Positions 1-64,000 of a stretch of DNA of 64,000 bases are shown here, piece after piece. The position numbers and the translations under genes are program-made. Under the pieces are notes generated by a model that worked only from the letters and a program-made list of their open reading frames with translations, searched no databases and was not told the DNA's origin. Position 1 is the first letter of the stretch, and every line of letters begins with the position of its first letter. This stretch comes from Paragemmobacter straminiformis (GTDB lineage Bacteria > Pseudomonadota > Alphaproteobacteria > Rhodobacterales > Rhodobacteraceae): positions 744,001 through 808,000 of the forward strand of contig NZ_JACLQD010000001.1 of the NCBI RefSeq assembly GCF_014243445.1, read 5' to 3'.

Positions 1-404
1 CGCTGGCGGCTGCGGGTCTGTCGCTGGCAAGACAGGGCGACGCGCTGGTGATGCGGCGCGATTTCGACAACCTGACCGCCAGCTTCGCCCCGCTGGCCAC
101 GATCGACCACGCCGACGCCTCTGGCATCGCGGGGCGCTGGCATTCGGACGAGCTAGAGGCCGAGGTGACGGTCGAGGTGCGCGACGGCGGGGTCTTCGCC
201 CGTTTCACCGGAATGCTCGGCTCGGGGCGGATGGAGCGCATGGCACCCGTCTGTCCCGATGTCTGGATCGTGGCCACCCGCCGCTCGATGGACGCCCCCG
301 CCCCCGGAGACTGGACCGTGACGGTCGGGCGCGATGGCAAGGGCGCCGCAACCTTTTTGACGCTGGGGTGCTGGCTGGCGCGCGGGGTGACCTACCGGCG
401 CTAG
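1..404 (+). CDS. C-terminal fragment, probable D-aminopeptidase/beta-lactamase-family serine hydrolase
   Basis: The frame is open from base 3 to the TAG ending at 404, so this is the tail of a gene that begins before the window. About 133 residues are visible: a compact, probably beta-rich domain with phrases such as GRWHSDELEAEV, GGVFARFTGMLG and GDWTVTVGRD. From memory this resembles the C-terminal accessory domain of D-aminopeptidases in the class C beta-lactamase/PBP fold family, but the catalytic Ser-x-x-Lys region lies outside the window. An internal GTG/ATG pair at 48-53 could be mistaken for a start; the frame continues upstream of it, so I treat the gene as truncated by the window edge. 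Family assignment is tentative. Confidence 0.45.
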   Translation, partial: LAAAGLSLARQGDALVMRRDFDNLTASFAPLATIDHADASGIAGRWHSDELEAEVTVEVRDGGVFARFTGMLGSGRMERMAPVCPDVWIVATRRSMDAPAPGDWTVTVGRDGKGAATFLTLGCWLARGVTYRR

Positions 405-632
405 CGCGGCGCGCCCCGTGCCGCAGGCGGGGCAGGTCTGGCCTGTTGCGAAAATCATTTGCCTGAACGGGCCGAGTATTACAGTGTTCATGGGCAATTA
501 TGCCCTGTGCCCCATCGCTAGATGCGGCCGAGTGACGACCATCGTTTTGCTGACTTTGTGTAGTGTCGAAAGCCTGCTCCGTTTCCTGCGGATGTGATTT
601 CAGACTTACCTGCGAATTCGAAGGACCAGTCC
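405..632. other. intergenic region before the signalling locus
   Basis: These 228 bases contain no convincing gene. A GCCCCG (413-418) / CGGGGC (428-433) inverted repeat just after the stop codon could be a weak terminator, without a T-run. A small dyad GGGCAattaTGCCC at 492-505 is a possible protein-binding site. The rest, including an AT-richer stretch near 440-500, probably holds the promoter of the Hpt/RR-EamA operon, but I cannot name -35/-10 boxes with confidence. Confidence 0.35.
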
Positions 633-992
633 ATGATAGACCGCCGCGCCATCGACCGTCTGTACGAGACCGTCGGAAGCGATCCCGAAAGCCTGATCGA
701 GATGATCGAGTCCTTTCTGGAAGAGGGGCCGGTTCTGGTTGCGCAACTGGCCGGGGCCGCCGCCGCGCGGGATTTCGTGCTGATGCGCCGGACCGCGCAT
801 TCGCTGAAATCGAACGCCCGCGACTTTGGCGCGACCCGACTGGGGGCGCATTGCGCCGAGATCGAAGAAGAGTTGCGCGCCGGGCAGGAACCCGATGACG
901 CAGCCCGCCGCGCGGCCACGGTCGGCGCGGAATGGCAGGTCGTCGAGCCTGCCTTGCGCGCGCTTGCGGCGGAGTTCGGGGCGCTGGCATGA
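633..992 (+). CDS. Hpt-domain histidine phosphotransfer protein
   Basis: A 119-residue single-domain protein that should shuttle phosphoryl groups between a hybrid kinase receiver and terminal response regulators in the cytoplasm. It shows the Hpt signature around the phosphorylatable histidine, RRTAHSLKSNARDFG, in an otherwise helical chain with an acidic N-terminal helix (LIEMIESFLEEG). The ATG at 633 is chosen because AAGGA at 621-625 precedes it by 7 nt; an in-frame ATG at 594 lacks such a site. Its stop overlaps the start of the RR-EamA gene (ATGA, 989-992), implying translational coupling. The large hybrid kinase at 3538-6207 ends in two receivers and has no Hpt of its own, so this protein is the natural relay partner. 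That pairing is inferred from proximity. Confidence 0.85.
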   Translation: MIDRRAIDRLYETVGSDPESLIEMIESFLEEGPVLVAQLAGAAAARDFVLMRRTAHSLKSNARDFGATRLGAHCAEIEEELRAGQEPDDAARRAATVGAEWQVVEPALRALAAEFGALA

Positions 993-2515
993 CGATCGAA
1001 GCCAAGGTTCTGGTCGTCGACGACAGCCGCACCTCGCGGATGATCGTGAACAAGGCTTTGCAACAGCTGGGCTGCCAGACGGTCGAGGCGGCATCGGGGC
1101 GCGAGGCGCTTGACCTGATGGGGCGTGACAGTTTCGATCTGGTCCTGCTTGACATCGAAATGCCCGAGATGGACGGGCTGGCCGTGCTGCGGCAGATGCG
1201 GGCAACGGGTGACCGGCTCAACACTCCGGTTCTGGTGATCTCGGGGCAAGAGGGCAATCTGGACGTGGTCGTTGCCGCCATCGAGCTGGGGGCCGAGGAT
1301 TTTCTGCCCAAACCCTTTGACCCGACGCTGTTTCGCGCCCGTGTCGCATCATGCGTCGAGAAAAAGCGCCTGCGCGATACGGAGATCGACTACCTGCGGC
1401 AGATGGACAAGCTGTCGGAAGCGGCGATGGTGATGGAAAGCGGCAAGTTCCACCCCGCCAACCTCGGGCTGGAAGCGGTCGCGGCGCGGCCGGATTCGGC
1501 GGGGCGGCTGGCCGCTGTCTTTGTCGAGATGGCGACGCAGGTCTATGACCGCGAACTTGCCCTGCAACGCAATGTCCGCACACTGAAGGGCGGCGCGGTC
1601 CTGCTGCTTTCGGGGCTGCTGTGGGGATTGGTGGTCCCCTTGTCGGTGATGATCTACCGCGAGAACCCGCTGACGCTTGGCGTGACCTTCTGGTCGAACC
1701 TCGTGGCCGGGCTGGTGTGCTGCGGCTGGGCGGTGGCGACGGGCAAGAGCCTGCGCATCACCTGGTCCGAGTTCCTGTTCCTGCTGGTCTGGGCGCTGAT
1801 CTTCGGCTTCAGCAGTGTCGTGCTGTTCGAGGCGGCGGGGCGCGTCTCGGGGATTGCCCTGTCGATCATCATGGCGATGCAGGGCTTTGCGGTCTTTGCC
1901 ATCGCGGCCGTGATGCGGATCGAGGCGCCAAGCCTGCGGCGGTTCATCGGCCTTGCGCTGGGGCTGGTCGGCGTGCTGGCCCTGTTGCTGGTGCGCGAGG
2001 ATGGCGGCGCGCTGGACGGGTGGGGCTGGATGCTGATCGCGATGATGGTGCCCATCCTTTACGGCGCGATCGACATTCTGCTGGCGGTGAAGCATCCGCC
2101 CACGCTGGATTCGGTTGTGAGCAGCGGGCTGGTGCTGGTGCTGTCGGCGGTGCTGGTGCTGCCCTTTGCCCTTTGGCGCGGGCATTTCTTCGTTCTGGCC
2201 GCCGAGCCGGGCCTGAGCGACCTGCTTGTGGCGATCACCGGTTTCTGCATCGGGCTTTGCACGGTGCTTTACATCCGCCTGATCGCGATGGCGGGCGCGG
2301 TGTTCGGCAGCCAGAGCGCCTATGCCGTTACCGTGGCGGGGATCGGCTGGAGCGTTCTTCTGCTGGGCGAGTCGCTCTCGCTCTGGACGGGGTTCGCGCT
2401 GGTCATGATCGTCTCGGGCCTGCTGCTTGTCGGCCCCAAGCGCGAGGCGGGCAACGTCGAAGTCGAATTCCGGCGCAAGAGGAAGGCAAGACTTGGCAAA
2501 GCGATCACCGCCTGA
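989..2515 (+). CDS. response regulator receiver fused to a DMT/EamA-type transporter
   Basis: A 508-residue protein. Residues 1-125 are a complete receiver: acidic pair D11/D12, phospho-acceptor D55 in LLDIEMPEMDG, and K108 in FLPKPF. Residues about 126-200 form a helical linker (LRQMDKLSEAAMVMESGKF, FVEMATQVYDRELALQ) of the kind that follows receivers in signalling proteins. From about 203 to the end there are roughly ten hydrophobic helices with the layout of drug/metabolite transporters (EamA), for example LLSGLLWGLVVPLS and LALGLVGVLALLLV, and a basic tail (EFRRKRKARLGK). There is no stop or frameshift between the parts, so the fusion looks real. It begins inside the Hpt stop codon (ATGA). 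Inference: phosphorylation directly gates a membrane exporter. Domain calls are strong; the transported substrate is unknown. Confidence 0.85.
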   Translation: MTIEAKVLVVDDSRTSRMIVNKALQQLGCQTVEAASGREALDLMGRDSFDLVLLDIEMPEMDGLAVLRQMRATGDRLNTPVLVISGQEGNLDVVVAAIELGAEDFLPKPFDPTLFRARVASCVEKKRLRDTEIDYLRQMDKLSEAAMVMESGKFHPANLGLEAVAARPDSAGRLAAVFVEMATQVYDRELALQRNVRTLKGGAVLLLSGLLWGLVVPLSVMIYRENPLTLGVTFWSNLVAGLVCCGWAVATGKSLRITWSEFLFLLVWALIFGFSSVVLFEAAGRVSGIALSIIMAMQGFAVFAIAAVMRIEAPSLRRFIGLALGLVGVLALLLVREDGGALDGWGWMLIAMMVPILYGAIDILLAVKHPPTLDSVVSSGLVLVLSAVLVLPFALWRGHFFVLAAEPGLSDLLVAITGFCIGLCTVLYIRLIAMAGAVFGSQSAYAVTVAGIGWSVLLLGESLSLWTGFALVMIVSGLLLVGPKREAGNVEVEFRRKRKARLGKAITA

Positions 2516-2541
2516 CCCGCGCGCCACGCAGGCACAGCCCT

Positions 2542-2559
2542 GCCCCGCGCCGGCGGGGC
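2542..2559. terminator. GC hairpin between convergent genes
   Basis: A perfect 7-bp stem, GCCCCGC (2542-2548) and GCGGGGC (2553-2559) with loop GCCG, lies in the 46-nt gap between the RR-EamA gene and the convergent binding-protein gene. It can serve both strands. There is no strong T-run, so termination may be partial or Rho-assisted. Confidence 0.5.
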
Positions 2560-2561
2560 GG

Positions 2562-3404
2562 TCAGAATTTCTGTGTCAGGTCGACGCCGAACCATTTCGC
2601 GGACAGGGCCGACAGCGTGCCATCGGCCTGCATATCCGCGACGATCTTGGCAAGGGCTTCTTCCAATTCGGGGTCGCCGGGTTCTATGGCCATCGCGGCG
2701 GGGCCGTAATAGAGCGGCTGGCCCACCACCTTGATCGGCGCGCCTTCCTTGATCAGGAACAGGAAATACATCAGGTCGTCGACCATCGCGTCGATGGATT
2801 TGCCTTCGGCCAGGGCTTTGGATGCCTCTTCCGAGGTTTCGAAGGGCACGACGACGGCATCCTTGATCTTGTAGGCCGGGGGCGGTTCGTCGGCCATGCC
2901 CATCGGTTCCTGCAGGACGTATTTCTCGAAGATCGACCCGTTCAGGGCGCCGATGCGTTTGCCCGTCGCATCGGGCGGCGACTGGATTGTGGTGTTGTCG
3001 CGCTGCACGGCAAGCACGGTCGGCGAGTAATAATAGACCGCCGGAAAGACCAGAACCTTGGCCCTGTCGCCGGTCGGAGACATGCTGCCCACCGACAAAT
3101 CCCACGCACCGCCCCAATTGCCGGCCGTGACCACATCCCATGTGGGGGTGACGAATTCGACCTTGACCCCAAGGCGCTTGGCCACTTCTGCCGCGACCGA
3201 GGCGTCGAAGCCCTGCCATGCGCCCGTCTCGTCAATCCAGGAATAGGGGGGCCAGGCCGGATCGGACGCGATCTTGATGACCCCCGCCGCGTTGATGCGG
3301 TCAAGGACCGGACCGGCGGCAAGCACCGTCGGCGCAAGGATGGCTGCGAGACAAAGCGTAACGAACCGGCGCAGGATACGTGTCACGGCCTTCTTGCCCC
3401 CCAT
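2562..3404 (-). CDS. solo amino-acid-type ABC solute-binding protein (SBP family 3)
   Basis: A 280-residue exported binding protein. A basic N-terminus is followed by a hydrophobic signal segment ([17 protein letters not shown]) and the mature start [18 protein letters not shown]. Family 3 features include [24 protein letters not shown], the lobe segment [13 protein letters not shown] and the closing [10 protein letters not shown]. The length is normal for the family. No permease or ATPase gene adjoins it: downstream is the convergent RR-EamA gene and upstream, divergently, is a hybrid histidine kinase. Binding proteins without a transporter often present ligand to a membrane kinase, as TorT does to TorS. 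I infer that role here from the arrangement; an ordinary transport role with permeases elsewhere in the genome remains possible. The ligand is probably a polar amino acid or related compound. Confidence 0.75.
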
Positions 3405-3537
3405 GCTGTCGCGGCACTTTGCCGGATGGCCATTTGTTTACGAACCTTGCCCGAGACAGGGGCCTGTCGCAAGCGCAGTGACCGTGCGACCGGCCCCGAT
3501 GCGGGGTGTGACCTGTCTTGTTGCGCGGGGCCGCGCG

Positions 3538-6207
3538 ATGGATAGGCAAGCGCAGGGCCAAAGGCTTGGCGTCGCGGGGCGGATCCTGATCTGCCTTTTG
3601 CTGATGTCCTCGGTCGTGGTGGTCATCAGCGCCATCGCGCTTTCCTCGTTTTCCCAGCTGCGCGGAACCATCGACCGCATCGTGTCGAAGGATCTGGAAG
3701 CGATCCTGCTGGCTGACGAGCTGAAACAGCGGGCCGAGGCGCTGTCGGGCATGGCCCCGTCGCTTTATGCGCAGGGGCTCAATCAGGATGCGCTGCTGAA
3801 ATACACGATGACCAGCTTTTCCGAGCAGGAGCGGCTGCAACTGCTGATCGGGCTGCTGGCGTCGACCTCGGCGCTGGATACGGAAAAGATCGATGCCGCC
3901 AAGACGGCGCTGTTCCTGAACCTCGACCAGCTTGCGACGACCTTGTTCCAGGGCGCGACGTTGCGCCAGAAACTCGACGCGGAAATCGGCAAACTTGCGA
4001 TGTTGCAGCAGTCCGGGCCGGTCGAGGCGGGGGCGGGTTCGGCCTCGGCCCTGATTTCGGGGCAGGTGCTGACCTTCCTGATCGAGGAGGACGCGGCGAA
4101 GCTGGACCAGGAGGTGGCGGAACTGAAGCGCAGCATCGCGCAGATGGCCCCTGACACGCCCGGCCTAGCGGCGGTGCAAGAGCTGTTGGTCGCCGAGCAG
4201 GGGATCATCGCGATCAAGCGTGACCTGATCGTGCAGATGGCCAAGGTGCGGGACCTTCTGGCGCAGAACGTGACGCTGTCGGCCACGCTGGTCGACATGG
4301 CCGAGCGTGTTTCGGTCGATGTGGTCGGACAGGTCAAGGACGCGACCGCCACGGGTCAGCAGCGGCTTGCGGTGCAGGCCTATTGGCTGAAGATCTTTGC
4401 TGCCGTGTCGATCATGGCGGCCATTGCGACGGCGCTTTACATGCAGCTTTCGGTCCGCCGGCGCATCGTTGCCCTGCGGGACGCGATCCGCGACGGATCG
4501 GATGCGAAACTGGCACCCTTGGCCGATGGCAAGGACGAGATTTCCGCGCTGGCCGCCAATGTGCGCTATTTCGTGCGCACGATCAAAGAGGCCGAAACCG
4601 ATCTGGAAAAGGCCCGCGCCGTCGCCGAAGCCGCGAACGAGGCCAAGAGCACCTTCCTTGCCACCATGAGCCACGAGATCCGGACCCCGATGAACGGCAT
4701 CATCGGCATGTCGCGGCTTTTGCGCGACACCAAGCTGGACGAGGAACAGGCCGATTTCTGCAAGACCATCGACCAAAGCGCCGACGCGCTGCTGGGGATC
4801 ATCAACGACATCCTCGACTTTTCAAAGGTCGAAGCGGGCAAGATCGACCTTGACCTGCACGACTTTGACCTGCGCGACACGGTCGAGGGGGCGATAGACC
4901 TTGTGTCCGGACGGGCTGCCGAAAAGTCGCTGAACCTTGCCTATCTGATCGAGCCAGAGGTTCCCGCCTGGATCATCGGAGATTCGCTGCGGCTGCGGCA
5001 GGTGCTGATCAACCTTGTGAACAACGCGATAAAGTTCACCGAGAAAGGCGATGTCTTTGTCAGGGTCGCGGTGGACCGGTCGGAACCCGCCCTGCACGCG
5101 GACGAGATCGCGCTGCGCTTTTCGGTTGCGGACTCGGGGCCGGGAATACCGGCCGACAAGATGGACAAGCTGTTCCATTCCTTCAGCCAGCTCGACGCGA
5201 CGACGACGCGCAAGCATGGCGGAACGGGGCTTGGGCTGGCGATATCGAAACGTCTGGTCGAATTGATGGGCGGGCACATCTGGGCCGACTCTCCGCCCGG
5301 CGAGGGGGCGACCTTTGCCTTTGTGATCCGCGCGCGGCGTTCGGCCGCCGCCTTGCCCGAAAAGCGGACGGGCGAGGGGCCGGTTGTGGCAGACCTTCGG
5401 GATCGCAGGGTGCTGGTGGTCGACGACAACGAGGTGAACCGCAAGGTGCTGCAAGCGCAGCTCACGTCATGGGGATTGCGGCCGGTCGTCGTATCCGGCC
5501 CCGCCGAGGGTGTGGCGCGGCTTGAGGCGGGAGATGCCTTCGACCTTGCCGTGATCGATCTGAACATGCCCGACATCGACGGTCTGGGCTTTGCCGCGAT
5601 GCTGCGGGCGCGGGCTGACAGCCGGACCCTGCCGCTGATCCTTTACACCTCGCTTGTGCCGCTGTCGCAGGCGCATCGCGACGAGGTGCGCGCCCTTGGC
5701 TTTGCCGAGGTTCTCGCCAAGCCGATCAAGGCGTCGCAGTTGCAGACGTCGATCTTCCGCGTTCTGGGCAACGAAAGCGAAAAGCGGGTGCAGGGCGCAC
5801 AGGCGGCCCCCGCATCGGTGGCCGGTTTCGCGGCGCTTCATCCGCTGCGGATCCTGCTGGCGGATGACAACATGACCAACCGCAAGCTGGGACGAAAGGT
5901 GCTAGAGCGGCTGGGCTATGAGGCCGATCTTGCCAATGACGGGGCGCAGGCCCTCGAATGCGCTGCCCGCACGCGCTATGACCTTGTGCTGATGGATATC
6001 GAGATGCCGGTGATGGACGGGATCGAGGCCTGCCAGACCATCAAGGCCGATCCGGCCTATGGGGCGCCCTGCATCGTCGCGCTGACGGCCAATGCGATCA
6101 CGGGCGACCGCGAGAAATATCTGGCGGCGGGGTTCGACGGCTATCTGTCAAAGCCGCTGAACCTTGACCAGCTGATGCAGCAACTGGCGCGCGCGAAGCC
6201 GGTCTAG
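3538..6207 (+). CDS. membrane hybrid sensor histidine kinase with two receivers
   Basis: An 889-residue inner-membrane kinase. TM1 is at about 12-35 ([19 protein letters not shown]), followed by about 245 mostly helical periplasmic residues and TM2 at about 282-305 ([18 protein letters not shown]), then HAMP, a DHp helix with [13 protein letters not shown], an ATPase domain ([35 protein letters not shown]), receiver 1 ([11 protein letters not shown]) and receiver 2 ([11 protein letters not shown]). The ATG at 3538 is chosen because earlier in-frame starts would run into the divergent binding-protein gene and would put about 88 atypical residues before TM1. The large helical sensor recalls TorS. 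No Hpt domain is present; the protein at 633-992 can supply it. Likely targets are the RR-EamA and RR-GNAT proteins flanking it. Confidence 0.88.
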
Positions 6208-6239
6208 GCGGGCGGGGCGCGGGCGGGGCCTGCCGCGCC

Positions 6240-6269
6240 GGTTCTGTGCGGTTCAGTGCGGTTCTGGAT
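6240..6269 (+). repeat. three 10-bp phased direct repeats upstream of RR-GNAT
   Basis: GGTTCTGTGC (6240-6249), GGTTCAGTGC (6250-6259) and GGTTCTGGAT (6260-6269) follow each other at exactly one helical turn. They lie in the 221-nt gap between the kinase and RR-GNAT genes. Phased direct repeats are typical of activator sites, but function is unproven. A TTGACA at 6317-6322 could be a -35 box; I see no convincing -10 at the right distance. I see no gene in this gap. Confidence 0.4.
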
Positions 6270-6428
6270 GAATGCCCAAGCATTCCGTCCGTAAATGAGC
6301 CGTCCGGTAATAATCTTTGACAAGATCGCACGCGCCGGGTGAGGGTTTCGGGATTGACCTTGATGCCTTGTGCGGCGGCACCGGCTATCGGAACCGCGCT
6401 TTCTTTGTCCGATCGGGGATAGTGACCT

Positions 6429-7382
6429 ATGGGCCGTATTCTTGTTGTCGATGATTCAAGCACGGTCCGGCTGAAGCTGACCAAGGCGGTCAGGACATTG
6501 GGGCACGAGGTCTTTGCCGTGGCCGACGGTCTTGCCGCGCTGAAGGCGGTGAACGAGCAAGACTACGACACCGTGCTTCTCGATATCATGATGCCCGGCA
6601 TGGACGGTTTCGAGGTGCTGGAAGCGGTCAAATCCGAGCCCCGGACCAAGGACATTCCGGTCATCGTCATTTCGGCGCTGAGCGATACGATGACCAGTGT
6701 CGTCAAGGCGATGGAACTGGGGGCCGAGGATTTTCTGCCCAAGAACTTCGAACTCGACCTGTTGAAATCGCGTCTGACGGCCAGCGTCGAGAAAAGCCTG
6801 AAGCGGATGGCCGCGCCGCAAATCTCGGTGCGCGCGGCCGCGCCCGACGACATTCCCATTCTGCTCAGCCTGATCAACACCGCAGGTGCGGGCCTGCCGC
6901 TCGAGATCTGGCGCAGCACGGCGGCAGAGGGGCAAAGCGCCTGGGACAAGGGCCGTGCCGATATGTTGGACGACGCGCTCGACGTCCATTACGGCAACTG
7001 CTGGATCGCCGAGACGCCGGTCGGCGGGCTTGGGGCGATGGTGCTTTACGTGCCACCGAGGCAAAGCAATCCGGGCAATGCGGGCGCGGCCAGCTTCATG
7101 GGCCCGCTGGAAGAACTGGAGTGTGCGGCGCATGGCACGGCCCATGTGGCCTATCTTTGCACCGTCGACAGCGCGCGCGGGCAGGGCATCGGGTCGGCCT
7201 TGCTGCGTTTTGCGGAAAGCCGCCGCACCGAGCAGGGGCTGACGCTGGTCGTTGCCAGCTCGAACTACGGGGCGCGGGCGCTGTACCAGCGGCACGGATA
7301 TTCCGAAACGATGCGCCGCCCGATGATACTGGCGAACGGCCACGTGAACGGGCACGACTGGATCCTGATGCGCAAGGCCTGA
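6429..7382 (+). CDS. response regulator receiver fused to a GNAT acetyltransferase
   Basis: A 317-residue soluble protein. Residues 1-125 are a receiver with D8/D9, phospho-acceptor D52 (LLDIMMPGMDG) and K105 in DFLPKNF. From about 133 a GNAT domain begins (ISVRAAAPDDIPILLSL) and runs to the end. It shows the acetyl-CoA pyrophosphate loop RGQGIGSALLRFAES after the beta-4 segment AHVAYLCTVDSA, and the C-terminal SSNYGARALYQRHGYSE typical of N-acetyltransferases. There is no DNA-binding domain. The GAEDFLP segment also occurs in the RR-EamA protein, suggesting a common receiver ancestor. The gene follows the hybrid kinase on the same strand and is convergent with the ABC permease at 7408. Inference: phosphorylation controls acetylation of a small molecule or protein. 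The substrate cannot be read from the sequence. Confidence 0.85.
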   Translation: MGRILVVDDSSTVRLKLTKAVRTLGHEVFAVADGLAALKAVNEQDYDTVLLDIMMPGMDGFEVLEAVKSEPRTKDIPVIVISALSDTMTSVVKAMELGAEDFLPKNFELDLLKSRLTASVEKSLKRMAAPQISVRAAAPDDIPILLSLINTAGAGLPLEIWRSTAAEGQSAWDKGRADMLDDALDVHYGNCWIAETPVGGLGAMVLYVPPRQSNPGNAGAASFMGPLEELECAAHGTAHVAYLCTVDSARGQGIGSALLRFAESRRTEQGLTLVVASSNYGARALYQRHGYSETMRRPMILANGHVNGHDWILMRKA

Positions 7383-7407
7383 TGCGCAGGCCCGCGCCGC
7401 CCGACGG

Positions 7408-9369
7408 TCAGCGGCGCGCGCCTAAGCTTTCGACGCGGTTGCGCGACCATGTCAGCAGGACATGGTCGGCAAGCAGACCGATGAAGGCGACGGCGAAGCC
7501 CAGAACCAGCCCCTTGCCCACATCGGCCGAGGACAGGGCACGCTGCATTTCCTGCCCGAGGTCCTGCGTTCCGATGAAGGCCGCGATGATGACCATGAAC
7601 AGCGAGAACATGATCGACTGGTTCGCCCCGACCAGCAGCGTCGGAACCGCCAAGGGCAGTTTGACCTGCCAGAGCATCTGGCGCGGATTGGCCCCCGACA
7701 TGAGCGCGGCCTCGACCAGCTCGGGCGGGACCGAGCGCAGCCCCTCGACCGTGTAGCGCAGGATCGGCACCGTGGCGAAAACCACGACCGCAGCGATCAC
7801 GGCCACGTCGTTGACGCCGAACAGCATGATGACGGGGATCAGGTAGATGAAGCTGGGGAAGGTCTGGAGCGTGTCGCAGACCAGCAGCATCCGCGCGGCG
7901 CGTTTGGGGCGGGCTGCGGCGATCAGGCCAAGTGGCAGCCCGATCAGCAGGGCAAGCGTCACCGAGACCGTGACCATGTAGACGGTGATCATGGCGCGGT
8001 CCCACCAGCCCGACAGCGCGATGGGCAAGGCAAAGGCCAGACAGACCAGCGCCGAACGCCGGCCCCCCACCCGCCAGCCGATGCCCGCGACAAAGACCAG
8101 AACGGCGCTGGCGGGCAGCCACAGGAACGCATCGCGCAGCGGGATCAGCACCCATGTTATCAGGAACCAGCGCAGCCAGTCGGCCAGCGGTGCCACCACC
8201 GTCAGCAGCACATCGACACCCGCATCGACAGGCCCCGCAAGGCTGAGGGCCTGCTTGCGCTCGACCTCGGTGAAATAGGGGTGCAGTGCCGACAGGGCAA
8301 AGCCGATCGCGGTCAGCGCGAGCCATGCCAGCAGATGCGGATGGCGCTGGCGAAAGGTGGCGCCGGCGGCGTGGTGGACCGGCTGGCGGTGCGCCGCCGC
8401 CTTGGACATGCGGTCGAGCAGGATCGCCAGAAGGACGATGGTCGTCCCGATTTCGAAGGACAGGCCGATCTTGAGGGCCTGCAACAGTTGCAGAAGCTTT
8501 TGCCCCAGCCCCGGCATTCCGATGAACGAGGCCAGAACCACCATGGCAAGGCTTTGCATAATGACCTGGTTGACCCCGATCAGAATCTCGGTCCGCGCGG
8601 CGGGCAGGCGCACGCGGGTCATCAACTGCCAGCGCGTGGCCCCCGACATCTTGCCGCTTTCGATGATCTCGGGCGGAACGGCGCGCAGGCCGAGCAGCGT
8701 CAGGCGGATCATCGGCGGGACCGAGAAGATGATGGTGACGATGGCACCGGCTTTCGGACCGATGCCGATGAAAACCACGACCGGAATCATATAGGCGAAA
8801 TGCGGCAGTGACTGCGCGATGTTCAAAAGCGGGTTCAGCACGCGCTCGGCGACCGAAAAGCGCCATGCGAGCGTGCCGAGCGCCAGCCCCAGAAGCACCG
8901 AAAGCGGGGCCGCCACCACGATGACGGACAGGGTTTCCATCGCCCATTGCCATTGGCCCATGACGGCGATCCAGACAAAGGTGCCTCCGGCGAACGCGGC
9001 AAGGCGGCGCCCGCCCAGGGCATGGCCCAGCGTCGCGGCGGTCGCCGCGATCACCACCCACGGGATCGGGCCAAGGCGGGGCCAACGCGCCTTGCCGTAA
9101 AGCAGGTTGGCCGTGACATCGAGCCCGAATTCGACGAGGTCGGAAAAGGCGCGGGTCAGCGCCATCAGGCCAAGGTCGTCGCGGGCAAAGGCGAAGGCCG
9201 CGTTGATCCATGCGGCAAAGGGAATGACCAGCGCCTCGGGCGGGCGCAGCAAGGCTTCGGGCAGGATGTTGCGACCCGTGGCCAAAAGGGCGGCCAGCAG
9301 CAAAAGCGCCTGCGCGGTGCGGCGGCGGTCGAAACTGGCCGGGGCGGGCGAGAGTGCGGCTGCGGTCAT
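7408..9369 (-). CDS. double-length betaine/TMAO-type ABC transporter permease
   Basis: A 653-residue inner-membrane protein containing two ProW-like permease units in one chain. Each has the coupling-helix signature: ESGKMSGATRWQLMTRVRLP in the first half and EAALMSGANPRQMLWQVKLP in the second, and each is preceded by a similar segment (SLPHFAYMIPVVVFIGIG; TFPSFIYLIPVIMLFGVN). Additional hydrophobic segments at the N-terminus and between the halves make it longer than classical ProW (about 350 residues). This fused layout fits the TMAO/betaine-type transporters of marine Rhodobacteraceae (TmoW-like), an assignment from memory. Its ATG overlaps the stop of the ATPase gene by 4 nt, so the two are coupled. 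It should form the membrane pore of the importer encoded with the ATPase and the binding protein at 10497-11441. Confidence 0.85.
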   Translation of the reverse strand: MTAAALSPAPASFDRRRTAQALLLLAALLATGRNILPEALLRPPEALVIPFAAWINAAFAFARDDLGLMALTRAFSDLVEFGLDVTANLLYGKARWPRLGPIPWVVIAATAATLGHALGGRRLAAFAGGTFVWIAVMGQWQWAMETLSVIVVAAPLSVLLGLALGTLAWRFSVAERVLNPLLNIAQSLPHFAYMIPVVVFIGIGPKAGAIVTIIFSVPPMIRLTLLGLRAVPPEIIESGKMSGATRWQLMTRVRLPAARTEILIGVNQVIMQSLAMVVLASFIGMPGLGQKLLQLLQALKIGLSFEIGTTIVLLAILLDRMSKAAAHRQPVHHAAGATFRQRHPHLLAWLALTAIGFALSALHPYFTEVERKQALSLAGPVDAGVDVLLTVVAPLADWLRWFLITWVLIPLRDAFLWLPASAVLVFVAGIGWRVGGRRSALVCLAFALPIALSGWWDRAMITVYMVTVSVTLALLIGLPLGLIAAARPKRAARMLLVCDTLQTFPSFIYLIPVIMLFGVNDVAVIAAVVVFATVPILRYTVEGLRSVPPELVEAALMSGANPRQMLWQVKLPLAVPTLLVGANQSIMFSLFMVIIAAFIGTQDLGQEMQRALSSADVGKGLVLGFAVAFIGLLADHVLLTWSRNRVESLGARR

Positions 9370-10400
9370 GCCGCGGTCTCCGGAAGGTCGGGGCCAAGAA
9401 GGATGTCGAGCGCCTCGGCGCGGTCCATCAACCCGACCGAACCGTCGGCCGCGCGGACCGGGATGAAGTCGCGCGGGTCGCAGGCGATGATCCGCGCGAT
9501 CTGGTGCAGGGTGGCATTTGCCGCAAGGGCATCGCCCTCGACGCTGCGCCCGTTCACGGGGCGCGACAGCGCCCCCGCCCGCACCACGCGCGACCGGTCA
9601 ACCGCCGATGTGAATTTGGCGACATAGGGGGTAGCGGGGGCCATCACGATCCGTTCGGGCGTGTCGCATTGTTCGACCATGCCGTCCTTCATGATGGCGA
9701 TGCGGTCGGCCAGACGGATCGCCTCGTCGAAGTCATGGGTGATGAAAACGATGGTCTTGGCGACCATTGCCTTGAGCCGCAGGAATTCGTCCTGCATCTC
9801 GCGCCGGATCAGCGGGTCGAGCGCCGAGAAGGGTTCGTCCAGAAACCAGATGTCGGGCTCTACCGCCAGCGAGCGCGCGATGCCGACGCGCTGTTGCTGC
9901 CCGCCCGAGAGTTCGCGCGGGAAATAGCCCTCGCGCCCCTTGAGGCCGACGAGGGACAGCATCTCGGTCGCGCGGGCGATGCGCGACGCGCGGTCCTGTC
10001 CGCGCATTTCCAGCGGAAAGGCCACGTTCTCAAGCGCGGTGCGGTGGGGCAACAGGCCGAAGGACTGGAACACCATGCCCATCTTGCGGCGGCGCAGGTC
10101 GATCAGTTGCGCTTCGGTCATCGCGCCGAGATCGCGGCCCTCGACCATCACGGCGCCGCTTGTCGCGTCGATCAGGCGGGCAAGGCAGCGCACCAGCGTC
10201 GACTTGCCCGAACCCGACAGGCCCATGACCACCAGCATCTCGCCGCGCTTGATGGACAGGGATACGTTGCGCACCGCGGCGATGTGGCCGCCGGCCTGCA
10301 AGTCCTGCGTGGTCGTCCGTTCGTTCAGTTCGGGCATCTGGCCCGGTCCGAACACCTTCCAGAGGTTATGGCAGGAAATGACGCTGTCCGTATCGGTCAA
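9366..10400 (-). CDS. betaine/TMAO-type ABC transporter ATPase (ProV family)
   Basis: A 344-residue cytoplasmic ATPase with Walker A GLSGSGKST, Q-loop VFQSFGLLPHRT, signature LSGGQQQRVGIAR, Walker B IWFLDEP and switch ITHDFDEA. The C-terminal segment (about 260-344) is shorter than the tandem CBS domains of classical ProV but includes the VGLMDRAEAL region typical of that regulatory part. The likely start is TTG at 10400, with CGGAG about 8 nt upstream on the coding strand; no good ATG exists before the conserved NLWKVFG. It lies downstream of the binding-protein gene, separated by a terminator-like hairpin, and overlaps the permease start by 4 nt. The family imports betaine, choline, proline or TMAO; the adjacent TorTSR genes favour a methylated amine. 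Confidence 0.88.
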   Translation of the reverse strand: MTDTDSVISCHNLWKVFGPGQMPELNERTTTQDLQAGGHIAAVRNVSLSIKRGEMLVVMGLSGSGKSTLVRCLARLIDATSGAVMVEGRDLGAMTEAQLIDLRRRKMGMVFQSFGLLPHRTALENVAFPLEMRGQDRASRIARATEMLSLVGLKGREGYFPRELSGGQQQRVGIARSLAVEPDIWFLDEPFSALDPLIRREMQDEFLRLKAMVAKTIVFITHDFDEAIRLADRIAIMKDGMVEQCDTPERIVMAPATPYVAKFTSAVDRSRVVRAGALSRPVNGRSVEGDALAANATLHQIARIIACDPRDFIPVRAADGSVGLMDRAEALDILLGPDLPETAA

Positions 10401-10416
10401 GGCGGGGCTCCGTTGG

Positions 10417-10443
10417 AAAAACCACCCGGCGCGAACCGGGTGG
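10417..10443 (-). terminator. intrinsic terminator/attenuator between binding-protein and ATPase genes
   Basis: A perfect 8-bp stem, CCACCCGG (10422-10429) and CCGGGTGG (10436-10443) with a 6-nt loop, is followed on the minus strand by TTTTTCC (complement of 10415-10421). It sits inside the operon after the binding-protein stop, so partial termination would give more binding protein than ATPase/permease. Confidence 0.75.
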
Positions 10444-10496
10444 ACAGTCGGGGACGGGCCGCCCGACGGGCGACCCGGGGTTCGTTCGGTCAGGGG

Positions 10497-11498
<1,002 letters not shown>

Positions 11499-11539
11499 TC
11501 ACAACCTTTCCTGAGAGAAAACTTAGGCAGCAGTTGTGA
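11499..11539. promoter_or_regulatory. inverted repeat in the tmoX-like/torR divergent promoter region
   Basis: TCACAAC (11499-11505) and GTTGTGA (11533-11539) form a perfect 7-bp inverted repeat centred midway between the divergent transport operon (start 11441) and torR (start 11629). It could be a shared regulator site. It does not match the E. coli TorR box as I remember it (CTGTTCATAT), so the bound protein is unknown. Confidence 0.35.
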
Positions 11540-11628
11540 ACGCGTCAGACCCCGTAGATGAATGGCTTGGAGAAAGATGTGACAGGATGTTAACAAGATC
11601 CGGCCGTCAGTTCGGTGAAAGTGCGCCC

Positions 11629-12333
11629 ATGACCATCAGACCGGCCCATATCGTGGTGATCGAGGACGAGCCGGTGACGCGCACCGCCTTGGCCGGATAC
11701 CTCGAATCCTTCGGCTACCGCGTGACCGAATGCGCCAGCGCCGAAAGCGCCGAGCGGGTGCTGGCACTGGAAAACCCCGACCTTTTGATCGTCGACATCA
11801 ACCTGACCGGCAAGGACGGGCTGGAGATCACCCGCGAACAGCGGGCGCGGTCGGAAATCGGGATCATCCTTTTGTCGGGACGCACCGATGACGTCGACCG
11901 GATCGTGGGGCTGGAGCTGGGGGCCGACGACTACGTCTGCAAGCCCTTCAACCGGCGCGAATTGCTGGCGCGGATCAAGAACCTGTTGCGGCGCACGGCG
12001 GCGATGCGGCAACTCGCCCGGCGGGTGGTGCATTTCGCGGGCTACACCTTCGACACGGCGGCGCGCCACATCACCGATGCCGAAGGCGCGACGATCCAGC
12101 TGACGCGCGGCGAATACGAATTGCTGCGGGCCTTTGTGCTGAATCCGGGTGTGGTGATGGACCGCGACCGCCTGCTTGCCACGATCACCCACCGTCAGAA
12201 CGGCACCAACACGCGCACCGTGGATGTGATGGTCAAGCGGCTGCGCGCAAAGCTGGGCGACGACCCCAAGGTGCCGCGCATCTTCGGCACCTCGCATGGC
12301 GAAGGCTATGTGTTCACTGCGCCGCTTGGCTAG
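11629..12333 (+). CDS. torR: TorR-like OmpR-family response regulator
   Basis: A 234-residue DNA-binding response regulator. The receiver has IEDEP acidic residues, phospho-acceptor in LLIVDINLTGKDGLEI, and K in YVCKPFNRREL. The C-terminal winged helix shows LTRGEYELLRAFVLNPG, RTVDVMVKRLRAKLGDD and HGEGYVFTAP. The ATG at 11629 is chosen because it directly precedes the receiver and follows a GTGAAAG-type site; longer in-frame starts add an unrelated 31-residue tail. The DINLTGKDGL context and the neighbouring torS and torT genes identify it as TorR. Its 3' end overlaps the 3' end of torS by 20 bp, tail to tail. Targets are not obvious: no torCAD/dor reductase genes lie here, so the adjacent importer operon is the first candidate. 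Confidence 0.82.
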   Translation: MTIRPAHIVVIEDEPVTRTALAGYLESFGYRVTECASAESAERVLALENPDLLIVDINLTGKDGLEITREQRARSEIGIILLSGRTDDVDRIVGLELGADDYVCKPFNRRELLARIKNLLRRTAAMRQLARRVVHFAGYTFDTAARHITDAEGATIQLTRGEYELLRAFVLNPGVVMDRDRLLATITHRQNGTNTRTVDVMVKRLRAKLGDDPKVPRIFGTSHGEGYVFTAPLG

Positions 12334-15202
12334 GCGCGTCCGACAGCGACCGGAGCGCCGCGCGCAACTCGGCCTCGGCCGCCGTGGCAAGCCGTGACAG
12401 CGTGGCAAGGCCGGCTGCCGAAGGTGCCGCGCCGCGCGACAGCCCGTCGAGATGCCCGACCAGTTCGGGCAGGTCGAAGTTGCCCGCCGCCCCCTTCAAC
12501 TGGTGCGCCCGCCGCGCCATCGCGGGCAGGTCGCCCGCACGGGCCGCCGCAATCACCGCTTCGGTTTCGGCAGGCAGGCGGTCGAGCATGAGGACCAGCA
12601 GGTCACGGGTGCGGCCATGACCAAGGTCTTGCAGCGTGGTGCGCACCGCCGCCGCGACATGCGGGGGGCAATGCCGTTCGAGACTGGCCTTCAGCTCTTC
12701 GGGCGTGATCGGCTTTGCGACGACCTCGCGCATTCCGGCGGCAAGGCAGGCGGCCACATCCTCGGGCTGGACATGGGCCGAACAGCCGATCACCGGCAGA
12801 TGCGCAGCCTGCGGTGAACCCGGCAGGGCGCGGATGCGGCGGGTGGCTTCGATCCCCGATATGCCGGGCAGGCTGACATCCATCAGAACCGCATCGAAGG
12901 CTTCGGCCGCGACCAGCGCCACGGCCTCTTCGCCCGTGGGAACCGTTTTCCAGCGATGCCCCAGCGCGTCGAGATAGGCCTCGACGACGCTGCGGTTGAC
13001 GGGATGGTCCTCGACCACCAGCACGCGCAGGCCGCGCAGGGCGGGAAGCGGGGCGGCATCGGTGCCCCCCTCGTCCTGCGCGGAGAGGGCAAAGGGCAAG
13101 GTCAGGGTAAAGACCGCCCCCTGCCCCGGCACCGATTGCGCCGTCAGCGTGCCGCCCATCACCTCGGCCAGGCGGCGCGAGATGGTCAGGCCCAGACCCG
13201 TGCCGCCATAGGTGCGGGCGGTCTGGGTGGTTTCCTGCTGGAAGGGGGCAAAGACCCGTTCCAGCGCATCGGGGGCGATGCCGCGTCCCGTATCCTCGAC
13301 CGCAAAGGCATAGCGGCGCGGCCCTTCGCCCGACACATCGGTCACCCGCAACGTGATGCTGCCGCTGTCGGTGAATTTCGCGGCATTCGAGATGAGGTTG
13401 AAGAGGATCTGGCGCAGCTTGTCCATATCGCCCAGAAGCGGCTGTTGCGGCGTTTCGGGCAGGACGACCCGCAGGGCCAGCCCCTTTTCCTCGGCCACCG
13501 GAGCCATCAGCAAGGCGATGTCGCGGATCGCACTGTCAAGCCGGAAGGGCACGGCCTCGAGGCTGGCATTGCCGCTGTCGAGTTTCGAATAGTCGAGAAT
13601 GCTGTTCAGGATGCCCATGAGCCCCTTGCCCGACCCGAGCGCCGCGTTCAGCCGCGCGCCCTGCGCTTCGGTCAGGCCGTCGCGGGCAAGGCTGCGCAAC
13701 ATGCCCAGCACGCCGTTCATCGCGGTGCGGATCTCGTGGCTCATCATCGCAAGGAATTCGGACTTGGCGCGATCTGCCGCTTCGGCGCGGTCGCGGGCGG
13801 CATCATGGGCGGCCACCTCGCCGCGCAACTGTTCGGTCTGTTCGGCGACAAGGCGTTGCAGGTCGCTGCGATGGGCCTGCAATTCGGTCAGGTAGCGTTC
13901 GCGTTCGGCTTCGTATTCGCGGTTGGTGATGGCCTCGCGGCGGAACACCTCGACCGCGCCTTCCATGCGGGCGATTTCGTCATCGCCCTTGGGCACGACC
14001 GCCGCGCCAAGGTTGCCGGTCGCAAGCCGTGTCATCGTCGCGGAAAGCGCGTTCAGACGGCGGATCAGGTTGCCGCGCACATAGAACCACAGCACGGCAA
14101 GCGACAGCACGAGCGCCAGCACCGACGAGGCCGCGTAAAGCTGTTGCGTGGCGCGGATGGCCTGTTCGGCGGCGCGTCCGGCATCGACGGCGCGGTCCTC
14201 GATCTCGTCGGCAAGGGCGGCGGCGCTTTGCTCGAGCCCGAGGGCTGCCACCCGCACATCGGTTTCCGCATCGGCGATGCGGGCGGTCAGATCGAGGTTG
14301 CGGGCCGTCAGTTCGAAAAGGCCGCTCACCTCGGGCGGGCTGGCGCCGCCGGAATTGACCACGCGCAACAGTTCGAGCGCCCGGTCGGCGCGGCGCGGAT
14401 CGTTGACCGAGAGGATGCGGCGGGTCACGACGCGCACCCTTTCGTCAAGCTCGGCCCGCAATGCGCCAAGGTCGGTCTGGGCCTTTGCCGCGACGATGCG
14501 GTTCAAGAGCAGCCCGATTTCCGAGGCATGGGCGCGCAGTTCGAACATCAGGCCAAGCTGGAACAGATCGACCTCGATCAGCCGGTCCAGCGCATCGAAG
14601 CGCGCCTGACGGTCGCCGGGGGATTCGGTTTCGAGATCGTAGAGGTTCGAGATCACCGCCGAGGTGCCCATCTCAGCATTGGCCACCAAGGTATCCGCGA
14701 TGCCGGTCAGTTCGACCGTCGCGTCGAGGCCCCGTTGCAAGGTGGCATCGCGCTGCGCCGTGACGCGGATGCGCTGGCGCACCAGCGCGTCGAGCGAGGT
14801 GATCGCCTTGCGCATGCGGGCTTCGGCGGCAAGCGCCTCGGCCGGGGCGGCATTGGCTGGGGCGGCGCTGCGCGGCGTGCTTGCAAGGCGGTCGTGCAGG
14901 GCGTCGACCTGACGGAACAGATAGGCCGCGCGTTCGACCCGCTGGTCCTCGTCGGTCACGGCGGCAAGTTCGGGGGCTACGGCGACGACGCGGCTGGTCT
15001 CCTCGGCCACGCCGCGCACTTGCGAAATGGCGGGGATGGCTTCGGTCACCACGCGCGACTGGTTGCGCGCGACATCCTGCAATTCGAACCAGCCAAGGAT
15101 ACCGGTCGCCGCCGGAAACCCCGCGATCACAAGGATGGCAAGCATGAGCCTGCCACCGAGACTCGACTTGTGGACGAAGTTTCGCAAAGCTTGCTCCTGC
15201 AT
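12314..15202 (-). CDS. torS: TorS-like hybrid sensor histidine kinase
   Basis: A 962-residue tripartite kinase. TM1 (about 15-35, LMLAILVIAGFPAATGILG) is followed by a helical periplasmic sensor of about 320 residues and TM2 near 355-375 (SSVLALVLSLAVLWFYV), then HAMP, coiled coil, DHp (SHEIRTAMNGVLG), ATPase (NLISNAAKFTDSG, DTGRGIAPD, YGGTGLGLTISRRL), a receiver (VLMDVSLPGISG) and a C-terminal Hpt (RRAHQLKGAAGNF, His near 900). This order matches TorS, which binds the periplasmic protein TorT and phosphorylates TorR. The usual T-P after the DHp histidine (HEIRTP) is T-A here, which may alter kinase/phosphatase balance. torT starts divergently 63 bp upstream. The TorS call rests on architecture plus genuine torT and torR neighbours. 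Confidence 0.85.
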   Translation of the reverse strand: MQEQALRNFVHKSSLGGRLMLAILVIAGFPAATGILGWFELQDVARNQSRVVTEAIPAISQVRGVAEETSRVVAVAPELAAVTDEDQRVERAAYLFRQVDALHDRLASTPRSAAPANAAPAEALAAEARMRKAITSLDALVRQRIRVTAQRDATLQRGLDATVELTGIADTLVANAEMGTSAVISNLYDLETESPGDRQARFDALDRLIEVDLFQLGLMFELRAHASEIGLLLNRIVAAKAQTDLGALRAELDERVRVVTRRILSVNDPRRADRALELLRVVNSGGASPPEVSGLFELTARNLDLTARIADAETDVRVAALGLEQSAAALADEIEDRAVDAGRAAEQAIRATQQLYAASSVLALVLSLAVLWFYVRGNLIRRLNALSATMTRLATGNLGAAVVPKGDDEIARMEGAVEVFRREAITNREYEAERERYLTELQAHRSDLQRLVAEQTEQLRGEVAAHDAARDRAEAADRAKSEFLAMMSHEIRTAMNGVLGMLRSLARDGLTEAQGARLNAALGSGKGLMGILNSILDYSKLDSGNASLEAVPFRLDSAIRDIALLMAPVAEEKGLALRVVLPETPQQPLLGDMDKLRQILFNLISNAAKFTDSGSITLRVTDVSGEGPRRYAFAVEDTGRGIAPDALERVFAPFQQETTQTARTYGGTGLGLTISRRLAEVMGGTLTAQSVPGQGAVFTLTLPFALSAQDEGGTDAAPLPALRGLRVLVVEDHPVNRSVVEAYLDALGHRWKTVPTGEEAVALVAAEAFDAVLMDVSLPGISGIEATRRIRALPGSPQAAHLPVIGCSAHVQPEDVAACLAAGMREVVAKPITPEELKASLERHCPPHVAAAVRTTLQDLGHGRTRDLLVLMLDRLPAETEAVIAAARAGDLPAMARRAHQLKGAAGNFDLPELVGHLDGLSRGAAPSAAGLATLSRLATAAEAELRAALRSLSDAPSQAAQ

Positions 15203-15265
15203 GCGGAGGACCGCAGGGACAGGCTAACATCGAAAGCGGGGCATGTGGGAAGCGAGTTGACGGTG

Positions 15266-16351
15266 ATGCGGAGGCTGGCTGCGGTGCTGGTGCTTATGCC
15301 GGTGCTGGTGCTTATGCCGGTGCGGATTCTGGGCGGACCGGCGGCGGCACAGGAGGTCTGGCCCCTGCAAGAGCGGGCGGTGGCCTTTGACGATACGAGC
15401 GCGGGTGTTCCCGTCGATTACGTCCCGCTGGCCCGCGCAAGCCGCCCGTGGCGGCTGTGCGTGCTTTATCCGCATCTCAAGGACGCCTACTGGCTGAGCG
15501 TGAATTACGGAATGGTGGTCGAGGCGCGCAAGCTAGGCGTGGCCTTCGACGTGTTCGAGGCGGGCGGCTATCCCAACCTGTCGCGCCAGATCGAGCAGTT
15601 GCAGGGCTGCGCGTCGGATGCCTTTGATGCCGTGATCCTCGGGGCGGTGTCCTATGACGGGCTGACGCCGACGGTGGCGGCCATCGCCGCGAAGAAGCCG
15701 GTGATCGCCTCGGTCAACGACATCGACGATACCGGCATCACCGCCAAGGCCAGCGTGCCGTGGCGCGAGATGGGGGCCGCCGCCGGGCGGGTGATCTCGG
15801 CCCGCCACCCCAAGGGCAGCACGCCCGTGCGGATCGCATGGTTTCCGGGCCCGAAGGGCGCGGGCTGGGTGCGGTTCGTCGAAGAGGGATTCCGCGCCGA
15901 AATCGCGCAAAGCTCGGCCCAGATCGTGGCCACGCGCTTCGGGGACACGGGGCTGGAACAGCAGGTGCTGCTGGTCGAGGATGTCTTGGACGAGGTTCCG
16001 CAGATCGACTATCTGGTCGGCAGCGGCCCGATGGCGGAAGCGGCCGTGTCGATCCTGCGCGCGCGGGGTCTGTCGGACAGCGTGCAGGTCGTCTCGACCT
16101 ATATGAGCCATGCGGTCTATCGCGGCATCAAGCGGGGACGCATCCTTGCGGCGCCGACCGATTTCGCGGCCTTGCAGGGAAAACTGTCGGTCGAAATGGC
16201 GGTGCGCGCGCTGGAAGGCAGCCTGACGGTGCGCCATGCGGGTCCGGCCATCGTGGTGGTCGATGCGGCGACGATCGACCGGATCGGGGCCGAAGGCTCG
16301 CTTGCCCCCGCAAGTTTCGCGCCCATCTTCTCGCAGCCCGCGGGCAGGTAG
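15266..16351 (+). CDS. torT: TorT-like periplasmic sensor-binding protein
   Basis: A 361-residue periplasmic protein of the LacI/RbsB fold that presents TMAO to TorS. The signal peptide is MRRLAAVLVLMPVLVLMPV with cleavage near PAAAQ. The mature chain has LCVLYPHLKDAYWLSVNYGM, EAGGYPNLSRQIEQLQGC and DAVILGAVSYDGLTP, which I recognise from TorT, as well as IDYLVGSGPMAEAAVS. I chose ATG 15266 (a GTG at 15263 is adjacent); a very long open frame upstream is antisense to torS and is not coding. The signal peptide contains an 18-bp exact tandem duplication (15283-15318). It is divergent from torS and convergent with the aconitase X gene. In E. coli, TorT binds TMAO and TorS responds; here ligand identity is inferred from homology. 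Confidence 0.85.
   Translation: MRRLAAVLVLMPVLVLMPVRILGGPAAAQEVWPLQERAVAFDDTSAGVPVDYVPLARASRPWRLCVLYPHLKDAYWLSVNYGMVVEARKLGVAFDVFEAGGYPNLSRQIEQLQGCASDAFDAVILGAVSYDGLTPTVAAIAAKKPVIASVNDIDDTGITAKASVPWREMGAAAGRVISARHPKGSTPVRIAWFPGPKGAGWVRFVEEGFRAEIAQSSAQIVATRFGDTGLEQQVLLVEDVLDEVPQIDYLVGSGPMAEAAVSILRARGLSDSVQVVSTYMSHAVYRGIKRGRILAAPTDFAALQGKLSVEMAVRALEGSLTVRHAGPAIVVVDAATIDRIGAEGSLAPASFAPIFSQPAGR
15283..15318 (+). repeat. 18-bp tandem duplication in the torT signal peptide
   Basis: The 18-mer GGTGCTGGTGCTTATGCC occurs twice without a gap (15283-15300 and 15301-15318), giving VLVLMP twice in the hydrophobic core of the signal peptide. Slippage would change the length by six residues in frame, altering export efficiency without breaking the gene. 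Confidence 0.85.
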
Positions 16352-16403
16352 GCCCGCAGGCCGCCGTTCCTGCGCCCGCCCGCAGACCAGCCCGCGCGCG
16401 CGC

Positions 16404-18089
16404 CTAGCCTGCCGTGCCGATCCATGCCGGAGGCGCTATCGCCGCCTGCCCCGTGCAGGCCGCGTCGGCGCACATCGCAAGATTGCCGAAACGCACCTCG
16501 CGCTGGCACAGGCCGGGCGCGTAATGGGCATATTTGCCCGAGTTCGTCATCAGCACCCGTGCCTCGGGCGGAAAGACCGGTTCGGAAATCGAACACCAGC
16601 ACAGGTCGGGCACCAGCCGCACCCCTGCCCCGGTCAGACGCTGCGCGGTTCCGTCGGCCCCGATGGCGGCCAGCGTCTCGCGGCCCAGCGTGATGATCGT
16701 GGCCACGCCCGGCTTTGGATGGCGACCGGCAAGTGCGGCATCGAAGGCGCGGCATTCCTCGGCCGAGAAATGCGGGCTGCCCAGCGCGACAAGGTCGACC
16801 GCAGCCGGAGCGGCGTTGAACATGGCCCAAAGGCGGCGGAAGTCGTCGGGGCCGATCCTGACGGTCGTGGCACCGGCGGCCACGGGCAGATCGGATTCGG
16901 GCGTGATCCCCGCGACATGCAGCATGGGCGAGGCCGAGGTCGTTCCGAAGGCAGCACAAAGCGCCTTGAGGTCGTCATCCGAGGGGGTCGCGCCTTCGAG
17001 CCCGCGGATCAGGGGAATGCAGTCGGGCGCGGCCTGACCTGCCAGCCAGCCCAGCATCGGCCAGAAGGCATCGTCGGCACCGGCAGGACAGGCCACCTCG
17101 ACGATCCGCTGCGGCGCGCGGTTTTCGGCCAGATAGACGCCCGAACGCGGCGCGCGGCCGGTCAGGGCGATGCAAAGGTCAAGAAAGTCGGGCAGTTTGA
17201 CGGTGCGCGCCCCCAGAATGCTGTTGGCATAGATCACGGCGTTCGATTCAGCCCAGGCGATATCCTCGCCCTTGGCGGGCCTGTCGGCAAAGAGATAGGG
17301 CGCGCAGGTGAAGCTGGGTCTTGCACCCATCTCGACATAGGCATCGGCAAGCTTGCTGGCGGGGTCACCGAAATCTTCGGCCACGCCCTGGCTGCGCCAG
17401 TTGGCGTGATCGACGGATATGGCGTTCATCGTGGTGGGCACCTTCACCCTTGCGCCCATGTCGGCCATGCGCCGTGCAAAGGTCAGGAAGGCGGGGCTGG
17501 CATAGATGCAGCCGTCGATATGCACGCGGGTCACATCGGTCAGCCGGGTCGCACCCTGTGCCGCCGCCATCGTGCAGATCGTCTCCATCGCCAGTTTCGG
17601 CGCGGCACCCGACTGCCCTTGCAGAACGGCGCGGTCGGCTTCGGACAGTTCGAGCGCATCGGCAGAGACAGGATCAAGCACGATGCGCGTTTCGCCCGCC
17701 GTCAGCACCCCGTCGGTGATGCTGACCGTTGCGGCCCGCCCGACGGCCGCGAATTCCGCCGCATCCAGACGCACCACGGCAACATGGTTGCCGAACATGC
17801 GGTCCGCGATGACCGCCCCGAGGGTCAGGATATCCTCGTTCTCGCGGAAGATCAGCGCGGCCGGTGCGTTTCCGGCGAAGGTCAGCCCCAACAGCACGCC
17901 GCTTCCCGTGCAGGACCCGCGGCTGGTCGGCATCAGCACGACGCGCCCGCCCAAAGCCTCGCCCTGCTGGGGGTGGTGGGCATCGACGATCACGCCGGAG
18001 CGCGCATCGACCCCGCCCCAGAAACTCAACCCCTCGGTGCAAACAAGAACCGGCCCCCCGACATTTGCCGGAACGATGAGTTTTCCCAC
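16404..18089 (-). CDS. aconitase X, probable cis-3-hydroxy-L-proline dehydratase
   Basis: A 561-residue single-chain aconitase X. The N-terminal part (about 1-135) is the small swivelling domain (DUF126) with [20 protein letters not shown]; residues about 150-555 are the large domain (DUF521) with [27 protein letters not shown] and late cysteines ([25 protein letters not shown]) that may hold the Fe-S cluster. Bacterial enzymes of this type dehydrate cis-3-hydroxy-L-proline to delta1-pyrroline-2-carboxylate. A gene for the next step, pyrroline-2-carboxylate reductase, lies just beyond the divergent regulator. Start is GTG at 18089 with GGGAG upstream on the coding strand. Fused small and large domains are normal for the type I form. 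Function is supported by both family and context; mevalonate 5-phosphate dehydratase members are two-subunit and less likely. Confidence 0.82.
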
Positions 18090-18169
18090 CTTGATCTCCC
18101 TGAAACAACATCCGTTGCGGAACCCTGAAGAGTTGCGCCGTTACCCCGTTTTCCCGCAAAGCTGCTAAA

Positions 18170-18218
18170 ACATCTGTCGTTGCGTGGGGCGATGCCTTAT
18201 GCATAGTGTAGCAGATGT
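18170..18218. promoter_or_regulatory. inverted repeat between aconitase X and the XRE-cupin regulator
   Basis: ACATCTG (18170-18176) and CAGATGT (18212-18218) form a 7-bp inverted repeat around an AT-richer centre containing the palindrome TATGCATA (18198-18205). It sits in the divergent promoter region of aconitase X and the regulator, a natural place for an autoregulatory operator. Binding protein is unproven. Confidence 0.35.
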
Positions 18219-18267
18219 GGTAATAAAAGAAAAAACTGTGAACGATGTGAAAATCGAGGGTTGGTCA

Positions 18268-18906
18268 ATGGACCAAGAAAGTACCGGGCAAGACACTGTA
18301 GAAGATGCGAATTGGGCCGAAGAGCGCGAGAAACTGCGCGCCGACCTTGGCCAGCGGATGAAAGCCCTGCGGCAGGATTGCGGACTGACCCTCGAAGGCG
18401 CGGCGATACGGACCGGCCTTGCCCTTTCGACCATCCACAAGATCGAAAACGGCCGCGTCTCTCCCAGTTACGAAAATCTGGTGCGGGTGGCGCGTGGCTA
18501 TGGCGTGGGGATCGAGCGTCTGCTTTCGGCCGAGGATGGCACCAACACCGCCAAGACCCGCATGACCGTGACGCGCGCGGGCACCGGCGGCAAGGTGCGC
18601 ACCGCGTCTTATGAATACGAGGTGCTTTGCACCGCACTGTCGGAAAAGAAGATCATTCCGCTTGTCGCCACGATCGACCGGCGCGGCAAACTCGGCCCCA
18701 AGGATCTTGGCGCCCATGACGGCGAGGAATGCATCTACGTTCTGTCCGGCCGCGTCGAATTGCAGGTCGAGCATTACGCGCCGGTCGAATTGGGCGTTGG
18801 CGATTGCGCCTATTACGACAGCACCCTGAAACACGCGATCCGCGCGCTGGACGACACCGAGACCCGGATTTTCTGGACCTCGACCGACGACGCCTTTACC
18901 AGATGA
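18268..18906 (+). CDS. XRE-family regulator with C-terminal cupin domain
   Basis: A 212-residue regulator. Residues about 15-80 are a Cro/C1-type helix-turn-helix (LGQRMKALRQDCGLTLEGA, RTGLALSTIHKIENGRVSP), and about 110-205 form a cupin barrel (HDGEECIYVLSGRVELQVEH, LGVGDCAYYDSTLKHAI) with metal-ligand-like residues H, E and H. Such proteins sense a small acid or amino acid and repress or activate nearby catabolic genes. I prefer ATG 18268 with GAGGG about 8 nt upstream; in-frame starts at 18184 and 18199 are possible and would add about 25 residues. It is divergent from aconitase X and 12 nt upstream of the pyrroline-2-carboxylate reductase gene, so it probably controls cis/trans-3-hydroxyproline use. 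The ligand is inferred only from context. Confidence 0.82.
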   Translation: MDQESTGQDTVEDANWAEEREKLRADLGQRMKALRQDCGLTLEGAAIRTGLALSTIHKIENGRVSPSYENLVRVARGYGVGIERLLSAEDGTNTAKTRMTVTRAGTGGKVRTASYEYEVLCTALSEKKIIPLVATIDRRGKLGPKDLGAHDGEECIYVLSGRVELQVEHYAPVELGVGDCAYYDSTLKHAIRALDDTETRIFWTSTDDAFTR

Positions 18907-18918
18907 ACACGAAGTAGA

Positions 18919-19956
18919 ATGACCCAAGCCAGAACCATCTCGATCGCCGACCTTGAAACCAAGGTCACGGGTATCTTTGCACAGGCAGGCATCCGCCCCG
19001 AAACCGCACAGGCCATGTCGCGCGTGATCGTCGCGGGCGAGCGGGACAATTGCAAATCGCACGGCATCTACCGGATCGAGGGCTGTCTGCGCGTGCTCAA
19101 GGCGGGCAAGGTCGTTCCCGACGCCGTTCCGCGCCTGCTTGAAGGTGCGGGTCCGATCCTGCAGATCGACGCGGCAGGCGGCTTTGCCTGCCCCGCCTTC
19201 GAGGAGGCCAAGACCGCCCTTGTCGACCGCACGCGGAGCTTCGGCCTTGCCGCCCTTGTGATCCGCGATTGCCTGCATTTCTCGGCGCTCTGGTACGAGG
19301 TCGAGGAACTGGCGCGCGAGGGGCTGGCCGCGCTGTCGATGTGCCCGAGCTATTCCTCGGTCGCGCCAAGCGGCGGGGCCGCGCCACTTCTGGGCACCAA
19401 CCCCTTTGCCTTTGCCTATCCGCGCAAGGGGCCGCATCCCTATGTCTTCGACTTTGCCACCAGCGTCGTCGCGCGGGGCGAGATCGAGTTGCACCGCCGC
19501 GCTGGCAAGCCCATTCCCGAAGGCTGGGCCATCGATGCATCGGGCAAGCCGACGACCGACGCGGCCGAGGCGCTCGGGGGGGCGATGCTGCCCTTCGGCG
19601 GGCACAAGGGTTCGGCCATCTCGACGATGATCGAGCTGATGGCGGGCGCGATGCTTGGCGAATTCATGAGCGCGGAAGCCTATGCCTTCATGGGCGGCAC
19701 AAATCTTTTGCCGCGCCACGGGGCGCTGATCCTTGCCTTCGATCCGGCACGCTTTGCGGCGCAGACCGGCCGCGACCCCATCGCCGAAGGCGAGCGCCTG
19801 TTCACGGCCATCGCGGACCAAGGCGCGCGCCTGCCGTCACAACGGCGCTTTGCCGCGCGCGCGCGGGCCGAGGCCGAAGGCATCGCGCTGACCGAGGCCG
19901 AATTCCGCCAGCTCGACCGGCTTGCCGAGCTTGGCCTTGCGGCGGTCGATGCCTGA
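18919..19956 (+). CDS. delta1-pyrroline-2-carboxylate reductase (Ldh2/malate-dehydrogenase-2 family)
   Basis: A 345-residue NAD(P)H-dependent oxidoreductase of the Ldh2 family. Signatures include NCKSHGIYRIEGCLR with the catalytic His region, GGAAPLLGTNPFAFAYP, VFDFATSVVARGEIELH and PFGGHKGSAISTMIELM. Members acting on cyclic imines reduce pyrroline-2-carboxylate to L-proline. Context fits strongly: aconitase X and a proline-racemase-family dehydratase, both producing pyrroline-2-carboxylate, flank it. It follows the XRE-cupin gene by 12 nt in the same direction, probably as an operon, and is convergent with the dehydratase gene. Other members reduce 2-keto acids or ureidoglycolate; these are less likely here. 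Confidence 0.82.
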   Translation: MTQARTISIADLETKVTGIFAQAGIRPETAQAMSRVIVAGERDNCKSHGIYRIEGCLRVLKAGKVVPDAVPRLLEGAGPILQIDAAGGFACPAFEEAKTALVDRTRSFGLAALVIRDCLHFSALWYEVEELAREGLAALSMCPSYSSVAPSGGAAPLLGTNPFAFAYPRKGPHPYVFDFATSVVARGEIELHRRAGKPIPEGWAIDASGKPTTDAAEALGGAMLPFGGHKGSAISTMIELMAGAMLGEFMSAEAYAFMGGTNLLPRHGALILAFDPARFAAQTGRDPIAEGERLFTAIADQGARLPSQRRFAARARAEAEGIALTEAEFRQLDRLAELGLAAVDA

Positions 19957-20007
19957 AACGGAAACACCCGCCACGTCAGGGCGCGGCGGGGTTCCAGAAA
20001 GGGCCGG

Positions 20008-21036
20008 TCACAGGTCGGCGGGCCATGTGTCGGACAGGCGGTATCCGCTTTGGAACGGGTCCGAGGGGTCGACCATCAACTGGTGCGTCCCGATCACCCA
20101 GGCCCGGCCGGAAATCACCGGGCTGATGCCCGCGGTTCCGTTGATGTCCACCTTTGCGTCGATGTGGCAGTGGAACTCGGTGTCGATGATCGACTTGCCG
20201 ATGAAGCGGTCGCCCAGCGCCATCTGACCCCGCGCGAACAGAACCGCCATCCGCGCCGAACAGCCCGTGCCGGTGGGCGAGCGGTCGATCTTGCCCGGAC
20301 GGATCGCCACGGCGTTCTTGCCGACCAGAACCCCGTCCTGCCGTGTCACCGGATCGGTGAACTGGCAAAAGGAAATATGGTTCCAGTCGTTTGCGGGGTG
20401 GCGGAAGCCAAGCTGTTCGTTCGCGGCCTTGGTGATCTTCATTCCGGTCATGGCGATGTCGCGGGCATTGCGCGGCGTGATCTCGAGGCCGACCGAGGCC
20501 GCATCGACCAGCACGAAGCTGTCACCGCCATAGGCGGTATCGACCGTCAGCGTGCCGATCCCCTCGACCTCGATCTTTGCGTCAAGATGGCCCACGAAGG
20601 ACGGCACGTTGCGCACGCTGATCCGCTCGGCCTTGCCGTTGCGGCATTCGGCCTGAACCTCGATCACGCCGCCGGGCGCTTCGAGGACCATCCGCGTGAC
20701 CGGTTCCTGCATCGGGATGATGCCCGTATCCAGAAGCACCGTGGCCACGCAGATGGAATTGGAGCCGGACATGGGCGGCGTGTCCGCCGGTTCCATGATG
20801 ATCCAGCCCATCTGCGCCCGCGGGTCCTTGGGCGGCACAAGCAGGTTCACATGCCGGAACACCCCGCCGCGCGGTTCGTTCAGCACAAAGTTCCGCAGGC
20901 CCTCGTCGCGCGCGATCCAGCGCGACTGTTCCCAGACGGTCGCGCCCGGCGGGGGCAGCACGCCCCCCACGATCACATCGCCCACCTCGCCTTCGGCATG
21001 GCAGGACACGACATGCACAACCCTGGTCGTCCGCAT
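20008..21036 (-). CDS. proline racemase-family enzyme, probable trans-3-hydroxy-L-proline dehydratase
   Basis: A 342-residue proline-racemase-fold enzyme. The two catalytic positions are Ser90 (PPMSGSNS, where racemases have MCGHG) and Thr255 (DRSPTGTG, where racemases/epimerases have DRSPCGTG). Replacement of the second cysteine by threonine is characteristic of trans-3-hydroxy-L-proline dehydratases, which lose water instead of epimerising. The product, pyrroline-2-carboxylate, is the substrate of the reductase encoded next to it. The gene is the last of the amino-acid ABC operon, 12 nt after the ATPase, which ties uptake to use. Compare the Cys90/Cys253 paralogue at 27159-28160. The Ser/Thr pair is seen directly; the exact activity is inferred. 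Confidence 0.8.
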
Positions 21037-21048
21037 GGTCCTGCCGCC

Positions 21049-21774
21049 TCAGTTCTGGGTCATCTTGACGAAGGCCGCCGTCTCGGGGTTTTGCGGCGCG
21101 TCGAAAATCTGCTGGGGCGTGCCGATCTCGGCCATGACGCCTTTCGAGAAGAAGGCCACGCGGTCCGACACCTCGCGTGCGAATTTCATCTCGTGCGTGA
21201 CGCAGATCATCGTCATCCCTTCCGAGGCGAGCATGCGCAACGTATCGAGAACCTCGCCCACCAGTTGGGGGTCAAGCGCCGAGGTCACCTCGTCAAAAAG
21301 CATGTAGCCCGGCGACATCGCCAAGGCGCGCGCGATGGCCATGCGCTGCTGCTGGCCGCCGGACAGCCGCGAGGGATAGACATCGAGCTTGTCACCCAGA
21401 CCGACGTGGGACAGTTGCTTTTCGGCAATCGCCGCCGCCTCGGCCTTGCCGATGCCCAGAACCTTGCGCGGGGCGAGCATCACGTTCTCCATCACCGTCA
21501 GGTGCGGAAAGGCGTTCCACTGCTGGAACACGATCCCGAGCTTGGTGCGCAGCTTGTTCAGGTCGGTGCCGCGGGCATGCACCTCGGTTCCGTCAACCTT
21601 GATGCGGCCGGAATCGATCGGCTCAAGCCCGTTGATGCAGGTGAGCAGCGTCGATTTCCCCGACCCCGACCCGCCGATGATCGTCAGAACCTCGCCCTTT
21701 TGCACCGTCAGGTCGATGCCTTTCAGAACTTCCAGCGGGCCAAAGGATTTGCGGACGTTTTCGATCTCAATCAT
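21049..21774 (-). CDS. polar amino-acid ABC transporter ATPase (hydroxyproline island)
   Basis: A 241-residue ATPase of the GlnQ/HisP class: Walker A IIGGSGSGKST, Q-loop VFQQWNAFPHLT, signature LSGGQQQRMAIAR, Walker B YMLFDEVTSALDP and switch VTHEMKFARE. ATG 21774 is chosen because it directly precedes IEIENVRKSFG; a longer start would overlap the upstream permease heavily. The start overlaps the end of the preceding permease gene by 8 nt, indicating translational coupling. The dehydratase gene follows 12 nt downstream. It should power import of hydroxyproline isomers or proline by the two permeases and the binding protein of this operon. Confidence 0.88.
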   Translation of the reverse strand: MIEIENVRKSFGPLEVLKGIDLTVQKGEVLTIIGGSGSGKSTLLTCINGLEPIDSGRIKVDGTEVHARGTDLNKLRTKLGIVFQQWNAFPHLTVMENVMLAPRKVLGIGKAEAAAIAEKQLSHVGLGDKLDVYPSRLSGGQQQRMAIARALAMSPGYMLFDEVTSALDPQLVGEVLDTLRMLASEGMTMICVTHEMKFAREVSDRVAFFSKGVMAEIGTPQQIFDAPQNPETAAFVKMTQN

Positions 21775-22420
21775 TGGACCACCGTTTTTCGAGATACCCG
21801 CCGAAACGGGCGATAGGGAAGCTGATGACAAAGTAGAAGGCACCGCAGATCATCAGCAGCAGCAGCGGTTCCTGCAAACGGGTGATCAGGATCTGCGTCG
21901 ATTTCAGCAGTTCGGTCACCTGCACGATATAGACAAGCGCCGAGTCCTTCATCACTCCCAGCGCCAGCCCGATCCACGAGGGCAGCGCGACGCGGGTCGC
22001 AAGCGGCATGACGATATAGGCCATGTCCTGCCACCAGCTCAGCCCGAGCGAGCGCGCCGCGCGCCGCGTCGTGAAGGGCACGGCCCCGACCGCGCCGCGC
22101 ACGATTTCGGCGCAATAGGCGGCGGTGTAAAGCGTCAGCACCCCGCAGGCCACGGTAAAGCCCGACATCTTGAGCTTCAGCACCATGCCCATGAAGGCAT
22201 TGGCCAGCACAAGCTGGATGAGCAGCGGAATAGAACGCGAGACATCCAGAACAAAGGTCAGCGGGGCGGCCCACCACGGGCCGACCTGAAAGCGGAAAAT
22301 CCCGAAGATGATGCCAAGGCAGGTTCCCAGCACGACGGCGATGGCGGTGACAAGCAGGGTGATCCCTGCCCCCTTTGCCAGAAAGACCATATCCTGAACG
22401 GTCAGTGCGGTATCGAACAT
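21767..22420 (-). CDS. polar amino-acid ABC transporter permease 2 (HisM/GlnP family)
   Basis: A 217-residue inner-membrane protein with about five hydrophobic helices. The family coupling segment EIVRGAVGAVPFTTRRAARSLGLSWWQ is complete, including the conserved EAA-like G, and SRSIPLLIQL is the usual upstream motif. It pairs with the permease at 22433-23098 to form a heterodimeric pore, and its 3' end overlaps the ATPase start by 8 nt. The length is typical for the family. Substrate, probably hydroxyproline, follows from the operon. Confidence 0.88.
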   Translation of the reverse strand: MFDTALTVQDMVFLAKGAGITLLVTAIAVVLGTCLGIIFGIFRFQVGPWWAAPLTFVLDVSRSIPLLIQLVLANAFMGMVLKLKMSGFTVACGVLTLYTAAYCAEIVRGAVGAVPFTTRRAARSLGLSWWQDMAYIVMPLATRVALPSWIGLALGVMKDSALVYIVQVTELLKSTQILITRLQEPLLLLMICGAFYFVISFPIARFGGYLEKRWSND

Positions 22421-22432
22421 CGCTCTCTCCCT

Positions 22433-23098
22433 TCAATAGCGGAACAGGCGGGTTGCGATAAGGCGCGCACCGATCTGGATGATTTTCGTCATGACGTAGA
22501 AGATGACGGCGGCAAGGGCGAACAGCTCGAAGGTGCGGAAGGTCAGCGCGTTCAGATCCTGCGTCACCCCGTAGAGGTCGAAGTTCATGCCGACCGTGAT
22601 GCCAAGCGAGGTCATCAGGATGGCCCAGACCATCTGGTTTGTCATCGGCAGGAAGGCGATGCGCAGCATCTGGGGCAGCACGACATAGCCGAAGGCCTGC
22701 ACGGCCGACATGCCGAGCGACCGCGCCGCGCGGGCCTGCGTGTCGGGAATGGCCTTGAGGGCGCCGCGAAAATTCTCGGACAGGTAGCCCGCGTTGTTGA
22801 AGGTGATCCCGATCAGAAGCGAGACATAGGGGCTGAAATGCACCCCGAAACTCGCCACGCCGAAATGGGCCATGTAGATCTGGAACAGGGCGGGCGTGTT
22901 GCGCGCGAGTTCCACCCATGTCGTGGTGATCGCGACGAGGAAGCGGTTGTTCGACAGGCGGAAGCCCGTCAGGACCACGGCCAGCACGATGCCGATGGCC
23001 ATCGATAGCAGCGCGATCTCGATGGTGACAAGCGCCCCGTCAAGCATGAGAGGAAGCTTGGCCAAGGCCTGCTTCCACTGGAAGGTATAAGAGAACAT
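22433..23098 (-). CDS. polar amino-acid ABC transporter permease 1 (HisQ/GlnP family)
   Basis: A 221-residue inner-membrane permease. The start at 23098 gives MFSYTFQWKQALAKLPLML, typical of the family; an upstream in-frame start would include the terminator-like hairpin region. It shows WVELARNTPALFQIY, ENFRGALKAIPDTQARAARS and LGMSAVQAFGYVVLPQ, the family coupling segment. It is the second gene of the operon, separated from the binding-protein gene by a strong hairpin and followed by the second permease after 12 nt. Confidence 0.88.
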   Translation of the reverse strand: MFSYTFQWKQALAKLPLMLDGALVTIEIALLSMAIGIVLAVVLTGFRLSNNRFLVAITTTWVELARNTPALFQIYMAHFGVASFGVHFSPYVSLLIGITFNNAGYLSENFRGALKAIPDTQARAARSLGMSAVQAFGYVVLPQMLRIAFLPMTNQMVWAILMTSLGITVGMNFDLYGVTQDLNALTFRTFELFALAAVIFYVMTKIIQIGARLIATRLFRY

Positions 23099-23116
23099 GC
23101 GCGCCTCTTGCCGGCG

Positions 23117-23149
23117 TGAAAAAGGGGTGCGCGCCGACGCGCGCACCCC
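23117..23149 (-). terminator. intrinsic terminator/attenuator between binding-protein and permease genes
   Basis: A perfect 11-bp stem (23124-23134 with 23139-23149; arms GGGGTGCGCGC and GCGCGCACCCC, loop CGAC) is followed on the minus strand by TTTTTCAC. It has the full form of a Rho-independent terminator but lies within the operon, so readthrough would give low permease relative to binding protein. Confidence 0.82.
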
Positions 23150-23158
23150 CCGATACTA

Positions 23159-23956
23159 TCAGCGATAGGCGTTCGGGACCAACAGGCTCGGAATGTCGCC
23201 GCCGATCCACTTTTCATAAAGCTCGTCGTAACGGCCGGTACGGACCTGCTGGTTCACGAAGAGGTTCAGATAGTTGATCAGGCCGTATTCCTCGCGGTTG
23301 GTGAAGAGTGCGACGTAATCCGTGTCGAAGGGTGCCTTGCCGACAACCTTTGCCCCCGGATAGTTGCCCGACTTGACGTTGGCCTGCGCCACGGTCGAGG
23401 TCGAGACCGTGCCGTCAAGCTGGCCCTGGCTCAGCGCAAGGAAGACGTCCGCCTGCGTCTGGTAGGGGCGGAACTCGCCCTCGCCCCATGCCTTGACCTG
23501 CTCTTCCAGCGCGATCGCCTCGTAGGTGCCGGCAACGGCCCCGACGACCTTGCCCTTCATCGTCTCGTACGAGGTGATCCCCGACTTTTCGTTCGCGGTC
23601 ACGGCCATTTCGAAGGCGAAGTAGGGAATGCTGAAGCCCACGGTCTTGGCACGTTCGAGCGTGTCCGAGGTCGAGGCGACGCCGACATCGACGCGGCCCG
23701 ACATCAGCGCGGGAATACGCTCGGGGAAGGGGGTTTCAACGATTTCGGCGGTCACACCCAGCGCGGCGGCGAGGTCGTTGCAGTAATCGACGTCGAAGCC
23801 CTGCGGGTTGTTGCTCTCGTCGCGGAACCCCATCGGCGGGAAGTCGAGCACCACCGCGCAGCGCAGGGTGCCCGAAGAGATGATGTCGTCGAGCTTGTCG
23901 GCCTGTGCGGCTCCGGCGGACACGAGCAAAGCGGCAACTGTAACCAAAGTCTTCAT
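23159..23956 (-). CDS. amino-acid ABC solute-binding protein (hydroxyproline island)
   Basis: A 265-residue periplasmic binding protein of SBP family 3. The start at 23956 gives a standard signal peptide (MKTLVTVAALLVSAGAAQA) and is preceded by GGGAGGACTCC on the coding strand; an upstream start would place hydrophilic residues before it. Mature features are LDDIISSGTLRCAVVLDFPP, GFDVDYCNDLAAALGV, STSDTLERAKTVGFSIPY and YDELYEKWIGG. It is the first gene of an importer operon whose last gene is a hydroxyproline-type dehydratase, and it is divergent from a GntR regulator, so hydroxyproline isomers are the likely ligands. Confidence 0.87.
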   Translation of the reverse strand: MKTLVTVAALLVSAGAAQADKLDDIISSGTLRCAVVLDFPPMGFRDESNNPQGFDVDYCNDLAAALGVTAEIVETPFPERIPALMSGRVDVGVASTSDTLERAKTVGFSIPYFAFEMAVTANEKSGITSYETMKGKVVGAVAGTYEAIALEEQVKAWGEGEFRPYQTQADVFLALSQGQLDGTVSTSTVAQANVKSGNYPGAKVVGKAPFDTDYVALFTNREEYGLINYLNLFVNQQVRTGRYDELYEKWIGGDIPSLLVPNAYR

Positions 23957-24026
23957 GGTGGAGTCCTCCCTGTGATTCGGCTTTTTCCTTTCCCATCGTG
24001 TCATGCGTTTTCCGCTTTGGCAAAAC

Positions 24027-24046
24027 TTTTTTATTATAAGAAAAAA
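24027..24046. promoter_or_regulatory. AT-rich dyad in the binding-protein/GntR divergent region
   Basis: TTTTTTATTATAAGAAAAAA is a 20-bp near-palindrome (nine of ten pairs match) in the 176-bp region between the importer operon and the GntR gene. A related element (TTTTT, eight bases with TTAT and a final G, AAAAA) lies at 24858-24875 before the deaminase gene. The pair may be regulator or IHF-like sites, or overlap promoters. Confidence 0.45.
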
Positions 24047-24110
24047 TATCGCCCGTGATGGCAGGGCTTGGCCAGCCCGCTTGCCCGAAACGCGCGAACC
24101 TGTATCCTTG

Positions 24111-24120
24111 TTGTCGACAA
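24111..24120. promoter_or_regulatory. candidate GntR/FCD operator 1, TTGTCGACAA
   Basis: A perfect 10-bp palindrome TTGTCGACAA ends 12 bp before the GntR start codon. FCD-type GntR regulators commonly bind short palindromes of the TTGT-ACAA kind. An identical copy precedes the deaminase gene at 24879-24888. Position over the start suggests autorepression. Confidence 0.6.
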
Positions 24121-24132
24121 GGCGGGGCCGGA

Positions 24133-24840
24133 ATGACCGAAACAGACACAGCCGACTGGTCCGACCGCAAGCGCGGCGCGGGGGCGAAACTCGTCTATGA
24201 CACGCTGCGCGACGAGATCCTCGACCTCGTCCTTGCCCCCGGAGAGCCGGTGGACGAGGCGGGTCTGGCCGAGCGTTTCTCGATGTCGCGGACGCCCGTG
24301 CGCGAGGCGCTGGTCCGGCTTGCGGGCGAGGGGCTGGTGACGATGCTGCCCAACCGCTCGACCGTGGTGGCGCAGATCGACTACCCGAACCTTTCGGCCT
24401 TCTTCGACGCGCTGACGCTGATGTACCGTGTCACCACGCGGCTTGCGGCAGAGTTCCACACCCCCGCCGACCTTGCGGCGATCCGCCTGCGGCAAGAGGT
24501 GTTTTCCCGCGCCGTGCTGGCGGGCGACACGGCGGCGATGATCACCTGCAACCGCGACTTCCACGCCGCCATCGCGGAAGCGGGGCGCAATTCCTACTAC
24601 CTGCAACTTTTCCTGCGCCTGCTTGACGAAGGCCGCCGCATCCTGCGGCTTTACTATTATCCGCGGTTCGAGGCGCGGTTGCCGCATCCCTACATCTTGG
24701 AACACGAGGCCATCATCGCCGCCGTCGAGGCGCGCGACATCGACCTGTGCGACCGTCTCGCGCGCGAGCATGCCGACCAGATCGTGCGCCAGATCCAGGA
24801 GATGATCGCCAGCGACCGCCGCCAGCACATCGCGCTTTGA
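24133..24840 (+). CDS. GntR-family regulator, FCD/FadR subfamily
   Basis: A 235-residue regulator. The winged helix occupies about 20-85 (KLVYDTLRDEILDLVLAPGEP, LAERFSMSRTPVREALVRLAGEGLV), and about 95-230 is the all-helical FCD ligand domain with metal-type residues (CNRDFHAAIAEAG, EHEAIIAAVEARD, REHADQIVRQI). ATG 24133 is chosen because the earlier in-frame start lies before the palindromic operator. It is divergent from the importer operon and 111 bp upstream of the deaminase/oxidase/epimerase operon, so it sits exactly between the two halves of the pathway. It probably represses both and responds to hydroxyproline or a pathway acid; the effector is inferred. Confidence 0.85.
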   Translation: MTETDTADWSDRKRGAGAKLVYDTLRDEILDLVLAPGEPVDEAGLAERFSMSRTPVREALVRLAGEGLVTMLPNRSTVVAQIDYPNLSAFFDALTLMYRVTTRLAAEFHTPADLAAIRLRQEVFSRAVLAGDTAAMITCNRDFHAAIAEAGRNSYYLQLFLRLLDEGRRILRLYYYPRFEARLPHPYILEHEAIIAAVEARDIDLCDRLAREHADQIVRQIQEMIASDRRQHIAL

Positions 24841-24857
24841 CCCTGCCACCCGCCAGA

Positions 24858-24888
24858 TTTTTCTTATTCGAAAAATTCTTGTCGACAA
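24858..24888. promoter_or_regulatory. candidate GntR/FCD operator 2 with AT-rich element before the deaminase operon
   Basis: TTGTCGACAA at 24879-24888 exactly repeats the site before the GntR gene. Just upstream, 24858-24875 carries TTTTTCTTATTCGAAAAA, similar to the dyad at 24027-24046. Both lie 64-94 bp before the deaminase start, where a promoter and operator are expected. Confidence 0.6.
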
Positions 24889-24951
24889 ACTTAATGCAAC
24901 GTCTATGCTGACCCCGTAACCCAGATTCGCACCCCATCAGGAGGAACGTCC

Positions 24952-25908
24952 ATGGACTCCAGCATTTTCACCGGCACGATCCCTGCGCTGATGACGCCCT
25001 GCAAGGCAGACCGCACCCCCGATTTCGACCGGCTGGTCGAAAAGGCCAAGGAACTCGTCGCACTCGGCATGTCGGCGGTGGTCTATTGCGGGTCGATGGG
25101 CGACTGGCCGCTGCTGACGAACGAGTGGCGGATGGAAGGCGTCGAGCGCCTTGTCAAAGCGGGCATCAAGGTCGTCGTGGGCACGGGTGCCGTGAACACC
25201 GCCACCGCCGCCGCACTTGCCGCGCATGCGCAAAAGGTCGGCGCGCATGGCTTGATGGTCATTCCGCGCCTGCTGTCGCGCGGCACGGTCCCCGCCGCGC
25301 AGAAAGCCCATTTCAGGGCGATCCTTGCCGCAGCCCCGAACCTGCCCGCCGTGATCTACAACAGCCCCTACTACGGCTATTCGACCAAAGCGGACCTGTT
25401 CTTCCAGATCCGCGCCGAACACCCGAACCTTGTCGGCTTCAAGGAATTCGGCGGTTTTGCCGACCTGTCCTATGCCGGCGAGGCGATCACCTCGGGGTCG
25501 GATGACATCAAGCTGATGATCGGGGTCGATACGGCCGTCTACCACGGCTATGTCAACTGCAACGCCGATGGCGCGATCACCGGCATCGGCAACGTCCTCC
25601 CGCGCGAGGTGCTGCACCTTACCAAACTGTGCAAGGCTGCCGTCGCAGGCGATGCGACCGCGCGGCGTCTGGCCTTTGAACTCGACAGTGCGATGCAGAT
25701 CCTGTCCGAAGTCGATGCCGGCCCCGACCTTGTGCTGTTCTTCAAGCACATGCTGGTCATCCGTGGCGATGCATCCTTCAAGCTGCATTTCAACGAGACC
25801 GACGCCCTGTCGCCCAGCCAGCAGGGTTTCATCGAGAAGCAGCTGGCGCTCTTTACCGCGTGGTATGCCGACTGGTCGTCGAAACTGGACGCGAAGCACA
25901 GCGCCTGA
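24952..25908 (+). CDS. DHDPS/NAL-family lyase, probable delta1-pyrroline-4-hydroxy-2-carboxylate deaminase
   Basis: A 318-residue class I aldolase-fold enzyme. Schiff-base Lys164 lies in VGFKEFGG, the tyrosine of VIYNSPYYG is at 136, and YCGSMGDWPLL corresponds to the substrate-carboxylate loop region. In hydroxyproline catabolism, this family member converts pyrroline-4-hydroxy-2-carboxylate to 2-ketoglutarate semialdehyde with release of ammonia. Start ATG 24952 has a strong AGGAGG at 24939-24944. The D-hydroxyproline oxidase starts 1 nt after its stop, and the 4-hydroxyproline epimerase follows, giving three consecutive pathway steps. Dihydrodipicolinate synthase itself is unlikely given this context. 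Confidence 0.85.
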   Translation: MDSSIFTGTIPALMTPCKADRTPDFDRLVEKAKELVALGMSAVVYCGSMGDWPLLTNEWRMEGVERLVKAGIKVVVGTGAVNTATAAALAAHAQKVGAHGLMVIPRLLSRGTVPAAQKAHFRAILAAAPNLPAVIYNSPYYGYSTKADLFFQIRAEHPNLVGFKEFGGFADLSYAGEAITSGSDDIKLMIGVDTAVYHGYVNCNADGAITGIGNVLPREVLHLTKLCKAAVAGDATARRLAFELDSAMQILSEVDAGPDLVLFFKHMLVIRGDASFKLHFNETDALSPSQQGFIEKQLALFTAWYADWSSKLDAKHSA

Positions 25909-25909
25909 C

Positions 25910-27148
25910 ATGACCGCCGAAGTCGTCGTCATCGGCGCGGGGGTGGTGGGTCTTTCCGCCGCCCTCGCCCTGCAATCGCGCGGGTTTGCGGTCACCGTGA
26001 TCGACCGCACAGGCCCCGCTGCGGGTGCATCGGCGGGCAATGCCGGTGCCTTCGCCTTTACCGACATCCTGCCCCTCGCCTCGCCGGGGATCCTGCGCAA
26101 GGCGCCGCGCTGGCTGCTTGACCCGCTCGGCCCGCTGAGCGTGCCGCCAGCCTATGCGTTGCAGATCGCGCCGTGGATGTTCCGTTTCTGGCGCGCCTGT
26201 TCGCCCCGCGCGGTCGCGGCATCGACACGCGCGCAGACCGCGCTGATGGACCTGTCCAAGGCGGAACTCGAACCCTTCCTTGCCCTGACCGGCACGGCGG
26301 AGATGCTGGCCAAACGCGGCAACCTTCAGGTCTACGAGGGCGAGGCTGAATTCCGCGCCTCGCTTCCGGGCTGGCAGGCGCGGCAGGATCACGGCATCGA
26401 ATTCCACCACATGAACGCCGCCGAAATGGCCGCCGTGCAGCCCGGCCTGTCGCCGCGCTTCACCCACGGCACATTCACCCCCGGCTGGTATTCCATCGCC
26501 GACCCCAAGCTTTACACCGAAGCCCTTGCCGACCGGTTCCGCGCCAATGGCGGCAGGCTGCGCATCGCAGAGGTGACAGCCGTCAGCCCCGCACAGGACG
26601 GCGCGACCCTGTCCTTTGCCGATGGCGCGACGTTGCGGGCGGGCAAGGTGGTCGTCGCCGCCGGAGCCTTCTCGCACCGCATCGCCCGCAGTCTGGGCGA
26701 GGCGATCCCGCTGGAAACCGAACGCGGCTACAACACCACGCTGCCCGCGCGGGCCTTCGACCTGCGGATGCAGGTGACCTTCGGCGGCCACGGTTTCGTC
26801 ATCTCGCGCCTGTCCACCGGCATCCGCGTCGGCGGTGCGGTCGAACTCGGCGGTCTGTCGCTGCCGCCCAATTACAAACGCTCGGAGGCCATGCTGAAGA
26901 AGGCGCAAGCCTTCCTGCCGGGGCTGGATGCGACGGGCGGCGTGCAGTGGATGGGCTTCCGCCCCTCGTTGCCGGACAGCCTGCCCGCCATCGGCCACGC
27001 GCGGGCGACACCGCATGTCGTCTATGCCTTCGGCCACGGCCATCTGGGCCTGACGCAAAGCGCGGGCACCGCCCGCCTTGTGGCCGATCTGGTCACGGGG
27101 GTCCGCCCCGCCATCGACCTTGCCCCCTTCAGCCCGCAACGTTTCTAA
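25910..27148 (+). CDS. FAD-dependent D-hydroxyproline oxidase/dehydrogenase (DadA-like)
   Basis: A 412-residue flavoprotein. The N-terminal FAD-binding motif VVVIGAGVVGLSAALALQSRG is complete, followed by GASAGNAGAFA, typical of DadA-like D-amino-acid dehydrogenases; later FAD contacts are VVVAAGAFSHRIA and VVYAFGHGHLGLTQSAGTA. The true start is ATG 25910, one base after the deaminase stop; the reading frame extends upstream antiparallel to nothing useful and is not coding there. The reaction is oxidation of cis-4-hydroxy-D-proline, made by the epimerase at 27159-28160, to pyrroline-4-hydroxy-2-carboxylate, which the upstream deaminase consumes. Electrons probably go to the respiratory chain. 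Confidence 0.85.
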   Translation: MTAEVVVIGAGVVGLSAALALQSRGFAVTVIDRTGPAAGASAGNAGAFAFTDILPLASPGILRKAPRWLLDPLGPLSVPPAYALQIAPWMFRFWRACSPRAVAASTRAQTALMDLSKAELEPFLALTGTAEMLAKRGNLQVYEGEAEFRASLPGWQARQDHGIEFHHMNAAEMAAVQPGLSPRFTHGTFTPGWYSIADPKLYTEALADRFRANGGRLRIAEVTAVSPAQDGATLSFADGATLRAGKVVVAAGAFSHRIARSLGEAIPLETERGYNTTLPARAFDLRMQVTFGGHGFVISRLSTGIRVGGAVELGGLSLPPNYKRSEAMLKKAQAFLPGLDATGGVQWMGFRPSLPDSLPAIGHARATPHVVYAFGHGHLGLTQSAGTARLVADLVTGVRPAIDLAPFSPQRF

Positions 27149-27158
27149 GGTTCGCACA

Positions 27159-28160
27159 ATGGCCGTTCATACCTTTTCCTGCATCGATGGTCACACCTGC
27201 GGCAACCCCGTGCGCCTTGTCTCGGGGGGTGGCCCGCGCCTCGAGGGGGCCAACATGCTGGAACGCCGCGCCCATTTCCTGCGCGAGTTCGACTGGGTCC
27301 GCACGGGCCTGATGTTCGAGCCGCGCGGGCATGACATGATGTCCGGCTCGATCCTCTATCCGCCGACGCGCCCCGATTGCGACGTGGCGGTGCTGTTCAT
27401 CGAAACCTCGGGCTGCCTGCCCATGTGCGGGCATGGCACCATCGGCACCATCACGATGGGCATCGAGAACGGCCTGATCACCCCGCGCGAACCGGGCAAG
27501 CTGTCGATCGACGCGCCTGCGGGCAAGGTCGACATCGCCTACCGCCAAGAGGGCCGCTTCGTCGAGGAAGTGCGCCTGACCAACGTCGCATCATACCTTC
27601 ACGCCGAGGGGCTGACCGCCACGGTCGAAGGTCTGGGCGAGGTCGTGGTCGATGTGGCCTATGGCGGCAATTTCTACGCCATCGTCGAGCCGCAAGCCTG
27701 TTTCGACGACATGGCCAGTTTCACCGCGGGCGAGCTGATCGGCTTCAGCCAGAAACTGCGCGCCGCACTCAACGCCAAATACGAATTCGTCCACCCCGAA
27801 CATCCGGCCATCAACGGGCTGAGCCATATCCAGTGGACAGGCAAGCCCACGGTCGATGGCGCCCATGCCCGCAACGCGGTGTTCTACGGTGACAAGGCGA
27901 TTGACCGGTCGCCCTGCGGCACCGGAACCTCGGCCCGCATGGCCCAGCTTGCAGCCAAGGGCAAACTGGCGGTGGGCGACGAATTCCACCACGAAAGCAT
28001 CATCGGGTCCATCTTCAAGGGCCGTGTCGAGGCCGCCGCCAGCGTGGCGGGCCGCGCGGCCATCATCCCCTCTATCGCGGGATGGGCGCGGATGACGGGC
28101 TACAACACCATTTTCATCGACGACCGCGACCCCTTTGCCAAGGGCTTCGTGGTGCGCTGA
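27159..28160 (+). CDS. 4-hydroxyproline 2-epimerase (proline racemase family)
   Basis: A 333-residue proline-racemase-fold enzyme with both catalytic cysteines: Cys90 in LPMCGHGTIG and Cys253 in DRSPCGTGTSARM. This Cys/Cys pair marks racemases and 4-hydroxyproline epimerases, which convert trans-4-hydroxy-L-proline to cis-4-hydroxy-D-proline. ATG 27159 is preceded by AAGG at 27147-27150; earlier in-frame starts lie inside the oxidase gene. It completes the deaminase-oxidase-epimerase operon. Proline racemase activity is possible but less likely given the neighbours. The final dehydrogenase for 2-ketoglutarate semialdehyde is not in the window. Confidence 0.87.
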   Translation: MAVHTFSCIDGHTCGNPVRLVSGGGPRLEGANMLERRAHFLREFDWVRTGLMFEPRGHDMMSGSILYPPTRPDCDVAVLFIETSGCLPMCGHGTIGTITMGIENGLITPREPGKLSIDAPAGKVDIAYRQEGRFVEEVRLTNVASYLHAEGLTATVEGLGEVVVDVAYGGNFYAIVEPQACFDDMASFTAGELIGFSQKLRAALNAKYEFVHPEHPAINGLSHIQWTGKPTVDGAHARNAVFYGDKAIDRSPCGTGTSARMAQLAAKGKLAVGDEFHHESIIGSIFKGRVEAAASVAGRAAIIPSIAGWARMTGYNTIFIDDRDPFAKGFVVR

Positions 28161-28295
28161 GGGCAGGGGTCCGGCCCTTTCCGGGGCGGGCGTGATCGAA
28201 CACTTGCCCGTCGTGCAAATCCGGCCAAGTCTGGCACGATGTCGGCACCCGTCAGGGACAGCCGGGTCAAACCGCCGATTTGGAACAGGGACTGC

Positions 28296-29237
28296 ATGAC
28301 ACGGGCCAAGACCATCCTTCTGCGCGCCATGTTGGGCTTGACCGTCTCGGCCCCTGCCGCGCGCGCCGACCTGCTGGCTGCGGGGCAAGCGTGGCGCGAG
28401 ATCCCCTTCGAGGTGGTGGATGACAAACCCCTGCTGGCGGCCAAGGTCGGTGACGTGGCGGGGCGGATGATGTTTGACACCGGCACGCCCATGGCGGTGT
28501 TTCTGAACCGCGATGCCCTGCCCTTGCCGGCGGGGACAGTCGCAGGCAGGGGCACCGCCGCCTCGGGGCAGGCGATCGAGGTAAGGCTGCACGAGGCCCC
28601 TGCCCTGCAGATCGGCGGCCAGCCCTTTGCGACGGCCCCGATGGCGCCGAGCGGCAACTTCGGCTTTGTCGAGGGGATGTTCGGCCCCGATTTTCTGGGT
28701 TTCGTCGGCACTCCGGCGGTCGAGGGCGGGGCCTTTGCGCTGGATTACGGGCGCAAGGTGCTGACCGTTCTGCGCAGCGACGGCGCAGGCGCATTGGCCG
28801 TGCCACAGCCCGCGCCTGCCGATGTGGTCGCGCGGCTGACCGTTGCCCTGCGGCGGGGCGAGATGCCCACTTCGGGGGCCTTCATCGGCGATATGCCGGT
28901 GGTGCTGGAGTTCGACACGGGCGACAGCGGCACGCTTTACCTGCGGGCCGAAACCCGCGCGCGGCTTGCGGAAGGGGCGCTTCTGACCGTATCGGGCGAG
29001 GCGGGAACCTTGGCGGAAGTCACCTTCGGCGGCGCGACCTTTGACGGCATCGCGGTTCATCTGGTCGAGGCCGGCGGCCCTGCCGACAAGCGGCCTTGGC
29101 CGGGGTCAGATGCGCTGCGGCTGGGGGCGGGCTTTCTGTCGGACCACCCGAGCCTGTGGAACTTTCCGGCAGGGACCATCACCTTCCTGCGGGCGGGTGC
29201 CGATTTTCTGGCCCCGCGTCAGGCATCGGGCGGCTAG
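28296..29237 (+). CDS. exported aspartyl-protease-like (retropepsin-like) protein
   Basis: A 313-residue protein with a signal peptide (MTRAKTILLRAMLGLTVSAPAARA). Two Asp-Thr-Gly motifs are visible: MMFDTGTPMAVF near residue 65 and VLEFDTGDSGTLYL near 210, each at the start of a half-length beta-rich repeat, so the chain looks like a two-lobed pepsin-type pseudo-dimer built from retropepsin-like halves. ATG 28296 follows AACAGGG. It stands alone after the hydroxyproline operon and is convergent with cytochrome b561. It may be a periplasmic protease or a non-catalytic binding relative; I cannot assign a substrate. Confidence 0.6.
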   Translation: MTRAKTILLRAMLGLTVSAPAARADLLAAGQAWREIPFEVVDDKPLLAAKVGDVAGRMMFDTGTPMAVFLNRDALPLPAGTVAGRGTAASGQAIEVRLHEAPALQIGGQPFATAPMAPSGNFGFVEGMFGPDFLGFVGTPAVEGGAFALDYGRKVLTVLRSDGAGALAVPQPAPADVVARLTVALRRGEMPTSGAFIGDMPVVLEFDTGDSGTLYLRAETRARLAEGALLTVSGEAGTLAEVTFGGATFDGIAVHLVEAGGPADKRPWPGSDALRLGAGFLSDHPSLWNFPAGTITFLRAGADFLAPRQASGG

Positions 29238-29275
29238 GGCCGCAGGCGGTTGGGGTCTGTCAGGCCGTGGCGTGA

Positions 29276-29291
29276 CGGGCCTTTCGGCCCG
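29276..29291. terminator. small hairpin between convergent genes
   Basis: CGGGCC (29276-29281) and GGCCCG (29286-29291) with loop TTTC form a 6-bp stem in the 116-nt gap between the aspartyl-protease-like gene and cytochrome b561. T-rich sequence (CTGTTCTTT) follows on the plus strand. It may terminate both genes weakly; I see no other feature in the gap. Confidence 0.4.
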
Positions 29292-29353
29292 ACACCTGTT
29301 CTTTGCAAAGCGGGGGCTTCAGCGCGATCCGCGTCTGGCGCGCCCCTGTGCCA

Positions 29354-29839
29354 TCACTTTGACCGCAGCATACGGGTCAGCGAGCCATCCTTCAGCACGA
29401 ACTGGTGGAACAGGGCGACCAGCGCATGCAGGCCCGCCAGAACGAGGATGACATTCGCCATGAAGGCGTGCGGCTCGCCCGTGGCGTCCAGTCCGCCGAA
29501 CCATGTGACCGCCCCCAGCGCCGGAACGACCAGCAAAACCAGATAGAGCAGGCGGTGACCCCAGGTCGCGGCAAGCGCGGTCAGGCCCGTTCCGGCCGCT
29601 GCGGGGTGGCCCTGCACCATGCGCAGGCCAAGGCGCAGCACGACCATGACAAGAACGGCGATGCCGACCCAGACATGGACGTTGGGAATGATCCCGAGGG
29701 TCGGTTCCGCGCCGCCTTCTAGGCGGGCGTCGAGGGCATCGCCCATGCCCTCGCTGTAAAGATAGTTGAAGCCGATCAGAGCCGCCGTCAGCCAATGGAG
29801 GCCGATTTGCGCTTTGCTGTAACCATCACGTTTAACCAT
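29354..29839 (-). CDS. cytochrome b561 family protein
   Basis: A 161-residue four-helix membrane cytochrome. Family features: YSKAQIGLHWLTAALIGFNY with the first haem His, IPNVHVWVGIAVLVMVVLRL with the second, ATWGHRLLYLVLLVVPALG, and AGLHALVALFHQFVLKDGS at the C-terminus. These histidines coordinate two b haems; the protein oxidises ubiquinol, often passing electrons to superoxide or oxygen. The gene follows the histidine kinase gene (29879-31354) on the same strand, 39 nt downstream, and may be part of that operon and under its control. Confidence 0.88.
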   Translation of the reverse strand: MVKRDGYSKAQIGLHWLTAALIGFNYLYSEGMGDALDARLEGGAEPTLGIIPNVHVWVGIAVLVMVVLRLGLRMVQGHPAAAGTGLTALAATWGHRLLYLVLLVVPALGAVTWFGGLDATGEPHAFMANVILVLAGLHALVALFHQFVLKDGSLTRMLRSK

Positions 29840-29878
29840 AGTGCCTGTATCCTCGTCCTTGTGGCGACGTGTTCGCCG

Positions 29879-31354
29879 TTACTTGGTTTGATCTGTTGCT
29901 GCGCCGGGGGGTGCGGGTGGCCGGAACCACGCCGCCGGGCCGGCGTCATCTGCTTCTTCCGCCATGCGATGCCCGTCCGCAGGCGGAAAGAGCAGCGACG
30001 CGGTCAGTCCGGGTGTGTTGTCGGCCAGTTCGAAGGCCGCGCCGTGCAGTTTCGCAATCGACGCGACAAGGCTCAGCCCGAGGCCGGTTCCCGCCACGGA
30101 CCGGCTGGCGTCGAGCCTGACGAAACGGTCAAGCACGCGCGCTCGGTCGGGGGCGGGAATGCCGGGGCCGTCATCGCTGACGGTCAGGACAGGACCGGCC
30201 CCGTCAGGGCGGACCGCAACCGTGATCCGCGCAGGGGCGGGACAGTGGCGCAGGGCGTTGTCGACCAGATTGACGACGGCTTGCGCAAGAAGCCCTGCGT
30301 CGCCCTGCACCAGGGCGGGGCCTGCCGCCGGATCGAGCGAGAGGACATGCCCCGCCTCGGCGGCGGTGGGTTCCAGCAGGTCATGGACGTCGCGCGCGAT
30401 GGCGGCCAGATCGACGGTCACCGCTTGCAGGGTGACCGTTCCCGATTGCAGCCGCGCCAGCCGCAGGATGGCATCGAAGGTCGCGGAAATCGCGTCGATG
30501 TCTTGCAGCGCCGATCCGATCTCGTGCCGGGCTTCGTCCGGCAGGTCGGCAGACAGGGCCTGGGGTTCCAGCCGCATCCGCAGGCGCTGGAGCGGCGCGC
30601 GCAGGTCATGGGCCACATCGGTCGAGACTTGCCTTATCGCGTGGATGCCCGCCTCGAGCCGGTCGAGCATCCGGTCCACGCGGCGCGACAGGTCGGCGAT
30701 GTCGTCGGTGCCGCTGTCGCCGATCCGTCTTTGCAGCGCCCCTTGGCCGATGGCATCGAGCACCGTCTCCATTCCGGTGATCCGCGCCTCGTTCCGGCGG
30801 GCGATGACATAGGCCAGACCCAGCGACAGCAGCAGCGAGGCCACGATTGCCAAGGCCGTCGCGCGCAGCAGGATGTCGGTGCTTTCGGTCACCCAGGCCG
30901 TGTCGCGCGCGACGATGACCCAGCCGATGCGGGTCTGCACGCCATAGGCGGAATAGGCATCCGGTCCGGCCGCCTGCCCTGCCCCGCTGACGGACAGGAA
31001 ATCGCGACCGGGGACAAGGTCGCGCGCGCCGGTGAAAGGGGTGGCAAAGCGGGCCGCAAGGCGCAGCGTTCCCGTCGTCTGCCCTGTCATGGCATCGACA
31101 TAGGCAAACAGCGTCGAGGCGTCGCCCACCGCCCTGACCTGGGCGGCGATCTGTTCCTCGAGATCGGTCCTGTCGCCCGCATCCGCGATGCGGGCAAGTC
31201 CTTCGGCCGAGGTGCGGACATCACGGGCCAGACGGTGCGACAGTTCCTGCGAGATCACGAAATAGGACAGCCCGCCCGCCGCAAGGGTTCCCAGCGCGAA
31301 AACGACAGAAAGCGCGAGGGCAAAGCGCATCGACCATGACGGTTGGCGCATCAT
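29879..31354 (-). CDS. sensor histidine kinase (OmpR-partner type)
   Basis: A 491-residue membrane kinase. TM1 at about 10-32 (FALALSVVFALGTLAAGGLSY) and TM2 at about 165-187 (LRATALAIVASLLLSLGLAYV) enclose a periplasmic domain of about 130 residues; then HAMP, DHp with STDVAHDLRAPLQRL, and an ATPase domain with NLVDNALRHC, DDGPGIPA and GTGLGLSLVASIA. The ATG at 31354 overlaps the stop of the response regulator gene (ATGA), so the pair is coupled. The cytochrome b561 gene follows. The divergent neighbours (32222, 32851) and cytochrome b561 are likely targets. The signal cannot be read from the sequence; the overall layout resembles metal or redox sensing kinases. Confidence 0.87.
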   Translation of the reverse strand: MMRQPSWSMRFALALSVVFALGTLAAGGLSYFVISQELSHRLARDVRTSAEGLARIADAGDRTDLEEQIAAQVRAVGDASTLFAYVDAMTGQTTGTLRLAARFATPFTGARDLVPGRDFLSVSGAGQAAGPDAYSAYGVQTRIGWVIVARDTAWVTESTDILLRATALAIVASLLLSLGLAYVIARRNEARITGMETVLDAIGQGALQRRIGDSGTDDIADLSRRVDRMLDRLEAGIHAIRQVSTDVAHDLRAPLQRLRMRLEPQALSADLPDEARHEIGSALQDIDAISATFDAILRLARLQSGTVTLQAVTVDLAAIARDVHDLLEPTAAEAGHVLSLDPAAGPALVQGDAGLLAQAVVNLVDNALRHCPAPARITVAVRPDGAGPVLTVSDDGPGIPAPDRARVLDRFVRLDASRSVAGTGLGLSLVASIAKLHGAAFELADNTPGLTASLLFPPADGHRMAEEADDAGPAAWFRPPAPPGAATDQTK

Positions 31355-32022
31355 GGCTGCAACACATAGCCCACGCCGTGCAGCGTGGTCAGGTAGGGTT
31401 TTGCAAAGGGTCGGTCGATCTTGTTCCTGAGCCGGCTGATATGGGTTTCGACGACGCTGGTCTTGGGGTCGAAATGCAGGCCCCAGACGGATTCGAGCAG
31501 CACAGTCCGCGTCTGCACGCGGCCCTGACGCTCCATGAAATGGCGCAGCAGCAGGTATTCGCGGGGTTGCAGGTCGATCCATTGCCCGTCACGCCGCGCG
31601 CGGCGGCTGGCGATGTCGAGAACCAGATCGCCCGCGACGAGTTCCAGAACCTCGGCCTGCAGGGCGGGGCGGCGGCGCAGCGTGTCGATGCGGGCGAGAA
31701 GTTCGACGAAGGCGAAGGGTTTGACCATGTAGTCATCCGCCCCCGCGCGAAGGCCGGTCACGCGGTCGTCGATGCTGCCCATCGCGGTGAGAAGGATCAC
31801 GGGGGCCGTCACCCGTGCCGCCCGCAGCGCTTGCAGCACCGAAAGACCGTCGAGGCCCGGCAGCATCCGGTCGAGGATGACCATGTCATAGCCGCCCGCC
31901 ATCGCCTGCGAGAGCGCGTCGCGGCCGTCGGCCAGATGGTCGACCACATGGCCTTCGGCAAGAAGGGATTTGACCACGTAGCGCGCCGCCTCGGCATCGT
32001 CTTCGGCATAAAGCAGTTTCAT
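31351..32022 (-). CDS. OmpR/PhoB-family response regulator
   Basis: A 223-residue regulator: receiver with YAEDDAEAARY, phospho-acceptor in MVILDRMLPGLDG and MVKPFAFVEL, then a winged helix (LQPREYLLLRHFMERQGRV, TSVVETHISRLRNKIDR, LHGVGYVLQP). ATG 32022 is chosen because the frame upstream to 32289 has no receiver features and would invade the divergent gene. It overlaps the kinase start by 4 nt. The 199-bp divergent region upstream (32023-32221) probably carries its own and its target promoters; I see no clear repeat there. Confidence 0.87.
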   Translation of the reverse strand: MKLLYAEDDAEAARYVVKSLLAEGHVVDHLADGRDALSQAMAGGYDMVILDRMLPGLDGLSVLQALRAARVTAPVILLTAMGSIDDRVTGLRAGADDYMVKPFAFVELLARIDTLRRRPALQAEVLELVAGDLVLDIASRRARRDGQWIDLQPREYLLLRHFMERQGRVQTRTVLLESVWGLHFDPKTSVVETHISRLRNKIDRPFAKPYLTTLHGVGYVLQP

Positions 32023-32221
32023 CGCGGCCACGTCCTGCGCCCGAACCCGTATGCGGCCCGGTTCACGCGTCTTATCCGAAGTCGCGGCGCAAGCGAAGGT
32101 GCAAGCGACCGCGCGGACCTTACGGATTTGTAAGATTGCGGTCAGGGCTTTCGCGAAACCTGCGGGCATAGGGATCACCAGCGTCGCGACGCCCGTGGCG
32201 CTGGAAGAGGCGAAACCGAAC

Positions 32222-32854
32222 ATGGCCCCAGTCCTGCGCAACCTGCTTTTGTCGGTGGTGCTGATCGCCGTTCCGGCAGGGGGCTTCACCCTTGTCGAGA
32301 CGGTTTTCCTTGCTCCGGCGCAAAGCCCCGTCGCGCTGTCGGCGCTGGGCGACCTGTCGGCCTATGCCGCCATCGTGGCCGATACGCAGAAGATCGCGGC
32401 AACGGCGGATTTCGCCGCAGCGGAACGGCGCATCAGCGATCTTGAAACCCTGTGGGACAGGAACGAGCCCGCCCTGCGCCCTGCCGATCCCGCCGCTTGG
32501 GCCAGCATCGACGATGCGGCGGATGCGGCCTTTGCGGCGCTGCGGACCGATAGGCCCGACGCGGCAAAGGTGCAGACCGCGCTCGGGGCGCTGCTATCGG
32601 CCTTGGCGGCACCCGTTGCCGCCGCAGCCAGCCAGCCGGTCCAGCTTGTCGCGGGGATCGCCGTGACCGACGACACCGGACATGCCCTGCCCTGCGAAGA
32701 GCTGATCGGCACGTTGCGCGACAGGCTTGCCGGCAAGACCCCGCCCGCTGCGGTGGCCGATTTGCAGGCCAAGGCGCTGGAACGCTGCAACGCCGATGAC
32801 GATACGCGCGCCAACGTCTTTTCGGCGCAGGCGCTGGCCATGGTGAAGGAATGA
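32222..32854 (+). CDS. exported/membrane-anchored protein of unknown function
   Basis: A 210-residue protein I do not recognise. The N-terminus (LRNLLLSVVLIAVPAGGFTLV) is a signal peptide or anchor; the rest is helical and alanine-rich (AATADFAAAERRISDLETLWDRNEPAL), with a cysteine pair in ALPCEELIG and LERCNADDD. Its stop overlaps the start of the COG4705 gene (ATGA at 32851-32854), so the two act together. It is divergent from a two-component system. ATG 32222 is chosen because earlier starts lack a signal-like N-terminus. It may be a periplasmic partner of the COG4705 membrane protein. Confidence 0.6.
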   Translation: MAPVLRNLLLSVVLIAVPAGGFTLVETVFLAPAQSPVALSALGDLSAYAAIVADTQKIAATADFAAAERRISDLETLWDRNEPALRPADPAAWASIDDAADAAFAALRTDRPDAAKVQTALGALLSALAAPVAAAASQPVQLVAGIAVTDDTGHALPCEELIGTLRDRLAGKTPPAAVADLQAKALERCNADDDTRANVFSAQALAMVKE

Positions 32855-33621
32855 AACCGATGACCGATGCACCCGACGGCCTTGCGCCCGTCAACCGCGT
32901 TCCCGAAGTGACCGCCGGTTTCTGGCTGATCAAGCTGACCGCCGTGACGATGGGCGAGACGGCCGCCGATTTCCTTGCCGTCAACCTCGGTCTCGGGCTG
33001 GCGGCGACGACCGTTCTGATGACGGCGGTTCTGGTGGCCGCGATCCTGTGGCAGTTCCGCCAGCGCCGGTATGTTCCGGCAAGCTACTGGACATCGGTCG
33101 TGCTGATCTCGGTGGTGGGCACGCTGGTCACCGACAACATGACCGATGCGCTGGGCGTGCCGCTTCTCAGCTCGACCATCGGGTTCACGCTGCTGCTTGG
33201 GCTGACCTTTGCGGTCTGGTGGCTGGTCGAACGGTCCCTGTCGATCCACGCGGTCTTTACCCTGCGGCGCGAGGTGTTCTACTGGCTGGCGATCCTGTTC
33301 ACCTTTGCGCTGGGCACGGCGTTCGGCGACCTGATTTCCGAGGCCTTCGGGGTCGGCTTTGCCGCAACGGGCGTGCTGTTCGGGCTGGTCATCGCATCGC
33401 TGGCCACGGGATATTTCGCGCTCGGCCTCGACGGCATCTGGGCCTTCTGGCTGTGCTATATCTTCACCCGCCCGCTTGGCGCGTCTTTCGGTGACCTTCT
33501 GGCGCAGCCTGCCGACTATGGCGGGCTTGGCCTTGGCACCGTGGTAACCAGTCTGGCATTCCTTGCGATCATCGCAGGCACGGTCGGCACGATGACCCTG
33601 CGGCGGCGCATCCGCGCCTGA
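32851..33621 (+). CDS. COG4705-type multi-helix membrane protein
   Basis: A 256-residue inner-membrane protein with about eight helices. Four similar polar motifs occur at helix starts: TMGETAADF, VTDNMTDALG, FGDLISEAFG and FGDLLAQPADYG, suggesting an internal repeat with conserved acidic residues in the membrane, as expected for a cation carrier. I recognise it as the uncharacterised COG4705 family; no reaction is established to my knowledge. Its start overlaps the stop of the upstream exported protein by 4 nt. Divergent from a two-component pair, whose likely target it is; such genes are often found next to OmpR-type regulators. Confidence 0.75.
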   Translation: MKPMTDAPDGLAPVNRVPEVTAGFWLIKLTAVTMGETAADFLAVNLGLGLAATTVLMTAVLVAAILWQFRQRRYVPASYWTSVVLISVVGTLVTDNMTDALGVPLLSSTIGFTLLLGLTFAVWWLVERSLSIHAVFTLRREVFYWLAILFTFALGTAFGDLISEAFGVGFAATGVLFGLVIASLATGYFALGLDGIWAFWLCYIFTRPLGASFGDLLAQPADYGGLGLGTVVTSLAFLAIIAGTVGTMTLRRRIRA

Positions 33622-33652
33622 CCCTGCGGCAGGGACAGGCGCGCAGGATCGG

Positions 33653-33685
33653 GCGCATAGGGCGGACAAGCGCATAGGGCGGACA
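33653..33685. repeat. 16-bp direct repeat between convergent genes
   Basis: GCGCATAGGGCGGACA occurs at 33653-33668 and again at 33670-33685 with one base between, in the 78-nt gap between the COG4705 and VIT genes. It is a two-copy, VNTR-like repeat with no known role. Confidence 0.85.
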
Positions 33686-33699
33686 CGCCGCCCCCGGTT

Positions 33700-34407
33700 C
33701 TAGACCGAAACGCCGAAGACCCTGCCCACCCCCGCCGTGATGGCCATCGCGGCGGCACCCCAGAACAGCACGCGCGCGGTGGCCCGCATCTTCGGCGCGC
33801 CGCCCGCATGCGCACCCAGCGCACCAAGCCCCGCAAGGCTGACGAGCGTGGCGATCACGACCGCGGGGATGATCCATGCATCGGGGGCAAGCGCTGCGGC
33901 AGCCATCGGGACGGCAGCGGCAAGCGTGAAGGTCAGGCCCGAGGCAAAAGCCGCTTGCAGCGGATTTGCCGAATGCACCTCGGACAGGCCCAACTCGTCC
34001 CGCACATGCGCGGCGAGGGCATCTTTCTGCGTCAACTCGCGCGCCACAAGCGCCGCCGTCTGCGCCGAAAGCCCGCGCGATTCGTAGATCGAGGCCAGTT
34101 CCCGTTCTTCGGCCTCGGGCGTGTCGACCAGCGCCTGACGCTCGCGCGCGATATCGGCGCGCTCCACATCGGATTGCGAACTGACCGACACATATTCTCC
34201 GGCCGCCATCGACATGGCTCCGGCGGCCAGCCCTGCGGCCCCTGCGATCAGGATCGCGGCGCGGCCCGGATCGGCGGCGGCAACACCCACGATCAGCGAG
34301 GCGACCGAAACGATCCCGTCATTCGCCCCCAGCACGGCGGCACGCAGCCATCCGGCGCGGTCGAGGTAGTGAAGCTCTTCATGGGCGGATTGGTAGGCAA
34401 GCGTCAT
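33700..34407 (-). CDS. VIT1/CCC1-family iron/manganese transporter
   Basis: A 235-residue membrane protein. The start HEELHYLDRAGWLRAAVLGANDGIVSVASL and GAMSMAAGEYVSVSSQSDVE are family hallmarks; the cytoplasmic metal-binding loop (ERQALVDTPEAEERELASIY, RELTQKDALAAHVRDELG) is followed by three more helices. VIT proteins export Fe2+ or Mn2+ from the cytoplasm. The ATG overlaps the stop of the sensor kinase gene (ATGA), so this is the third gene of an RR-kinase-transporter operon. That arrangement suggests metal sensing and detoxification. The C-terminal ferritin-like domain seen in some relatives is absent. Confidence 0.87.
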   Translation of the reverse strand: MTLAYQSAHEELHYLDRAGWLRAAVLGANDGIVSVASLIVGVAAADPGRAAILIAGAAGLAAGAMSMAAGEYVSVSSQSDVERADIARERQALVDTPEAEERELASIYESRGLSAQTAALVARELTQKDALAAHVRDELGLSEVHSANPLQAAFASGLTFTLAAAVPMAAAALAPDAWIIPAVVIATLVSLAGLGALGAHAGGAPKMRATARVLFWGAAAMAITAGVGRVFGVSV

Positions 34408-35750
34408 GATGTTCTGTCCGTTCTGGCAGAAGGATCGGGGATCAGGTCGATGGTGGCGCGAAAGCCATCCGTCCTGCCCGGAATGGGTGAATGCAGCGAC
34501 AGCTTCGATCCGATGCGCCCCGCGATGGTCTGGACGATGGCAAGGCCAAGGCCACTGCCCTCGCCCCCGTCGCCGCGCACGAAACGGTCGGTCAACCGGG
34601 CCATCTGGTCGGGCGGTATCGCCGCGCCGCCGTTCTCGACCGCCAGCAGGCCCGAAGCGTCGAGCCTTATGGCAACGCCCGATCCGCCTCCGTGGCGCAG
34701 GGCATTCTCGATCAGGTTCCGCGCCACGATGGCCACCGCATCGGGATCGACGGTCGACATCACCGCAGCATCCGGCAGGGACAGGTCAAGCCGCTCTGCA
34801 TCCTTGCCATAGCGGAAGTCGCGCGCCACAAGCGACAGGACGGCGCCGATATCGGTCGGCCGGTCGACAAGCAGCCGCGCCCCTTCGGCTCGGGCAAGCT
34901 GCATGAGCTTCTCGGACAGCCGCGTCAGACGTTTCAGGGTGGCTTCCACCTCGTCCGCGCGGCGGCGGGTTTCGGCATCCGCCGATTGCTGGCGCAGGCG
35001 CTGCACCTGTGCCAGCGCCCCGGCAAGCGGTGTTCGCAGCTCGTGCGCGGCATTGGCGGCAAAGCTGCGCTCGGCGGCAAAGGATTTTTCAAGCCGCGCC
35101 AGAAGGTCGTTCACCGTATCGGCCACGGGGCGCAATTCGGCGGGCAGGCCCTCGCGCGGCAAGGGTGTCAGACGGGTCGCACCGCGCAACGCCAGCTGGT
35201 CGCGCAGCCGGTCAAGAGGGCGCAAGCCGAAACCCAGCCCGTAAAAGATCGCCACCACGCTGAGCGGCACCATGACCAGAAGCGGCAAGGCAAGGGCCAC
35301 GACCATCTCGAACGCCACCTCGCGCCGATGCGACAGCGGTTCGGCAATGGTCAGGATCACCGTGTTGCTGACGGCGGCCTCTTGATAGAAACGCAGGTCC
35401 TGCGCGTCGTGAAAGCCGGCTGCGTCGAACAGCGGAAAATCCGCAGGCTCTGCACGGTGCGAGGCCAGCAGAACCGCGCCGGTCTGGTCGCGGACGACAT
35501 AGGTGAAATGCTCCTCATGCGCGGCAAGGCCCGTCACACGGCGCGTGATGCCCGCCTCCTCGCGGTTCAGCACATCGACCACGGCCAGTTGCAGGATGCG
35601 CTGCCCCGTCTCTTGCAGGGCGGAATCGAAAACCTCGTCCATCTCGTCGGACAGGATCTTTGCCGTCAGCGCGGCCGTCGCAAGCCAGAGCGCCGTGACG
35701 ATCAGCGACAGCGCGACGGCCGAGCGGATGCGGATCGACGCCCCCTTCAT
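34404..35750 (-). CDS. QseC/PmrB-like sensor histidine kinase
   Basis: A 448-residue membrane kinase. TM1 at about 10-30 (VALSLIVTALWLATAALTA), a periplasmic domain of about 125 residues (with acidic DEMDEVFDSALQETG), TM2 at about 155-178 (MVVALALPLLVMVPLSVVAI), HAMP, DHp (FAANAAHELRTPLAGALAQ) and ATPase (NLIENALRHGG, GEGSGLGLAIVQTIAG). It overlaps the response regulator upstream and the VIT gene downstream by 4 nt each. The acidic N-terminal periplasmic helix and the co-operonic VIT transporter make a divalent or ferric metal a plausible signal, which is inference. Confidence 0.87.
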   Translation of the reverse strand: MKGASIRIRSAVALSLIVTALWLATAALTAKILSDEMDEVFDSALQETGQRILQLAVVDVLNREEAGITRRVTGLAAHEEHFTYVVRDQTGAVLLASHRAEPADFPLFDAAGFHDAQDLRFYQEAAVSNTVILTIAEPLSHRREVAFEMVVALALPLLVMVPLSVVAIFYGLGFGLRPLDRLRDQLALRGATRLTPLPREGLPAELRPVADTVNDLLARLEKSFAAERSFAANAAHELRTPLAGALAQVQRLRQQSADAETRRRADEVEATLKRLTRLSEKLMQLARAEGARLLVDRPTDIGAVLSLVARDFRYGKDAERLDLSLPDAAVMSTVDPDAVAIVARNLIENALRHGGGSGVAIRLDASGLLAVENGGAAIPPDQMARLTDRFVRGDGGEGSGLGLAIVQTIAGRIGSKLSLHSPIPGRTDGFRATIDLIPDPSARTDRTS

Positions 35751-36406
35751 GCGCTGCCCAGCCGATAGCCCAGCCCGCGTTCGGTCACGATCACATCGGC
35801 CCCCAGTTTCTTGCGAAGGCGGCTTATATGGACCTCGATCGTGTTGCTTTCGACTTCGGTGTCGAATGAATAGAGCCGTTCCTCGAGCACGGTCTTTGAC
35901 AGCAACTGACCCGGCTTTTGCAAGAACGCCTCAAGCAGCACCCATTCGCGCGCGGTCAGCGGCACGGGCTTTCCCCCCCGCGTCAGGCTGCGGGCGGCAA
36001 TGTCGACCGACAGCTCGCCCAACTCGATCCGCGGGTTCGGGTTGCCCGCGTAACGGCGCGACACCGCCCCGATCCGCGCGGACAATTCGGTCAGGTCGAA
36101 CGGTTTGACCAGATAGTCATCGGCCCCCGCGTTCAGCCCCTCTATCCGGTCGGACACCTGATCGAGCGCGGTCATGATGATGACGGGCGTGACATCACCC
36201 CTGGCCCGAAGGCCGCGCAGGAAGGGCAGGCCGCGCCCGTCGGGCAGCATGAGGTCGAGAAGGATCAGGTCGAAATGCGCCACGGCCAAGGCATCGCCCG
36301 CGTCGTCCAGCCGTGCGGCGTGATCGACGGAATGCCCTTCGCTTTCGGCCTGCTCGCGCACGGCCCCTGCGATGACGCGATCATCCTCGACCAACAATAT
36401 CCGCAT
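35747..36406 (-). CDS. QseB/PmrA-like response regulator
   Basis: A 219-residue OmpR-family regulator: receiver MRILLVEDDRVIAGAV, phospho-acceptor in LILLDLMLPDGRGLPF and YLVKPFDLTELSAR; winged helix with LTAREWVLLEAFLQKPG, SNTIEVHISRLRKKLG and ERGLGYRLGS. ATG 36406 starts directly at the receiver; a longer start is unsupported. It is the first gene of the RR-kinase-VIT operon and is divergent from the PepSY/flavin-redox operon, with a 49-bp dyad between them. It therefore probably controls both itself and the redox operon. Confidence 0.87.
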   Translation of the reverse strand: MRILLVEDDRVIAGAVREQAESEGHSVDHAARLDDAGDALAVAHFDLILLDLMLPDGRGLPFLRGLRARGDVTPVIIMTALDQVSDRIEGLNAGADDYLVKPFDLTELSARIGAVSRRYAGNPNPRIELGELSVDIAARSLTRGGKPVPLTAREWVLLEAFLQKPGQLLSKTVLEERLYSFDTEVESNTIEVHISRLRKKLGADVIVTERGLGYRLGSA

Positions 36407-36503
36407 CGAATCCTGTCCTTGGCCCTGTGGCACGCGACCTGTGACACGCAACCCGTGACCATCCCGCCCCGTTCCCGTGCCGCCCCGTCCCTATCCGGCC
36501 AAC

Positions 36504-36552
36504 CTGACGCGGACCTGAAGCAGATTTTCTGCATGCTTCAGGCAGGCGTCAG
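36504..36552. promoter_or_regulatory. nested 49-bp dyad between the RR and PepSY operons
   Basis: Two pairs of inverted repeats share one centre (36528): outer CTGACGC (36504-36510) / GCGTCAG (36546-36552), and inner CCTGAAGCA (36514-36522) / TGCTTCAGG (36534-36542). All 16 pairs are perfect; 3-nt internal loops separate the arms. Lying 48 bp before the PepSY start and 98 bp before the regulator start, it is a strong candidate operator for the adjacent response regulator, or an RNA hairpin in the 5' leader. Confidence 0.65.
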
Positions 36553-36599
36553 CTTCGCGGGCCAGAAGGGCTGCGTGGAAGCGATCCGGAGTGTCACGC

Positions 36600-36908
36600 A
36601 TGATCCGCCTGTCAACAAGCCTTGTCATCGCCGGTCTCATGGCGGCCGCTTCCGCCGCAAGCGCAGAGGCCGATTGCGCCGTTCCCATGGCGGAATGGCA
36701 ACCGCGCGGTGCCGTCGTCGAACTTGCCGGCCAGAACGGCTGGCGCGTCGCCCGCATCCGTCTTGACGATGGCTGCTACGAGGTGACGGGCCTCGACACC
36801 AAAGGCCGCCGGATCGAGGTGAAGCTCGATCCCGCGTCGCTGGCGGTGGTCGAGATGGAGTTCGAGGACGGTGACGGCGGCGAAGACCACGAGAGCGATG
36901 ACGACTGA
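36600..36908 (+). CDS. small periplasmic PepSY-domain protein
   Basis: A 102-residue exported protein: signal peptide MIRLSTSLVIAGLMAAASAASA, then a single PepSY-type unit (MAEWQPRGAVVELAGQNGW, VTGLDTKGRRIEVKLDPASL) with a very acidic tail (EDGDGGEDHESDDD). GGAG at 36588-36591 supports the ATG at 36600. The double cysteine framework (DCAVPM, DDGCYEV) may form a disulphide. It is the first gene of the flavin-redox operon and divergent from the regulator. The acidic tail, like that of the next protein, could bind metal ions. Confidence 0.75.
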   Translation: MIRLSTSLVIAGLMAAASAASAEADCAVPMAEWQPRGAVVELAGQNGWRVARIRLDDGCYEVTGLDTKGRRIEVKLDPASLAVVEMEFEDGDGGEDHESDDD

Positions 36909-36963
36909 CACGCCGCCCCCCCTCTATCCCCATCGAAATACCCATCGAAAAGGACATCACGAC

Positions 36964-37320
36964 ATGAAACAGGCCATTGCCCTTCTCCTCGCCGGCAGCG
37001 CCTTCAGCCTTGCGGGCGCCGCTTTCGCAGGTGCCGCCCCCGCAGGCGCGCATGCTTTCATCTTTGAAGGTCCGGCCGCCGGCACGGACAGCAGGCTTTT
37101 GCGCGTCAGCGGTGACGATGACGAAGGCGAAGGCGAAGGCTGGTTCTGGTCCGGCTCGGACGAGGGCGGGTCGGATGACGACGACTGCGAGGATGACGAC
37201 GAGGACGAAGGCGGCTGCGCGGCAGGCGCTGCGGGCAATGCGGCACCCGCAGGCAGCGTCGCCCCGCCGAAGAACGGCCTATTCACCGACGGCACGACGC
37301 CGCAGGTCAAAACGAACTGA
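36964..37320 (+). CDS. small exported Asp/Glu-rich protein
   Basis: A 118-residue protein I do not recognise by family. A signal peptide (MKQAIALLLAGSAFSLAGAAFA) leads to a short segment and then a strongly acidic tract (residues 51-82; SDDDDCEDDDEDEGGC) with two cysteines, C75 and C85, and an aromatic WFW in between. The tail is Ala/Pro-rich. It lies between the PepSY and DUF2271 genes in the same direction. The composition suggests binding of divalent metal or haem-iron in the periplasm, in line with the neighbouring VIT operon, but that is inference. Confidence 0.65.
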   Translation: MKQAIALLLAGSAFSLAGAAFAGAAPAGAHAFIFEGPAAGTDSRLLRVSGDDDEGEGEGWFWSGSDEGGSDDDDCEDDDEDEGGCAAGAAGNAAPAGSVAPPKNGLFTDGTTPQVKTN

Positions 37321-37333
37321 ACGGAGTACACCC

Positions 37334-37804
37334 ATGAAACCGCTACACGCAGCCCTTGCGCTGACCACCGCGATCATCGCCCCCGGACTTGCCTCGGCGC
37401 GTCCGGTCACGCTGACCACCAACCTTGCGCAATACGGCGGGCCGGGGGCCTATCTTGCGATCTACGTCACCGATGCCTCGGGTGCCTATGCGGGCAGCCT
37501 CTGGATGGCGGGCGGACGGTCGAAATATTACCGGCATCTGTCGGACTGGTCACGGCTGACGGGCGGCGACGCCGCGCAGGTTGACGGCATCACCGGCGCA
37601 AGCGTCGGCTCGGGCCGCAGCCTCGAGTTGACGATGGACCTTGCCGACAAGCTGTTCGACGCGGGCTACACGCTGCACATCGACGCCGCCGCCGAGGACA
37701 TGCGCGAAAGCCCGAACGAGATCGCCGTGCCGCTGACGACCCAAGGCGCGGGCCAGCCCGTGCAGGGCCGCCGCTACATCGCCGATTTCACCTACGCCTT
37801 CTGA
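37334..37804 (+). CDS. DUF2271 periplasmic protein with ApbE flavinylation motif
   Basis: A 156-residue exported protein. The signal peptide (MKPLHAALALTTAIIAPGLASA) precedes a beta-rich DUF2271 domain (QYGGPGAYLAIYVTD, GSLWMAGGRSKYYRHLSDW). Residues 84-90 are D-G-I-T-G-A-S, which matches the Dxx(S/T)GA(S/T) motif where ApbE attaches FMN through the Thr (Thr87). An apbE gene lies two genes downstream and a flavoreductase between, so I predict a covalently flavinylated electron carrier outside the cytoplasm. ATG 37334 is preceded by ACGGAG. DUF2271 proteins have been noted in ApbE-associated clusters; the electron acceptor is unknown. Confidence 0.8.
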   Translation: MKPLHAALALTTAIIAPGLASARPVTLTTNLAQYGGPGAYLAIYVTDASGAYAGSLWMAGGRSKYYRHLSDWSRLTGGDAAQVDGITGASVGSGRSLELTMDLADKLFDAGYTLHIDAAAEDMRESPNEIAVPLTTQGAGQPVQGRRYIADFTYAF

Positions 37805-37815
37805 CAGGACCGATC

Positions 37816-40023
37816 ATGCTCCGCTCCCTCCACCGCTGGCCCGGCCTTCTGGCCGCCGTCCTTGTGCTTGCCCTGTCGCTCAGCGGCGTGGCGCTGTCGG
37901 TCTTTCCGGCGGTGGAGGCAATATCCGCACCTGCCGCCGTCACGGGCCAGACCGTCGCGGACCTTGCCGCCAAGGTTCTGGCAACCCACCCGACCGTGGA
38001 ACAGATCCGCCGCGCCCCTTCGGGCCGGATCACCGCCTATTGGTTCGTCGGCGATACGCCGGGGTCAGCGGTGATCGACCCGGCAACGGGGCAGGATGCG
38101 GGGACGGCAGACCCCTCGGCGCTGAAGACATGGTTGACCGATTTCCACCGCGCGCTTCTGCTGGGGGACGCGGGGCGCTGGACGACGGCCGCAGGCGCCC
38201 TTGCCATGCTGGTGCTTTCGGCTTCGGGCTGCGTGCTGATCGCCCGCCGTCAGGGCGGCTGGCGCCGCTGGTTCGCGCCGATGCGCGGCCCCGCGGCCGG
38301 CCGTTGGCATGGCGAGTTGGCGCGGGCTGCGGTCGCCACGCTGACGCTTTCGGCGCTCACGGCCCTGTGGATGACCGCCGCGACCTTCGACATGCTTCCC
38401 GCGGACGAGGCAAACCCCGCCTTTCCGGCGCAGGTCAGTGGACAAATGGGCCTGTCTCCGGCTGCGATGCCGGCGCTGTCCTCGGTTCCGGTCGCCGAAT
38501 TGCGCGACCTGACCTTTCCCTATGCCGGCGACGCGACCGACGCCTTTGCGCTGACCACCGCGCAGGGGTCGGGTTTTGTCGATCAGGGCAGCGGCGCGCT
38601 TCTGGACTGGGCGCCGAATGGCCCCTGGGCGCGGGTCGGCGAATGGATCTATCTGCTGCACACCGGCGAGGGCGCGGCCCTCTGGGGGATGCTGCTTGGC
38701 CTTCTGACCCTTGCGGCCCCTGTCCTTGCCGTGACCGGCACGCTGGTCTGGCTGCGCAACCGCCGGAACCGGCCCGCGCTTGCAGGCATGGCCCGCGCCG
38801 ACAAGGCGGAAACCGTGATCCTTGTCGCAAGCGAGGGCGGCAGCACCTGGGGTTTCGCCAAGGCGCTGGGCCAAGCCTTGCAAAAGGCCGGCGGCAGCGT
38901 CCACCTTGCCCCGCTCTCGTCCTATGCACCGGCCAGCTACGCCGCAGCCGAACGCATCGTCGTCATGGCGGCCACATGGGGCGACGGCGATGCCCCCGCG
39001 TCAGCCCGCAGCGCGCTTGGCCTGATCGCCGAGGCAGCGCCCCATCCGACGGCCCCGCTTGCCGTCCTCGGGTTCGGGGACCGCAGTTTCCCCGTCTTCT
39101 GCGGCTTTGCCGAAGACATCGACGCCGCCGCCCGCGCCGCCGGATGGCAGATGCTTCTTGCCCTCGACCGGATCGACCGGCAATCCGCGCAAGCCTTTGC
39201 CCGCTGGTGCGCCGCCCTTGGCGATGCGATCGGCACCCCGCTTTCGGTGATCCACCAGCCCGAACCGCCGCGGACACTGCCGCTCGCCCTTGTGTCGCGC
39301 CGCGACTATGGCGAGGCCGTGCAGGCCCCCACCGCCATCCTGCGCTTCGCCCTTCCGCGCGCGTCGGTCATCGACCGCCTGCTGGGCCGTGGCCTTGGAC
39401 GGTTCCAGCCCGGCGACCTTTTGGGCATCGTGCCCGAAGGCAGCACCGTGCCGCGCTACTACTCGCTGGCCTCGGGGGTGCAGGACGATTTCGTCGAGAT
39501 CGTCGTGCGCAAGCATCCCGGCGGCCTTTGCTCGGGCCTGTTGCTCGACCTTGCGCCCGGTCAGGCGGTGCGGGCCTTCGTCAAGTCGAACCCCGGTTTC
39601 CGGCCCGACCGCAGCGATGCGCCGCTGTTGCTTGTGGGGGCGGGCACCGGCATCGGGCCGCTTGCGGGCATGATCCGCGCCAATGCCCGCCGCCGCCCGA
39701 TCCACCTTTGGTTCGGCGCGCGCCATCCGCAGGCCGATTTCCTTTACGCCGACGAACTCGACGGCTGGTCTGCCTCGGGCCATCTTGCCACGCTCTCGAC
39801 CGCCTTTTCGCGCTCGGCCGCGCGCCAGTATGTGCAGGACCGTCTGCGCACCGATGCCGAGCGGATCCGCGAGCTTGTCTCAAAGGGCGGGCGCATCATG
39901 GTCTGTGGCGGGCGCGAAATGGCGCAGGGCGTGCGCGAAACACTGGCCGAGATTTTGGCACCCGCCGGAGTTTCCCCGAGCAGCCTGAAAGCCGGAGGCC
40001 GATATGCCGAAGACAGCTACTGA
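37816..40023 (+). CDS. PepSY-TM membrane flavoreductase (PepSY + flavodoxin + FAD/NAD domains)
   Basis: A 735-residue fusion. Residues 1-330 form a PepSY-associated membrane part (HRWPGLLAAVLVLALSLSG, LTDFHRALLLGDAGRW, WIYLLHTGEGAALWGMLLG), with histidines able to bind haem; about 335-470 is a flavodoxin-like FMN domain (ILVASEGGSTWGFAKALG, AATWGDGDAP, LGFGDRSFPVFCG); about 500-735 is an FAD/NAD(P)H module with PRYYSLASG, LLLVGAGTGIGPLAGMI and a C-terminal aromatic Tyr (YAEDSY). This resembles the PepSY-type reductases that move electrons from NAD(P)H through the membrane to periplasmic flavin or iron. The apbE gene overlaps its 3' end by 20 nt. Confidence 0.85.
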   Translation: MLRSLHRWPGLLAAVLVLALSLSGVALSVFPAVEAISAPAAVTGQTVADLAAKVLATHPTVEQIRRAPSGRITAYWFVGDTPGSAVIDPATGQDAGTADPSALKTWLTDFHRALLLGDAGRWTTAAGALAMLVLSASGCVLIARRQGGWRRWFAPMRGPAAGRWHGELARAAVATLTLSALTALWMTAATFDMLPADEANPAFPAQVSGQMGLSPAAMPALSSVPVAELRDLTFPYAGDATDAFALTTAQGSGFVDQGSGALLDWAPNGPWARVGEWIYLLHTGEGAALWGMLLGLLTLAAPVLAVTGTLVWLRNRRNRPALAGMARADKAETVILVASEGGSTWGFAKALGQALQKAGGSVHLAPLSSYAPASYAAAERIVVMAATWGDGDAPASARSALGLIAEAAPHPTAPLAVLGFGDRSFPVFCGFAEDIDAAARAAGWQMLLALDRIDRQSAQAFARWCAALGDAIGTPLSVIHQPEPPRTLPLALVSRRDYGEAVQAPTAILRFALPRASVIDRLLGRGLGRFQPGDLLGIVPEGSTVPRYYSLASGVQDDFVEIVVRKHPGGLCSGLLLDLAPGQAVRAFVKSNPGFRPDRSDAPLLLVGAGTGIGPLAGMIRANARRRPIHLWFGARHPQADFLYADELDGWSASGHLATLSTAFSRSAARQYVQDRLRTDAERIRELVSKGGRIMVCGGREMAQGVRETLAEILAPAGVSPSSLKAGGRYAEDSY

Positions 40024-40972
40024 CCCTGCGGTGCTGCGCCTTGGCGGGGCGACGATGGGCACCGAATGGAGCGTTCTGGTCGATGCACCGCTCGCCGCCC
40101 CAGCCCGCGCCGCCCCAGCCCGCGCCGCCTTGCAGGACGATCTGCAACGTGCCGTGGACGAGGTCGATCTCCAGATGTCGACGTGGAAGTCCGACTCGGC
40201 GCTGATGCGGTTCAACGCGGCACCGGTCGGCCAGTGGCTGGCCCTGCCGCGCCATCTGCTCAAGGTGCTCGAGGCGGGGCTGGCTGCGACCGCGATGACG
40301 GGCGGCGCATTCGAGATGAACCTGGGGGATGCGGTCCGCGCCTGGGGCTTCGGCTCTGCCGAGATCGACCTTTCCGCGATCAAGGCCGCCAGTGCCGCGC
40401 CGCGCGTATCGGCGTTGCAGGCTTTGGACATCGACCTTTCCGCCGGTCTTGCCCGCAAGACCGCGCCGCTGTCTCTCGACCTGTCGGGTATCGCCAAGGG
40501 ATATGGCGTCGACCTTCTGGCCGAAACCGTGATCGCGCGGGGCATCGCCCATGCGCTTTGCGCGATAGACGGCGAAGTCCGTGCCGTGGGGGCGCGGGCC
40601 GATGGCACGCCCTGGCCGGTCGGGATCGACGATCCGGACAGCGCCGCGCGCGGGGGCCATTCGGTCATCTCGCTTGAAAACGCATCGGTTGCCACCTCGG
40701 GCGACTACCGGCATTTCCTGACGCTTCGCGACAAGCGCCTGTCGCACACGATGAACCCCGTCACCCGCGCGCCTGTCGTAGACGCCCCCGCCTCGGTCAC
40801 CGTGCTGGGCCAGTCCTGCATGATGGCGGATGCGATGGCCACGGCGCTCATGGTGCGGGGCATGGCTGCCGGACCGCGCCTTGCCACGGCGCAAGGCATC
40901 AGCGCGCTTTTCCTCGGGCGCGGGGACAAGACCTGCGGCACGGGCCTGTTTTCGGACAGAAGCGCCGGTTGA
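40004..40972 (+). CDS. apbE: ApbE FAD:protein FMN transferase
   Basis: A 322-residue flavin transferase. Signatures: LGGATMGTEWSVLV near the start, EMNLGDAVRAWGFG, LDLSGIAKGYGVDLLAE, DGEVRAVGARADGTPW, ATSGDYRHF, SHTMNPVTRAP and MADAMATALMV. It transfers FMN from FAD to Ser/Thr of target proteins; the DUF2271 protein here carries a suitable motif. No signal peptide is visible and no in-frame start exists further upstream, whereas ApbE usually works in the periplasm. It may act in the cytoplasm or be a non-standard secreted form. A 15-bp tandem duplication (40096-40125, CGCCCCAGCCCGCGC twice) lengthens an Ala-Pro loop near residue 35. Confidence 0.87.
   Translation: MPKTATDPAVLRLGGATMGTEWSVLVDAPLAAPARAAPARAALQDDLQRAVDEVDLQMSTWKSDSALMRFNAAPVGQWLALPRHLLKVLEAGLAATAMTGGAFEMNLGDAVRAWGFGSAEIDLSAIKAASAAPRVSALQALDIDLSAGLARKTAPLSLDLSGIAKGYGVDLLAETVIARGIAHALCAIDGEVRAVGARADGTPWPVGIDDPDSAARGGHSVISLENASVATSGDYRHFLTLRDKRLSHTMNPVTRAPVVDAPASVTVLGQSCMMADAMATALMVRGMAAGPRLATAQGISALFLGRGDKTCGTGLFSDRSAG
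40096..40125 (+). repeat. 15-bp tandem duplication inside apbE
   Basis: CGCCCCAGCCCGCGC is repeated without a gap (40096-40110, 40111-40125), giving APARA twice in an N-terminal loop of ApbE. In-frame, so slippage changes only loop length. Confidence 0.8.
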
Positions 40973-41055
40973 CGTAGCTTGCACCCCGTGGGGTGCTGCG
41001 CCCTCTGCGGGTGTCTCGTGCGGGCGTCTGGTGACGGGTCCATTGACTTGCATCA

Positions 41056-41826
41056 ATGCCGCATCTCCAACTGGGCCTATCGTCGGATGAACGACACTGG
41101 GCGGGGTATGCCGTGGCGGCGGGGGAGGCGATCATCGAAGCGCGGGGTCTGACCAAGACCTACCGCAACGGCCCTGCCGAGGTGCAGGCGCTGCGCCATG
41201 TCGATTTCACCGCGCGGCGCGGCGAATTCATCGTGGTCCTTGGCCCGTCAGGTTCGGGAAAGTCCACCTTTCTGAACATCCTTGGCGGAATCGACCGCGC
41301 CACATCCGGCTCGGTCCTGTTTCAGGGGCAGGACATCACGACGTTCAACGATCAGGCACTCACGGGCTACCGGCGCGATCACGTGGGGTTCGTCTTTCAG
41401 TTCTACAACCTTGTCCCCAGCCTGACCGCGCTTGAGAATGTCGCCCTCGTGACCGAAATCGCGGCCAATCCGATGACGCCCGAAGAGGCATTGGCAATCG
41501 TGGGGCTGTCGTCGCGCAGTGCCCATTTTCCCGCACAGCTTTCGGGCGGAGAGCAGCAGCGCGTCGCAATCGCCCGCGCCATCGCAAAACGCCCCGGCCT
41601 TTTGTTCTGCGACGAGCCGACGGGCGCGCTGGACAGCGCGACAGGGGTGCTGGTTCTGGAGGCGCTGGCCGAAGCGAACCGGTCCACAGGTGCCACGACG
41701 CTGATCATCACCCACAATGCCGCCATCCAGCAGATCGCGGACCGGACCTTGCGTTTCGCCGACGGGCGGATCGTCGAGGAGGTGAGCAATGCCACACGCA
41801 AACGACCGGATCAGGTGTCATGGTGA
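41056..41826 (+). CDS. MacB/LolD-type ABC exporter ATPase
   Basis: A 256-residue ATPase: Walker [19 protein letters not shown]-loop [17 protein letters not shown], signature [13 protein letters not shown], Walker [14 protein letters not shown] and switch ITHNAA. This is the class that powers FtsX-like permeases. The start is uncertain: ATG 41056 gives about 19 extra residues of low conservation, while GTG 41113 (with GGGCGGGG upstream) would begin close to the family core. Its stop overlaps the permease start by 7 nt. The three-gene set (ATPase, FtsX-type permease, HlyD-like protein) is a tripartite exporter arrangement, as in DevBCA or MacAB. The 83-bp gap before it, after apbE, shows no clear promoter. 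Confidence 0.87.
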
Positions 41827-44180
41827 TCCCGCCCCTTCGCCGCAAGGCCCTGCGCGATCTGCGGCGCTTGTGGGGACAGGCTCTGGCCATCGCGCTGGTG
41901 CTGGCCGCCGGGGTGGCCACGCTCATCCTCGGAGACGGGGCGCATCGGGCGCTTTCCGATACCCGCGACCGCTACTACGCCGATTACCGCTTTGCCGACC
42001 TGTCCAGCGATGTCGTGCGCGCGCCGCTCGCATTGGTCGATGACATCCGGGCGATCGAGGGCGTGGTTCAGGCAGAGCCGCGCATCGTCAAGCTTGCGCG
42101 CCCCGAGATCGAGGGCATGACCGAACCGGCCTCGGTGCTTCTTGTGACGGTGCCGCAGGCGGGCGGGCTGAACCGCCTGCATCTGCGCGAGGGGCGGCTT
42201 GCGCAATCCGGAACCGCGGACGAGGCCGTCGTGTCGCAAGATTTCGCAACCGCGCATGGCTTCCATCAGGGATCGCGGCTCGGGGTCGTGATGAACGGCA
42301 AAAGGCGCGATCTGACGGTCACGGGCATCGCCCTGTCGCCCGAGTTCATCTATGCGCTCGGGCCGGGCGAAATGATGCCCGATCCGCGCCGCTTCGGCGT
42401 GGTCTGGATGACGCGCCCTGCCCTCGAGCGGGCCTTCGACCTTGAAGGGGCCTTTTCGAACGTCGTCCTGCGGCTGGCACCCGGTGTGCCCGAAAGCCGT
42501 GTCATCGCGGCACTCGACCGGCTTACCGCGCGCTATGGCGGCGGCGGGGCGACGGGGCGCAGCATGCAGACCTCGCACGCCTTTCTCGATGCCGAACTCA
42601 GGCAACTCGGCGCGATGGTCAAGGTTCTGCCGCCGATCTTCCTGCTTGTGGCGGCGATGCTGGTGCATATGACGCTGTCGCGGCTGATCACGCTGGAGCG
42701 CGAACAGATCGGTCTTTTGAAGGCGCTGGGATACAGGCCCGTCCAGATCGCGCAGCATTATCTGGAATTCGTGCTGATGATCGCCCTTGGCGGCATTCTT
42801 GCGGGTTTCGTGGCCGGGGCGTGGCTGGGTGCGGGTCTGGCGCAGCTTTACGCAAGGTTCTTCTCGTTCCCGTTCCTCGTGTTCGGGGCCGATGTGCGGG
42901 TTTACGGGCTGGCAGCCCTTGTCACCGCGGTCGCGGCGATGGCGGGCGCGCTGCAATCGCTGCGCGCCGTTCTGTCCCTGCCGCCGGCCCTGGCGATGGC
43001 CCCGCCCGCGCCTGCCGATTTCAGGCGCGGCGCGGGCGGGATGGCGGGGATCTTCCCGATGCGGCAAACCCGGCGCATGGTGCTGCGCCACCTGTTGCAC
43101 TGGCCGTTCCGCACGGCGTCGAGCGTGTTCGGAATGGCGATGGCTGTTGCCATCCTTGTGGCATCGCTCTGGTCCTTCGGGTCGATAGATCACATGATCC
43201 GCGTCACCTTCCGCCTTGCCGAACGGCAGGACGTGAAGATGGTCTTTGCCGCACCCGAACCCTTGCGCGCCCTTGACAACGTCCGCCACATGCCGGGCGT
43301 GATGGCCGCCGAACCCTTCCGCGCGATCCCGGCCAAGCTGACGCATGCCACAAGGTCGAAGCGTCTGGCGATCGAGGGGCGGCCCGCCGATGCCAGACTG
43401 TCGCGGTCGCTTTCGCCCGACCTGCGCCCCATGCCCATGCCCGGGGCCGGACTGGTTGCAAGCGAGGCGCTGGCCGAGGCCTTGGCGCTGCGGCCCGGCG
43501 ATCTTGTGCAGGTCGAATTCCTCGAAGGCCGGCGACGGGTGGTCGACCTGCCCATCAGCGGCATCTCGCTTGGCTATGTGGGCCTTGGTGCCGCGATGGA
43601 GATCGGCGCGCTTGGAACGGCATCGGGCGAAGGCCCCGCGATTTCGGGCGCGAACCTTCTGCTGGACGCGGCGCAAGAGCGTGAATTCTTTGCCGCCGCC
43701 GCCGCCGCACCGGGGACGGGGTTCCTGAACGTGACCGCCCTGACCGTCTCGCGCTTCCGCGCGACGCTGGCCGAGAACATCACCCTGATGGTTTCGGTCT
43801 ATGTCACGCTGGCCGCGATCATCGCATTCGGCGTGGTCTACAACTTCTCGCGCATCGCGCTTTCCGAACAGGGGCGCGAACTGGCCAGCCTTCGGGTGCT
43901 GGGCTTCACGCGGGCCGAGGTCTCGGGGGTCATATTGCTGGAACTGGCGGTGGTGGTCCTGCTGGCACAACCCTTGGGTTGGCTGATCGGCCACGGCATC
44001 GGGCGGGCGATGGTTGCGGCGTTCTCGTCCGATCTCTACCGCGTTCCCTTCATCATGGGACGCGAAGTCTATGCCACCGCAAGCCTGATCGTGATCGCCG
44101 CCGCCATCCTTTCGGCCATCGCGATCCGTGGCCGGATCGACCGGCTCGACCTGATCGCCGTCCTGAAGACGAGGGAATGA
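41820..44180 (+). CDS. FtsX-like ABC exporter permease
   Basis: A 786-residue permease with two FtsX-like halves. The first TM ([18 protein letters not shown]) and large periplasmic domain (about 40-270) are followed by three helices ([46 protein letters not shown]) and a second unit beginning near 430 ([20 protein letters not shown]) with its own domain and final helices ([39 protein letters not shown]). These are the features of LolC/E-like or DevC-like exporters that extract or expel lipophilic compounds. It overlaps both the ATPase and the HlyD gene, consistent with coupled translation. Confidence 0.87.
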
Positions 44181-45346
44181 CCATGCGCCACCTGATGACC
44201 GCCGGAGCCATCGTCGCAGCCCTTGCGCTGCTTGTCTGGGTGTTTCGTCCCGCACCCGTCGCCGTCGAGACGGCGCGCGTGACGCGCGGCGACCTGACCG
44301 TCAGCATCGAGGCCGAGGGCGAAGCGCGCATCCGCGAAGTGGTGATCGTCTCGGCCCCGATCACGGGGCTGTTGCAGCGCATCACCCTTCACCCCGGCGA
44401 CCGCGTCGAGGCGGGGCAGAGCGTCGCGCAGATCGGGCCTGTCTCACCGGCGCTGCTCGACTCGCGCGCCCGTGCCGTGGCCGAGGCGACGGCCGCCGCC
44501 GCCGCCGCTGCGGTCGACCTTGCCCGTAGCCAGCTGGTGCAGGCCGAAGCCATGCGCGACTTTGCAAGGACCGAAGCAGATCGCGCCCGCGCCCTTTTTG
44601 ACCGCGCCACCCTGTCGCAAAGGCTGCTGGATGACGCCATACTTGCCGAACGCACGGCCACGGCGAATGCCGCAAGCGCAGGTGCCAACCTGTCCGTGCG
44701 CGAACAGGAATTGCAAAGCGCGAGGGCCATGCTTGACAGTGCGGCCGACCCTGCGGCCGCCTGCTGCATCGGGGTCGCGGCACCCGTTGGCGGCAGCATC
44801 CTGCGGGTCGTGACCGAGGATGCGCAGGTGGTGCAGGCCGGAACCCCGATCATGGAGCTTGGCAATCTCGAAGACCTCGGGATCGTCGCGCATGTCCTGT
44901 CGCGCGACGCGGTGGGCATCGTCGAAGGGGCCGAGGCGACCGTTACGGGCTGGGGGGGTGCCGATCTTGCCGCGCGTGTCGACCGGATCGAGCCGAGCGC
45001 TGCGACGCGGGTTTCCGCGCTGGGAATCGAAGAGCAGCGGGTCGAGGTGCGGCTGTCCCTGCGCGAGGCTCCTCCGCCCGCGCTTGGCCACGGCTTCGGG
45101 GTCACGGCCCGGATCACGGTCGGGCAGGCCAAGGGCATCGTCACGGTGCCGATTGCCGCCCTGTTCCGTTTGGGGGGTGATTGGGCCGTCTATACCGCCG
45201 AGGGCGGCAGGGCCGCGTTGCACCGCGTTTCGCTGGGGCTAAGAAACGACGATCTGGCCGAGGTGCGCGACGGGCTTGGAGAAGGGGACAGGGTCATCCT
45301 GCACCCCGCAGACGCGATCAGCGAGGGCGCGCGGATTGCGCCGTGA
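44177..45346 (+). CDS. HlyD/MacA-type periplasmic adaptor
   Basis: A 389-residue adaptor of a tripartite exporter. An N-terminal anchor (LMTAGAIVAALALLVWVF) precedes the lipoyl-like domain (IEAEGEARIREVVIVSAPITG), a long coiled-coil hairpin rich in Ala/Arg (about 75-190, RAVAEATAAAAAAAVDLARS), the second lipoyl half (GVAAPVGGSILRVVTEDAQVV) and beta-barrel/membrane-proximal domains ending SEGARIAP. It starts in the permease stop codon (ATGA). No outer-membrane TolC partner is nearby, so it may use a general one. Substrate is unknown. The 68-bp gap after it is convergent with the sugar operon and shows no clear terminator. Confidence 0.87.
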   Translation: MTMRHLMTAGAIVAALALLVWVFRPAPVAVETARVTRGDLTVSIEAEGEARIREVVIVSAPITGLLQRITLHPGDRVEAGQSVAQIGPVSPALLDSRARAVAEATAAAAAAAVDLARSQLVQAEAMRDFARTEADRARALFDRATLSQRLLDDAILAERTATANAASAGANLSVREQELQSARAMLDSAADPAAACCIGVAAPVGGSILRVVTEDAQVVQAGTPIMELGNLEDLGIVAHVLSRDAVGIVEGAEATVTGWGGADLAARVDRIEPSAATRVSALGIEEQRVEVRLSLREAPPPALGHGFGVTARITVGQAKGIVTVPIAALFRLGGDWAVYTAEGGRAALHRVSLGLRNDDLAEVRDGLGEGDRVILHPADAISEGARIAP

Positions 45347-45414
45347 ACCGGCCGAACCGGCGCCCGCAATGGTCGGGCAAGGCGGTCGGTCGGGGCGCGG
45401 CGGGGGGCAGGATG

Positions 45415-46569
45415 TCAGGCCGCTCCGGCCCGACAGGATTGCCCGTCCAGATCGACCCAGACGCCGCCCTTGCGGCTTGACGCGACGCAGGCTGCGACAA
45501 AGCGCATTCCCGAAACACCTTCCGCGCTGCCGGGCAGATCGGCGGGCAGATCACCCGCCTGCCTGCTGCGATATGCGCGCACCGCTTGGGCCGCATCGGC
45601 GTAAAGCGTTGCAAAGGCGTCGAGATAGCCTTCGGGATGCCCTGCCGGAGTGCGGCTTGGCGTCAAGACGGTCTCGCCACCCCGCCGCAGCAGCCGCGTC
45701 GGCTCGCCCAAGGGGGTAAAGGACAGATCGTCTGGGTGTTCCTGATCCCACGACAGGCCGCCCGCCGCGCCGACGATGCGCAGGCGCAGCGCGTTCTTGG
45801 TGCCCGGCGCGATCTGGGTTGCCCAGATCATCCCCTTGGCCCCCTGATCGAAGCGCAGCATGACGGCGGCGTTGTCGTCGAGCCGACGGCCCGGCCCGAA
45901 GGCCGTCAGATCGGCCAGCACCGCCACGGGGGCCAGACCGCTGACGAAAGTGGCAAGGTTGAGCGCATGCGTTCCGATGTCGGCAATGCAGCCGCCATCG
46001 CCCGACATGGCCGGATCGGTCCGCCAGAGGGCCTGTTTCTGGCCCGTGGCCTCGACCGGAGACGCAAGCCAGTCTTGCAGATATTCGACCTGCACATGCC
46101 GGACCGGCCCGATGGCCCCGCGCGCGACAAGGGCGCGTGCCTCGCGGACCATGGCATAGCCCGTGTAGGTCTGGGTCAGGATGAAGGGCACGCCGGTTTC
46201 CGCGACAAGGGCGGCAAGGGCCTCGGCCTCGGCTGCGGTGCGGGTCATCGGCTTGTCGCAGATCACCGGAATGCCCGCGTGCAGGAATGCCGTGGCGACG
46301 GGGGCGTGCAGATGGTTCGGGGTGACGATGGCGACCGCGTCGATGCCATCGGCGCGCGCCGCCTCTGCGGTGGCCATCGCGGCATAGCTGGCATAGCTGC
46401 GCTCGGCCGCGATCCCGAGGGTATGGGCCGAAAGCACGGCGCGGATCGGGTCAGAGGACAGGGCCCCCGCGACAAGTTCCCACTGCCCGTCAAGCCGCGC
46501 CGCGATGCGGTGCAGCCCGCCGATAAAGGCCCCCTGCCCGCCGCCGACCATTCCAAGTTTCAAACGCAT
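45415..46569 (-). CDS. Gfo/Idh/MocA-family dehydrogenase
   Basis: A 384-residue NAD(P)-dependent sugar dehydrogenase: Rossmann motif LGMVGGGQGAFIGGLHRIAA, IVTPNHLHAPVATAFLHAG, catalytic EKP-type lysine in VICDKPMTRTAAEA and GGCIADIGTHALNLATFV near the active site. It is the last gene of the sugar operon and overlaps the upstream TIM-barrel gene by 10 nt. Paired Gfo/Idh and TIM-barrel enzymes are typical of 3-keto-sugar and inositol-like pathways, where the dehydrogenase oxidises a ring hydroxyl. The substrate is inferred from context only. Confidence 0.82.
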   Translation of the reverse strand: MRLKLGMVGGGQGAFIGGLHRIAARLDGQWELVAGALSSDPIRAVLSAHTLGIAAERSYASYAAMATAEAARADGIDAVAIVTPNHLHAPVATAFLHAGIPVICDKPMTRTAAEAEALAALVAETGVPFILTQTYTGYAMVREARALVARGAIGPVRHVQVEYLQDWLASPVEATGQKQALWRTDPAMSGDGGCIADIGTHALNLATFVSGLAPVAVLADLTAFGPGRRLDDNAAVMLRFDQGAKGMIWATQIAPGTKNALRLRIVGAAGGLSWDQEHPDDLSFTPLGEPTRLLRRGGETVLTPSRTPAGHPEGYLDAFATLYADAAQAVRAYRSRQAGDLPADLPGSAEGVSGMRFVAACVASSRKGGVWVDLDGQSCRAGAA

Positions 46570-47630
46570 TCCGCTAGTCCCAACATGGCCCGCAGGGCTG
46601 CCGGATCGGCTTTGCCTTGGGCAAAGTCGTCAAAGGCCTGTTGCGTCACCTCGATCAGGTGGCGCTGCACGAAGGGCGCGCCTTCGGCTGCGCCCTGCGC
46701 CGGAGATTTGAGGAAACACTCCCACTCGACAACCGCCCAGCCGCGATAGCCGTGCTGCGTCAGCTTTGAAAACACCGCCCCGAAATCCACCTGCCCGTCG
46801 CCAAGGCTGCGGAACCGCCCCGCCCGTTCGGCCCAGGGCGAGTAGCCCGAATAGACTCCCTGCCGGCCATCGGGCCGGAATTCGGCATCCTTGACGTGAA
46901 AGGCCGAGATGCGGTCGTGGTAAAGGTCGATGAAGGCCAGATAATCCATCGCCTGCAACAGAAAGTGCGACGGGTCGTAATTGATGCGCGCGCGGGGGTG
47001 TTCGGCGACAGCCGAAAGGAACCGCTCCCAGCTTGCGCCGTCAAAGACATCCTCGCCGGGATGCAGTTCGAAGCCGATGTCGATGCCGTTTTCGTCATAG
47101 GCGTTCAGGATCGGCCCCCAGCGGCGGGCAAGTTCGGCAAAGGCGGTCTCGACCAGTCCGGCGGGACGCTGCGGCCAGGGGTAAAGATAGGGAAAGGCCA
47201 GCGATCCGGTGAAGCTGACCGTTCCCGCAAGCCCCAGCCGCCGCGCCGCCGTGGCGGCCTTGGTCACCTGATCCACCGCCCAGGCCTGCCGCGCTGCGGG
47301 CCTGCCGCGCAGGGCTTCAGGGGCGAAGGCATCGAAGGCCGTGTCATAGGCCGGATTCACGGCGACAAGCTGGCCTTGCAGATGGGTAGAAAGCTCGGAG
47401 ATGGCGACCCCCGCCTCGGCGCAGATGCCAAGCACCTCGTCGGCATAGGTCTGGCTTTCGGCGCAGCGGTCCAGATCGAAAAGCCTGCGGTCCCATGTCG
47501 GTATCTGCACGGCCCTGTAGCCCAGCCCCGCCGCCCATCGGGTGATGCTTGGCAAGCTGTGAAAGGGCGCATCGTCGCCCGCGAATTGGGCAAGGAAGAT
47601 GCCCGGCCCCTTGATCGCCCCCGCCATCAC
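46560..47630 (-). CDS. sugar phosphate isomerase/epimerase-like TIM-barrel protein
   Basis: A 356-residue Xylose isomerase-like TIM barrel with the usual late metal ligands: GIDIGFELHPGEDVFDG (Glu/His), RINYDPSHFLLQ (Asp/His), ISAFHVKDAEF (His) and AVVEWECFLKS (Glu). Such enzymes isomerise or epimerise keto-sugars or open oxidised glycosides. It starts in the stop codon of the ABM gene (ATGA, 47627-47630) and overlaps the downstream dehydrogenase by 10 nt. The pairing with Gfo/Idh enzymes suggests action on a 3-keto-sugar intermediate, as in levoglucosan use. Confidence 0.82.
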   Translation of the reverse strand: MMAGAIKGPGIFLAQFAGDDAPFHSLPSITRWAAGLGYRAVQIPTWDRRLFDLDRCAESQTYADEVLGICAEAGVAISELSTHLQGQLVAVNPAYDTAFDAFAPEALRGRPAARQAWAVDQVTKAATAARRLGLAGTVSFTGSLAFPYLYPWPQRPAGLVETAFAELARRWGPILNAYDENGIDIGFELHPGEDVFDGASWERFLSAVAEHPRARINYDPSHFLLQAMDYLAFIDLYHDRISAFHVKDAEFRPDGRQGVYSGYSPWAERAGRFRSLGDGQVDFGAVFSKLTQHGYRGWAVVEWECFLKSPAQGAAEGAPFVQRHLIEVTQQAFDDFAQGKADPAALRAMLGLAECV

Positions 47631-47926
47631 GCGGCCCGTTCCGACAGCATGGTCAGGGGGCGGATATCGACCGGACAGGCCAGAAGCCGGTCAAGCTGCG
47701 AGAACAGCGGTTGCAGATGCGGCATCGCCAGATGCGCGTCCAGCGCGGCGCGGCTGGTCCAGTTTTCATAGAACACAAAGACGCAGGGATCGGCGGCATC
47801 GACGTGGAAATCGTAGTCGATGCAGCCCGCCTCGGCCCGCGTGGGCGCGACCTGCGCCAAAAGCAGGGTCACAAGCTCGTCGCGTGTCTCGGGACGGGCG
47901 GTGACGGTTCCGATGATCGTGTACAT
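47627..47926 (-). CDS. small ABM/YgiN-type monooxygenase-fold protein
   Basis: A 99-residue protein of the antibiotic biosynthesis monooxygenase fold: MYTIIGTVTARPETRDELV, GCIDYDFHVDAADPCVFVFYENW and LDAHLAMPHLQPLFSQL. These dimeric ferredoxin-like barrels include quinol monooxygenases and heme-degrading proteins, but many have no known reaction. It lies between the permease and TIM-barrel genes in the sugar operon, 2 nt after the permease stop, and probably plays an accessory or detoxifying part. The longer reading frame upstream belongs to the permease in another frame and is not coding. Confidence 0.8.
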   Translation of the reverse strand: MYTIIGTVTARPETRDELVTLLLAQVAPTRAEAGCIDYDFHVDAADPCVFVFYENWTSRAALDAHLAMPHLQPLFSQLDRLLACPVDIRPLTMLSERAA

Positions 47927-47928
47927 GG

Positions 47929-48885
47929 TCAGCGCTTCTTCTGGCTGAGCGCGACGGCAAGGATGATGATCCCGCCCCGCGCGATAAGCTGCTGGCTGAA
48001 TTCCAGACCCATCAGGATCAGCCCGTTGTTGATAAGCCCGATCATCAGCGCGCCGACGATGGTGCCGACGACCGTTCCCTTGCCGCCGAACAGGCTGGTC
48101 CCGCCAAGGACAGCCGCCGCGATGACCGAAAGCTCGTCGCCTTCGCCAAGCTGGAAGCGCCCCGATTGCAGACGCCCCGCGTAAAGCATCCCCGCAAGCG
48201 AGGCCGCACAGGACGACAGGACCAGCACGCGGAACTTGATCGCCGCCGTGTCGATGCCGGAATAGCGCGCCGCCGTCTCGCCGCCGCCTGTCGCCAGAAC
48301 CCTGCGGCCAAAGCCCGAACGGCGCAGCGCGACATGGCCCACACCCGCGATGACCGCCATCCAGAACATCAGCACCGGAACCTTGCCGATGGAACCGCCA
48401 CCGAAGACCCAGGAATAGGACGGCGACAGGATGGGCACGGCCGCCGTGTCGGAAATCCACATGGCCACACCCTTGGCGATGCCCATCATGGCAAGCGTGG
48501 TCAGGAATGACGGAATGCCGATCCTTGTCGTCAGCCAGCCGTTGAACACCCCCACGGCAAGGCCCGTCGCCAATCCGGCAAGAATACCGCCAAAGGGTCC
48601 CGCCACCGCAATCGCCATCGCCACAGTCACCGTGGCAAGCCCCGCGACAGCACCCACCGACAGGTCGATCTCGCCCGCCGACAGCACGAAGGTCATGGCC
48701 ACCGCCATCACCGCGATCATCGCCGTCTGGCGCACGATGTTGAGCAGGTTGTTGGGGTTCAGGAACCCTTTGTCATTCAGCGTCAATGCAAAGACCACAA
48801 AGATCACCGCAAAGCCGATGTAGATGATGTTCTGCCGCCAATTGGCGAAGAATGCCCCGGCGGGGGCGGTTGCTGCCTTAGCCAT
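47929..48885 (-). CDS. ribose-type sugar ABC transporter permease (RbsC family)
   Basis: A 318-residue membrane protein with about ten helices and RbsC-family phrases: NPNNLLNIVRQTAMIAVMAV, SAGEIDLSVGAVAGLATV, GIPSFLTTLAMMGIAKGVAM, AARYSGIDTAAIKFRVLV and AAVLGGTSLFGGKGTVVGTI. It overlaps the end of the ATPase gene by 8 nt. With the RbsA-type ATPase and RbsB-type binding protein it forms a complete importer for the sugar handled by the operon's dehydrogenases and isomerases. Confidence 0.88.
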   Translation of the reverse strand: MAKAATAPAGAFFANWRQNIIYIGFAVIFVVFALTLNDKGFLNPNNLLNIVRQTAMIAVMAVAMTFVLSAGEIDLSVGAVAGLATVTVAMAIAVAGPFGGILAGLATGLAVGVFNGWLTTRIGIPSFLTTLAMMGIAKGVAMWISDTAAVPILSPSYSWVFGGGSIGKVPVLMFWMAVIAGVGHVALRRSGFGRRVLATGGGETAARYSGIDTAAIKFRVLVLSSCAASLAGMLYAGRLQSGRFQLGEGDELSVIAAAVLGGTSLFGGKGTVVGTIVGALMIGLINNGLILMGLEFSQQLIARGGIIILAVALSQKKR

Positions 48886-50449
48886 GCTCGGCCTCCTTGA
48901 TGCTCAGGGCTTTCTGGATTTCCACCTGCAAGCGCCGCTCGGCGGCTTGCAGCGCGTGTTCGGGGTTCGTCTCGGACGGATCGTCCAACTCGGCACGGTC
49001 GAGCATCTGATGCGCCCGCCCGTCGGCCATCACGAGGATGCGGTCACAGGCTGTCAGCAGTTCCGACAGTTCGGACGAGATGACGATGACACCCTTGCCC
49101 GACCGGGCAAGGTCGCGCACCAGACGGATGATTTCCGCCTTGGACCCGATGTCGATGCCCGCCGTGGGTTCATCGAGGATCAATATCTCGGGCTCGGTCG
49201 CGAGCCATTTGCCGATGACCACCTTTTGCTGGTTGCCGCCCGACAGGGTCGACACCGCATGGTCGCGGCTTGCCGTCTTGACCGAAAGCCGCTGGATCAT
49301 GTCGTCGGTGATGGCGCGGACGCGGGCGCGGTCTACGAACCCGCGCGGCGAGATGCGGCCCACCACCGCCATCACCATGTTATCCGCAACGCTATGCGCC
49401 GGAATGATGCCTTGGGTCGCCCGCGCCTCGGGCACCAGCGCGATACCCTTGGCAATGGCGTCGGCGGGGCGGCGGATCGCCACCTTTTGGCCCTTGATGC
49501 GGATCTCGCCCGCGATGGCAGGCTCGATCCCCGCGATGACCCGCGCCAGCGCCGACCGCCCCGAGCCAAGCAATCCGGCCAGACCCAGCACCTCGCCCCG
49601 ATGCAGGGCAAAGCTCACCTCTTCGGGCTTGTGCGGTCCGGTCACGGCCGAAAGCTCAAGCAGCACCTCGCCCCGCGTGGCATCGCCACGGGCCACATCG
49701 GCCAGCCCTTTCGACTTTTTGCCCACGATATGTTCGATCATCACGTCGATGGGCAGATCGGCCAGCGGCGCGGTGATGACATGCTTGCCATCGCGCAGGA
49801 TCGTGGCGCGGTCGGCGATGCGGGCGATTTCGTCCATGCGGTGGCTGACGTAGATGATCGCCACGCCCTCGGCTTTCAACTGTCGCAGAAAGACGAAGAG
49901 CCGTTCCACATCCGACACCGAAAGCGCGGTCGAAGGCTCGTCAAGGATCAGCACCCGCGCCTTCTGGCTTATGGCCTTGGCAATCTCGGTCAGCTGTTTC
50001 TGGCCCGCGCCCAGATCGCCCACCAGTGCGACGGGGTCGACCTGCACTTGCAGCATATCGAAGATCGCCTGCGCGCGGCGGATGGAATCGGCGTCGTCGA
50101 TCATGCCGCGCGCGTCCCGCGCCTCGCGTGTGAGGAAGATGTTCTGCGCCACGGTCAGCGTGGGGATCAGCGACATTTCCTGAAAGTTCATGGCAATGCC
50201 CGCCGCCCGCGCCGCTTCGGGCGTGTGGGCGGCCAAGGGTTGGCCCCCCACGACGATGTTTCCCTCTTCCGGCACGTGAACGCCGTTCAGCACCTTGAGG
50301 ATGGTGGACTTGCCCGCCCCGTTGCCGCCGAGAAGGGCATGGACCTCGCCTGCGAGAACCTCGAAATCCACGTTGTCGAGGGCACGGATGCCGCCGAACG
50401 ACTTGGAAATCCCCGTCATACGCACGGCAACCGGGGCGGGGGCGGTCAT
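48878..50449 (-). CDS. ribose-type sugar ABC transporter ATPase (RbsA family, two domains)
   Basis: A 523-residue duplicated ATPase. The first half has Walker A LLGGNGAGKSTILK and Walker B VLILDEPSTALSVSD; the second half has AGLLGSGRSAL in place of a canonical Walker A, LSGGNQQKVVIGKWLA and ILILDEPTAGIDIGSK, the usual asymmetry of RbsA/MglA proteins. ATG 50449 overlaps the upstream dehydrogenase stop (ATGA) and is preferred to the start five codons upstream. It works with the permease at 47929. Confidence 0.88.
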   Translation of the reverse strand: MTAPAPVAVRMTGISKSFGGIRALDNVDFEVLAGEVHALLGGNGAGKSTILKVLNGVHVPEEGNIVVGGQPLAAHTPEAARAAGIAMNFQEMSLIPTLTVAQNIFLTREARDARGMIDDADSIRRAQAIFDMLQVQVDPVALVGDLGAGQKQLTEIAKAISQKARVLILDEPSTALSVSDVERLFVFLRQLKAEGVAIIYVSHRMDEIARIADRATILRDGKHVITAPLADLPIDVMIEHIVGKKSKGLADVARGDATRGEVLLELSAVTGPHKPEEVSFALHRGEVLGLAGLLGSGRSALARVIAGIEPAIAGEIRIKGQKVAIRRPADAIAKGIALVPEARATQGIIPAHSVADNMVMAVVGRISPRGFVDRARVRAITDDMIQRLSVKTASRDHAVSTLSGGNQQKVVIGKWLATEPEILILDEPTAGIDIGSKAEIIRLVRDLARSGKGVIVISSELSELLTACDRILVMADGRAHQMLDRAELDDPSETNPEHALQAAERRLQVEIQKALSIKEAEHG

Positions 50450-51612
50450 TCCACGCGCTCCCACTTGCCGCTTTCACCCGACCGCAGCATGGCATCGGCC
50501 ACGAGTTCGGTCAGCAGACCGTCTTCGAAATTCGGGCTGGGCTGCTTTCCGGTGGCGATGGCATTGAACAGGTCGAAGCATTCCACGATCTTCGTCTCGG
50601 AATAGCCGATCCCCAACCCCGGAATGGGCCAGAGACCGCCGCCATAGGGATGGGCGGGTCCGGTATAGACGGTGCGGAAGCCGCGCGCATCGGCGGGATC
50701 ATCCGCGAACATCACCTGCAATTCGTCGCGGCGTTCATAGTTGAAATGGATCGACCCTTTGGTGCCGTGGATTTCCAGCGTGATGAAGTTGTTGCGCCCC
50801 CAAGCGTTGCGCGTCGCCTCAAGGCTGCCGATGGCGCCATTGCCGAAACGCAACATCGACACCACCTCGTCATCCACATCGACGGGCGCACGCTCGGCAT
50901 GGGCCGATTTCTCGGATGCGCCCAGCTTGTCGACCCCGCCCTGCTGCATCGGGCGCGTGGTGACATAGGTCTTGGTCATGGCGATCACCTCGGCAATCGG
51001 GCCGACAAGGTAATGCGCAAGATCGACCACATGGGTGCCGATATCGCCCACAGTCCCCGAGCCTGCGATCTTTTTCTGGAAGCGCCACGACAGCGGGCCG
51101 TTTTCATCGGCCGACCAGTCCTGAAGATAGGTTCCGCGAAAGTTCAGGATGCGGCCGATGCGGCCTTCGTCGATGTATTTCTTGGCCAGCGCCACGGCAG
51201 GCGTGCGGCGGTAGTTGAAAGCGACCATGTGGATGATCCCTGCGGCCTTTGCCGCCTCGGTCATCGCGCGGGCTTCCTCGACCGTCCGCGCCAGCGGCTT
51301 TTCGCAGATGATGTGCTTGCCCGCCTTGGCCGCGGCAATCGCGATTTCGGCATGGACATTGTTCGGCGTGCAGATATCGACCACGTCGATATCGGGCCGC
51401 GCCACCACGGACCGCCAATCGCTCGACGCCTCGTCAAAACCGAAGCGGCGGCGGGCCTCTTCGGCGGCTCCGTCGGTGATATCGACCACCACCTTGCGGT
51501 GCGGGATCGCCGGGGCGGGCCAGAAGAACATGGGCATCGAGGCATAGGCCATGGCATGCGCCTTGCCCATGAACCCGCCGCCGATCATGGCAACATTCAT
51601 CACTTTGGTCAT
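50446..51612 (-). CDS. Gfo/Idh/MocA dehydrogenase, levoglucosan-dehydrogenase-like
   Basis: A 388-residue NAD-dependent dehydrogenase: Rossmann motif MIGGGFMGKAHAMAYASM, CTPNNVHAEIAIAAAKAG, catalytic lysine in IICEKPLARTVEEA, VAFNYRRTPAVALAKKYI, FRGTYLQDWSADENGPLSW, GTVGDIGTHVVDLAHYLVG. From memory these segments resemble bacterial levoglucosan dehydrogenase strongly; that enzyme oxidises C3 of levoglucosan to the 3-keto form. A binding-protein gene, RbsA/C-type transporter, a second Gfo/Idh enzyme and two TIM barrels accompany it, as in levoglucosan clusters. ATG 51612 follows GGAG on the coding strand. Other glucosides or inositols are possible substrates; an alignment would decide. Confidence 0.78.
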   Translation of the reverse strand: MTKVMNVAMIGGGFMGKAHAMAYASMPMFFWPAPAIPHRKVVVDITDGAAEEARRRFGFDEASSDWRSVVARPDIDVVDICTPNNVHAEIAIAAAKAGKHIICEKPLARTVEEARAMTEAAKAAGIIHMVAFNYRRTPAVALAKKYIDEGRIGRILNFRGTYLQDWSADENGPLSWRFQKKIAGSGTVGDIGTHVVDLAHYLVGPIAEVIAMTKTYVTTRPMQQGGVDKLGASEKSAHAERAPVDVDDEVVSMLRFGNGAIGSLEATRNAWGRNNFITLEIHGTKGSIHFNYERRDELQVMFADDPADARGFRTVYTGPAHPYGGGLWPIPGLGIGYSETKIVECFDLFNAIATGKQPSPNFEDGLLTELVADAMLRSGESGKWERVE

Positions 51613-51654
51613 TGTCGGTCTCCGGTGTTGAAGGAGGCGGGTGTCGGAAGGGAG

Positions 51655-51730
51655 CGGGCCTTCGCGGGCGGGGAGCTGTCGCCACCCCGAAGGCCCGGTT
51701 GACGCGCGGGGCCATGGGAGCCCCCGCGCG
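51655..51730 (-). terminator. two hairpins between binding-protein and dehydrogenase genes
   Basis: In the 125-nt gap two stems are visible: CGCGCGGGG (51703-51711) with CCCCGCGCG (51722-51730), and CGGGCCTTCG (51655-51664) with CGAAGGCCCG (51688-51697). Neither is followed by a clear T-run on the minus strand, so they may stabilise the binding-protein mRNA or give Rho-dependent/partial termination. Confidence 0.55.
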
Positions 51731-51737
51731 GCAAGCT

Positions 51738-52859
51738 TTACTGCATCGAGGATTTCACGTTCTCGGTCGCTTCGGTCGAATAGACCTGCTTCCACGCCTC
51801 GAGCAGATTGCCCTGGGAAACGGGCAGCGCGGGCAGGGCCACAAAGGCCGGAGCCGCCTTGTCGAGCAGCGCATAGCCCGCAAGCTTCGCCTCGACCACG
51901 CCGGCGTCATAGGGGCGTTGCGCGCCCAGACCCTTGATGAAGCCGCCCTGTGCCATGCTGATCGCCACGTTTTCCCCAAGGTCGACGGTGGTGATGACCA
52001 GATCATCGCGCCCGTTGGCCCGTGCGGCGGCCATCACGCCTTCGGCCGGAACGTCCCAGACGGCCCAGATGCCCTTGATGTTCGGGTTTGCGGTCAGCAT
52101 CGCGCCCGCCGCCTTTTCGGCATCACCCGAAAAATCCGGCCCGCCGATGCCCTGCTCGTCCACGATCTTGATGTTGGGGTAGTCGCTGGCGATGGTGGCC
52201 TTGAAGGCGTCATAACGCTGCTTGGTCACGAAGAAGTCGGCGGCGTGGAACACCAGACCGATCTCGCCCCCGTCCGGCCCCAGCGCCTTGGCCATCAGAT
52301 GGGCCGCGGCGACGCCGTTTCCGTAGTTGTCGGCCGAGACGACCGACACATAGTCGGTGCCCGCCACGAAACCGGCCGGCACGTTGTCCATGAACACGAG
52401 CTTTGCCCCCGCCTCATGCGCGGCGCGGTAGGCGGCGGCGGTGGCGGTCGGGTCGGTCGGGATCGACACGATGATGTCGGGCGACTGCGCCATGATGGTT
52501 TCAAGATCGCTGACCTGCTTTTCGGGCTTGAAGCCCGCATCGGTCACGGCGATCACCTTGATCCCCATCGCGTCGAACTGGGTTTGCAGCCCGTTGATCT
52601 GCGCGCGGCTCCAGTCGTTGCCGCCGTAATGCATGACGATGGCCGCCGTGGCCCCCATCTCCTTGATCTTGGCAAGCTCCTCATCGCTCAGCACCACGTC
52701 GGATGCGGGCGACGGATCTTCACCGCTCGGCCCTTTGGACAGGACGGTTTCCTGCAACTTGGCAAGCGCCTCGTCCGGTCCGGCAAAGGCCGGAGCGCCA
52801 AGGCCGATGGCAAAGGCCAAGGCGGTCGCGGAACACATAAGGGTTCTTCTGGTCAACAT
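51738..52859 (-). CDS. sugar ABC solute-binding protein (RbsB-like)
   Basis: A 373-residue periplasmic binding protein of the LacI/RbsB fold. Signal peptide: MLTRRTLMCSATALAFAIG, cleavage near AFA. Mature features: AAIVMHYGGNDWSRAQINGL, DIIVSIPTDPTATAAAYRAA, VSADNYGNGVAAAHLMAKAL, GLVFHAADFFVTKQRYDAFK, IWAVWDVPAEGVMAAAR and ITTVDLGENVAISMAQGG. It is about 50 residues longer than RbsB. It is followed by hairpins, then the dehydrogenase and transporter genes. A signal-less paralogue of it is encoded with the ROK regulator at 55335-56339; several of these phrases recur there. A 55-nt gap separates it from the upstream TIM-barrel gene. Confidence 0.87.
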   Translation of the reverse strand: MLTRRTLMCSATALAFAIGLGAPAFAGPDEALAKLQETVLSKGPSGEDPSPASDVVLSDEELAKIKEMGATAAIVMHYGGNDWSRAQINGLQTQFDAMGIKVIAVTDAGFKPEKQVSDLETIMAQSPDIIVSIPTDPTATAAAYRAAHEAGAKLVFMDNVPAGFVAGTDYVSVVSADNYGNGVAAAHLMAKALGPDGGEIGLVFHAADFFVTKQRYDAFKATIASDYPNIKIVDEQGIGGPDFSGDAEKAAGAMLTANPNIKGIWAVWDVPAEGVMAAARANGRDDLVITTVDLGENVAISMAQGGFIKGLGAQRPYDAGVVEAKLAGYALLDKAAPAFVALPALPVSQGNLLEAWKQVYSTEATENVKSSMQ

Positions 52860-52914
52860 GTCTTCTTCCTCCCAGAGAAGTTGCGGGGTCGATCCCCGGT
52901 GACGGACGCGCGGA

Positions 52915-53736
52915 TCAGCCCGCGATGGCCCGGTTCAGGTAGTCCATGCTCAGCCGCGCCCCTTCGGCGGGGTCGGGCCATGCGTCGAGTTCGGTGCAGA
53001 CCCAGCCTGCAAAGCCCACATCCTTCAGCGCCTGAAGGATCGGCCCCGTGGGGACATCGCCACGGTCAAGCGGGGTGAAGGCAAAGGGGTCGCGCTGGAA
53101 CCCCTTGAGGTGGACGTAGGTGATCCGCTTCGCATGGTCGCGGACCAGCTGCGCGGGGTCGCCCCCTGCGGCGGCCAGATGCGCCGTGTCGGGGCAGAAA
53201 TCGATGGCGGTCAGATCGAAGATCTTGGCCACTTCGGCCGGGCCTTCGACGATGGTGGACAGGTGCGGATGGTAATGCGCGCGCAGGCCCATTCCGTCGG
53301 CGATGTCCTTCACACGGTCCAGCGCCGCGCCGAGCTTGTGGAAATCCGGCTCGCGGGTGCCGTCGAACCGCTTGGCCCCGCCGCCCACCACCAGATGCGG
53401 TGCGCCCAGTTCGGCGGCGCGTTCCGCCGCACGGGTCACGCGGGCCAGTTCTTCGGGCAGGATGTCGTCGAAGATGAAATTGCCGCCCGCATAGGTGGCG
53501 ACAAGGTCAAGCCCGCTGTCTGCCAGCAGCTTGCGCATCGCCGCAGCACTATGGTCGAGCAGGTTGCCGTCAAAGAGTTCGACCCCCGCGTAGCCCGCCG
53601 CGGCAATGTCCGCGAACGCGCGGTCCATGTCGCCGAACGTGCGGTAGCGCAGCTGGGTGATCGATGTGACGCCGACCGCGTCGCCACCAAGTCCACCCCA
53701 GCAATTGGCGTGATAGGCCAGTTTCCACTGCACCAT
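52915..53736 (-). CDS. IolE/xylose-isomerase-like TIM-barrel protein
   Basis: A 273-residue TIM barrel. NCWGGLGGDAVGVTSI opens the chain, and metal-ligand phrases follow: GAPHLVVGGGAKRFDGT, LRAHYHPHLSTIVEG (His), IDFCPDTAHLAAAGGDP (Asp, His), ITYVHLKGFQRD (His) and FAGWVCTELDAWPD (Glu). The length and phrases fit the IolE or LgdB-type sugar isomerase/dehydratase group. It is the first gene of the eight-gene operon, with GGAGGG before the ATG on the coding strand. It probably acts on the keto-sugar made by one of the dehydrogenases. Confidence 0.8.
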   Translation of the reverse strand: MVQWKLAYHANCWGGLGGDAVGVTSITQLRYRTFGDMDRAFADIAAAGYAGVELFDGNLLDHSAAAMRKLLADSGLDLVATYAGGNFIFDDILPEELARVTRAAERAAELGAPHLVVGGGAKRFDGTREPDFHKLGAALDRVKDIADGMGLRAHYHPHLSTIVEGPAEVAKIFDLTAIDFCPDTAHLAAAGGDPAQLVRDHAKRITYVHLKGFQRDPFAFTPLDRGDVPTGPILQALKDVGFAGWVCTELDAWPDPAEGARLSMDYLNRAIAG

Positions 53737-53815
53737 CGTCGATCCCTCCCTGTCTTTGCCATCCGGGTCCTGGCCGTCTGGCGGTGCGGACCTCCTCTGG
53801 CCGCACCATTGGCCT

Positions 53816-53886
53816 AAGCGCAGATTTGCGCTTGGTCAACATTATTTCTGCATATGTTTTGCCACTTCTGCATTTTTTCAGCAAAA
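53816..53886. promoter_or_regulatory. candidate ROK operators in the divergent promoter region
   Basis: Between the sugar operon (start 53736) and the ROK gene (start 53941) lie a perfect palindrome AAGCGCAgattTGCGCTT (53816-53833), two direct repeats TTCTGCAT (53846-53853 and 53866-53873) exactly 20 bp apart, and TTTTGC (53857-53862) / GCAAAA (53881-53886). Together they are a likely regulator binding region. The rest of the 204-bp gap is AT-rich promoter-like DNA. Confidence 0.55.
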
Positions 53887-53940
53887 GTTTTTTCTTGATC
53901 GACGAAAGCCGCCTTCGTATCCCTGTCTCACGCCAGCAGG

Positions 53941-55338
53941 ATGCCGTTTTTGCCCGACTCAGCGATCCACCAGACCGAATCACACAGCCATCGCGGCAAG
54001 GGGCGTCCCCGCACCGCAGAAACGGCTGCGCCGTCGCTGGTCGATCTGCTCAACCTCGTCCGCAGCGAGACCGCGACCACGCGGCAGGAACTGGAACGCG
54101 CCAGCGCGCTTGGCCGCGCCATCGTGGCGGACCGTCTGGCCCTGCTGGGCGATCTTGGCCTTGTCGATGAAAGCGAGCTTGGCACCGCGACGGGCGGGCG
54201 CGCGCCGCGACTGGTGCGCTTTGCGGCGCGGCGTGCCGCCATCCTTGTCGCCACGCTTGACCAGACGGCAATCGGGGTCGGCGTGGCCGACCTGTCGGGC
54301 AACCTGCTGACCGAACATCACGAGGCGGCAGACCTGACGGGGCCGCCGGACCAGTTGACCGACCGTCTGGCCGCGCTGTTCCGCTGGTCGCTCGACCGCC
54401 ACGCCACGCCCGCCGGTGTCTGGGGCATTTCGCTTTCCGTGCCGGGTGCCGTACAAAGCGCGCAGGACGGCGCTTTTCTTGCCACCACACCGCCCGTCCT
54501 GCCGACATGGGAGGGTTTTCCCCTTGTCGAAACCCTGACCCGCAGCTTTGCCGTGCCGGTCTGGATGCGGTCGAGCGTCGAGACCATGACGATGGGCGAA
54601 TTGCACGCGGGCGCGGGGCTGGGCCGGCGCACCATGCTTTTCGTCAAGATCGGGCGGCGCATCGGCGCGGGAATCGTGTGCGACGGCCAGCTCTATCGCG
54701 GCGCGCAGGGGGCGGCGGGGCTGATCGGCTCGCTTCCGGTCACATCGGGCGGGCAGACCGGATCGCTCGACGCGATGGCGGGATCGGACATGATCCAGCG
54801 CGAGGGCATGATGGCGGCCACCGAAGGCCGCAGCCCGCTGCTTGCCGATATCCTGCGGCGGGGCGGCGAAGTCACCGCGATCGAGGTATCGCAGGCCGCC
54901 CAGATGGGCGATGCCGCCTCGGCCGCGATCCTTGCGACATCGGGCCATCTGATCGGGCAGGTCGTGGCCACGCTGGCCAATGCCCTGAACCCCGACCTGA
55001 TCGTGCTGTCCGGCTCTATCGTGCAGACCAACGACACGCTGCTGGCCGCCGTGCGCGAGGCGGTCTATGGCGCCTCGCACCCGCTCGTCACGCGCGATCT
55101 GCGGATCATCCGGTCGCAGATGGGCAGCTCGGCCGGTCTGGTCGGGGCGGCCCGCGTGGCGTCAGAGGCGTTGTTCGCGCCGCATTTCCTGAAAGAATGG
55201 GTGTTGCAGGGCAGCCCGCAGGCGCATCCCGAGTTTGCGGCACTTCTGTCGCGGCTCAAGACCGCGCCGCCGCCGCCGCCACCCGCCATCCCCCCGATGC
55301 CTCCTGCGCCGCCGCAAGGAAAGGATCATCCGAAATGA
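53941..55338 (+). CDS. ROK-family transcriptional regulator without zinc motif
   Basis: A 465-residue protein. Residues about 30-95 are a winged helix (LVDLLNLVRSETATTRQELE, GRAIVADRLALLGDLGLVDES); about 100-430 is a ROK sugar-kinase-like domain (GVWGISLSVPGAVQSA, FVKIGRRIGAGIVCDGQLYRGA, VATLANALNPDLIVLSGSI). The usual ROK zinc motif CxCGxxGC is degenerate: the aligned segment reads TSGGQTGSLD, with no cysteines. The C-terminus is Pro-rich (about 440-460). Start ATG 53941 directly follows a CAGCAGG. It is divergent from the sugar operon and overlaps the next gene, a binding-protein-like protein, by 4 nt (ATGA). Likely role: sugar-responsive repressor of the divergent operon. Confidence 0.84.
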   Translation: MPFLPDSAIHQTESHSHRGKGRPRTAETAAPSLVDLLNLVRSETATTRQELERASALGRAIVADRLALLGDLGLVDESELGTATGGRAPRLVRFAARRAAILVATLDQTAIGVGVADLSGNLLTEHHEAADLTGPPDQLTDRLAALFRWSLDRHATPAGVWGISLSVPGAVQSAQDGAFLATTPPVLPTWEGFPLVETLTRSFAVPVWMRSSVETMTMGELHAGAGLGRRTMLFVKIGRRIGAGIVCDGQLYRGAQGAAGLIGSLPVTSGGQTGSLDAMAGSDMIQREGMMAATEGRSPLLADILRRGGEVTAIEVSQAAQMGDAASAAILATSGHLIGQVVATLANALNPDLIVLSGSIVQTNDTLLAAVREAVYGASHPLVTRDLRIIRSQMGSSAGLVGAARVASEALFAPHFLKEWVLQGSPQAHPEFAALLSRLKTAPPPPPPAIPPMPPAPPQGKDHPK

Positions 55339-56339
55339 CGATTTCCGGACTTGGCCCGCATGGCGAACGTGCGGCCCCGCCCGAGCGCGTGACCTTGCTT
55401 CCCGATGACCGCACCGCGGCCAAGGCCGCCGCATGGCGGATCGCGGTGGTGCTGCATACGCTGGAAAGCGACTGGGCCAAGCAGCAACTGGCCGGAATGG
55501 TCGGCATTTTCGGCGATTGCGGGGCTGCGGTGATCGATGTGGTGGACTGCGGCTTTTCGCCCGCGCGGCAAGAGGCCGAACTGGACCGGCTGATCGCGCA
55601 GCGCCCCGATGCCATCGTCTCGCTGCCCGTGGCGAACGAGCAGGTCGCCGCCGCCCATGCCCGCGTCACCGCGGCGGGAATAAAGCTGGTCCTGCTTGAC
55701 AACGCGCCGACCGGTCTTTTGCCGGGCACGCATTACACGGCGCTGGTCTCGGCTGACAATTTCGGTCTGGGCAAGATCGCGGCGATGGGTCTTGCGCCGC
55801 ATCTGGCGCAGGGCGCGCATGTGGGGGTGCTGGGCTTCGCCGCCGATTTCTTCGCCACCAACGAACGCGAGATCGCCTTTGGCAAATGGCTGCAAACCCA
55901 CCGGCCCGACGTGCATCTGCACAGCGCCCGCTTTGGCCGGATCGACGAAGCCGCCATGCTGGCCGAACGCATGGCGCAGGAAAACCCCGGGCTTGCCGGT
56001 TTCTTCGTCGTCTGGGACACGCCCGCGCTTGGTGTCGCGCGGCATCTGGCCACGCGCGGGCTGGCGCTGCCGATGGTGACGGTCGACCTTGGCGAAGATG
56101 CCGCCATCGAACTGGCAAAGGGCGGCTCTTTCCTGTGCATCGCCGCGCAGCAACCGTTCCAGCAGGGCGTCGCCACGGCGCAGACGGTCATCCTGACGCT
56201 GCTCGGGCGTCCGGTTCCGGCATGGGTCGCCCTGCCGGGAATAGCGGTCACGGCGGGGAATGTGGTGGAAAGCTTCCAGACCGTCTGGCGCCAACCCGCC
56301 CCCAAAGAGGTGTTGCGCCTGTTGGGACTGGCCCGCTAG
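55335..56339 (+). CDS. cytoplasmic RbsB-like binding protein coupled to the ROK regulator
   Basis: A 334-residue protein of the periplasmic-binding-protein fold with no signal peptide: it begins MTISGLGPHGERAAPPERV and goes straight into IAVVLHTLESDWAKQQLAG. It parallels the exported binding protein at 51738-52859 along its length: VSADNFGLGKIAAMGLAPHL with VSADNYGNGVAAAHLMAKAL, GFAADFFATNEREIAFGKW with the AADFFVTKQRYDAF region, VVWDTPALGVARHL with VWDVPAEGV, and TVDLGEDAAIELAKGG with TVDLGENVAISMAQGG. It overlaps the ROK stop by 4 nt (ATGA), so the two are made together. I infer an intracellular sugar sensor that partners ROK. A misannotated start is unlikely since the frame upstream lies within the ROK gene. 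Confidence 0.82.
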   Translation: MTISGLGPHGERAAPPERVTLLPDDRTAAKAAAWRIAVVLHTLESDWAKQQLAGMVGIFGDCGAAVIDVVDCGFSPARQEAELDRLIAQRPDAIVSLPVANEQVAAAHARVTAAGIKLVLLDNAPTGLLPGTHYTALVSADNFGLGKIAAMGLAPHLAQGAHVGVLGFAADFFATNEREIAFGKWLQTHRPDVHLHSARFGRIDEAAMLAERMAQENPGLAGFFVVWDTPALGVARHLATRGLALPMVTVDLGEDAAIELAKGGSFLCIAAQQPFQQGVATAQTVILTLLGRPVPAWVALPGIAVTAGNVVESFQTVWRQPAPKEVLRLLGLAR

Positions 56340-56377
56340 CGGCATCGGGTGGCGGCATCGGGTGGCGGCATCGGGTG
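56339..56377. repeat. 13-bp VNTR, three perfect copies
   Basis: GCGGCATCGGGTG is repeated three times without gaps (56339-56351, 56352-56364, 56365-56377), followed by a (GCG)n run. It starts at the last base of the binding-protein-like gene's stop codon and fills the gap before the convergent ATPase gene. Confidence 0.9.
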
Positions 56378-56410
56378 GCGGCGGCGGCGGTCGGCGCCGG
56401 TGGCCCGCCG

Positions 56411-57421
<1,011 letters not shown>

Positions 57422-57461
57422 GGGTGCTCCGTGGGGCTGGATGGGGACGGGGTCGCGCGCC

Positions 57462-58493
57462 CTAGCGCACGAACACCGCTTTCTCGGTCTCGCGGGCGTC
57501 GAACATGCGAAAGGCGGTTTCGGCCTCGTGCAGGGCAAAGGTGTGGGTGGCCAGACGCTCGAGGTCGATGGCGTGGGTCTCGATCAGCCGCAGGATGTCG
57601 GCATATTCGTCGATGCCGAAATACCAAGACCCGAAGACCGTCACCTGCTTGCGGATCAACTGGTCGCTGGGCTTGATCGTGGTCGAGGCCGCCTCGCCCA
57701 CCAGCGCCAGCTTGCCCATCGGGGCAAGCGCATCGAGCGCCATGTTATGCGCGACACTCTGGCCCGAACAGTCGACGGCACCGGTCAGCCCCTCGCCTCC
57801 GGCGAATTCCCTGATCTGGTCGGCCGCCGAAGCATCGCGCGGATCAAGCACAAGGTCGGCCCCGAGCGACCGCGCAAAGTCCCGCCGTTCCGCGATCGGA
57901 TCAAGTGCGACGACCCGCCCGCCCATCGCCTTGGCGGCAAGCGTGCCTGCCGCGCCCATCGGCCCCATTCCCCAGATGCCGATGCGCGACAGCCCGTTAA
58001 CGCCCAGCTTGCGCGCGGCCGAAAACAGCGTGCCGAAGGCATCGGTCGAGATGGCGGCGGCAAGATGCGACATGCCCTTGGGGGTTCTGAGCAGGTTGCG
58101 CGCCGGAACCCGCAGGAATTCCGCATTGCCGCCGTCCATCGTGAAGCCAAGGCATTTCCACTTGGCGCAAAGGTAGAAATGCCCTGTCCGGCAATGGTGG
58201 CAAACACCGCACCCCACGCCAAGATAGACCGCGACATCATCGCCTTCGGCAAATTCGGTCACCGCCTCGCCGACCCTGACGACCACGCCCGCCGGTTCGT
58301 GCCCGCAGACGAACTGGTTGGAATCGCCGCCCGAAATCACCGCATTGCCGTAATACAGGCTCAGGTCGCTGCGGCAGATGCACGAGGCCTTGATCTCGAC
58401 AAGCACCTCGTCGGGGCCGATCTCGGGCACCGGCACGGCGCGGACTTCGACCTGCTTGTTGCCGGGCAGGAAAACGGCTGTCATCTTTGACAT
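57462..58493 (-). CDS. zinc-dependent alcohol/polyol dehydrogenase (MDR family)
   Basis: A 343-residue medium-chain dehydrogenase. Catalytic zinc ligands appear in ASCICRSDLSLYYG and FVCGHEPAGVV, structural zinc cysteines in GCGVCHHCRTGHFYLC, and the nucleotide fold in IGIWGMGPMGAAGTLAAKAM. Members oxidise sugar alcohols or sugar hydroxyls, for example sorbitol or threonine. ATG 58493 gives MSKMTAVFLPGNKQVEV, a normal start. It lies between the MalG-type permease gene and the ATPase gene, so it probably acts on the imported compound. Confidence 0.84.
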   Translation of the reverse strand: MSKMTAVFLPGNKQVEVRAVPVPEIGPDEVLVEIKASCICRSDLSLYYGNAVISGGDSNQFVCGHEPAGVVVRVGEAVTEFAEGDDVAVYLGVGCGVCHHCRTGHFYLCAKWKCLGFTMDGGNAEFLRVPARNLLRTPKGMSHLAAAISTDAFGTLFSAARKLGVNGLSRIGIWGMGPMGAAGTLAAKAMGGRVVALDPIAERRDFARSLGADLVLDPRDASAADQIREFAGGEGLTGAVDCSGQSVAHNMALDALAPMGKLALVGEAASTTIKPSDQLIRKQVTVFGSWYFGIDEYADILRLIETHAIDLERLATHTFALHEAETAFRMFDARETEKAVFVR

Positions 58494-58521
58494 TCTGGGG
58501 CCTCGATCCTTTTGAAGGGGG

Positions 58522-59340
58522 TCACTTGACTGCGCCGGCCGACAGGCCGCGCACGAACGAACGCTGCATTGCAAGGAAAAGGACGACCAGCGGGGCAAAG
58601 GCGATCAGACCGGCGGCGGCGATCCCGCCGTAATCGACGCCGTAGCGTCCCTGAAGGCTTGCCGCGCCGACGGTGATGGTTTTCAGCGTCTCGGTTTGCA
58701 GCACGACCAGCGGCAGCAGATATTCCTGCCACGAGAACAGGAACACGATCAGCGTCAAGGACATCAGGCCCGGACGCGCCAGCGGCACCACCACCGTCAG
58801 AAAGCCGTAAAGCGGCGATGCGCCATCCATCGTCGAGGCCTCGATCAACTCGTCGGGGACCTCTTGCATGACGGTCCGCATCATGAAGACCGAAAAGGGC
58901 ATCAGCAGCGCCGCCTGCGGCAGGATCACACCGATATGCGTGTCGATCAGCCCCAGCGCCTGAAGGTTGCCGTAAAGCGCCACGATCACCGAAGGGGCCG
59001 GCACGACAAGCCCGGCAAGGAACAGCGCGAACAGCGCCTCGCGGCCGCGGAACTGCATCTTGGCAAAGGCATAGCCTGCAAGCGGCGCGGTCAGCAGGAC
59101 AAGCACGGTGACCGCCACGGAAATCTTGAGCGAGTTCCAGAAGAAGGTCGAAAAGCCGCTCTCGGTCCAGACGCGCAGGTAATTCGCCGTCTCGATGGGC
59201 CAGGGCAGGCTGAGCGGACCGTTGAACAGATCAGCCTCGCTGCGCATCGACGCCAGCAGCACAAGATAGACGGGCGCAAGGGCGTAAAGCGCGAAGACGG
59301 CAAGGACGACGGTTTGCGAATGTCTGGTGAAGCGGTTCAT
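58522..59340 (-). CDS. MalG/UgpE-type sugar ABC transporter permease
   Basis: A 272-residue membrane protein with six helices. The coupling segment EVPDELIEASTMDGASPLYG is the family EAA motif, and LPWPIETANYLRVWTESGFS precedes the core. The start overlaps the stop of the MalF-type permease gene by 4 nt (ATGA). With that partner it forms the pore of the importer. Confidence 0.88.
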   Translation of the reverse strand: MNRFTRHSQTVVLAVFALYALAPVYLVLLASMRSEADLFNGPLSLPWPIETANYLRVWTESGFSTFFWNSLKISVAVTVLVLLTAPLAGYAFAKMQFRGREALFALFLAGLVVPAPSVIVALYGNLQALGLIDTHIGVILPQAALLMPFSVFMMRTVMQEVPDELIEASTMDGASPLYGFLTVVVPLARPGLMSLTLIVFLFSWQEYLLPLVVLQTETLKTITVGAASLQGRYGVDYGGIAAAGLIAFAPLVVLFLAMQRSFVRGLSAGAVK

Positions 59341-60194
59341 TTTACCCTCAGAAGCCGGAAGGCAAGCGCGCTCAGGCTCAGCACGATGGCCAGAAGGACG
59401 ACAGACAGGACCGAGGCGTAGCCGTAGTCCCCGACAAGGAAGAAGGTCTTGTAGACATGGGTGGTCAGCACCTCGGTGGCATAGCCGGGGCCGCCCTGCG
59501 TGGTGACCCAGATCAGGTCGAAGAAACGCATCGCCTCGATTGCGGCATAAAGCCCGAGGAACAGCGTCGAATTCTTCAGCAGCGGCACGGTGATGTCGCG
59601 GAACTTGCGCCACCACGGCGCACCGTCGACATCGGCGGCCTCGTAAAGCGAGGGGTCGATCGACTGGATGGCACCAAGGTAGATCACCACGCAGAAGCCG
59701 AAGAAGGTCCAGGCCCCCACCACGTTGAGCGAGACAAGCGCGGTGCCTTCCTCGGCGAGCCAGGCGCCCGCAAGGTTGCCCAGTCCCAGCATGTCGAGGC
59801 TGTAGTTGAGCAGTCCGAACAGCGGATTGTAGATCCATCCCCAGATGATGCCCGCCACGACCAGCGGGATGGTGCGGGGCAGGAAGTAGATGGCGCTCAT
59901 CATCTGGATGGTGCGCGGGCTGCGCTCGGCCAGAATCGCGGCCAGCAGCAGGCCCGCCAGCAGCGGAAAGGCCAGCGTCAGAACGACCCAGATGGCGTTA
60001 TGGCCCAGCGCCGCCCAGAACACCCCGTCCGATCCGAGACGGGCATAGTTATCAAGGCCGACGAAATCCTGCGCGATGCCGTTATCCCATGAAAAGAACG
60101 AATAGGCGGTCACCTGAAGGATCGGCAGAACCACGAAGGCCCCGTAAAGCAACAGCGCCGGCAGCAGGAAAAGATAGGCAGGGCGCGAGGACAT
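59337..60194 (-). CDS. MalF/UgpA-type sugar ABC transporter permease
   Basis: A 285-residue membrane protein with six helices: PAYLFLLPALLLYGAFVVLP at the start, the coupling segment SIDPSLYEAADVDGAPWWRK and LIWVTTQGGPGYATEVLTT, a family hallmark. ATG 60194 is chosen; GGAAAG-type sequence precedes it and a hairpin (60226-60250) lies upstream. It follows the binding-protein gene and overlaps the MalG-type gene. Confidence 0.88.
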   Translation of the reverse strand: MSSRPAYLFLLPALLLYGAFVVLPILQVTAYSFFSWDNGIAQDFVGLDNYARLGSDGVFWAALGHNAIWVVLTLAFPLLAGLLLAAILAERSPRTIQMMSAIYFLPRTIPLVVAGIIWGWIYNPLFGLLNYSLDMLGLGNLAGAWLAEEGTALVSLNVVGAWTFFGFCVVIYLGAIQSIDPSLYEAADVDGAPWWRKFRDITVPLLKNSTLFLGLYAAIEAMRFFDLIWVTTQGGPGYATEVLTTHVYKTFFLVGDYGYASVLSVVLLAIVLSLSALAFRLLRVK

Positions 60195-60225
60195 GGGGCG
60201 GGATCTTTCCTTTGGGCAGGGGGTG

Positions 60226-60250
60226 GGCGGGTCGCAGGCTGCGACCCGCC
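60226..60250 (-). terminator. GC hairpin between binding-protein and MalF-type permease genes
   Basis: GGCGGGTCGC (60226-60235) and GCGACCCGCC (60241-60250) form a perfect 10-bp stem with loop AGGCT just after the binding-protein stop. No T-run follows on the minus strand, so it is better seen as an mRNA-stabilising or partial-termination hairpin. Confidence 0.6.
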
Positions 60251-60259
60251 GCGACGGGT

Positions 60260-61546
60260 TCAGGGAAGCCAGCGCTCGCCGTTGGTGCCTGCGGTCTCCC
60301 ACGCGGCCTGCATGGATTGCAGGAACTCCTCGGCCGTGACCTCGCCACCGACAAGGCGCTGAAGCTCGGGGTAAAGAACCTGCGTCACGCTTTCGGGCAG
60401 GGTCGTATGCAGGTCGTAGAAGTTGGTATCCGGCGTGGCGAGGCCGGCGGTGAAGAACTCCTGGACCACGGGGTCGGCGCCCCACTTGGCCAGTTCCTCG
60501 GGCGTCGTGCCGATCGGCACGGTGTAGCCCTTTTGCACCCAGACCTGCCGGCTTTCGGGCGAGACGAGGCAATCAAGATAGGCCGCCGCCGCATCACGCA
60601 CGGCCGGCGACGCGGTTGCAGACAATTGCCACTGCGACCCCTCGCCCCACATCGTGCCGGGTGCGACACCCTCGGCCAAGGGGGGCAGCATGAACACGCC
60701 CATGTCGAATTTCGCGCCACGGATCATGTCTTGCAGCACCCACGTGCCGGTGATCGTCATCGCCGCACGGCCCGACAGGAACAGGGCGTTCGCCTCGTCA
60801 TAGCCGACGCCGTTGAACCCGCGCGGGAAAGTGTCGGCCTTGGCCCAGTCCTGAAAGGTCTGCGCGGCCTGCACGAAGGCGGGGTTGGTCCATGGCTCGT
60901 CGCCGAAGAACACCTTTTCCTCGAGCGCGCGCCCGGCGGTCAGGCCAAGGATCAGGCTGAAGGTGTTGGTCGCAGGCCAGCGGTCGCGGTTGCCGAAGGC
61001 CACGGGGATGATCCCGTCCGCCTTGAGCGTCTCGACCAGTGTCTGGAATTCGGCATAGGTCTTGGGCACGCTCAGGCCGTTCTCGGCAAAGAGGTCCTTG
61101 TTGAAATAGACCCCCATCAGGTCCTGCTCCATCGGCAAGCCATAGACCTTGCCGTCATAGGAGTTGCGGCCCTTGTAGAATTCGTTGACCTGATCCCAGC
61201 CGTATTTGGCGTAATAGTCGTCAAGCGGCGCAAGCGCGCCGACCCGTGCATAGCCCGACAGGACCGATGCGGCGGGCCAGGTATAGGCAAGATCGGGCGT
61301 CTTGCCCGCCGAAACGGCCAGACGGTAGCTGTCGCGGATGCCGATCGAGGGGGCTATGGTGCGCAGCACCTCGGCCCCGTTCAGCGCCGGTTTGCAGGTG
61401 GCGATCAGCTCGTCCATCGCAGGTCCGGCGGCGGTGATGCCGCTTTGCGCGAACTGGTCCCACTGCGTCACCACGACGCTGTCCTGCGCTGCGGCCTGTG
61501 TTGCGATGACAAGCGCCATCGGCACGCCCCAAAGGGTTCGTTTCAT
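60260..61546 (-). CDS. UgpB/MalE-type sugar ABC solute-binding protein
   Basis: A 428-residue periplasmic binding protein of SBP family 1. Signal peptide MKRTLWGVPMALVIATQAAA, then VVVTQWDQFAQSGITAAG. Family features: APSIGIRDSYRLAVSAGKTPD, GKVYGLPMEQDLMGVYFNKD, NGLSVPKTYAEFQTLVETLK, GRAAMTITGTWVLQDM and LPPLAEGVAPGTMWGEGSQW. It is the second gene of the operon (after the epimerase) and is followed by a strong hairpin. The regulator at 62710 carries a related binding domain, so regulator and transporter probably recognise the same or related sugar. Confidence 0.87.
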   Translation of the reverse strand: MKRTLWGVPMALVIATQAAAQDSVVVTQWDQFAQSGITAAGPAMDELIATCKPALNGAEVLRTIAPSIGIRDSYRLAVSAGKTPDLAYTWPAASVLSGYARVGALAPLDDYYAKYGWDQVNEFYKGRNSYDGKVYGLPMEQDLMGVYFNKDLFAENGLSVPKTYAEFQTLVETLKADGIIPVAFGNRDRWPATNTFSLILGLTAGRALEEKVFFGDEPWTNPAFVQAAQTFQDWAKADTFPRGFNGVGYDEANALFLSGRAAMTITGTWVLQDMIRGAKFDMGVFMLPPLAEGVAPGTMWGEGSQWQLSATASPAVRDAAAAYLDCLVSPESRQVWVQKGYTVPIGTTPEELAKWGADPVVQEFFTAGLATPDTNFYDLHTTLPESVTQVLYPELQRLVGGEVTAEEFLQSMQAAWETAGTNGERWLP

Positions 61547-61606
61547 TGTCGTTCCTCCCGGTTTGAAAATGACCCGCCGCCCCTGATGCGGGGCTGGCGC
61601 GGGGGC

Positions 61607-62431
61607 TCAGAGAATGGACTTCAGATAGGCATGGGCGCGGCGGGCCAGATCGTCCGGCTCGACGTTGCGGCGGTTGAAGCCGATTTCCATCGCCAGATAG
61701 CCGTCATAGCCCGTGTCGCGCAGCGCCTGCACCAGCGACACGTAATCCACGACCCCGCTGCCCGGCGCGTCGCGGTTCACATCGGCAAGGTGGATATGCC
61801 TGAGCCGCTTGCCGAGACGGTAGACGTAATCCGTCGGCACCTCGTTGCGGTAAAGCGTGTGGTAGGTATCGAACATCGCCCCCACATTGGGACGGTCGAC
61901 CCTGTCCATCAGCGCGATGACATCATCGCATGAGTCGATCAGATTGCTGTCGGCCGAGGTGGGTTCGACCGCAACGGCAACACCCGCTCCGGCGGCATGG
62001 TCGGCCACCTCGGCCAAGGCGGCGGCCGTCCAGTCGAGCGCTTGCGGCCGCGCTGTTCCGAACACCTGCCAACCGGCGACATAAAGCAGTGTCGGCGCGC
62101 CCCATTCGGCGCAAAGGTCGGTCACCTTCTTGTACATGTCGATGGCGGCCGCCCGTTCCGCCGCATCGGGCGAGGCCACGTTATAGCCCGCGCCGCCACC
62201 GGGGGCGGGCAGCATGCTCGACACCGCAATCCCTTCGCCGTCGAGAACGCGGCGGATTTCCTTGCGCCGTTCCGCCCCCAGATAATCGGGAAAGGCATGG
62301 GGCGCGGCCGCCCCGATCTCGATCCCGTCATAGCCGATGCGGGCAAGACGCTTGATGGCCTCTTCCAACGGATACGAGGGCACCCAGACCGGAAAACCGG
62401 AATAGACCCATGTGTTGAATGCCAGTTTCAT
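61607..62431 (-). CDS. sugar phosphate isomerase/epimerase-like TIM-barrel protein
   Basis: A 274-residue TIM barrel similar to D-psicose/tagatose 3-epimerases: NTWVYSGFPVWVPSYPLEEA, GYDGIEIGAAAPHAFPDYLG, metal ligands in VAVAVEPTSADSNLIDS (Glu), VGAMFDTYHTLYRNEVP (Asp, His), IHLADVNRDAPG (His) and GYLAMEIGFNRRN (Glu). It is the first gene of the second sugar operon, 60 nt before the binding-protein gene, and divergent from the HTH-binding-protein regulator. It probably epimerises the imported or oxidised sugar. Confidence 0.82.
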   Translation of the reverse strand: MKLAFNTWVYSGFPVWVPSYPLEEAIKRLARIGYDGIEIGAAAPHAFPDYLGAERRKEIRRVLDGEGIAVSSMLPAPGGGAGYNVASPDAAERAAAIDMYKKVTDLCAEWGAPTLLYVAGWQVFGTARPQALDWTAAALAEVADHAAGAGVAVAVEPTSADSNLIDSCDDVIALMDRVDRPNVGAMFDTYHTLYRNEVPTDYVYRLGKRLRHIHLADVNRDAPGSGVVDYVSLVQALRDTGYDGYLAMEIGFNRRNVEPDDLARRAHAYLKSIL

Positions 62432-62537
62432 CGCGCCCTCCCAAGCTGTGTTCCGCCTTTGCAGACCCACCGGCACGGGCAAGAGACCGCGCCTTTCCTC
62501 TGCGGGCCCAATGGATTTGCAGGCCACGGACAGACCC

Positions 62538-62615
62538 TATCCAAGCTGGACGGGTGTCGTAACCGGCTAAGATGTCCAAATTGGACAAGTCCGCGCGCCC
62601 TGTCCAAAACGGACG
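62538..62615. promoter_or_regulatory. three operator-like repeats, consensus TGTCCAA-n-TTGGACA
   Basis: The divergent region between the epimerase operon (start 62431) and the HTH-binding-protein gene contains TATCCAAGCTGGACG (62538-62552), the perfect palindrome TGTCCAAATTGGACA (62573-62587) and TGTCCAAAACGGACG (62601-62615). Similar half-sites continue to about 62625. They are strong candidates for binding by the adjacent regulator. The remaining part of the 278-bp gap (62432-62537 and 62616-62709) shows no gene. Confidence 0.7.
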
Positions 62616-62709
62616 TCTGGACGCCCTGCCCCGCAATCGCTTAGATGGCGGACAGCACCCCGCCCGGGCAGGCCGGACCGGCTGCCGACCTTTGCAGGGG
62701 CGCGCACGA

Positions 62710-64000
62710 TTGACTGAACCGGCCAGCAAGACCCCCCGCGACAGCGACCGCGAACGCCCCGAAGGGCCCTATGAACGCGGCGACGGGGCCGCGGCCGACC
62801 AAAGGACCATCCGCGACGAACAGGTGCGCTTCGTCGATTTCGTCGCGCAAATCTATGACGGGGCCGAAACGCTGCTTGGGCCTGCGGGCAGCCAGCGCGA
62901 GATGCGGATGATCCTGCATCTGATCGCCAGCCATTTCGACGGCCAGCTTGTGACAAGCTCGTCCCTCGCGGCGGCGTCGGGGCTGAGTTACGGCACAGCG
63001 CTGCGGACCATCGACGATCTGGACGCGCGCGGCCTTGTCGTGCGGCGGGAAAGAACCGCCTCGGGGCGGTCGCATTCGCTGCACCCTTCGGCGATGCTGC
63101 TGGCGCGCTGGCGTCAGTTTGCCTATCGCAGCGATGCGCTGATGCGCGGCACGCTTGGCAAGGAGACCCCCGCAAAGCCGCGCCGGACGGCCCCTTCGGC
63201 GGTGCTGCCCCCGCCTGCGGTTCTGGAAACCAAGCTCGGCCTTGGGCGCGGCCTGCGGGTTCTGGTCCACGCCGATCCGACATTCATGGCGATGCTCAAC
63301 CTCAAACGCCAGTTCGAGATGATCATGGGCACGCGCATCGAAAGCCGCGCCCATTCCATCGACAGGCTGCATGCCGAATTGATCGCCAACGCGCAAAGGC
63401 CCGTGTCGCAATACGATATCGTTGCCGTCGACCTTCCGTGGTTCGGCGAGATGGCCGATGCGGGGCGCCTGCTGCCGCTTGACGCGCTGGTCGCGGGATC
63501 GGGCTTCGACCAGACCGACATCTACCCCGACGCCTTGGCCAGTTCCTTCTGGCAGGGCCAGCAATACGGCGTGCCGATCATGGTTTCGGGCGAGATACTG
63601 GTCTATCGCAAAGACCTTTTGGCGGCGGCCGGGCTGGAACCGCCACGAACGGTCGAGCAGACGCTCGCGGTCGCGCGCAGCTTGCACGACCCCAAGGCGG
63701 GCATCGCCGGAATCAGCTGGAACGGCGGGCGCGGCACCCCGCTCGGCCACACGTTCATGATGGTCATGAGCGCCTTTGGCCAGCCGGTCATCGACCTGCG
63801 GCCCACCTCCGACGGCTATGACACAAAGACCCTAACGCCCGAAAACCTGCGGCCCATGTTCCAGTCCGAGGCGGCCTTGCAAACCGTCGAGTATCTGCTG
63901 GACCTTCTGGCGGTCTCGCCGCCGGGGATATTGCAGATGGCATGGTATGACCGTGCGCGCACCTATGCCAAGGGACGCGCCGCGATGGCCTATTCGCATT
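62710..64000 (+). CDS. HTH regulator fused to an UgpB-type solute-binding domain (partial)
   Basis: An open frame running off the window end, at least 430 residues. After an acidic leader, about residues 35-130 form a MarR-like winged helix (QREMRMILHLIASHF, TSSSLAAASGLSYGTALRT, DLDARGLVVRRERTASGRS). From about 175 a family 1 binding-protein domain follows: GLRVLVHADPTFMAML, QYDIVAVDLPWFGEMADAG, LPLDALVAGSGFDQTDIYP, QYGVPIMVSGEILVYRKDLL, AGISWNGGRGTPLGHTF and ARTYAKGRAAMAYSH. No signal peptide or membrane segment separates the parts, so it is cytoplasmic. TTG 62710 is preferred, with AGGGG at 62696-62700; an ATG at 62572 in the same frame lies within the operator repeats. It faces the epimerase/UgpB-type operon, whose regulator it surely is. 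Confidence 0.8.
   Translation, partial: MTEPASKTPRDSDRERPEGPYERGDGAAADQRTIRDEQVRFVDFVAQIYDGAETLLGPAGSQREMRMILHLIASHFDGQLVTSSSLAAASGLSYGTALRTIDDLDARGLVVRRERTASGRSHSLHPSAMLLARWRQFAYRSDALMRGTLGKETPAKPRRTAPSAVLPPPAVLETKLGLGRGLRVLVHADPTFMAMLNLKRQFEMIMGTRIESRAHSIDRLHAELIANAQRPVSQYDIVAVDLPWFGEMADAGRLLPLDALVAGSGFDQTDIYPDALASSFWQGQQYGVPIMVSGEILVYRKDLLAAAGLEPPRTVEQTLAVARSLHDPKAGIAGISWNGGRGTPLGHTFMMVMSAFGQPVIDLRPTSDGYDTKTLTPENLRPMFQSEAALQTVEYLLDLLAVSPPGILQMAWYDRARTYAKGRAAMAYSH

Follow-up and report, generated by a model that had tools for sequence, protein, structure and literature searches.

The locus under study occupies positions 633-7382 of the window, i.e. the whole 64,000-nt stretch of Paragemmobacter straminiformis DNA that was analysed. 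The five-gene set named in the original prediction was confirmed by Pfam, and all reported domain scores of the five proteins were above the Pfam cut-offs. The genes encode a single-domain Hpt protein of 119 aa (633..992, + strand; Hpt, 53.1 bits), a receiver-linker-EamA fusion of 508 aa (989..2515, + strand; Response_reg, 99.1 bits; EamA, 45.8 bits), a lone periplasmic solute-binding protein (2562..3404, - strand; SBP_bac_3, 108.8 bits), a hybrid histidine kinase of 889 aa (3538..6207, + strand; HisKA, HATPase_c and two Response_reg domains) and a receiver-GNAT fusion of 317 aa (6429..7382, + strand; Response_reg, 93.2 bits; Acetyltransf_7, 41.2 bits). The ATG of the receiver-EamA gene (989) overlaps the Hpt stop codon, and the gene for the solute-binding protein is divergent from the kinase gene, with 133 bases between them. 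As predicted, Pfam detected no DNA-binding domain in the locus genes, including both fusions, and no amino-acid permease gene was present within 633-7382. Of the upstream D-aminopeptidase gene (whole gene, L027:8846-10405) the tail alone lies inside the window (3..404, + strand). This neighbour is shared with another genus that has a receiver-EamA relay, and is probably not a relay part.

Judged by sequence, all parts of a His-Asp-His-Asp chain are present with intact residues, in agreement with the original prediction: an HisKA H-box with HATPase_c, an intermediate receiver, a separate Hpt and a terminal receiver were found. In the kinase, hydropathy placed hydrophobic segments at residues 16-34 and 286-304, flanking a predicted periplasmic domain, and the HisKA phosphorylation residue is H379. 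Three residues before the K, the second kinase receiver has Y and the first has V. Pfam reported no Hpt domain in the kinase itself, which had also been predicted. The separate Hpt protein carries the motif AHSLKSN, whose phospho-acceptor His was kept in all nine aligned Hpt proteins.

In the receiver-EamA protein, the receiver (residues 7-119) is followed by a helical linker of ~75 residues and two EamA repeats from residue 201; the EamA match (cut-off 28.2 bits) was obtained over the whole protein, in two stretches. Residues D11, D12, D55, S85, F105 and K108 were identical in 11 of 11 aligned receiver-EamA proteins (L168, L191 and L192 were left out of this check), and D55 is the phospho-acceptor position, as had been proposed. 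According to the excerpt of PMC9981736, the full set of active-site residues together with an S/F switch pair is expected of terminal receivers, and both were kept in all 11. Against the ten or so transmembrane helices of an EamA/DMT carrier, the EamA part showed 8 hydropathy segments, and about ten helices in a low-confidence AlphaFold model, in which the receiver and linker were fair and the transporter half was of very low confidence. In this model the last linker helix runs without a break into transmembrane helix 1, where the membrane part of the model is poor. The EamA part gave no match to solved structures at E up to 1. The linker was also considered as a HAMP relative, and this was rejected (profile score 8.5, below the median of 9.85 for 100 column shuffles). 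The same linker (66.8 bits) also joins a related receiver to a Ser/Thr kinase.

All 12 intact receiver-EamA loci that were read (the window, L017, L018, L019, L020, L021, L023, L048, L167, L168, L191 and L192) also contained an Hpt gene and a two-receiver kinase core, the hosts being Rhodobacteraceae, two Mesorhizobium plasmids and one Hyphomicrobiales MAG. Since L167 and L168 are near-copies (512/513 residues), and L020 and L191 come from one genus, these loci represent about ten separate cases. The gene grouping is more than chance, because the Hpt, the two-receiver kinase and the receiver-EamA recur together in other genera. Full-length receiver-EamA was detected in 6 of 295 genomes of the family, along with one truncated copy, and in one of the 19 genomes of the window's genus; the module is recurring but patchy. 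A scan of genome contigs, dominated by ordinary receivers and with the span judged from the match range, yielded L048 alone as spanning receiver and EamA among the best 80 of 508 relatives. The class and phylum searches scored only 3 and 5 candidates per genome, respectively, so that misses in them are weak evidence. A literature search of partial coverage found neither a receiver-EamA nor a receiver-GNAT protein among the papers listed.

The periplasmic partner of the kinase varies between loci. A gene for a known or putative periplasmic protein, of varying family, adjoins the kinase gene at 8 of the 12 intact loci, and no partner was recognised at 3 of the 12. In the window, the solute-binding protein has a hydrophobic N-terminal stretch (residues 15-33), and its nearest solved chains are amino-acid-binding proteins. 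Kin of the window kinase are paired with DctP, Tll0287-like or unnamed proteins, not with members of the amino-acid family. The secreted proteins of L018, L021 and L022 were suspected by eye to be SBP_bac_3 members; Pfam gave no match, the L021 protein had no solved-structure match and the hhalign probability was 8.4, and membership is not claimed.

The receiver-GNAT protein consists of a receiver (residues 4-116) and a GNAT domain carrying RGQGIG, a motif of the acetyl-CoA type. All six key receiver residues are present, including D52, the phospho-acceptor position that had been named beforehand; the linker search found no receiver-EamA linker, and a structure modelled from the single sequence was unusable (mean pLDDT 36). 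Among the genomes searched (295 of the family, 19 of the genus and 385 of the class, in overlapping sets), full-length receiver-GNAT was detected in the window genome only, and none of the other receiver-EamA loci read contained it. A further candidate, the S. fredii match to residues 86-317, was rejected, its open frame being a stand-alone GNAT with no receiver. Related GNATs elsewhere are stand-alone proteins of about 190-230 aa in unrelated surroundings, and inspection by eye of the surroundings of seven of them gave no pattern hinting at the GNAT substrate. In the receiver tree, the receiver-GNAT receiver has a long branch and groups with the receiver-EamA receiver of M. loti (support 97/88; 61-63% identity), for which reason the protein looks like the result of an output exchange on a relay of this kind. 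Its presence in one genome and the stand-alone state of its GNAT relatives would also fit a chance fusion of little function beside a genuine receiver-EamA relay. This is the less likely reading, given that both domains exceed the Pfam cut-offs, that neither the active-site residues of the receiver nor the acetyl-CoA-type motif has been lost, and that the gene is a single open frame of coding-type composition. Since the receiver-EamA recurs and the receiver-GNAT is so far confined to the window genome, the two-output make-up, on the genomes searched, is not a conserved system, while the receiver-EamA relay is. The concern that the fused genes might be confined to this strain thus falls away for the receiver-EamA, which was accompanied by an Hpt and a two-receiver kinase at 12 of 12 intact loci read, and so far stands for the receiver-GNAT.

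The receiver-EamA receivers do not form one clade, and a cyclase receiver shares an unresolved fork with them in a tree whose bootstrap had not settled. Related receivers were found on other outputs that do not bind DNA, namely nucleotide cyclase, GGDEF, GGDEF-EAL, SpoIIE and Ser/Thr kinase. The receiver-adenylate/guanylate cyclase relays (L025, L026 and, on S. meliloti pSymB, L169) combine a related receiver with an enzyme output, and resemble the window in that the receiver has a hybrid kinase as its neighbour, the Hpt being encoded by a gene in L026 and present as a domain in L025. They differ in having a cyclase output and no detected receiver-EamA linker, whereas the outputs in the window are EamA and GNAT.

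That the key residues are intact, and that kinase, Hpt and receiver-EamA repeatedly share a locus, suggests a multistep phosphorelay with a membrane transporter as its terminal response regulator, a reading to which we give a probability of about 0.6. A solute, probably an amino acid or a similar compound, would be delivered by the solute-binding protein to the kinase's periplasmic domain, and the kinase would autophosphorylate at H379. Phosphate would then pass through one or both kinase receivers to the separate Hpt and on to D55 of the receiver-EamA, and the state of the receiver would alter the activity of the EamA carrier through the helical linker. The receiver-GNAT would be a second output of the same relay, with an acetyltransferase in place of the EamA part. 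We infer the phosphate route, the ligand and the direction of transport; phosphorylation may gate transport rather than, for example, place the carrier, and control would be post-translational and fast. Because the two receivers of the window are only 42% identical, that one Hpt serves both outputs is put forward as an inference only.

The EamA part could instead be an input, a transporter-like sensor feeding back on the relay via its receiver, much as transporter-fused kinases such as CrbS may sense. L017, a chromosomal paralogue in the window genome, is a single chain (receiver-EamA-PAS-PAS-HisKA-HATPase-receiver-receiver, adjoining an Hpt gene) in which the EamA part precedes the PAS-PAS-kinase, and CrbS is described, in the part of PMC5436829 seen, as a hybrid kinase one domain of which resembles a sodium-solute symporter. 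CrbS/MxtR-type proteins resemble the window in fusing a transporter-like domain to phosphorelay parts; as far as that excerpt goes they carry it on the kinase (input) side, whereas the transporter of the window lies behind a receiver, the exception being L017, where both share one chain. An input role is rather improbable, as the window and 10 of the other 11 intact loci encode the receiver-EamA as a protein of its own, its receiver retains the full phospho-acceptor set, and the kinases bring their own input domains (GAF, PAS or a predicted periplasmic domain).

One single-domain Hpt protein can act for more than one regulator, and both fusions might therefore be phosphate sinks or decoys, with the working output a response regulator elsewhere in the genome. 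L018 and L021 each have paired receiver-EamA genes at a single locus, and in the relative L023 a LuxR-type gene lies directly 3' of the receiver-EamA gene, so that transcriptional outputs are possible there. A sink would have no need of whole EamA domains, which are kept across genera in place of bare receivers, and no such response regulator was found within 633-7382; we consider this reading quite improbable. In the original proposal, a toxic amine or amino-acid derivative is sensed in the periplasm, acetylated by one fusion and exported by the other. This would fit the grouping of an amino-acid-type binding protein, an EamA carrier and a GNAT, but is very improbable, having gained no specific support: no other receiver-EamA locus read has a receiver-GNAT, and the partner proteins elsewhere fall outside the amino-acid family.

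The preferred reading, with the transporter as terminal output, has partial parallels in known systems. As in TorT-TorS-TorR, which senses TMAO, a periplasmic binding protein is paired with a hybrid kinase; TorS differs in carrying its own Hpt, and its relay leads to TorR, a DNA-binding regulator. TorT binds TorS, according to the excerpt of PMC3795677. The Pfam cut-off for the TorS sensor domain is passed by the kinases of L020 and L023; the window kinase scores 472.8 bits, below the TorS cut-off of 676.5, and has no Pfam TorS sensor domain. GNAT domains under a signalling domain are described, in the portion of PMC8316039 seen, for PixB of Myxococcus (PilZ-PilZ-GNAT) and for a cAMP-regulated mycobacterial acetyltransferase, both of which differ in being controlled there by cyclic nucleotides and not by a receiver. 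Against solved structures, the receiver-EamA profile matched PleD-type receivers best, within the receiver part alone, among the 60 matches listed out of 307; PleD differs in that it makes c-di-GMP.

Phosphate relays usually end in a gene switch, and DNA-binding and second-messenger outputs of response regulators are well known. More tentatively, the loci may represent a modular alphaproteobacterial relay in which a swappable periplasmic protein reads an extracellular solute and a carrier joined to the last receiver is gated directly without gene expression, with carrier and acetyltransferase driven together in the present case. The recurring loci, with their swappable partners and outputs, form a natural set for testing how specific such relays are and how a receiver is coupled to a membrane protein, and the one-chain paralogue L017 is a compact object for such experiments. 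Should the wiring prove functional, an outside signal could let cells switch transport directly, and with a carrier as the last step, two-component signalling would be able to set transport without an intermediary.

At positions 633-7382, the gene set, domains and key residues were confirmed as originally predicted, with every domain match above the Pfam cut-off. An Hpt gene (633-992, plus strand) is followed by the receiver-EamA gene (989-2515, plus strand), whose start codon overlaps the Hpt stop. The opposite strand to that of the other four genes carries a solitary gene for an SBP_bac_3 binding protein (2562-3404). It is followed by a hybrid kinase that has two receivers and lacks an Hpt domain (3538-6207, plus strand) and the receiver-GNAT gene (6429-7382, plus strand). 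The phospho-acceptors and remaining key receiver residues were intact in the relay proteins. Judged by its sequence, the region is a multistep phosphorelay that apparently ends in a carrier; the arrangement recurs but is patchily distributed. The interpretation in the original prediction, a His-Asp-His-Asp relay with a transporter and an acetyltransferase as outputs, was partly supported: the phosphorelay and its apparent carrier output recur elsewhere, and the GNAT output was found in this genome only.

No receiver-EamA or receiver-GNAT protein was found in the literature searched (titles and abstract openings, among the matches listed), and NCBI/PLSDB names the M. loti receiver-EamA proteins merely 'response regulator'. 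Reports on related designs describe PixB (PMC8316039), a GNAT controlled by a signalling domain, and CrbS (PMC5436829), a hybrid kinase carrying a transporter-like domain.

Twelve intact receiver-EamA loci were compared: the window, L017 (the second locus of its genome), L018, L019, L020, L021, L023, L048, L167, L168, L191 and L192, leaving out a third Mesorhizobium record. Each of the 12 carries an Hpt gene together with a kinase core and, behind it, two receivers; close kin are among them (L167 and L168 share 512 of 513 residues; L020 and L191, of the same genus, show 89% identity). At L017:5488-9549, a single chain of 1353 residues runs receiver-linker-EamA-PAS-PAS-HisKA-HATPase-receiver-receiver, with an Hpt gene adjoining. 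This joining of receiver-EamA and kinase is the strongest sequence evidence that the two work together. The thirteenth locus, L022, is decayed; its receiver and kinase are truncated, and no Hpt was found there.

Several loci had further features. A 388-aa ORF, probably an insertion sequence, lies between the truncated kinase and truncated receiver-EamA of L022 (6015-10490), with a second copy at 14514-15680. A third receiver-EamA copy at L021 (15073-16181) is broken up, its receiver forming one ORF and its EamA part a separate fragment. On Mesorhizobium loti plasmid pML2037 (L167:4727-11689), a GAF kinase, Hpt and receiver-EamA are followed by a 2-hydroxyacid dehydrogenase, an order repeated in Mesorhizobium sp. 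131-2-5. At L023:431-2278, a LuxR-type (GerE) gene overlaps the receiver-EamA end, and is a possible transcriptional partner.

EamA carriers are mostly exporters. In an AlphaFold model of receiver-EamA built from two sequences, the receiver and linker were fair (pLDDT about 75-89) and the membrane part poor (overall mean 58.4, pTM 0.36). A long helix (112-150) exits the receiver, and a second (170-225) continues into the first transmembrane segment (204-222 by hydropathy). Given this modelled continuity, a phosphorylation-driven change in the receiver could act mechanically on the carrier through the linker helices. The S/T-F/Y pair, tied to allosteric switching in terminal receivers in one report (PMC9981736), is retained in receiver-EamA receivers. 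The linker layout resembles HAMP; a relationship to HAMP received no support from a profile test.

On the input side, a periplasmic-type partner gene was found beside the kinase at eight of the 12 intact loci: SBP_bac_3 (window, L023), DctP (L019, L020, L191), an unnamed protein whose start resembles a signal sequence (L018, L021, and also decayed L022) or a Tll0287-like protein (L192). None was recognised there at L017 (PAS kinase), L167 or L168 (GAF kinase), and the L048 sequence ends at a contig edge upstream of the kinase. Hydropathy placed hydrophobic segments at residues 16-34 and 286-304 of the window kinase, which would flank a predicted periplasmic domain of about 250 residues. For the TorS sensor domain, the L020 and L023 kinases scored above the Pfam cut-off, with the L019 kinase just below it; Pfam did not detect this domain in the window kinase. 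The periplasmic binding protein TorT is reported to bind TorS (PMC3795677), a similar pairing of binding protein and kinase, and by this analogy ligand handover from binding protein to kinase is a fair model.

Among 295 family genomes, 12 had receiver-EamA matches at E 1e-30 or better: six full-length (twice in three genomes, the window's included), a truncated receiver in G269, four receiver-only and one EamA-only. Further carriers were genomes G956 and G960, three Mesorhizobium plasmid records and a Hyphomicrobiales MAG (L048). Within the genus, one of 19 genomes (this one) carried it, at two loci. With few candidates scored per genome, full-length receiver-EamA was found only in this genome among 385 class genomes, and only in this genome and G235 among 299 phylum genomes. 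Receiver-EamA is thus a recurring module of sporadic spread, a distribution consistent with transfer of the genes or with their frequent loss.

Across three overlapping sets, whole-length receiver-GNAT was found in this genome only. Matches of any extent occurred in 18 of 295 genomes of the family (seven candidates scored per genome), 12 of 19 of the genus and 25 of 385 of the class (five candidates scored per genome). Restriction of the fusions to this strain therefore applied, in the samples searched, to full-length receiver-GNAT and not to receiver-EamA, present at 12 loci in several genera. No plasmid record covered 80% of receiver-GNAT (78 partial matches); one match extending into the receiver proved on inspection to be a stand-alone GNAT. 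GNAT relatives in other genomes are stand-alone proteins, and the nearest solved structures were weak matches (best E 7e-5). Receiver-GNAT is rare, and its GNAT side-output is apparently unique to this genome.

In a 35-row receiver tree, in which the bootstrap was not settled and the receiver-GNAT branch was long, the receiver-GNAT receiver paired with that of M. loti receiver-EamA (support 97/88) and not with the window's own receiver-EamA receiver. Its identity was 61-63% to the former, compared with 42% to its neighbour. A G063 cyclase receiver fell in an unresolved fork among receiver-EamA receivers. In related receivers the fused part is a nucleotide cyclase, GGDEF, GGDEF-EAL or SpoIIE domain, and L049:1061-3004 (a Gemmatimonadales MAG) combines a HisKA-like part, a receiver, the receiver-EamA linker (roughly 75 residues) and a Ser/Thr kinase domain. 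The most economical explanation is that a GNAT replaced EamA on a relay receiver of the receiver-EamA kind.

Elsewhere in the window, 7408-16351 holds glycine betaine/choline-type ABC genes (an OpuAC binding protein, an ATPase and a 653-aa protein with two permease halves) adjoining a TorR-like regulator, a TorS-like kinase and a TorT-like protein, possibly for choline or TMAO sensing. By eye, 16404-28160 looks like a catabolic cluster; its ORFs include proline-racemase-like, dihydrodipicolinate-synthase-like and amino-acid ABC types, suggestive of hydroxyproline or D-amino-acid use.

The best solved matches of the window binding protein are amino-acid-binding proteins, and a D-aminopeptidase and a peptide-type ABC system (SBP_bac_5) adjoin the relay. 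The L192 relay, from another genus, also lies beside a D-aminopeptidase and an SBP_bac_5 ABC system, the matching neighbours being 66-80% identical; such neighbours were not noted at the other ten loci, whose flanks were Pfam-annotated in part. From the binding protein type and these neighbours at two loci, we offer the testable guess of an overflow of amino acids from (D-)peptide breakdown.
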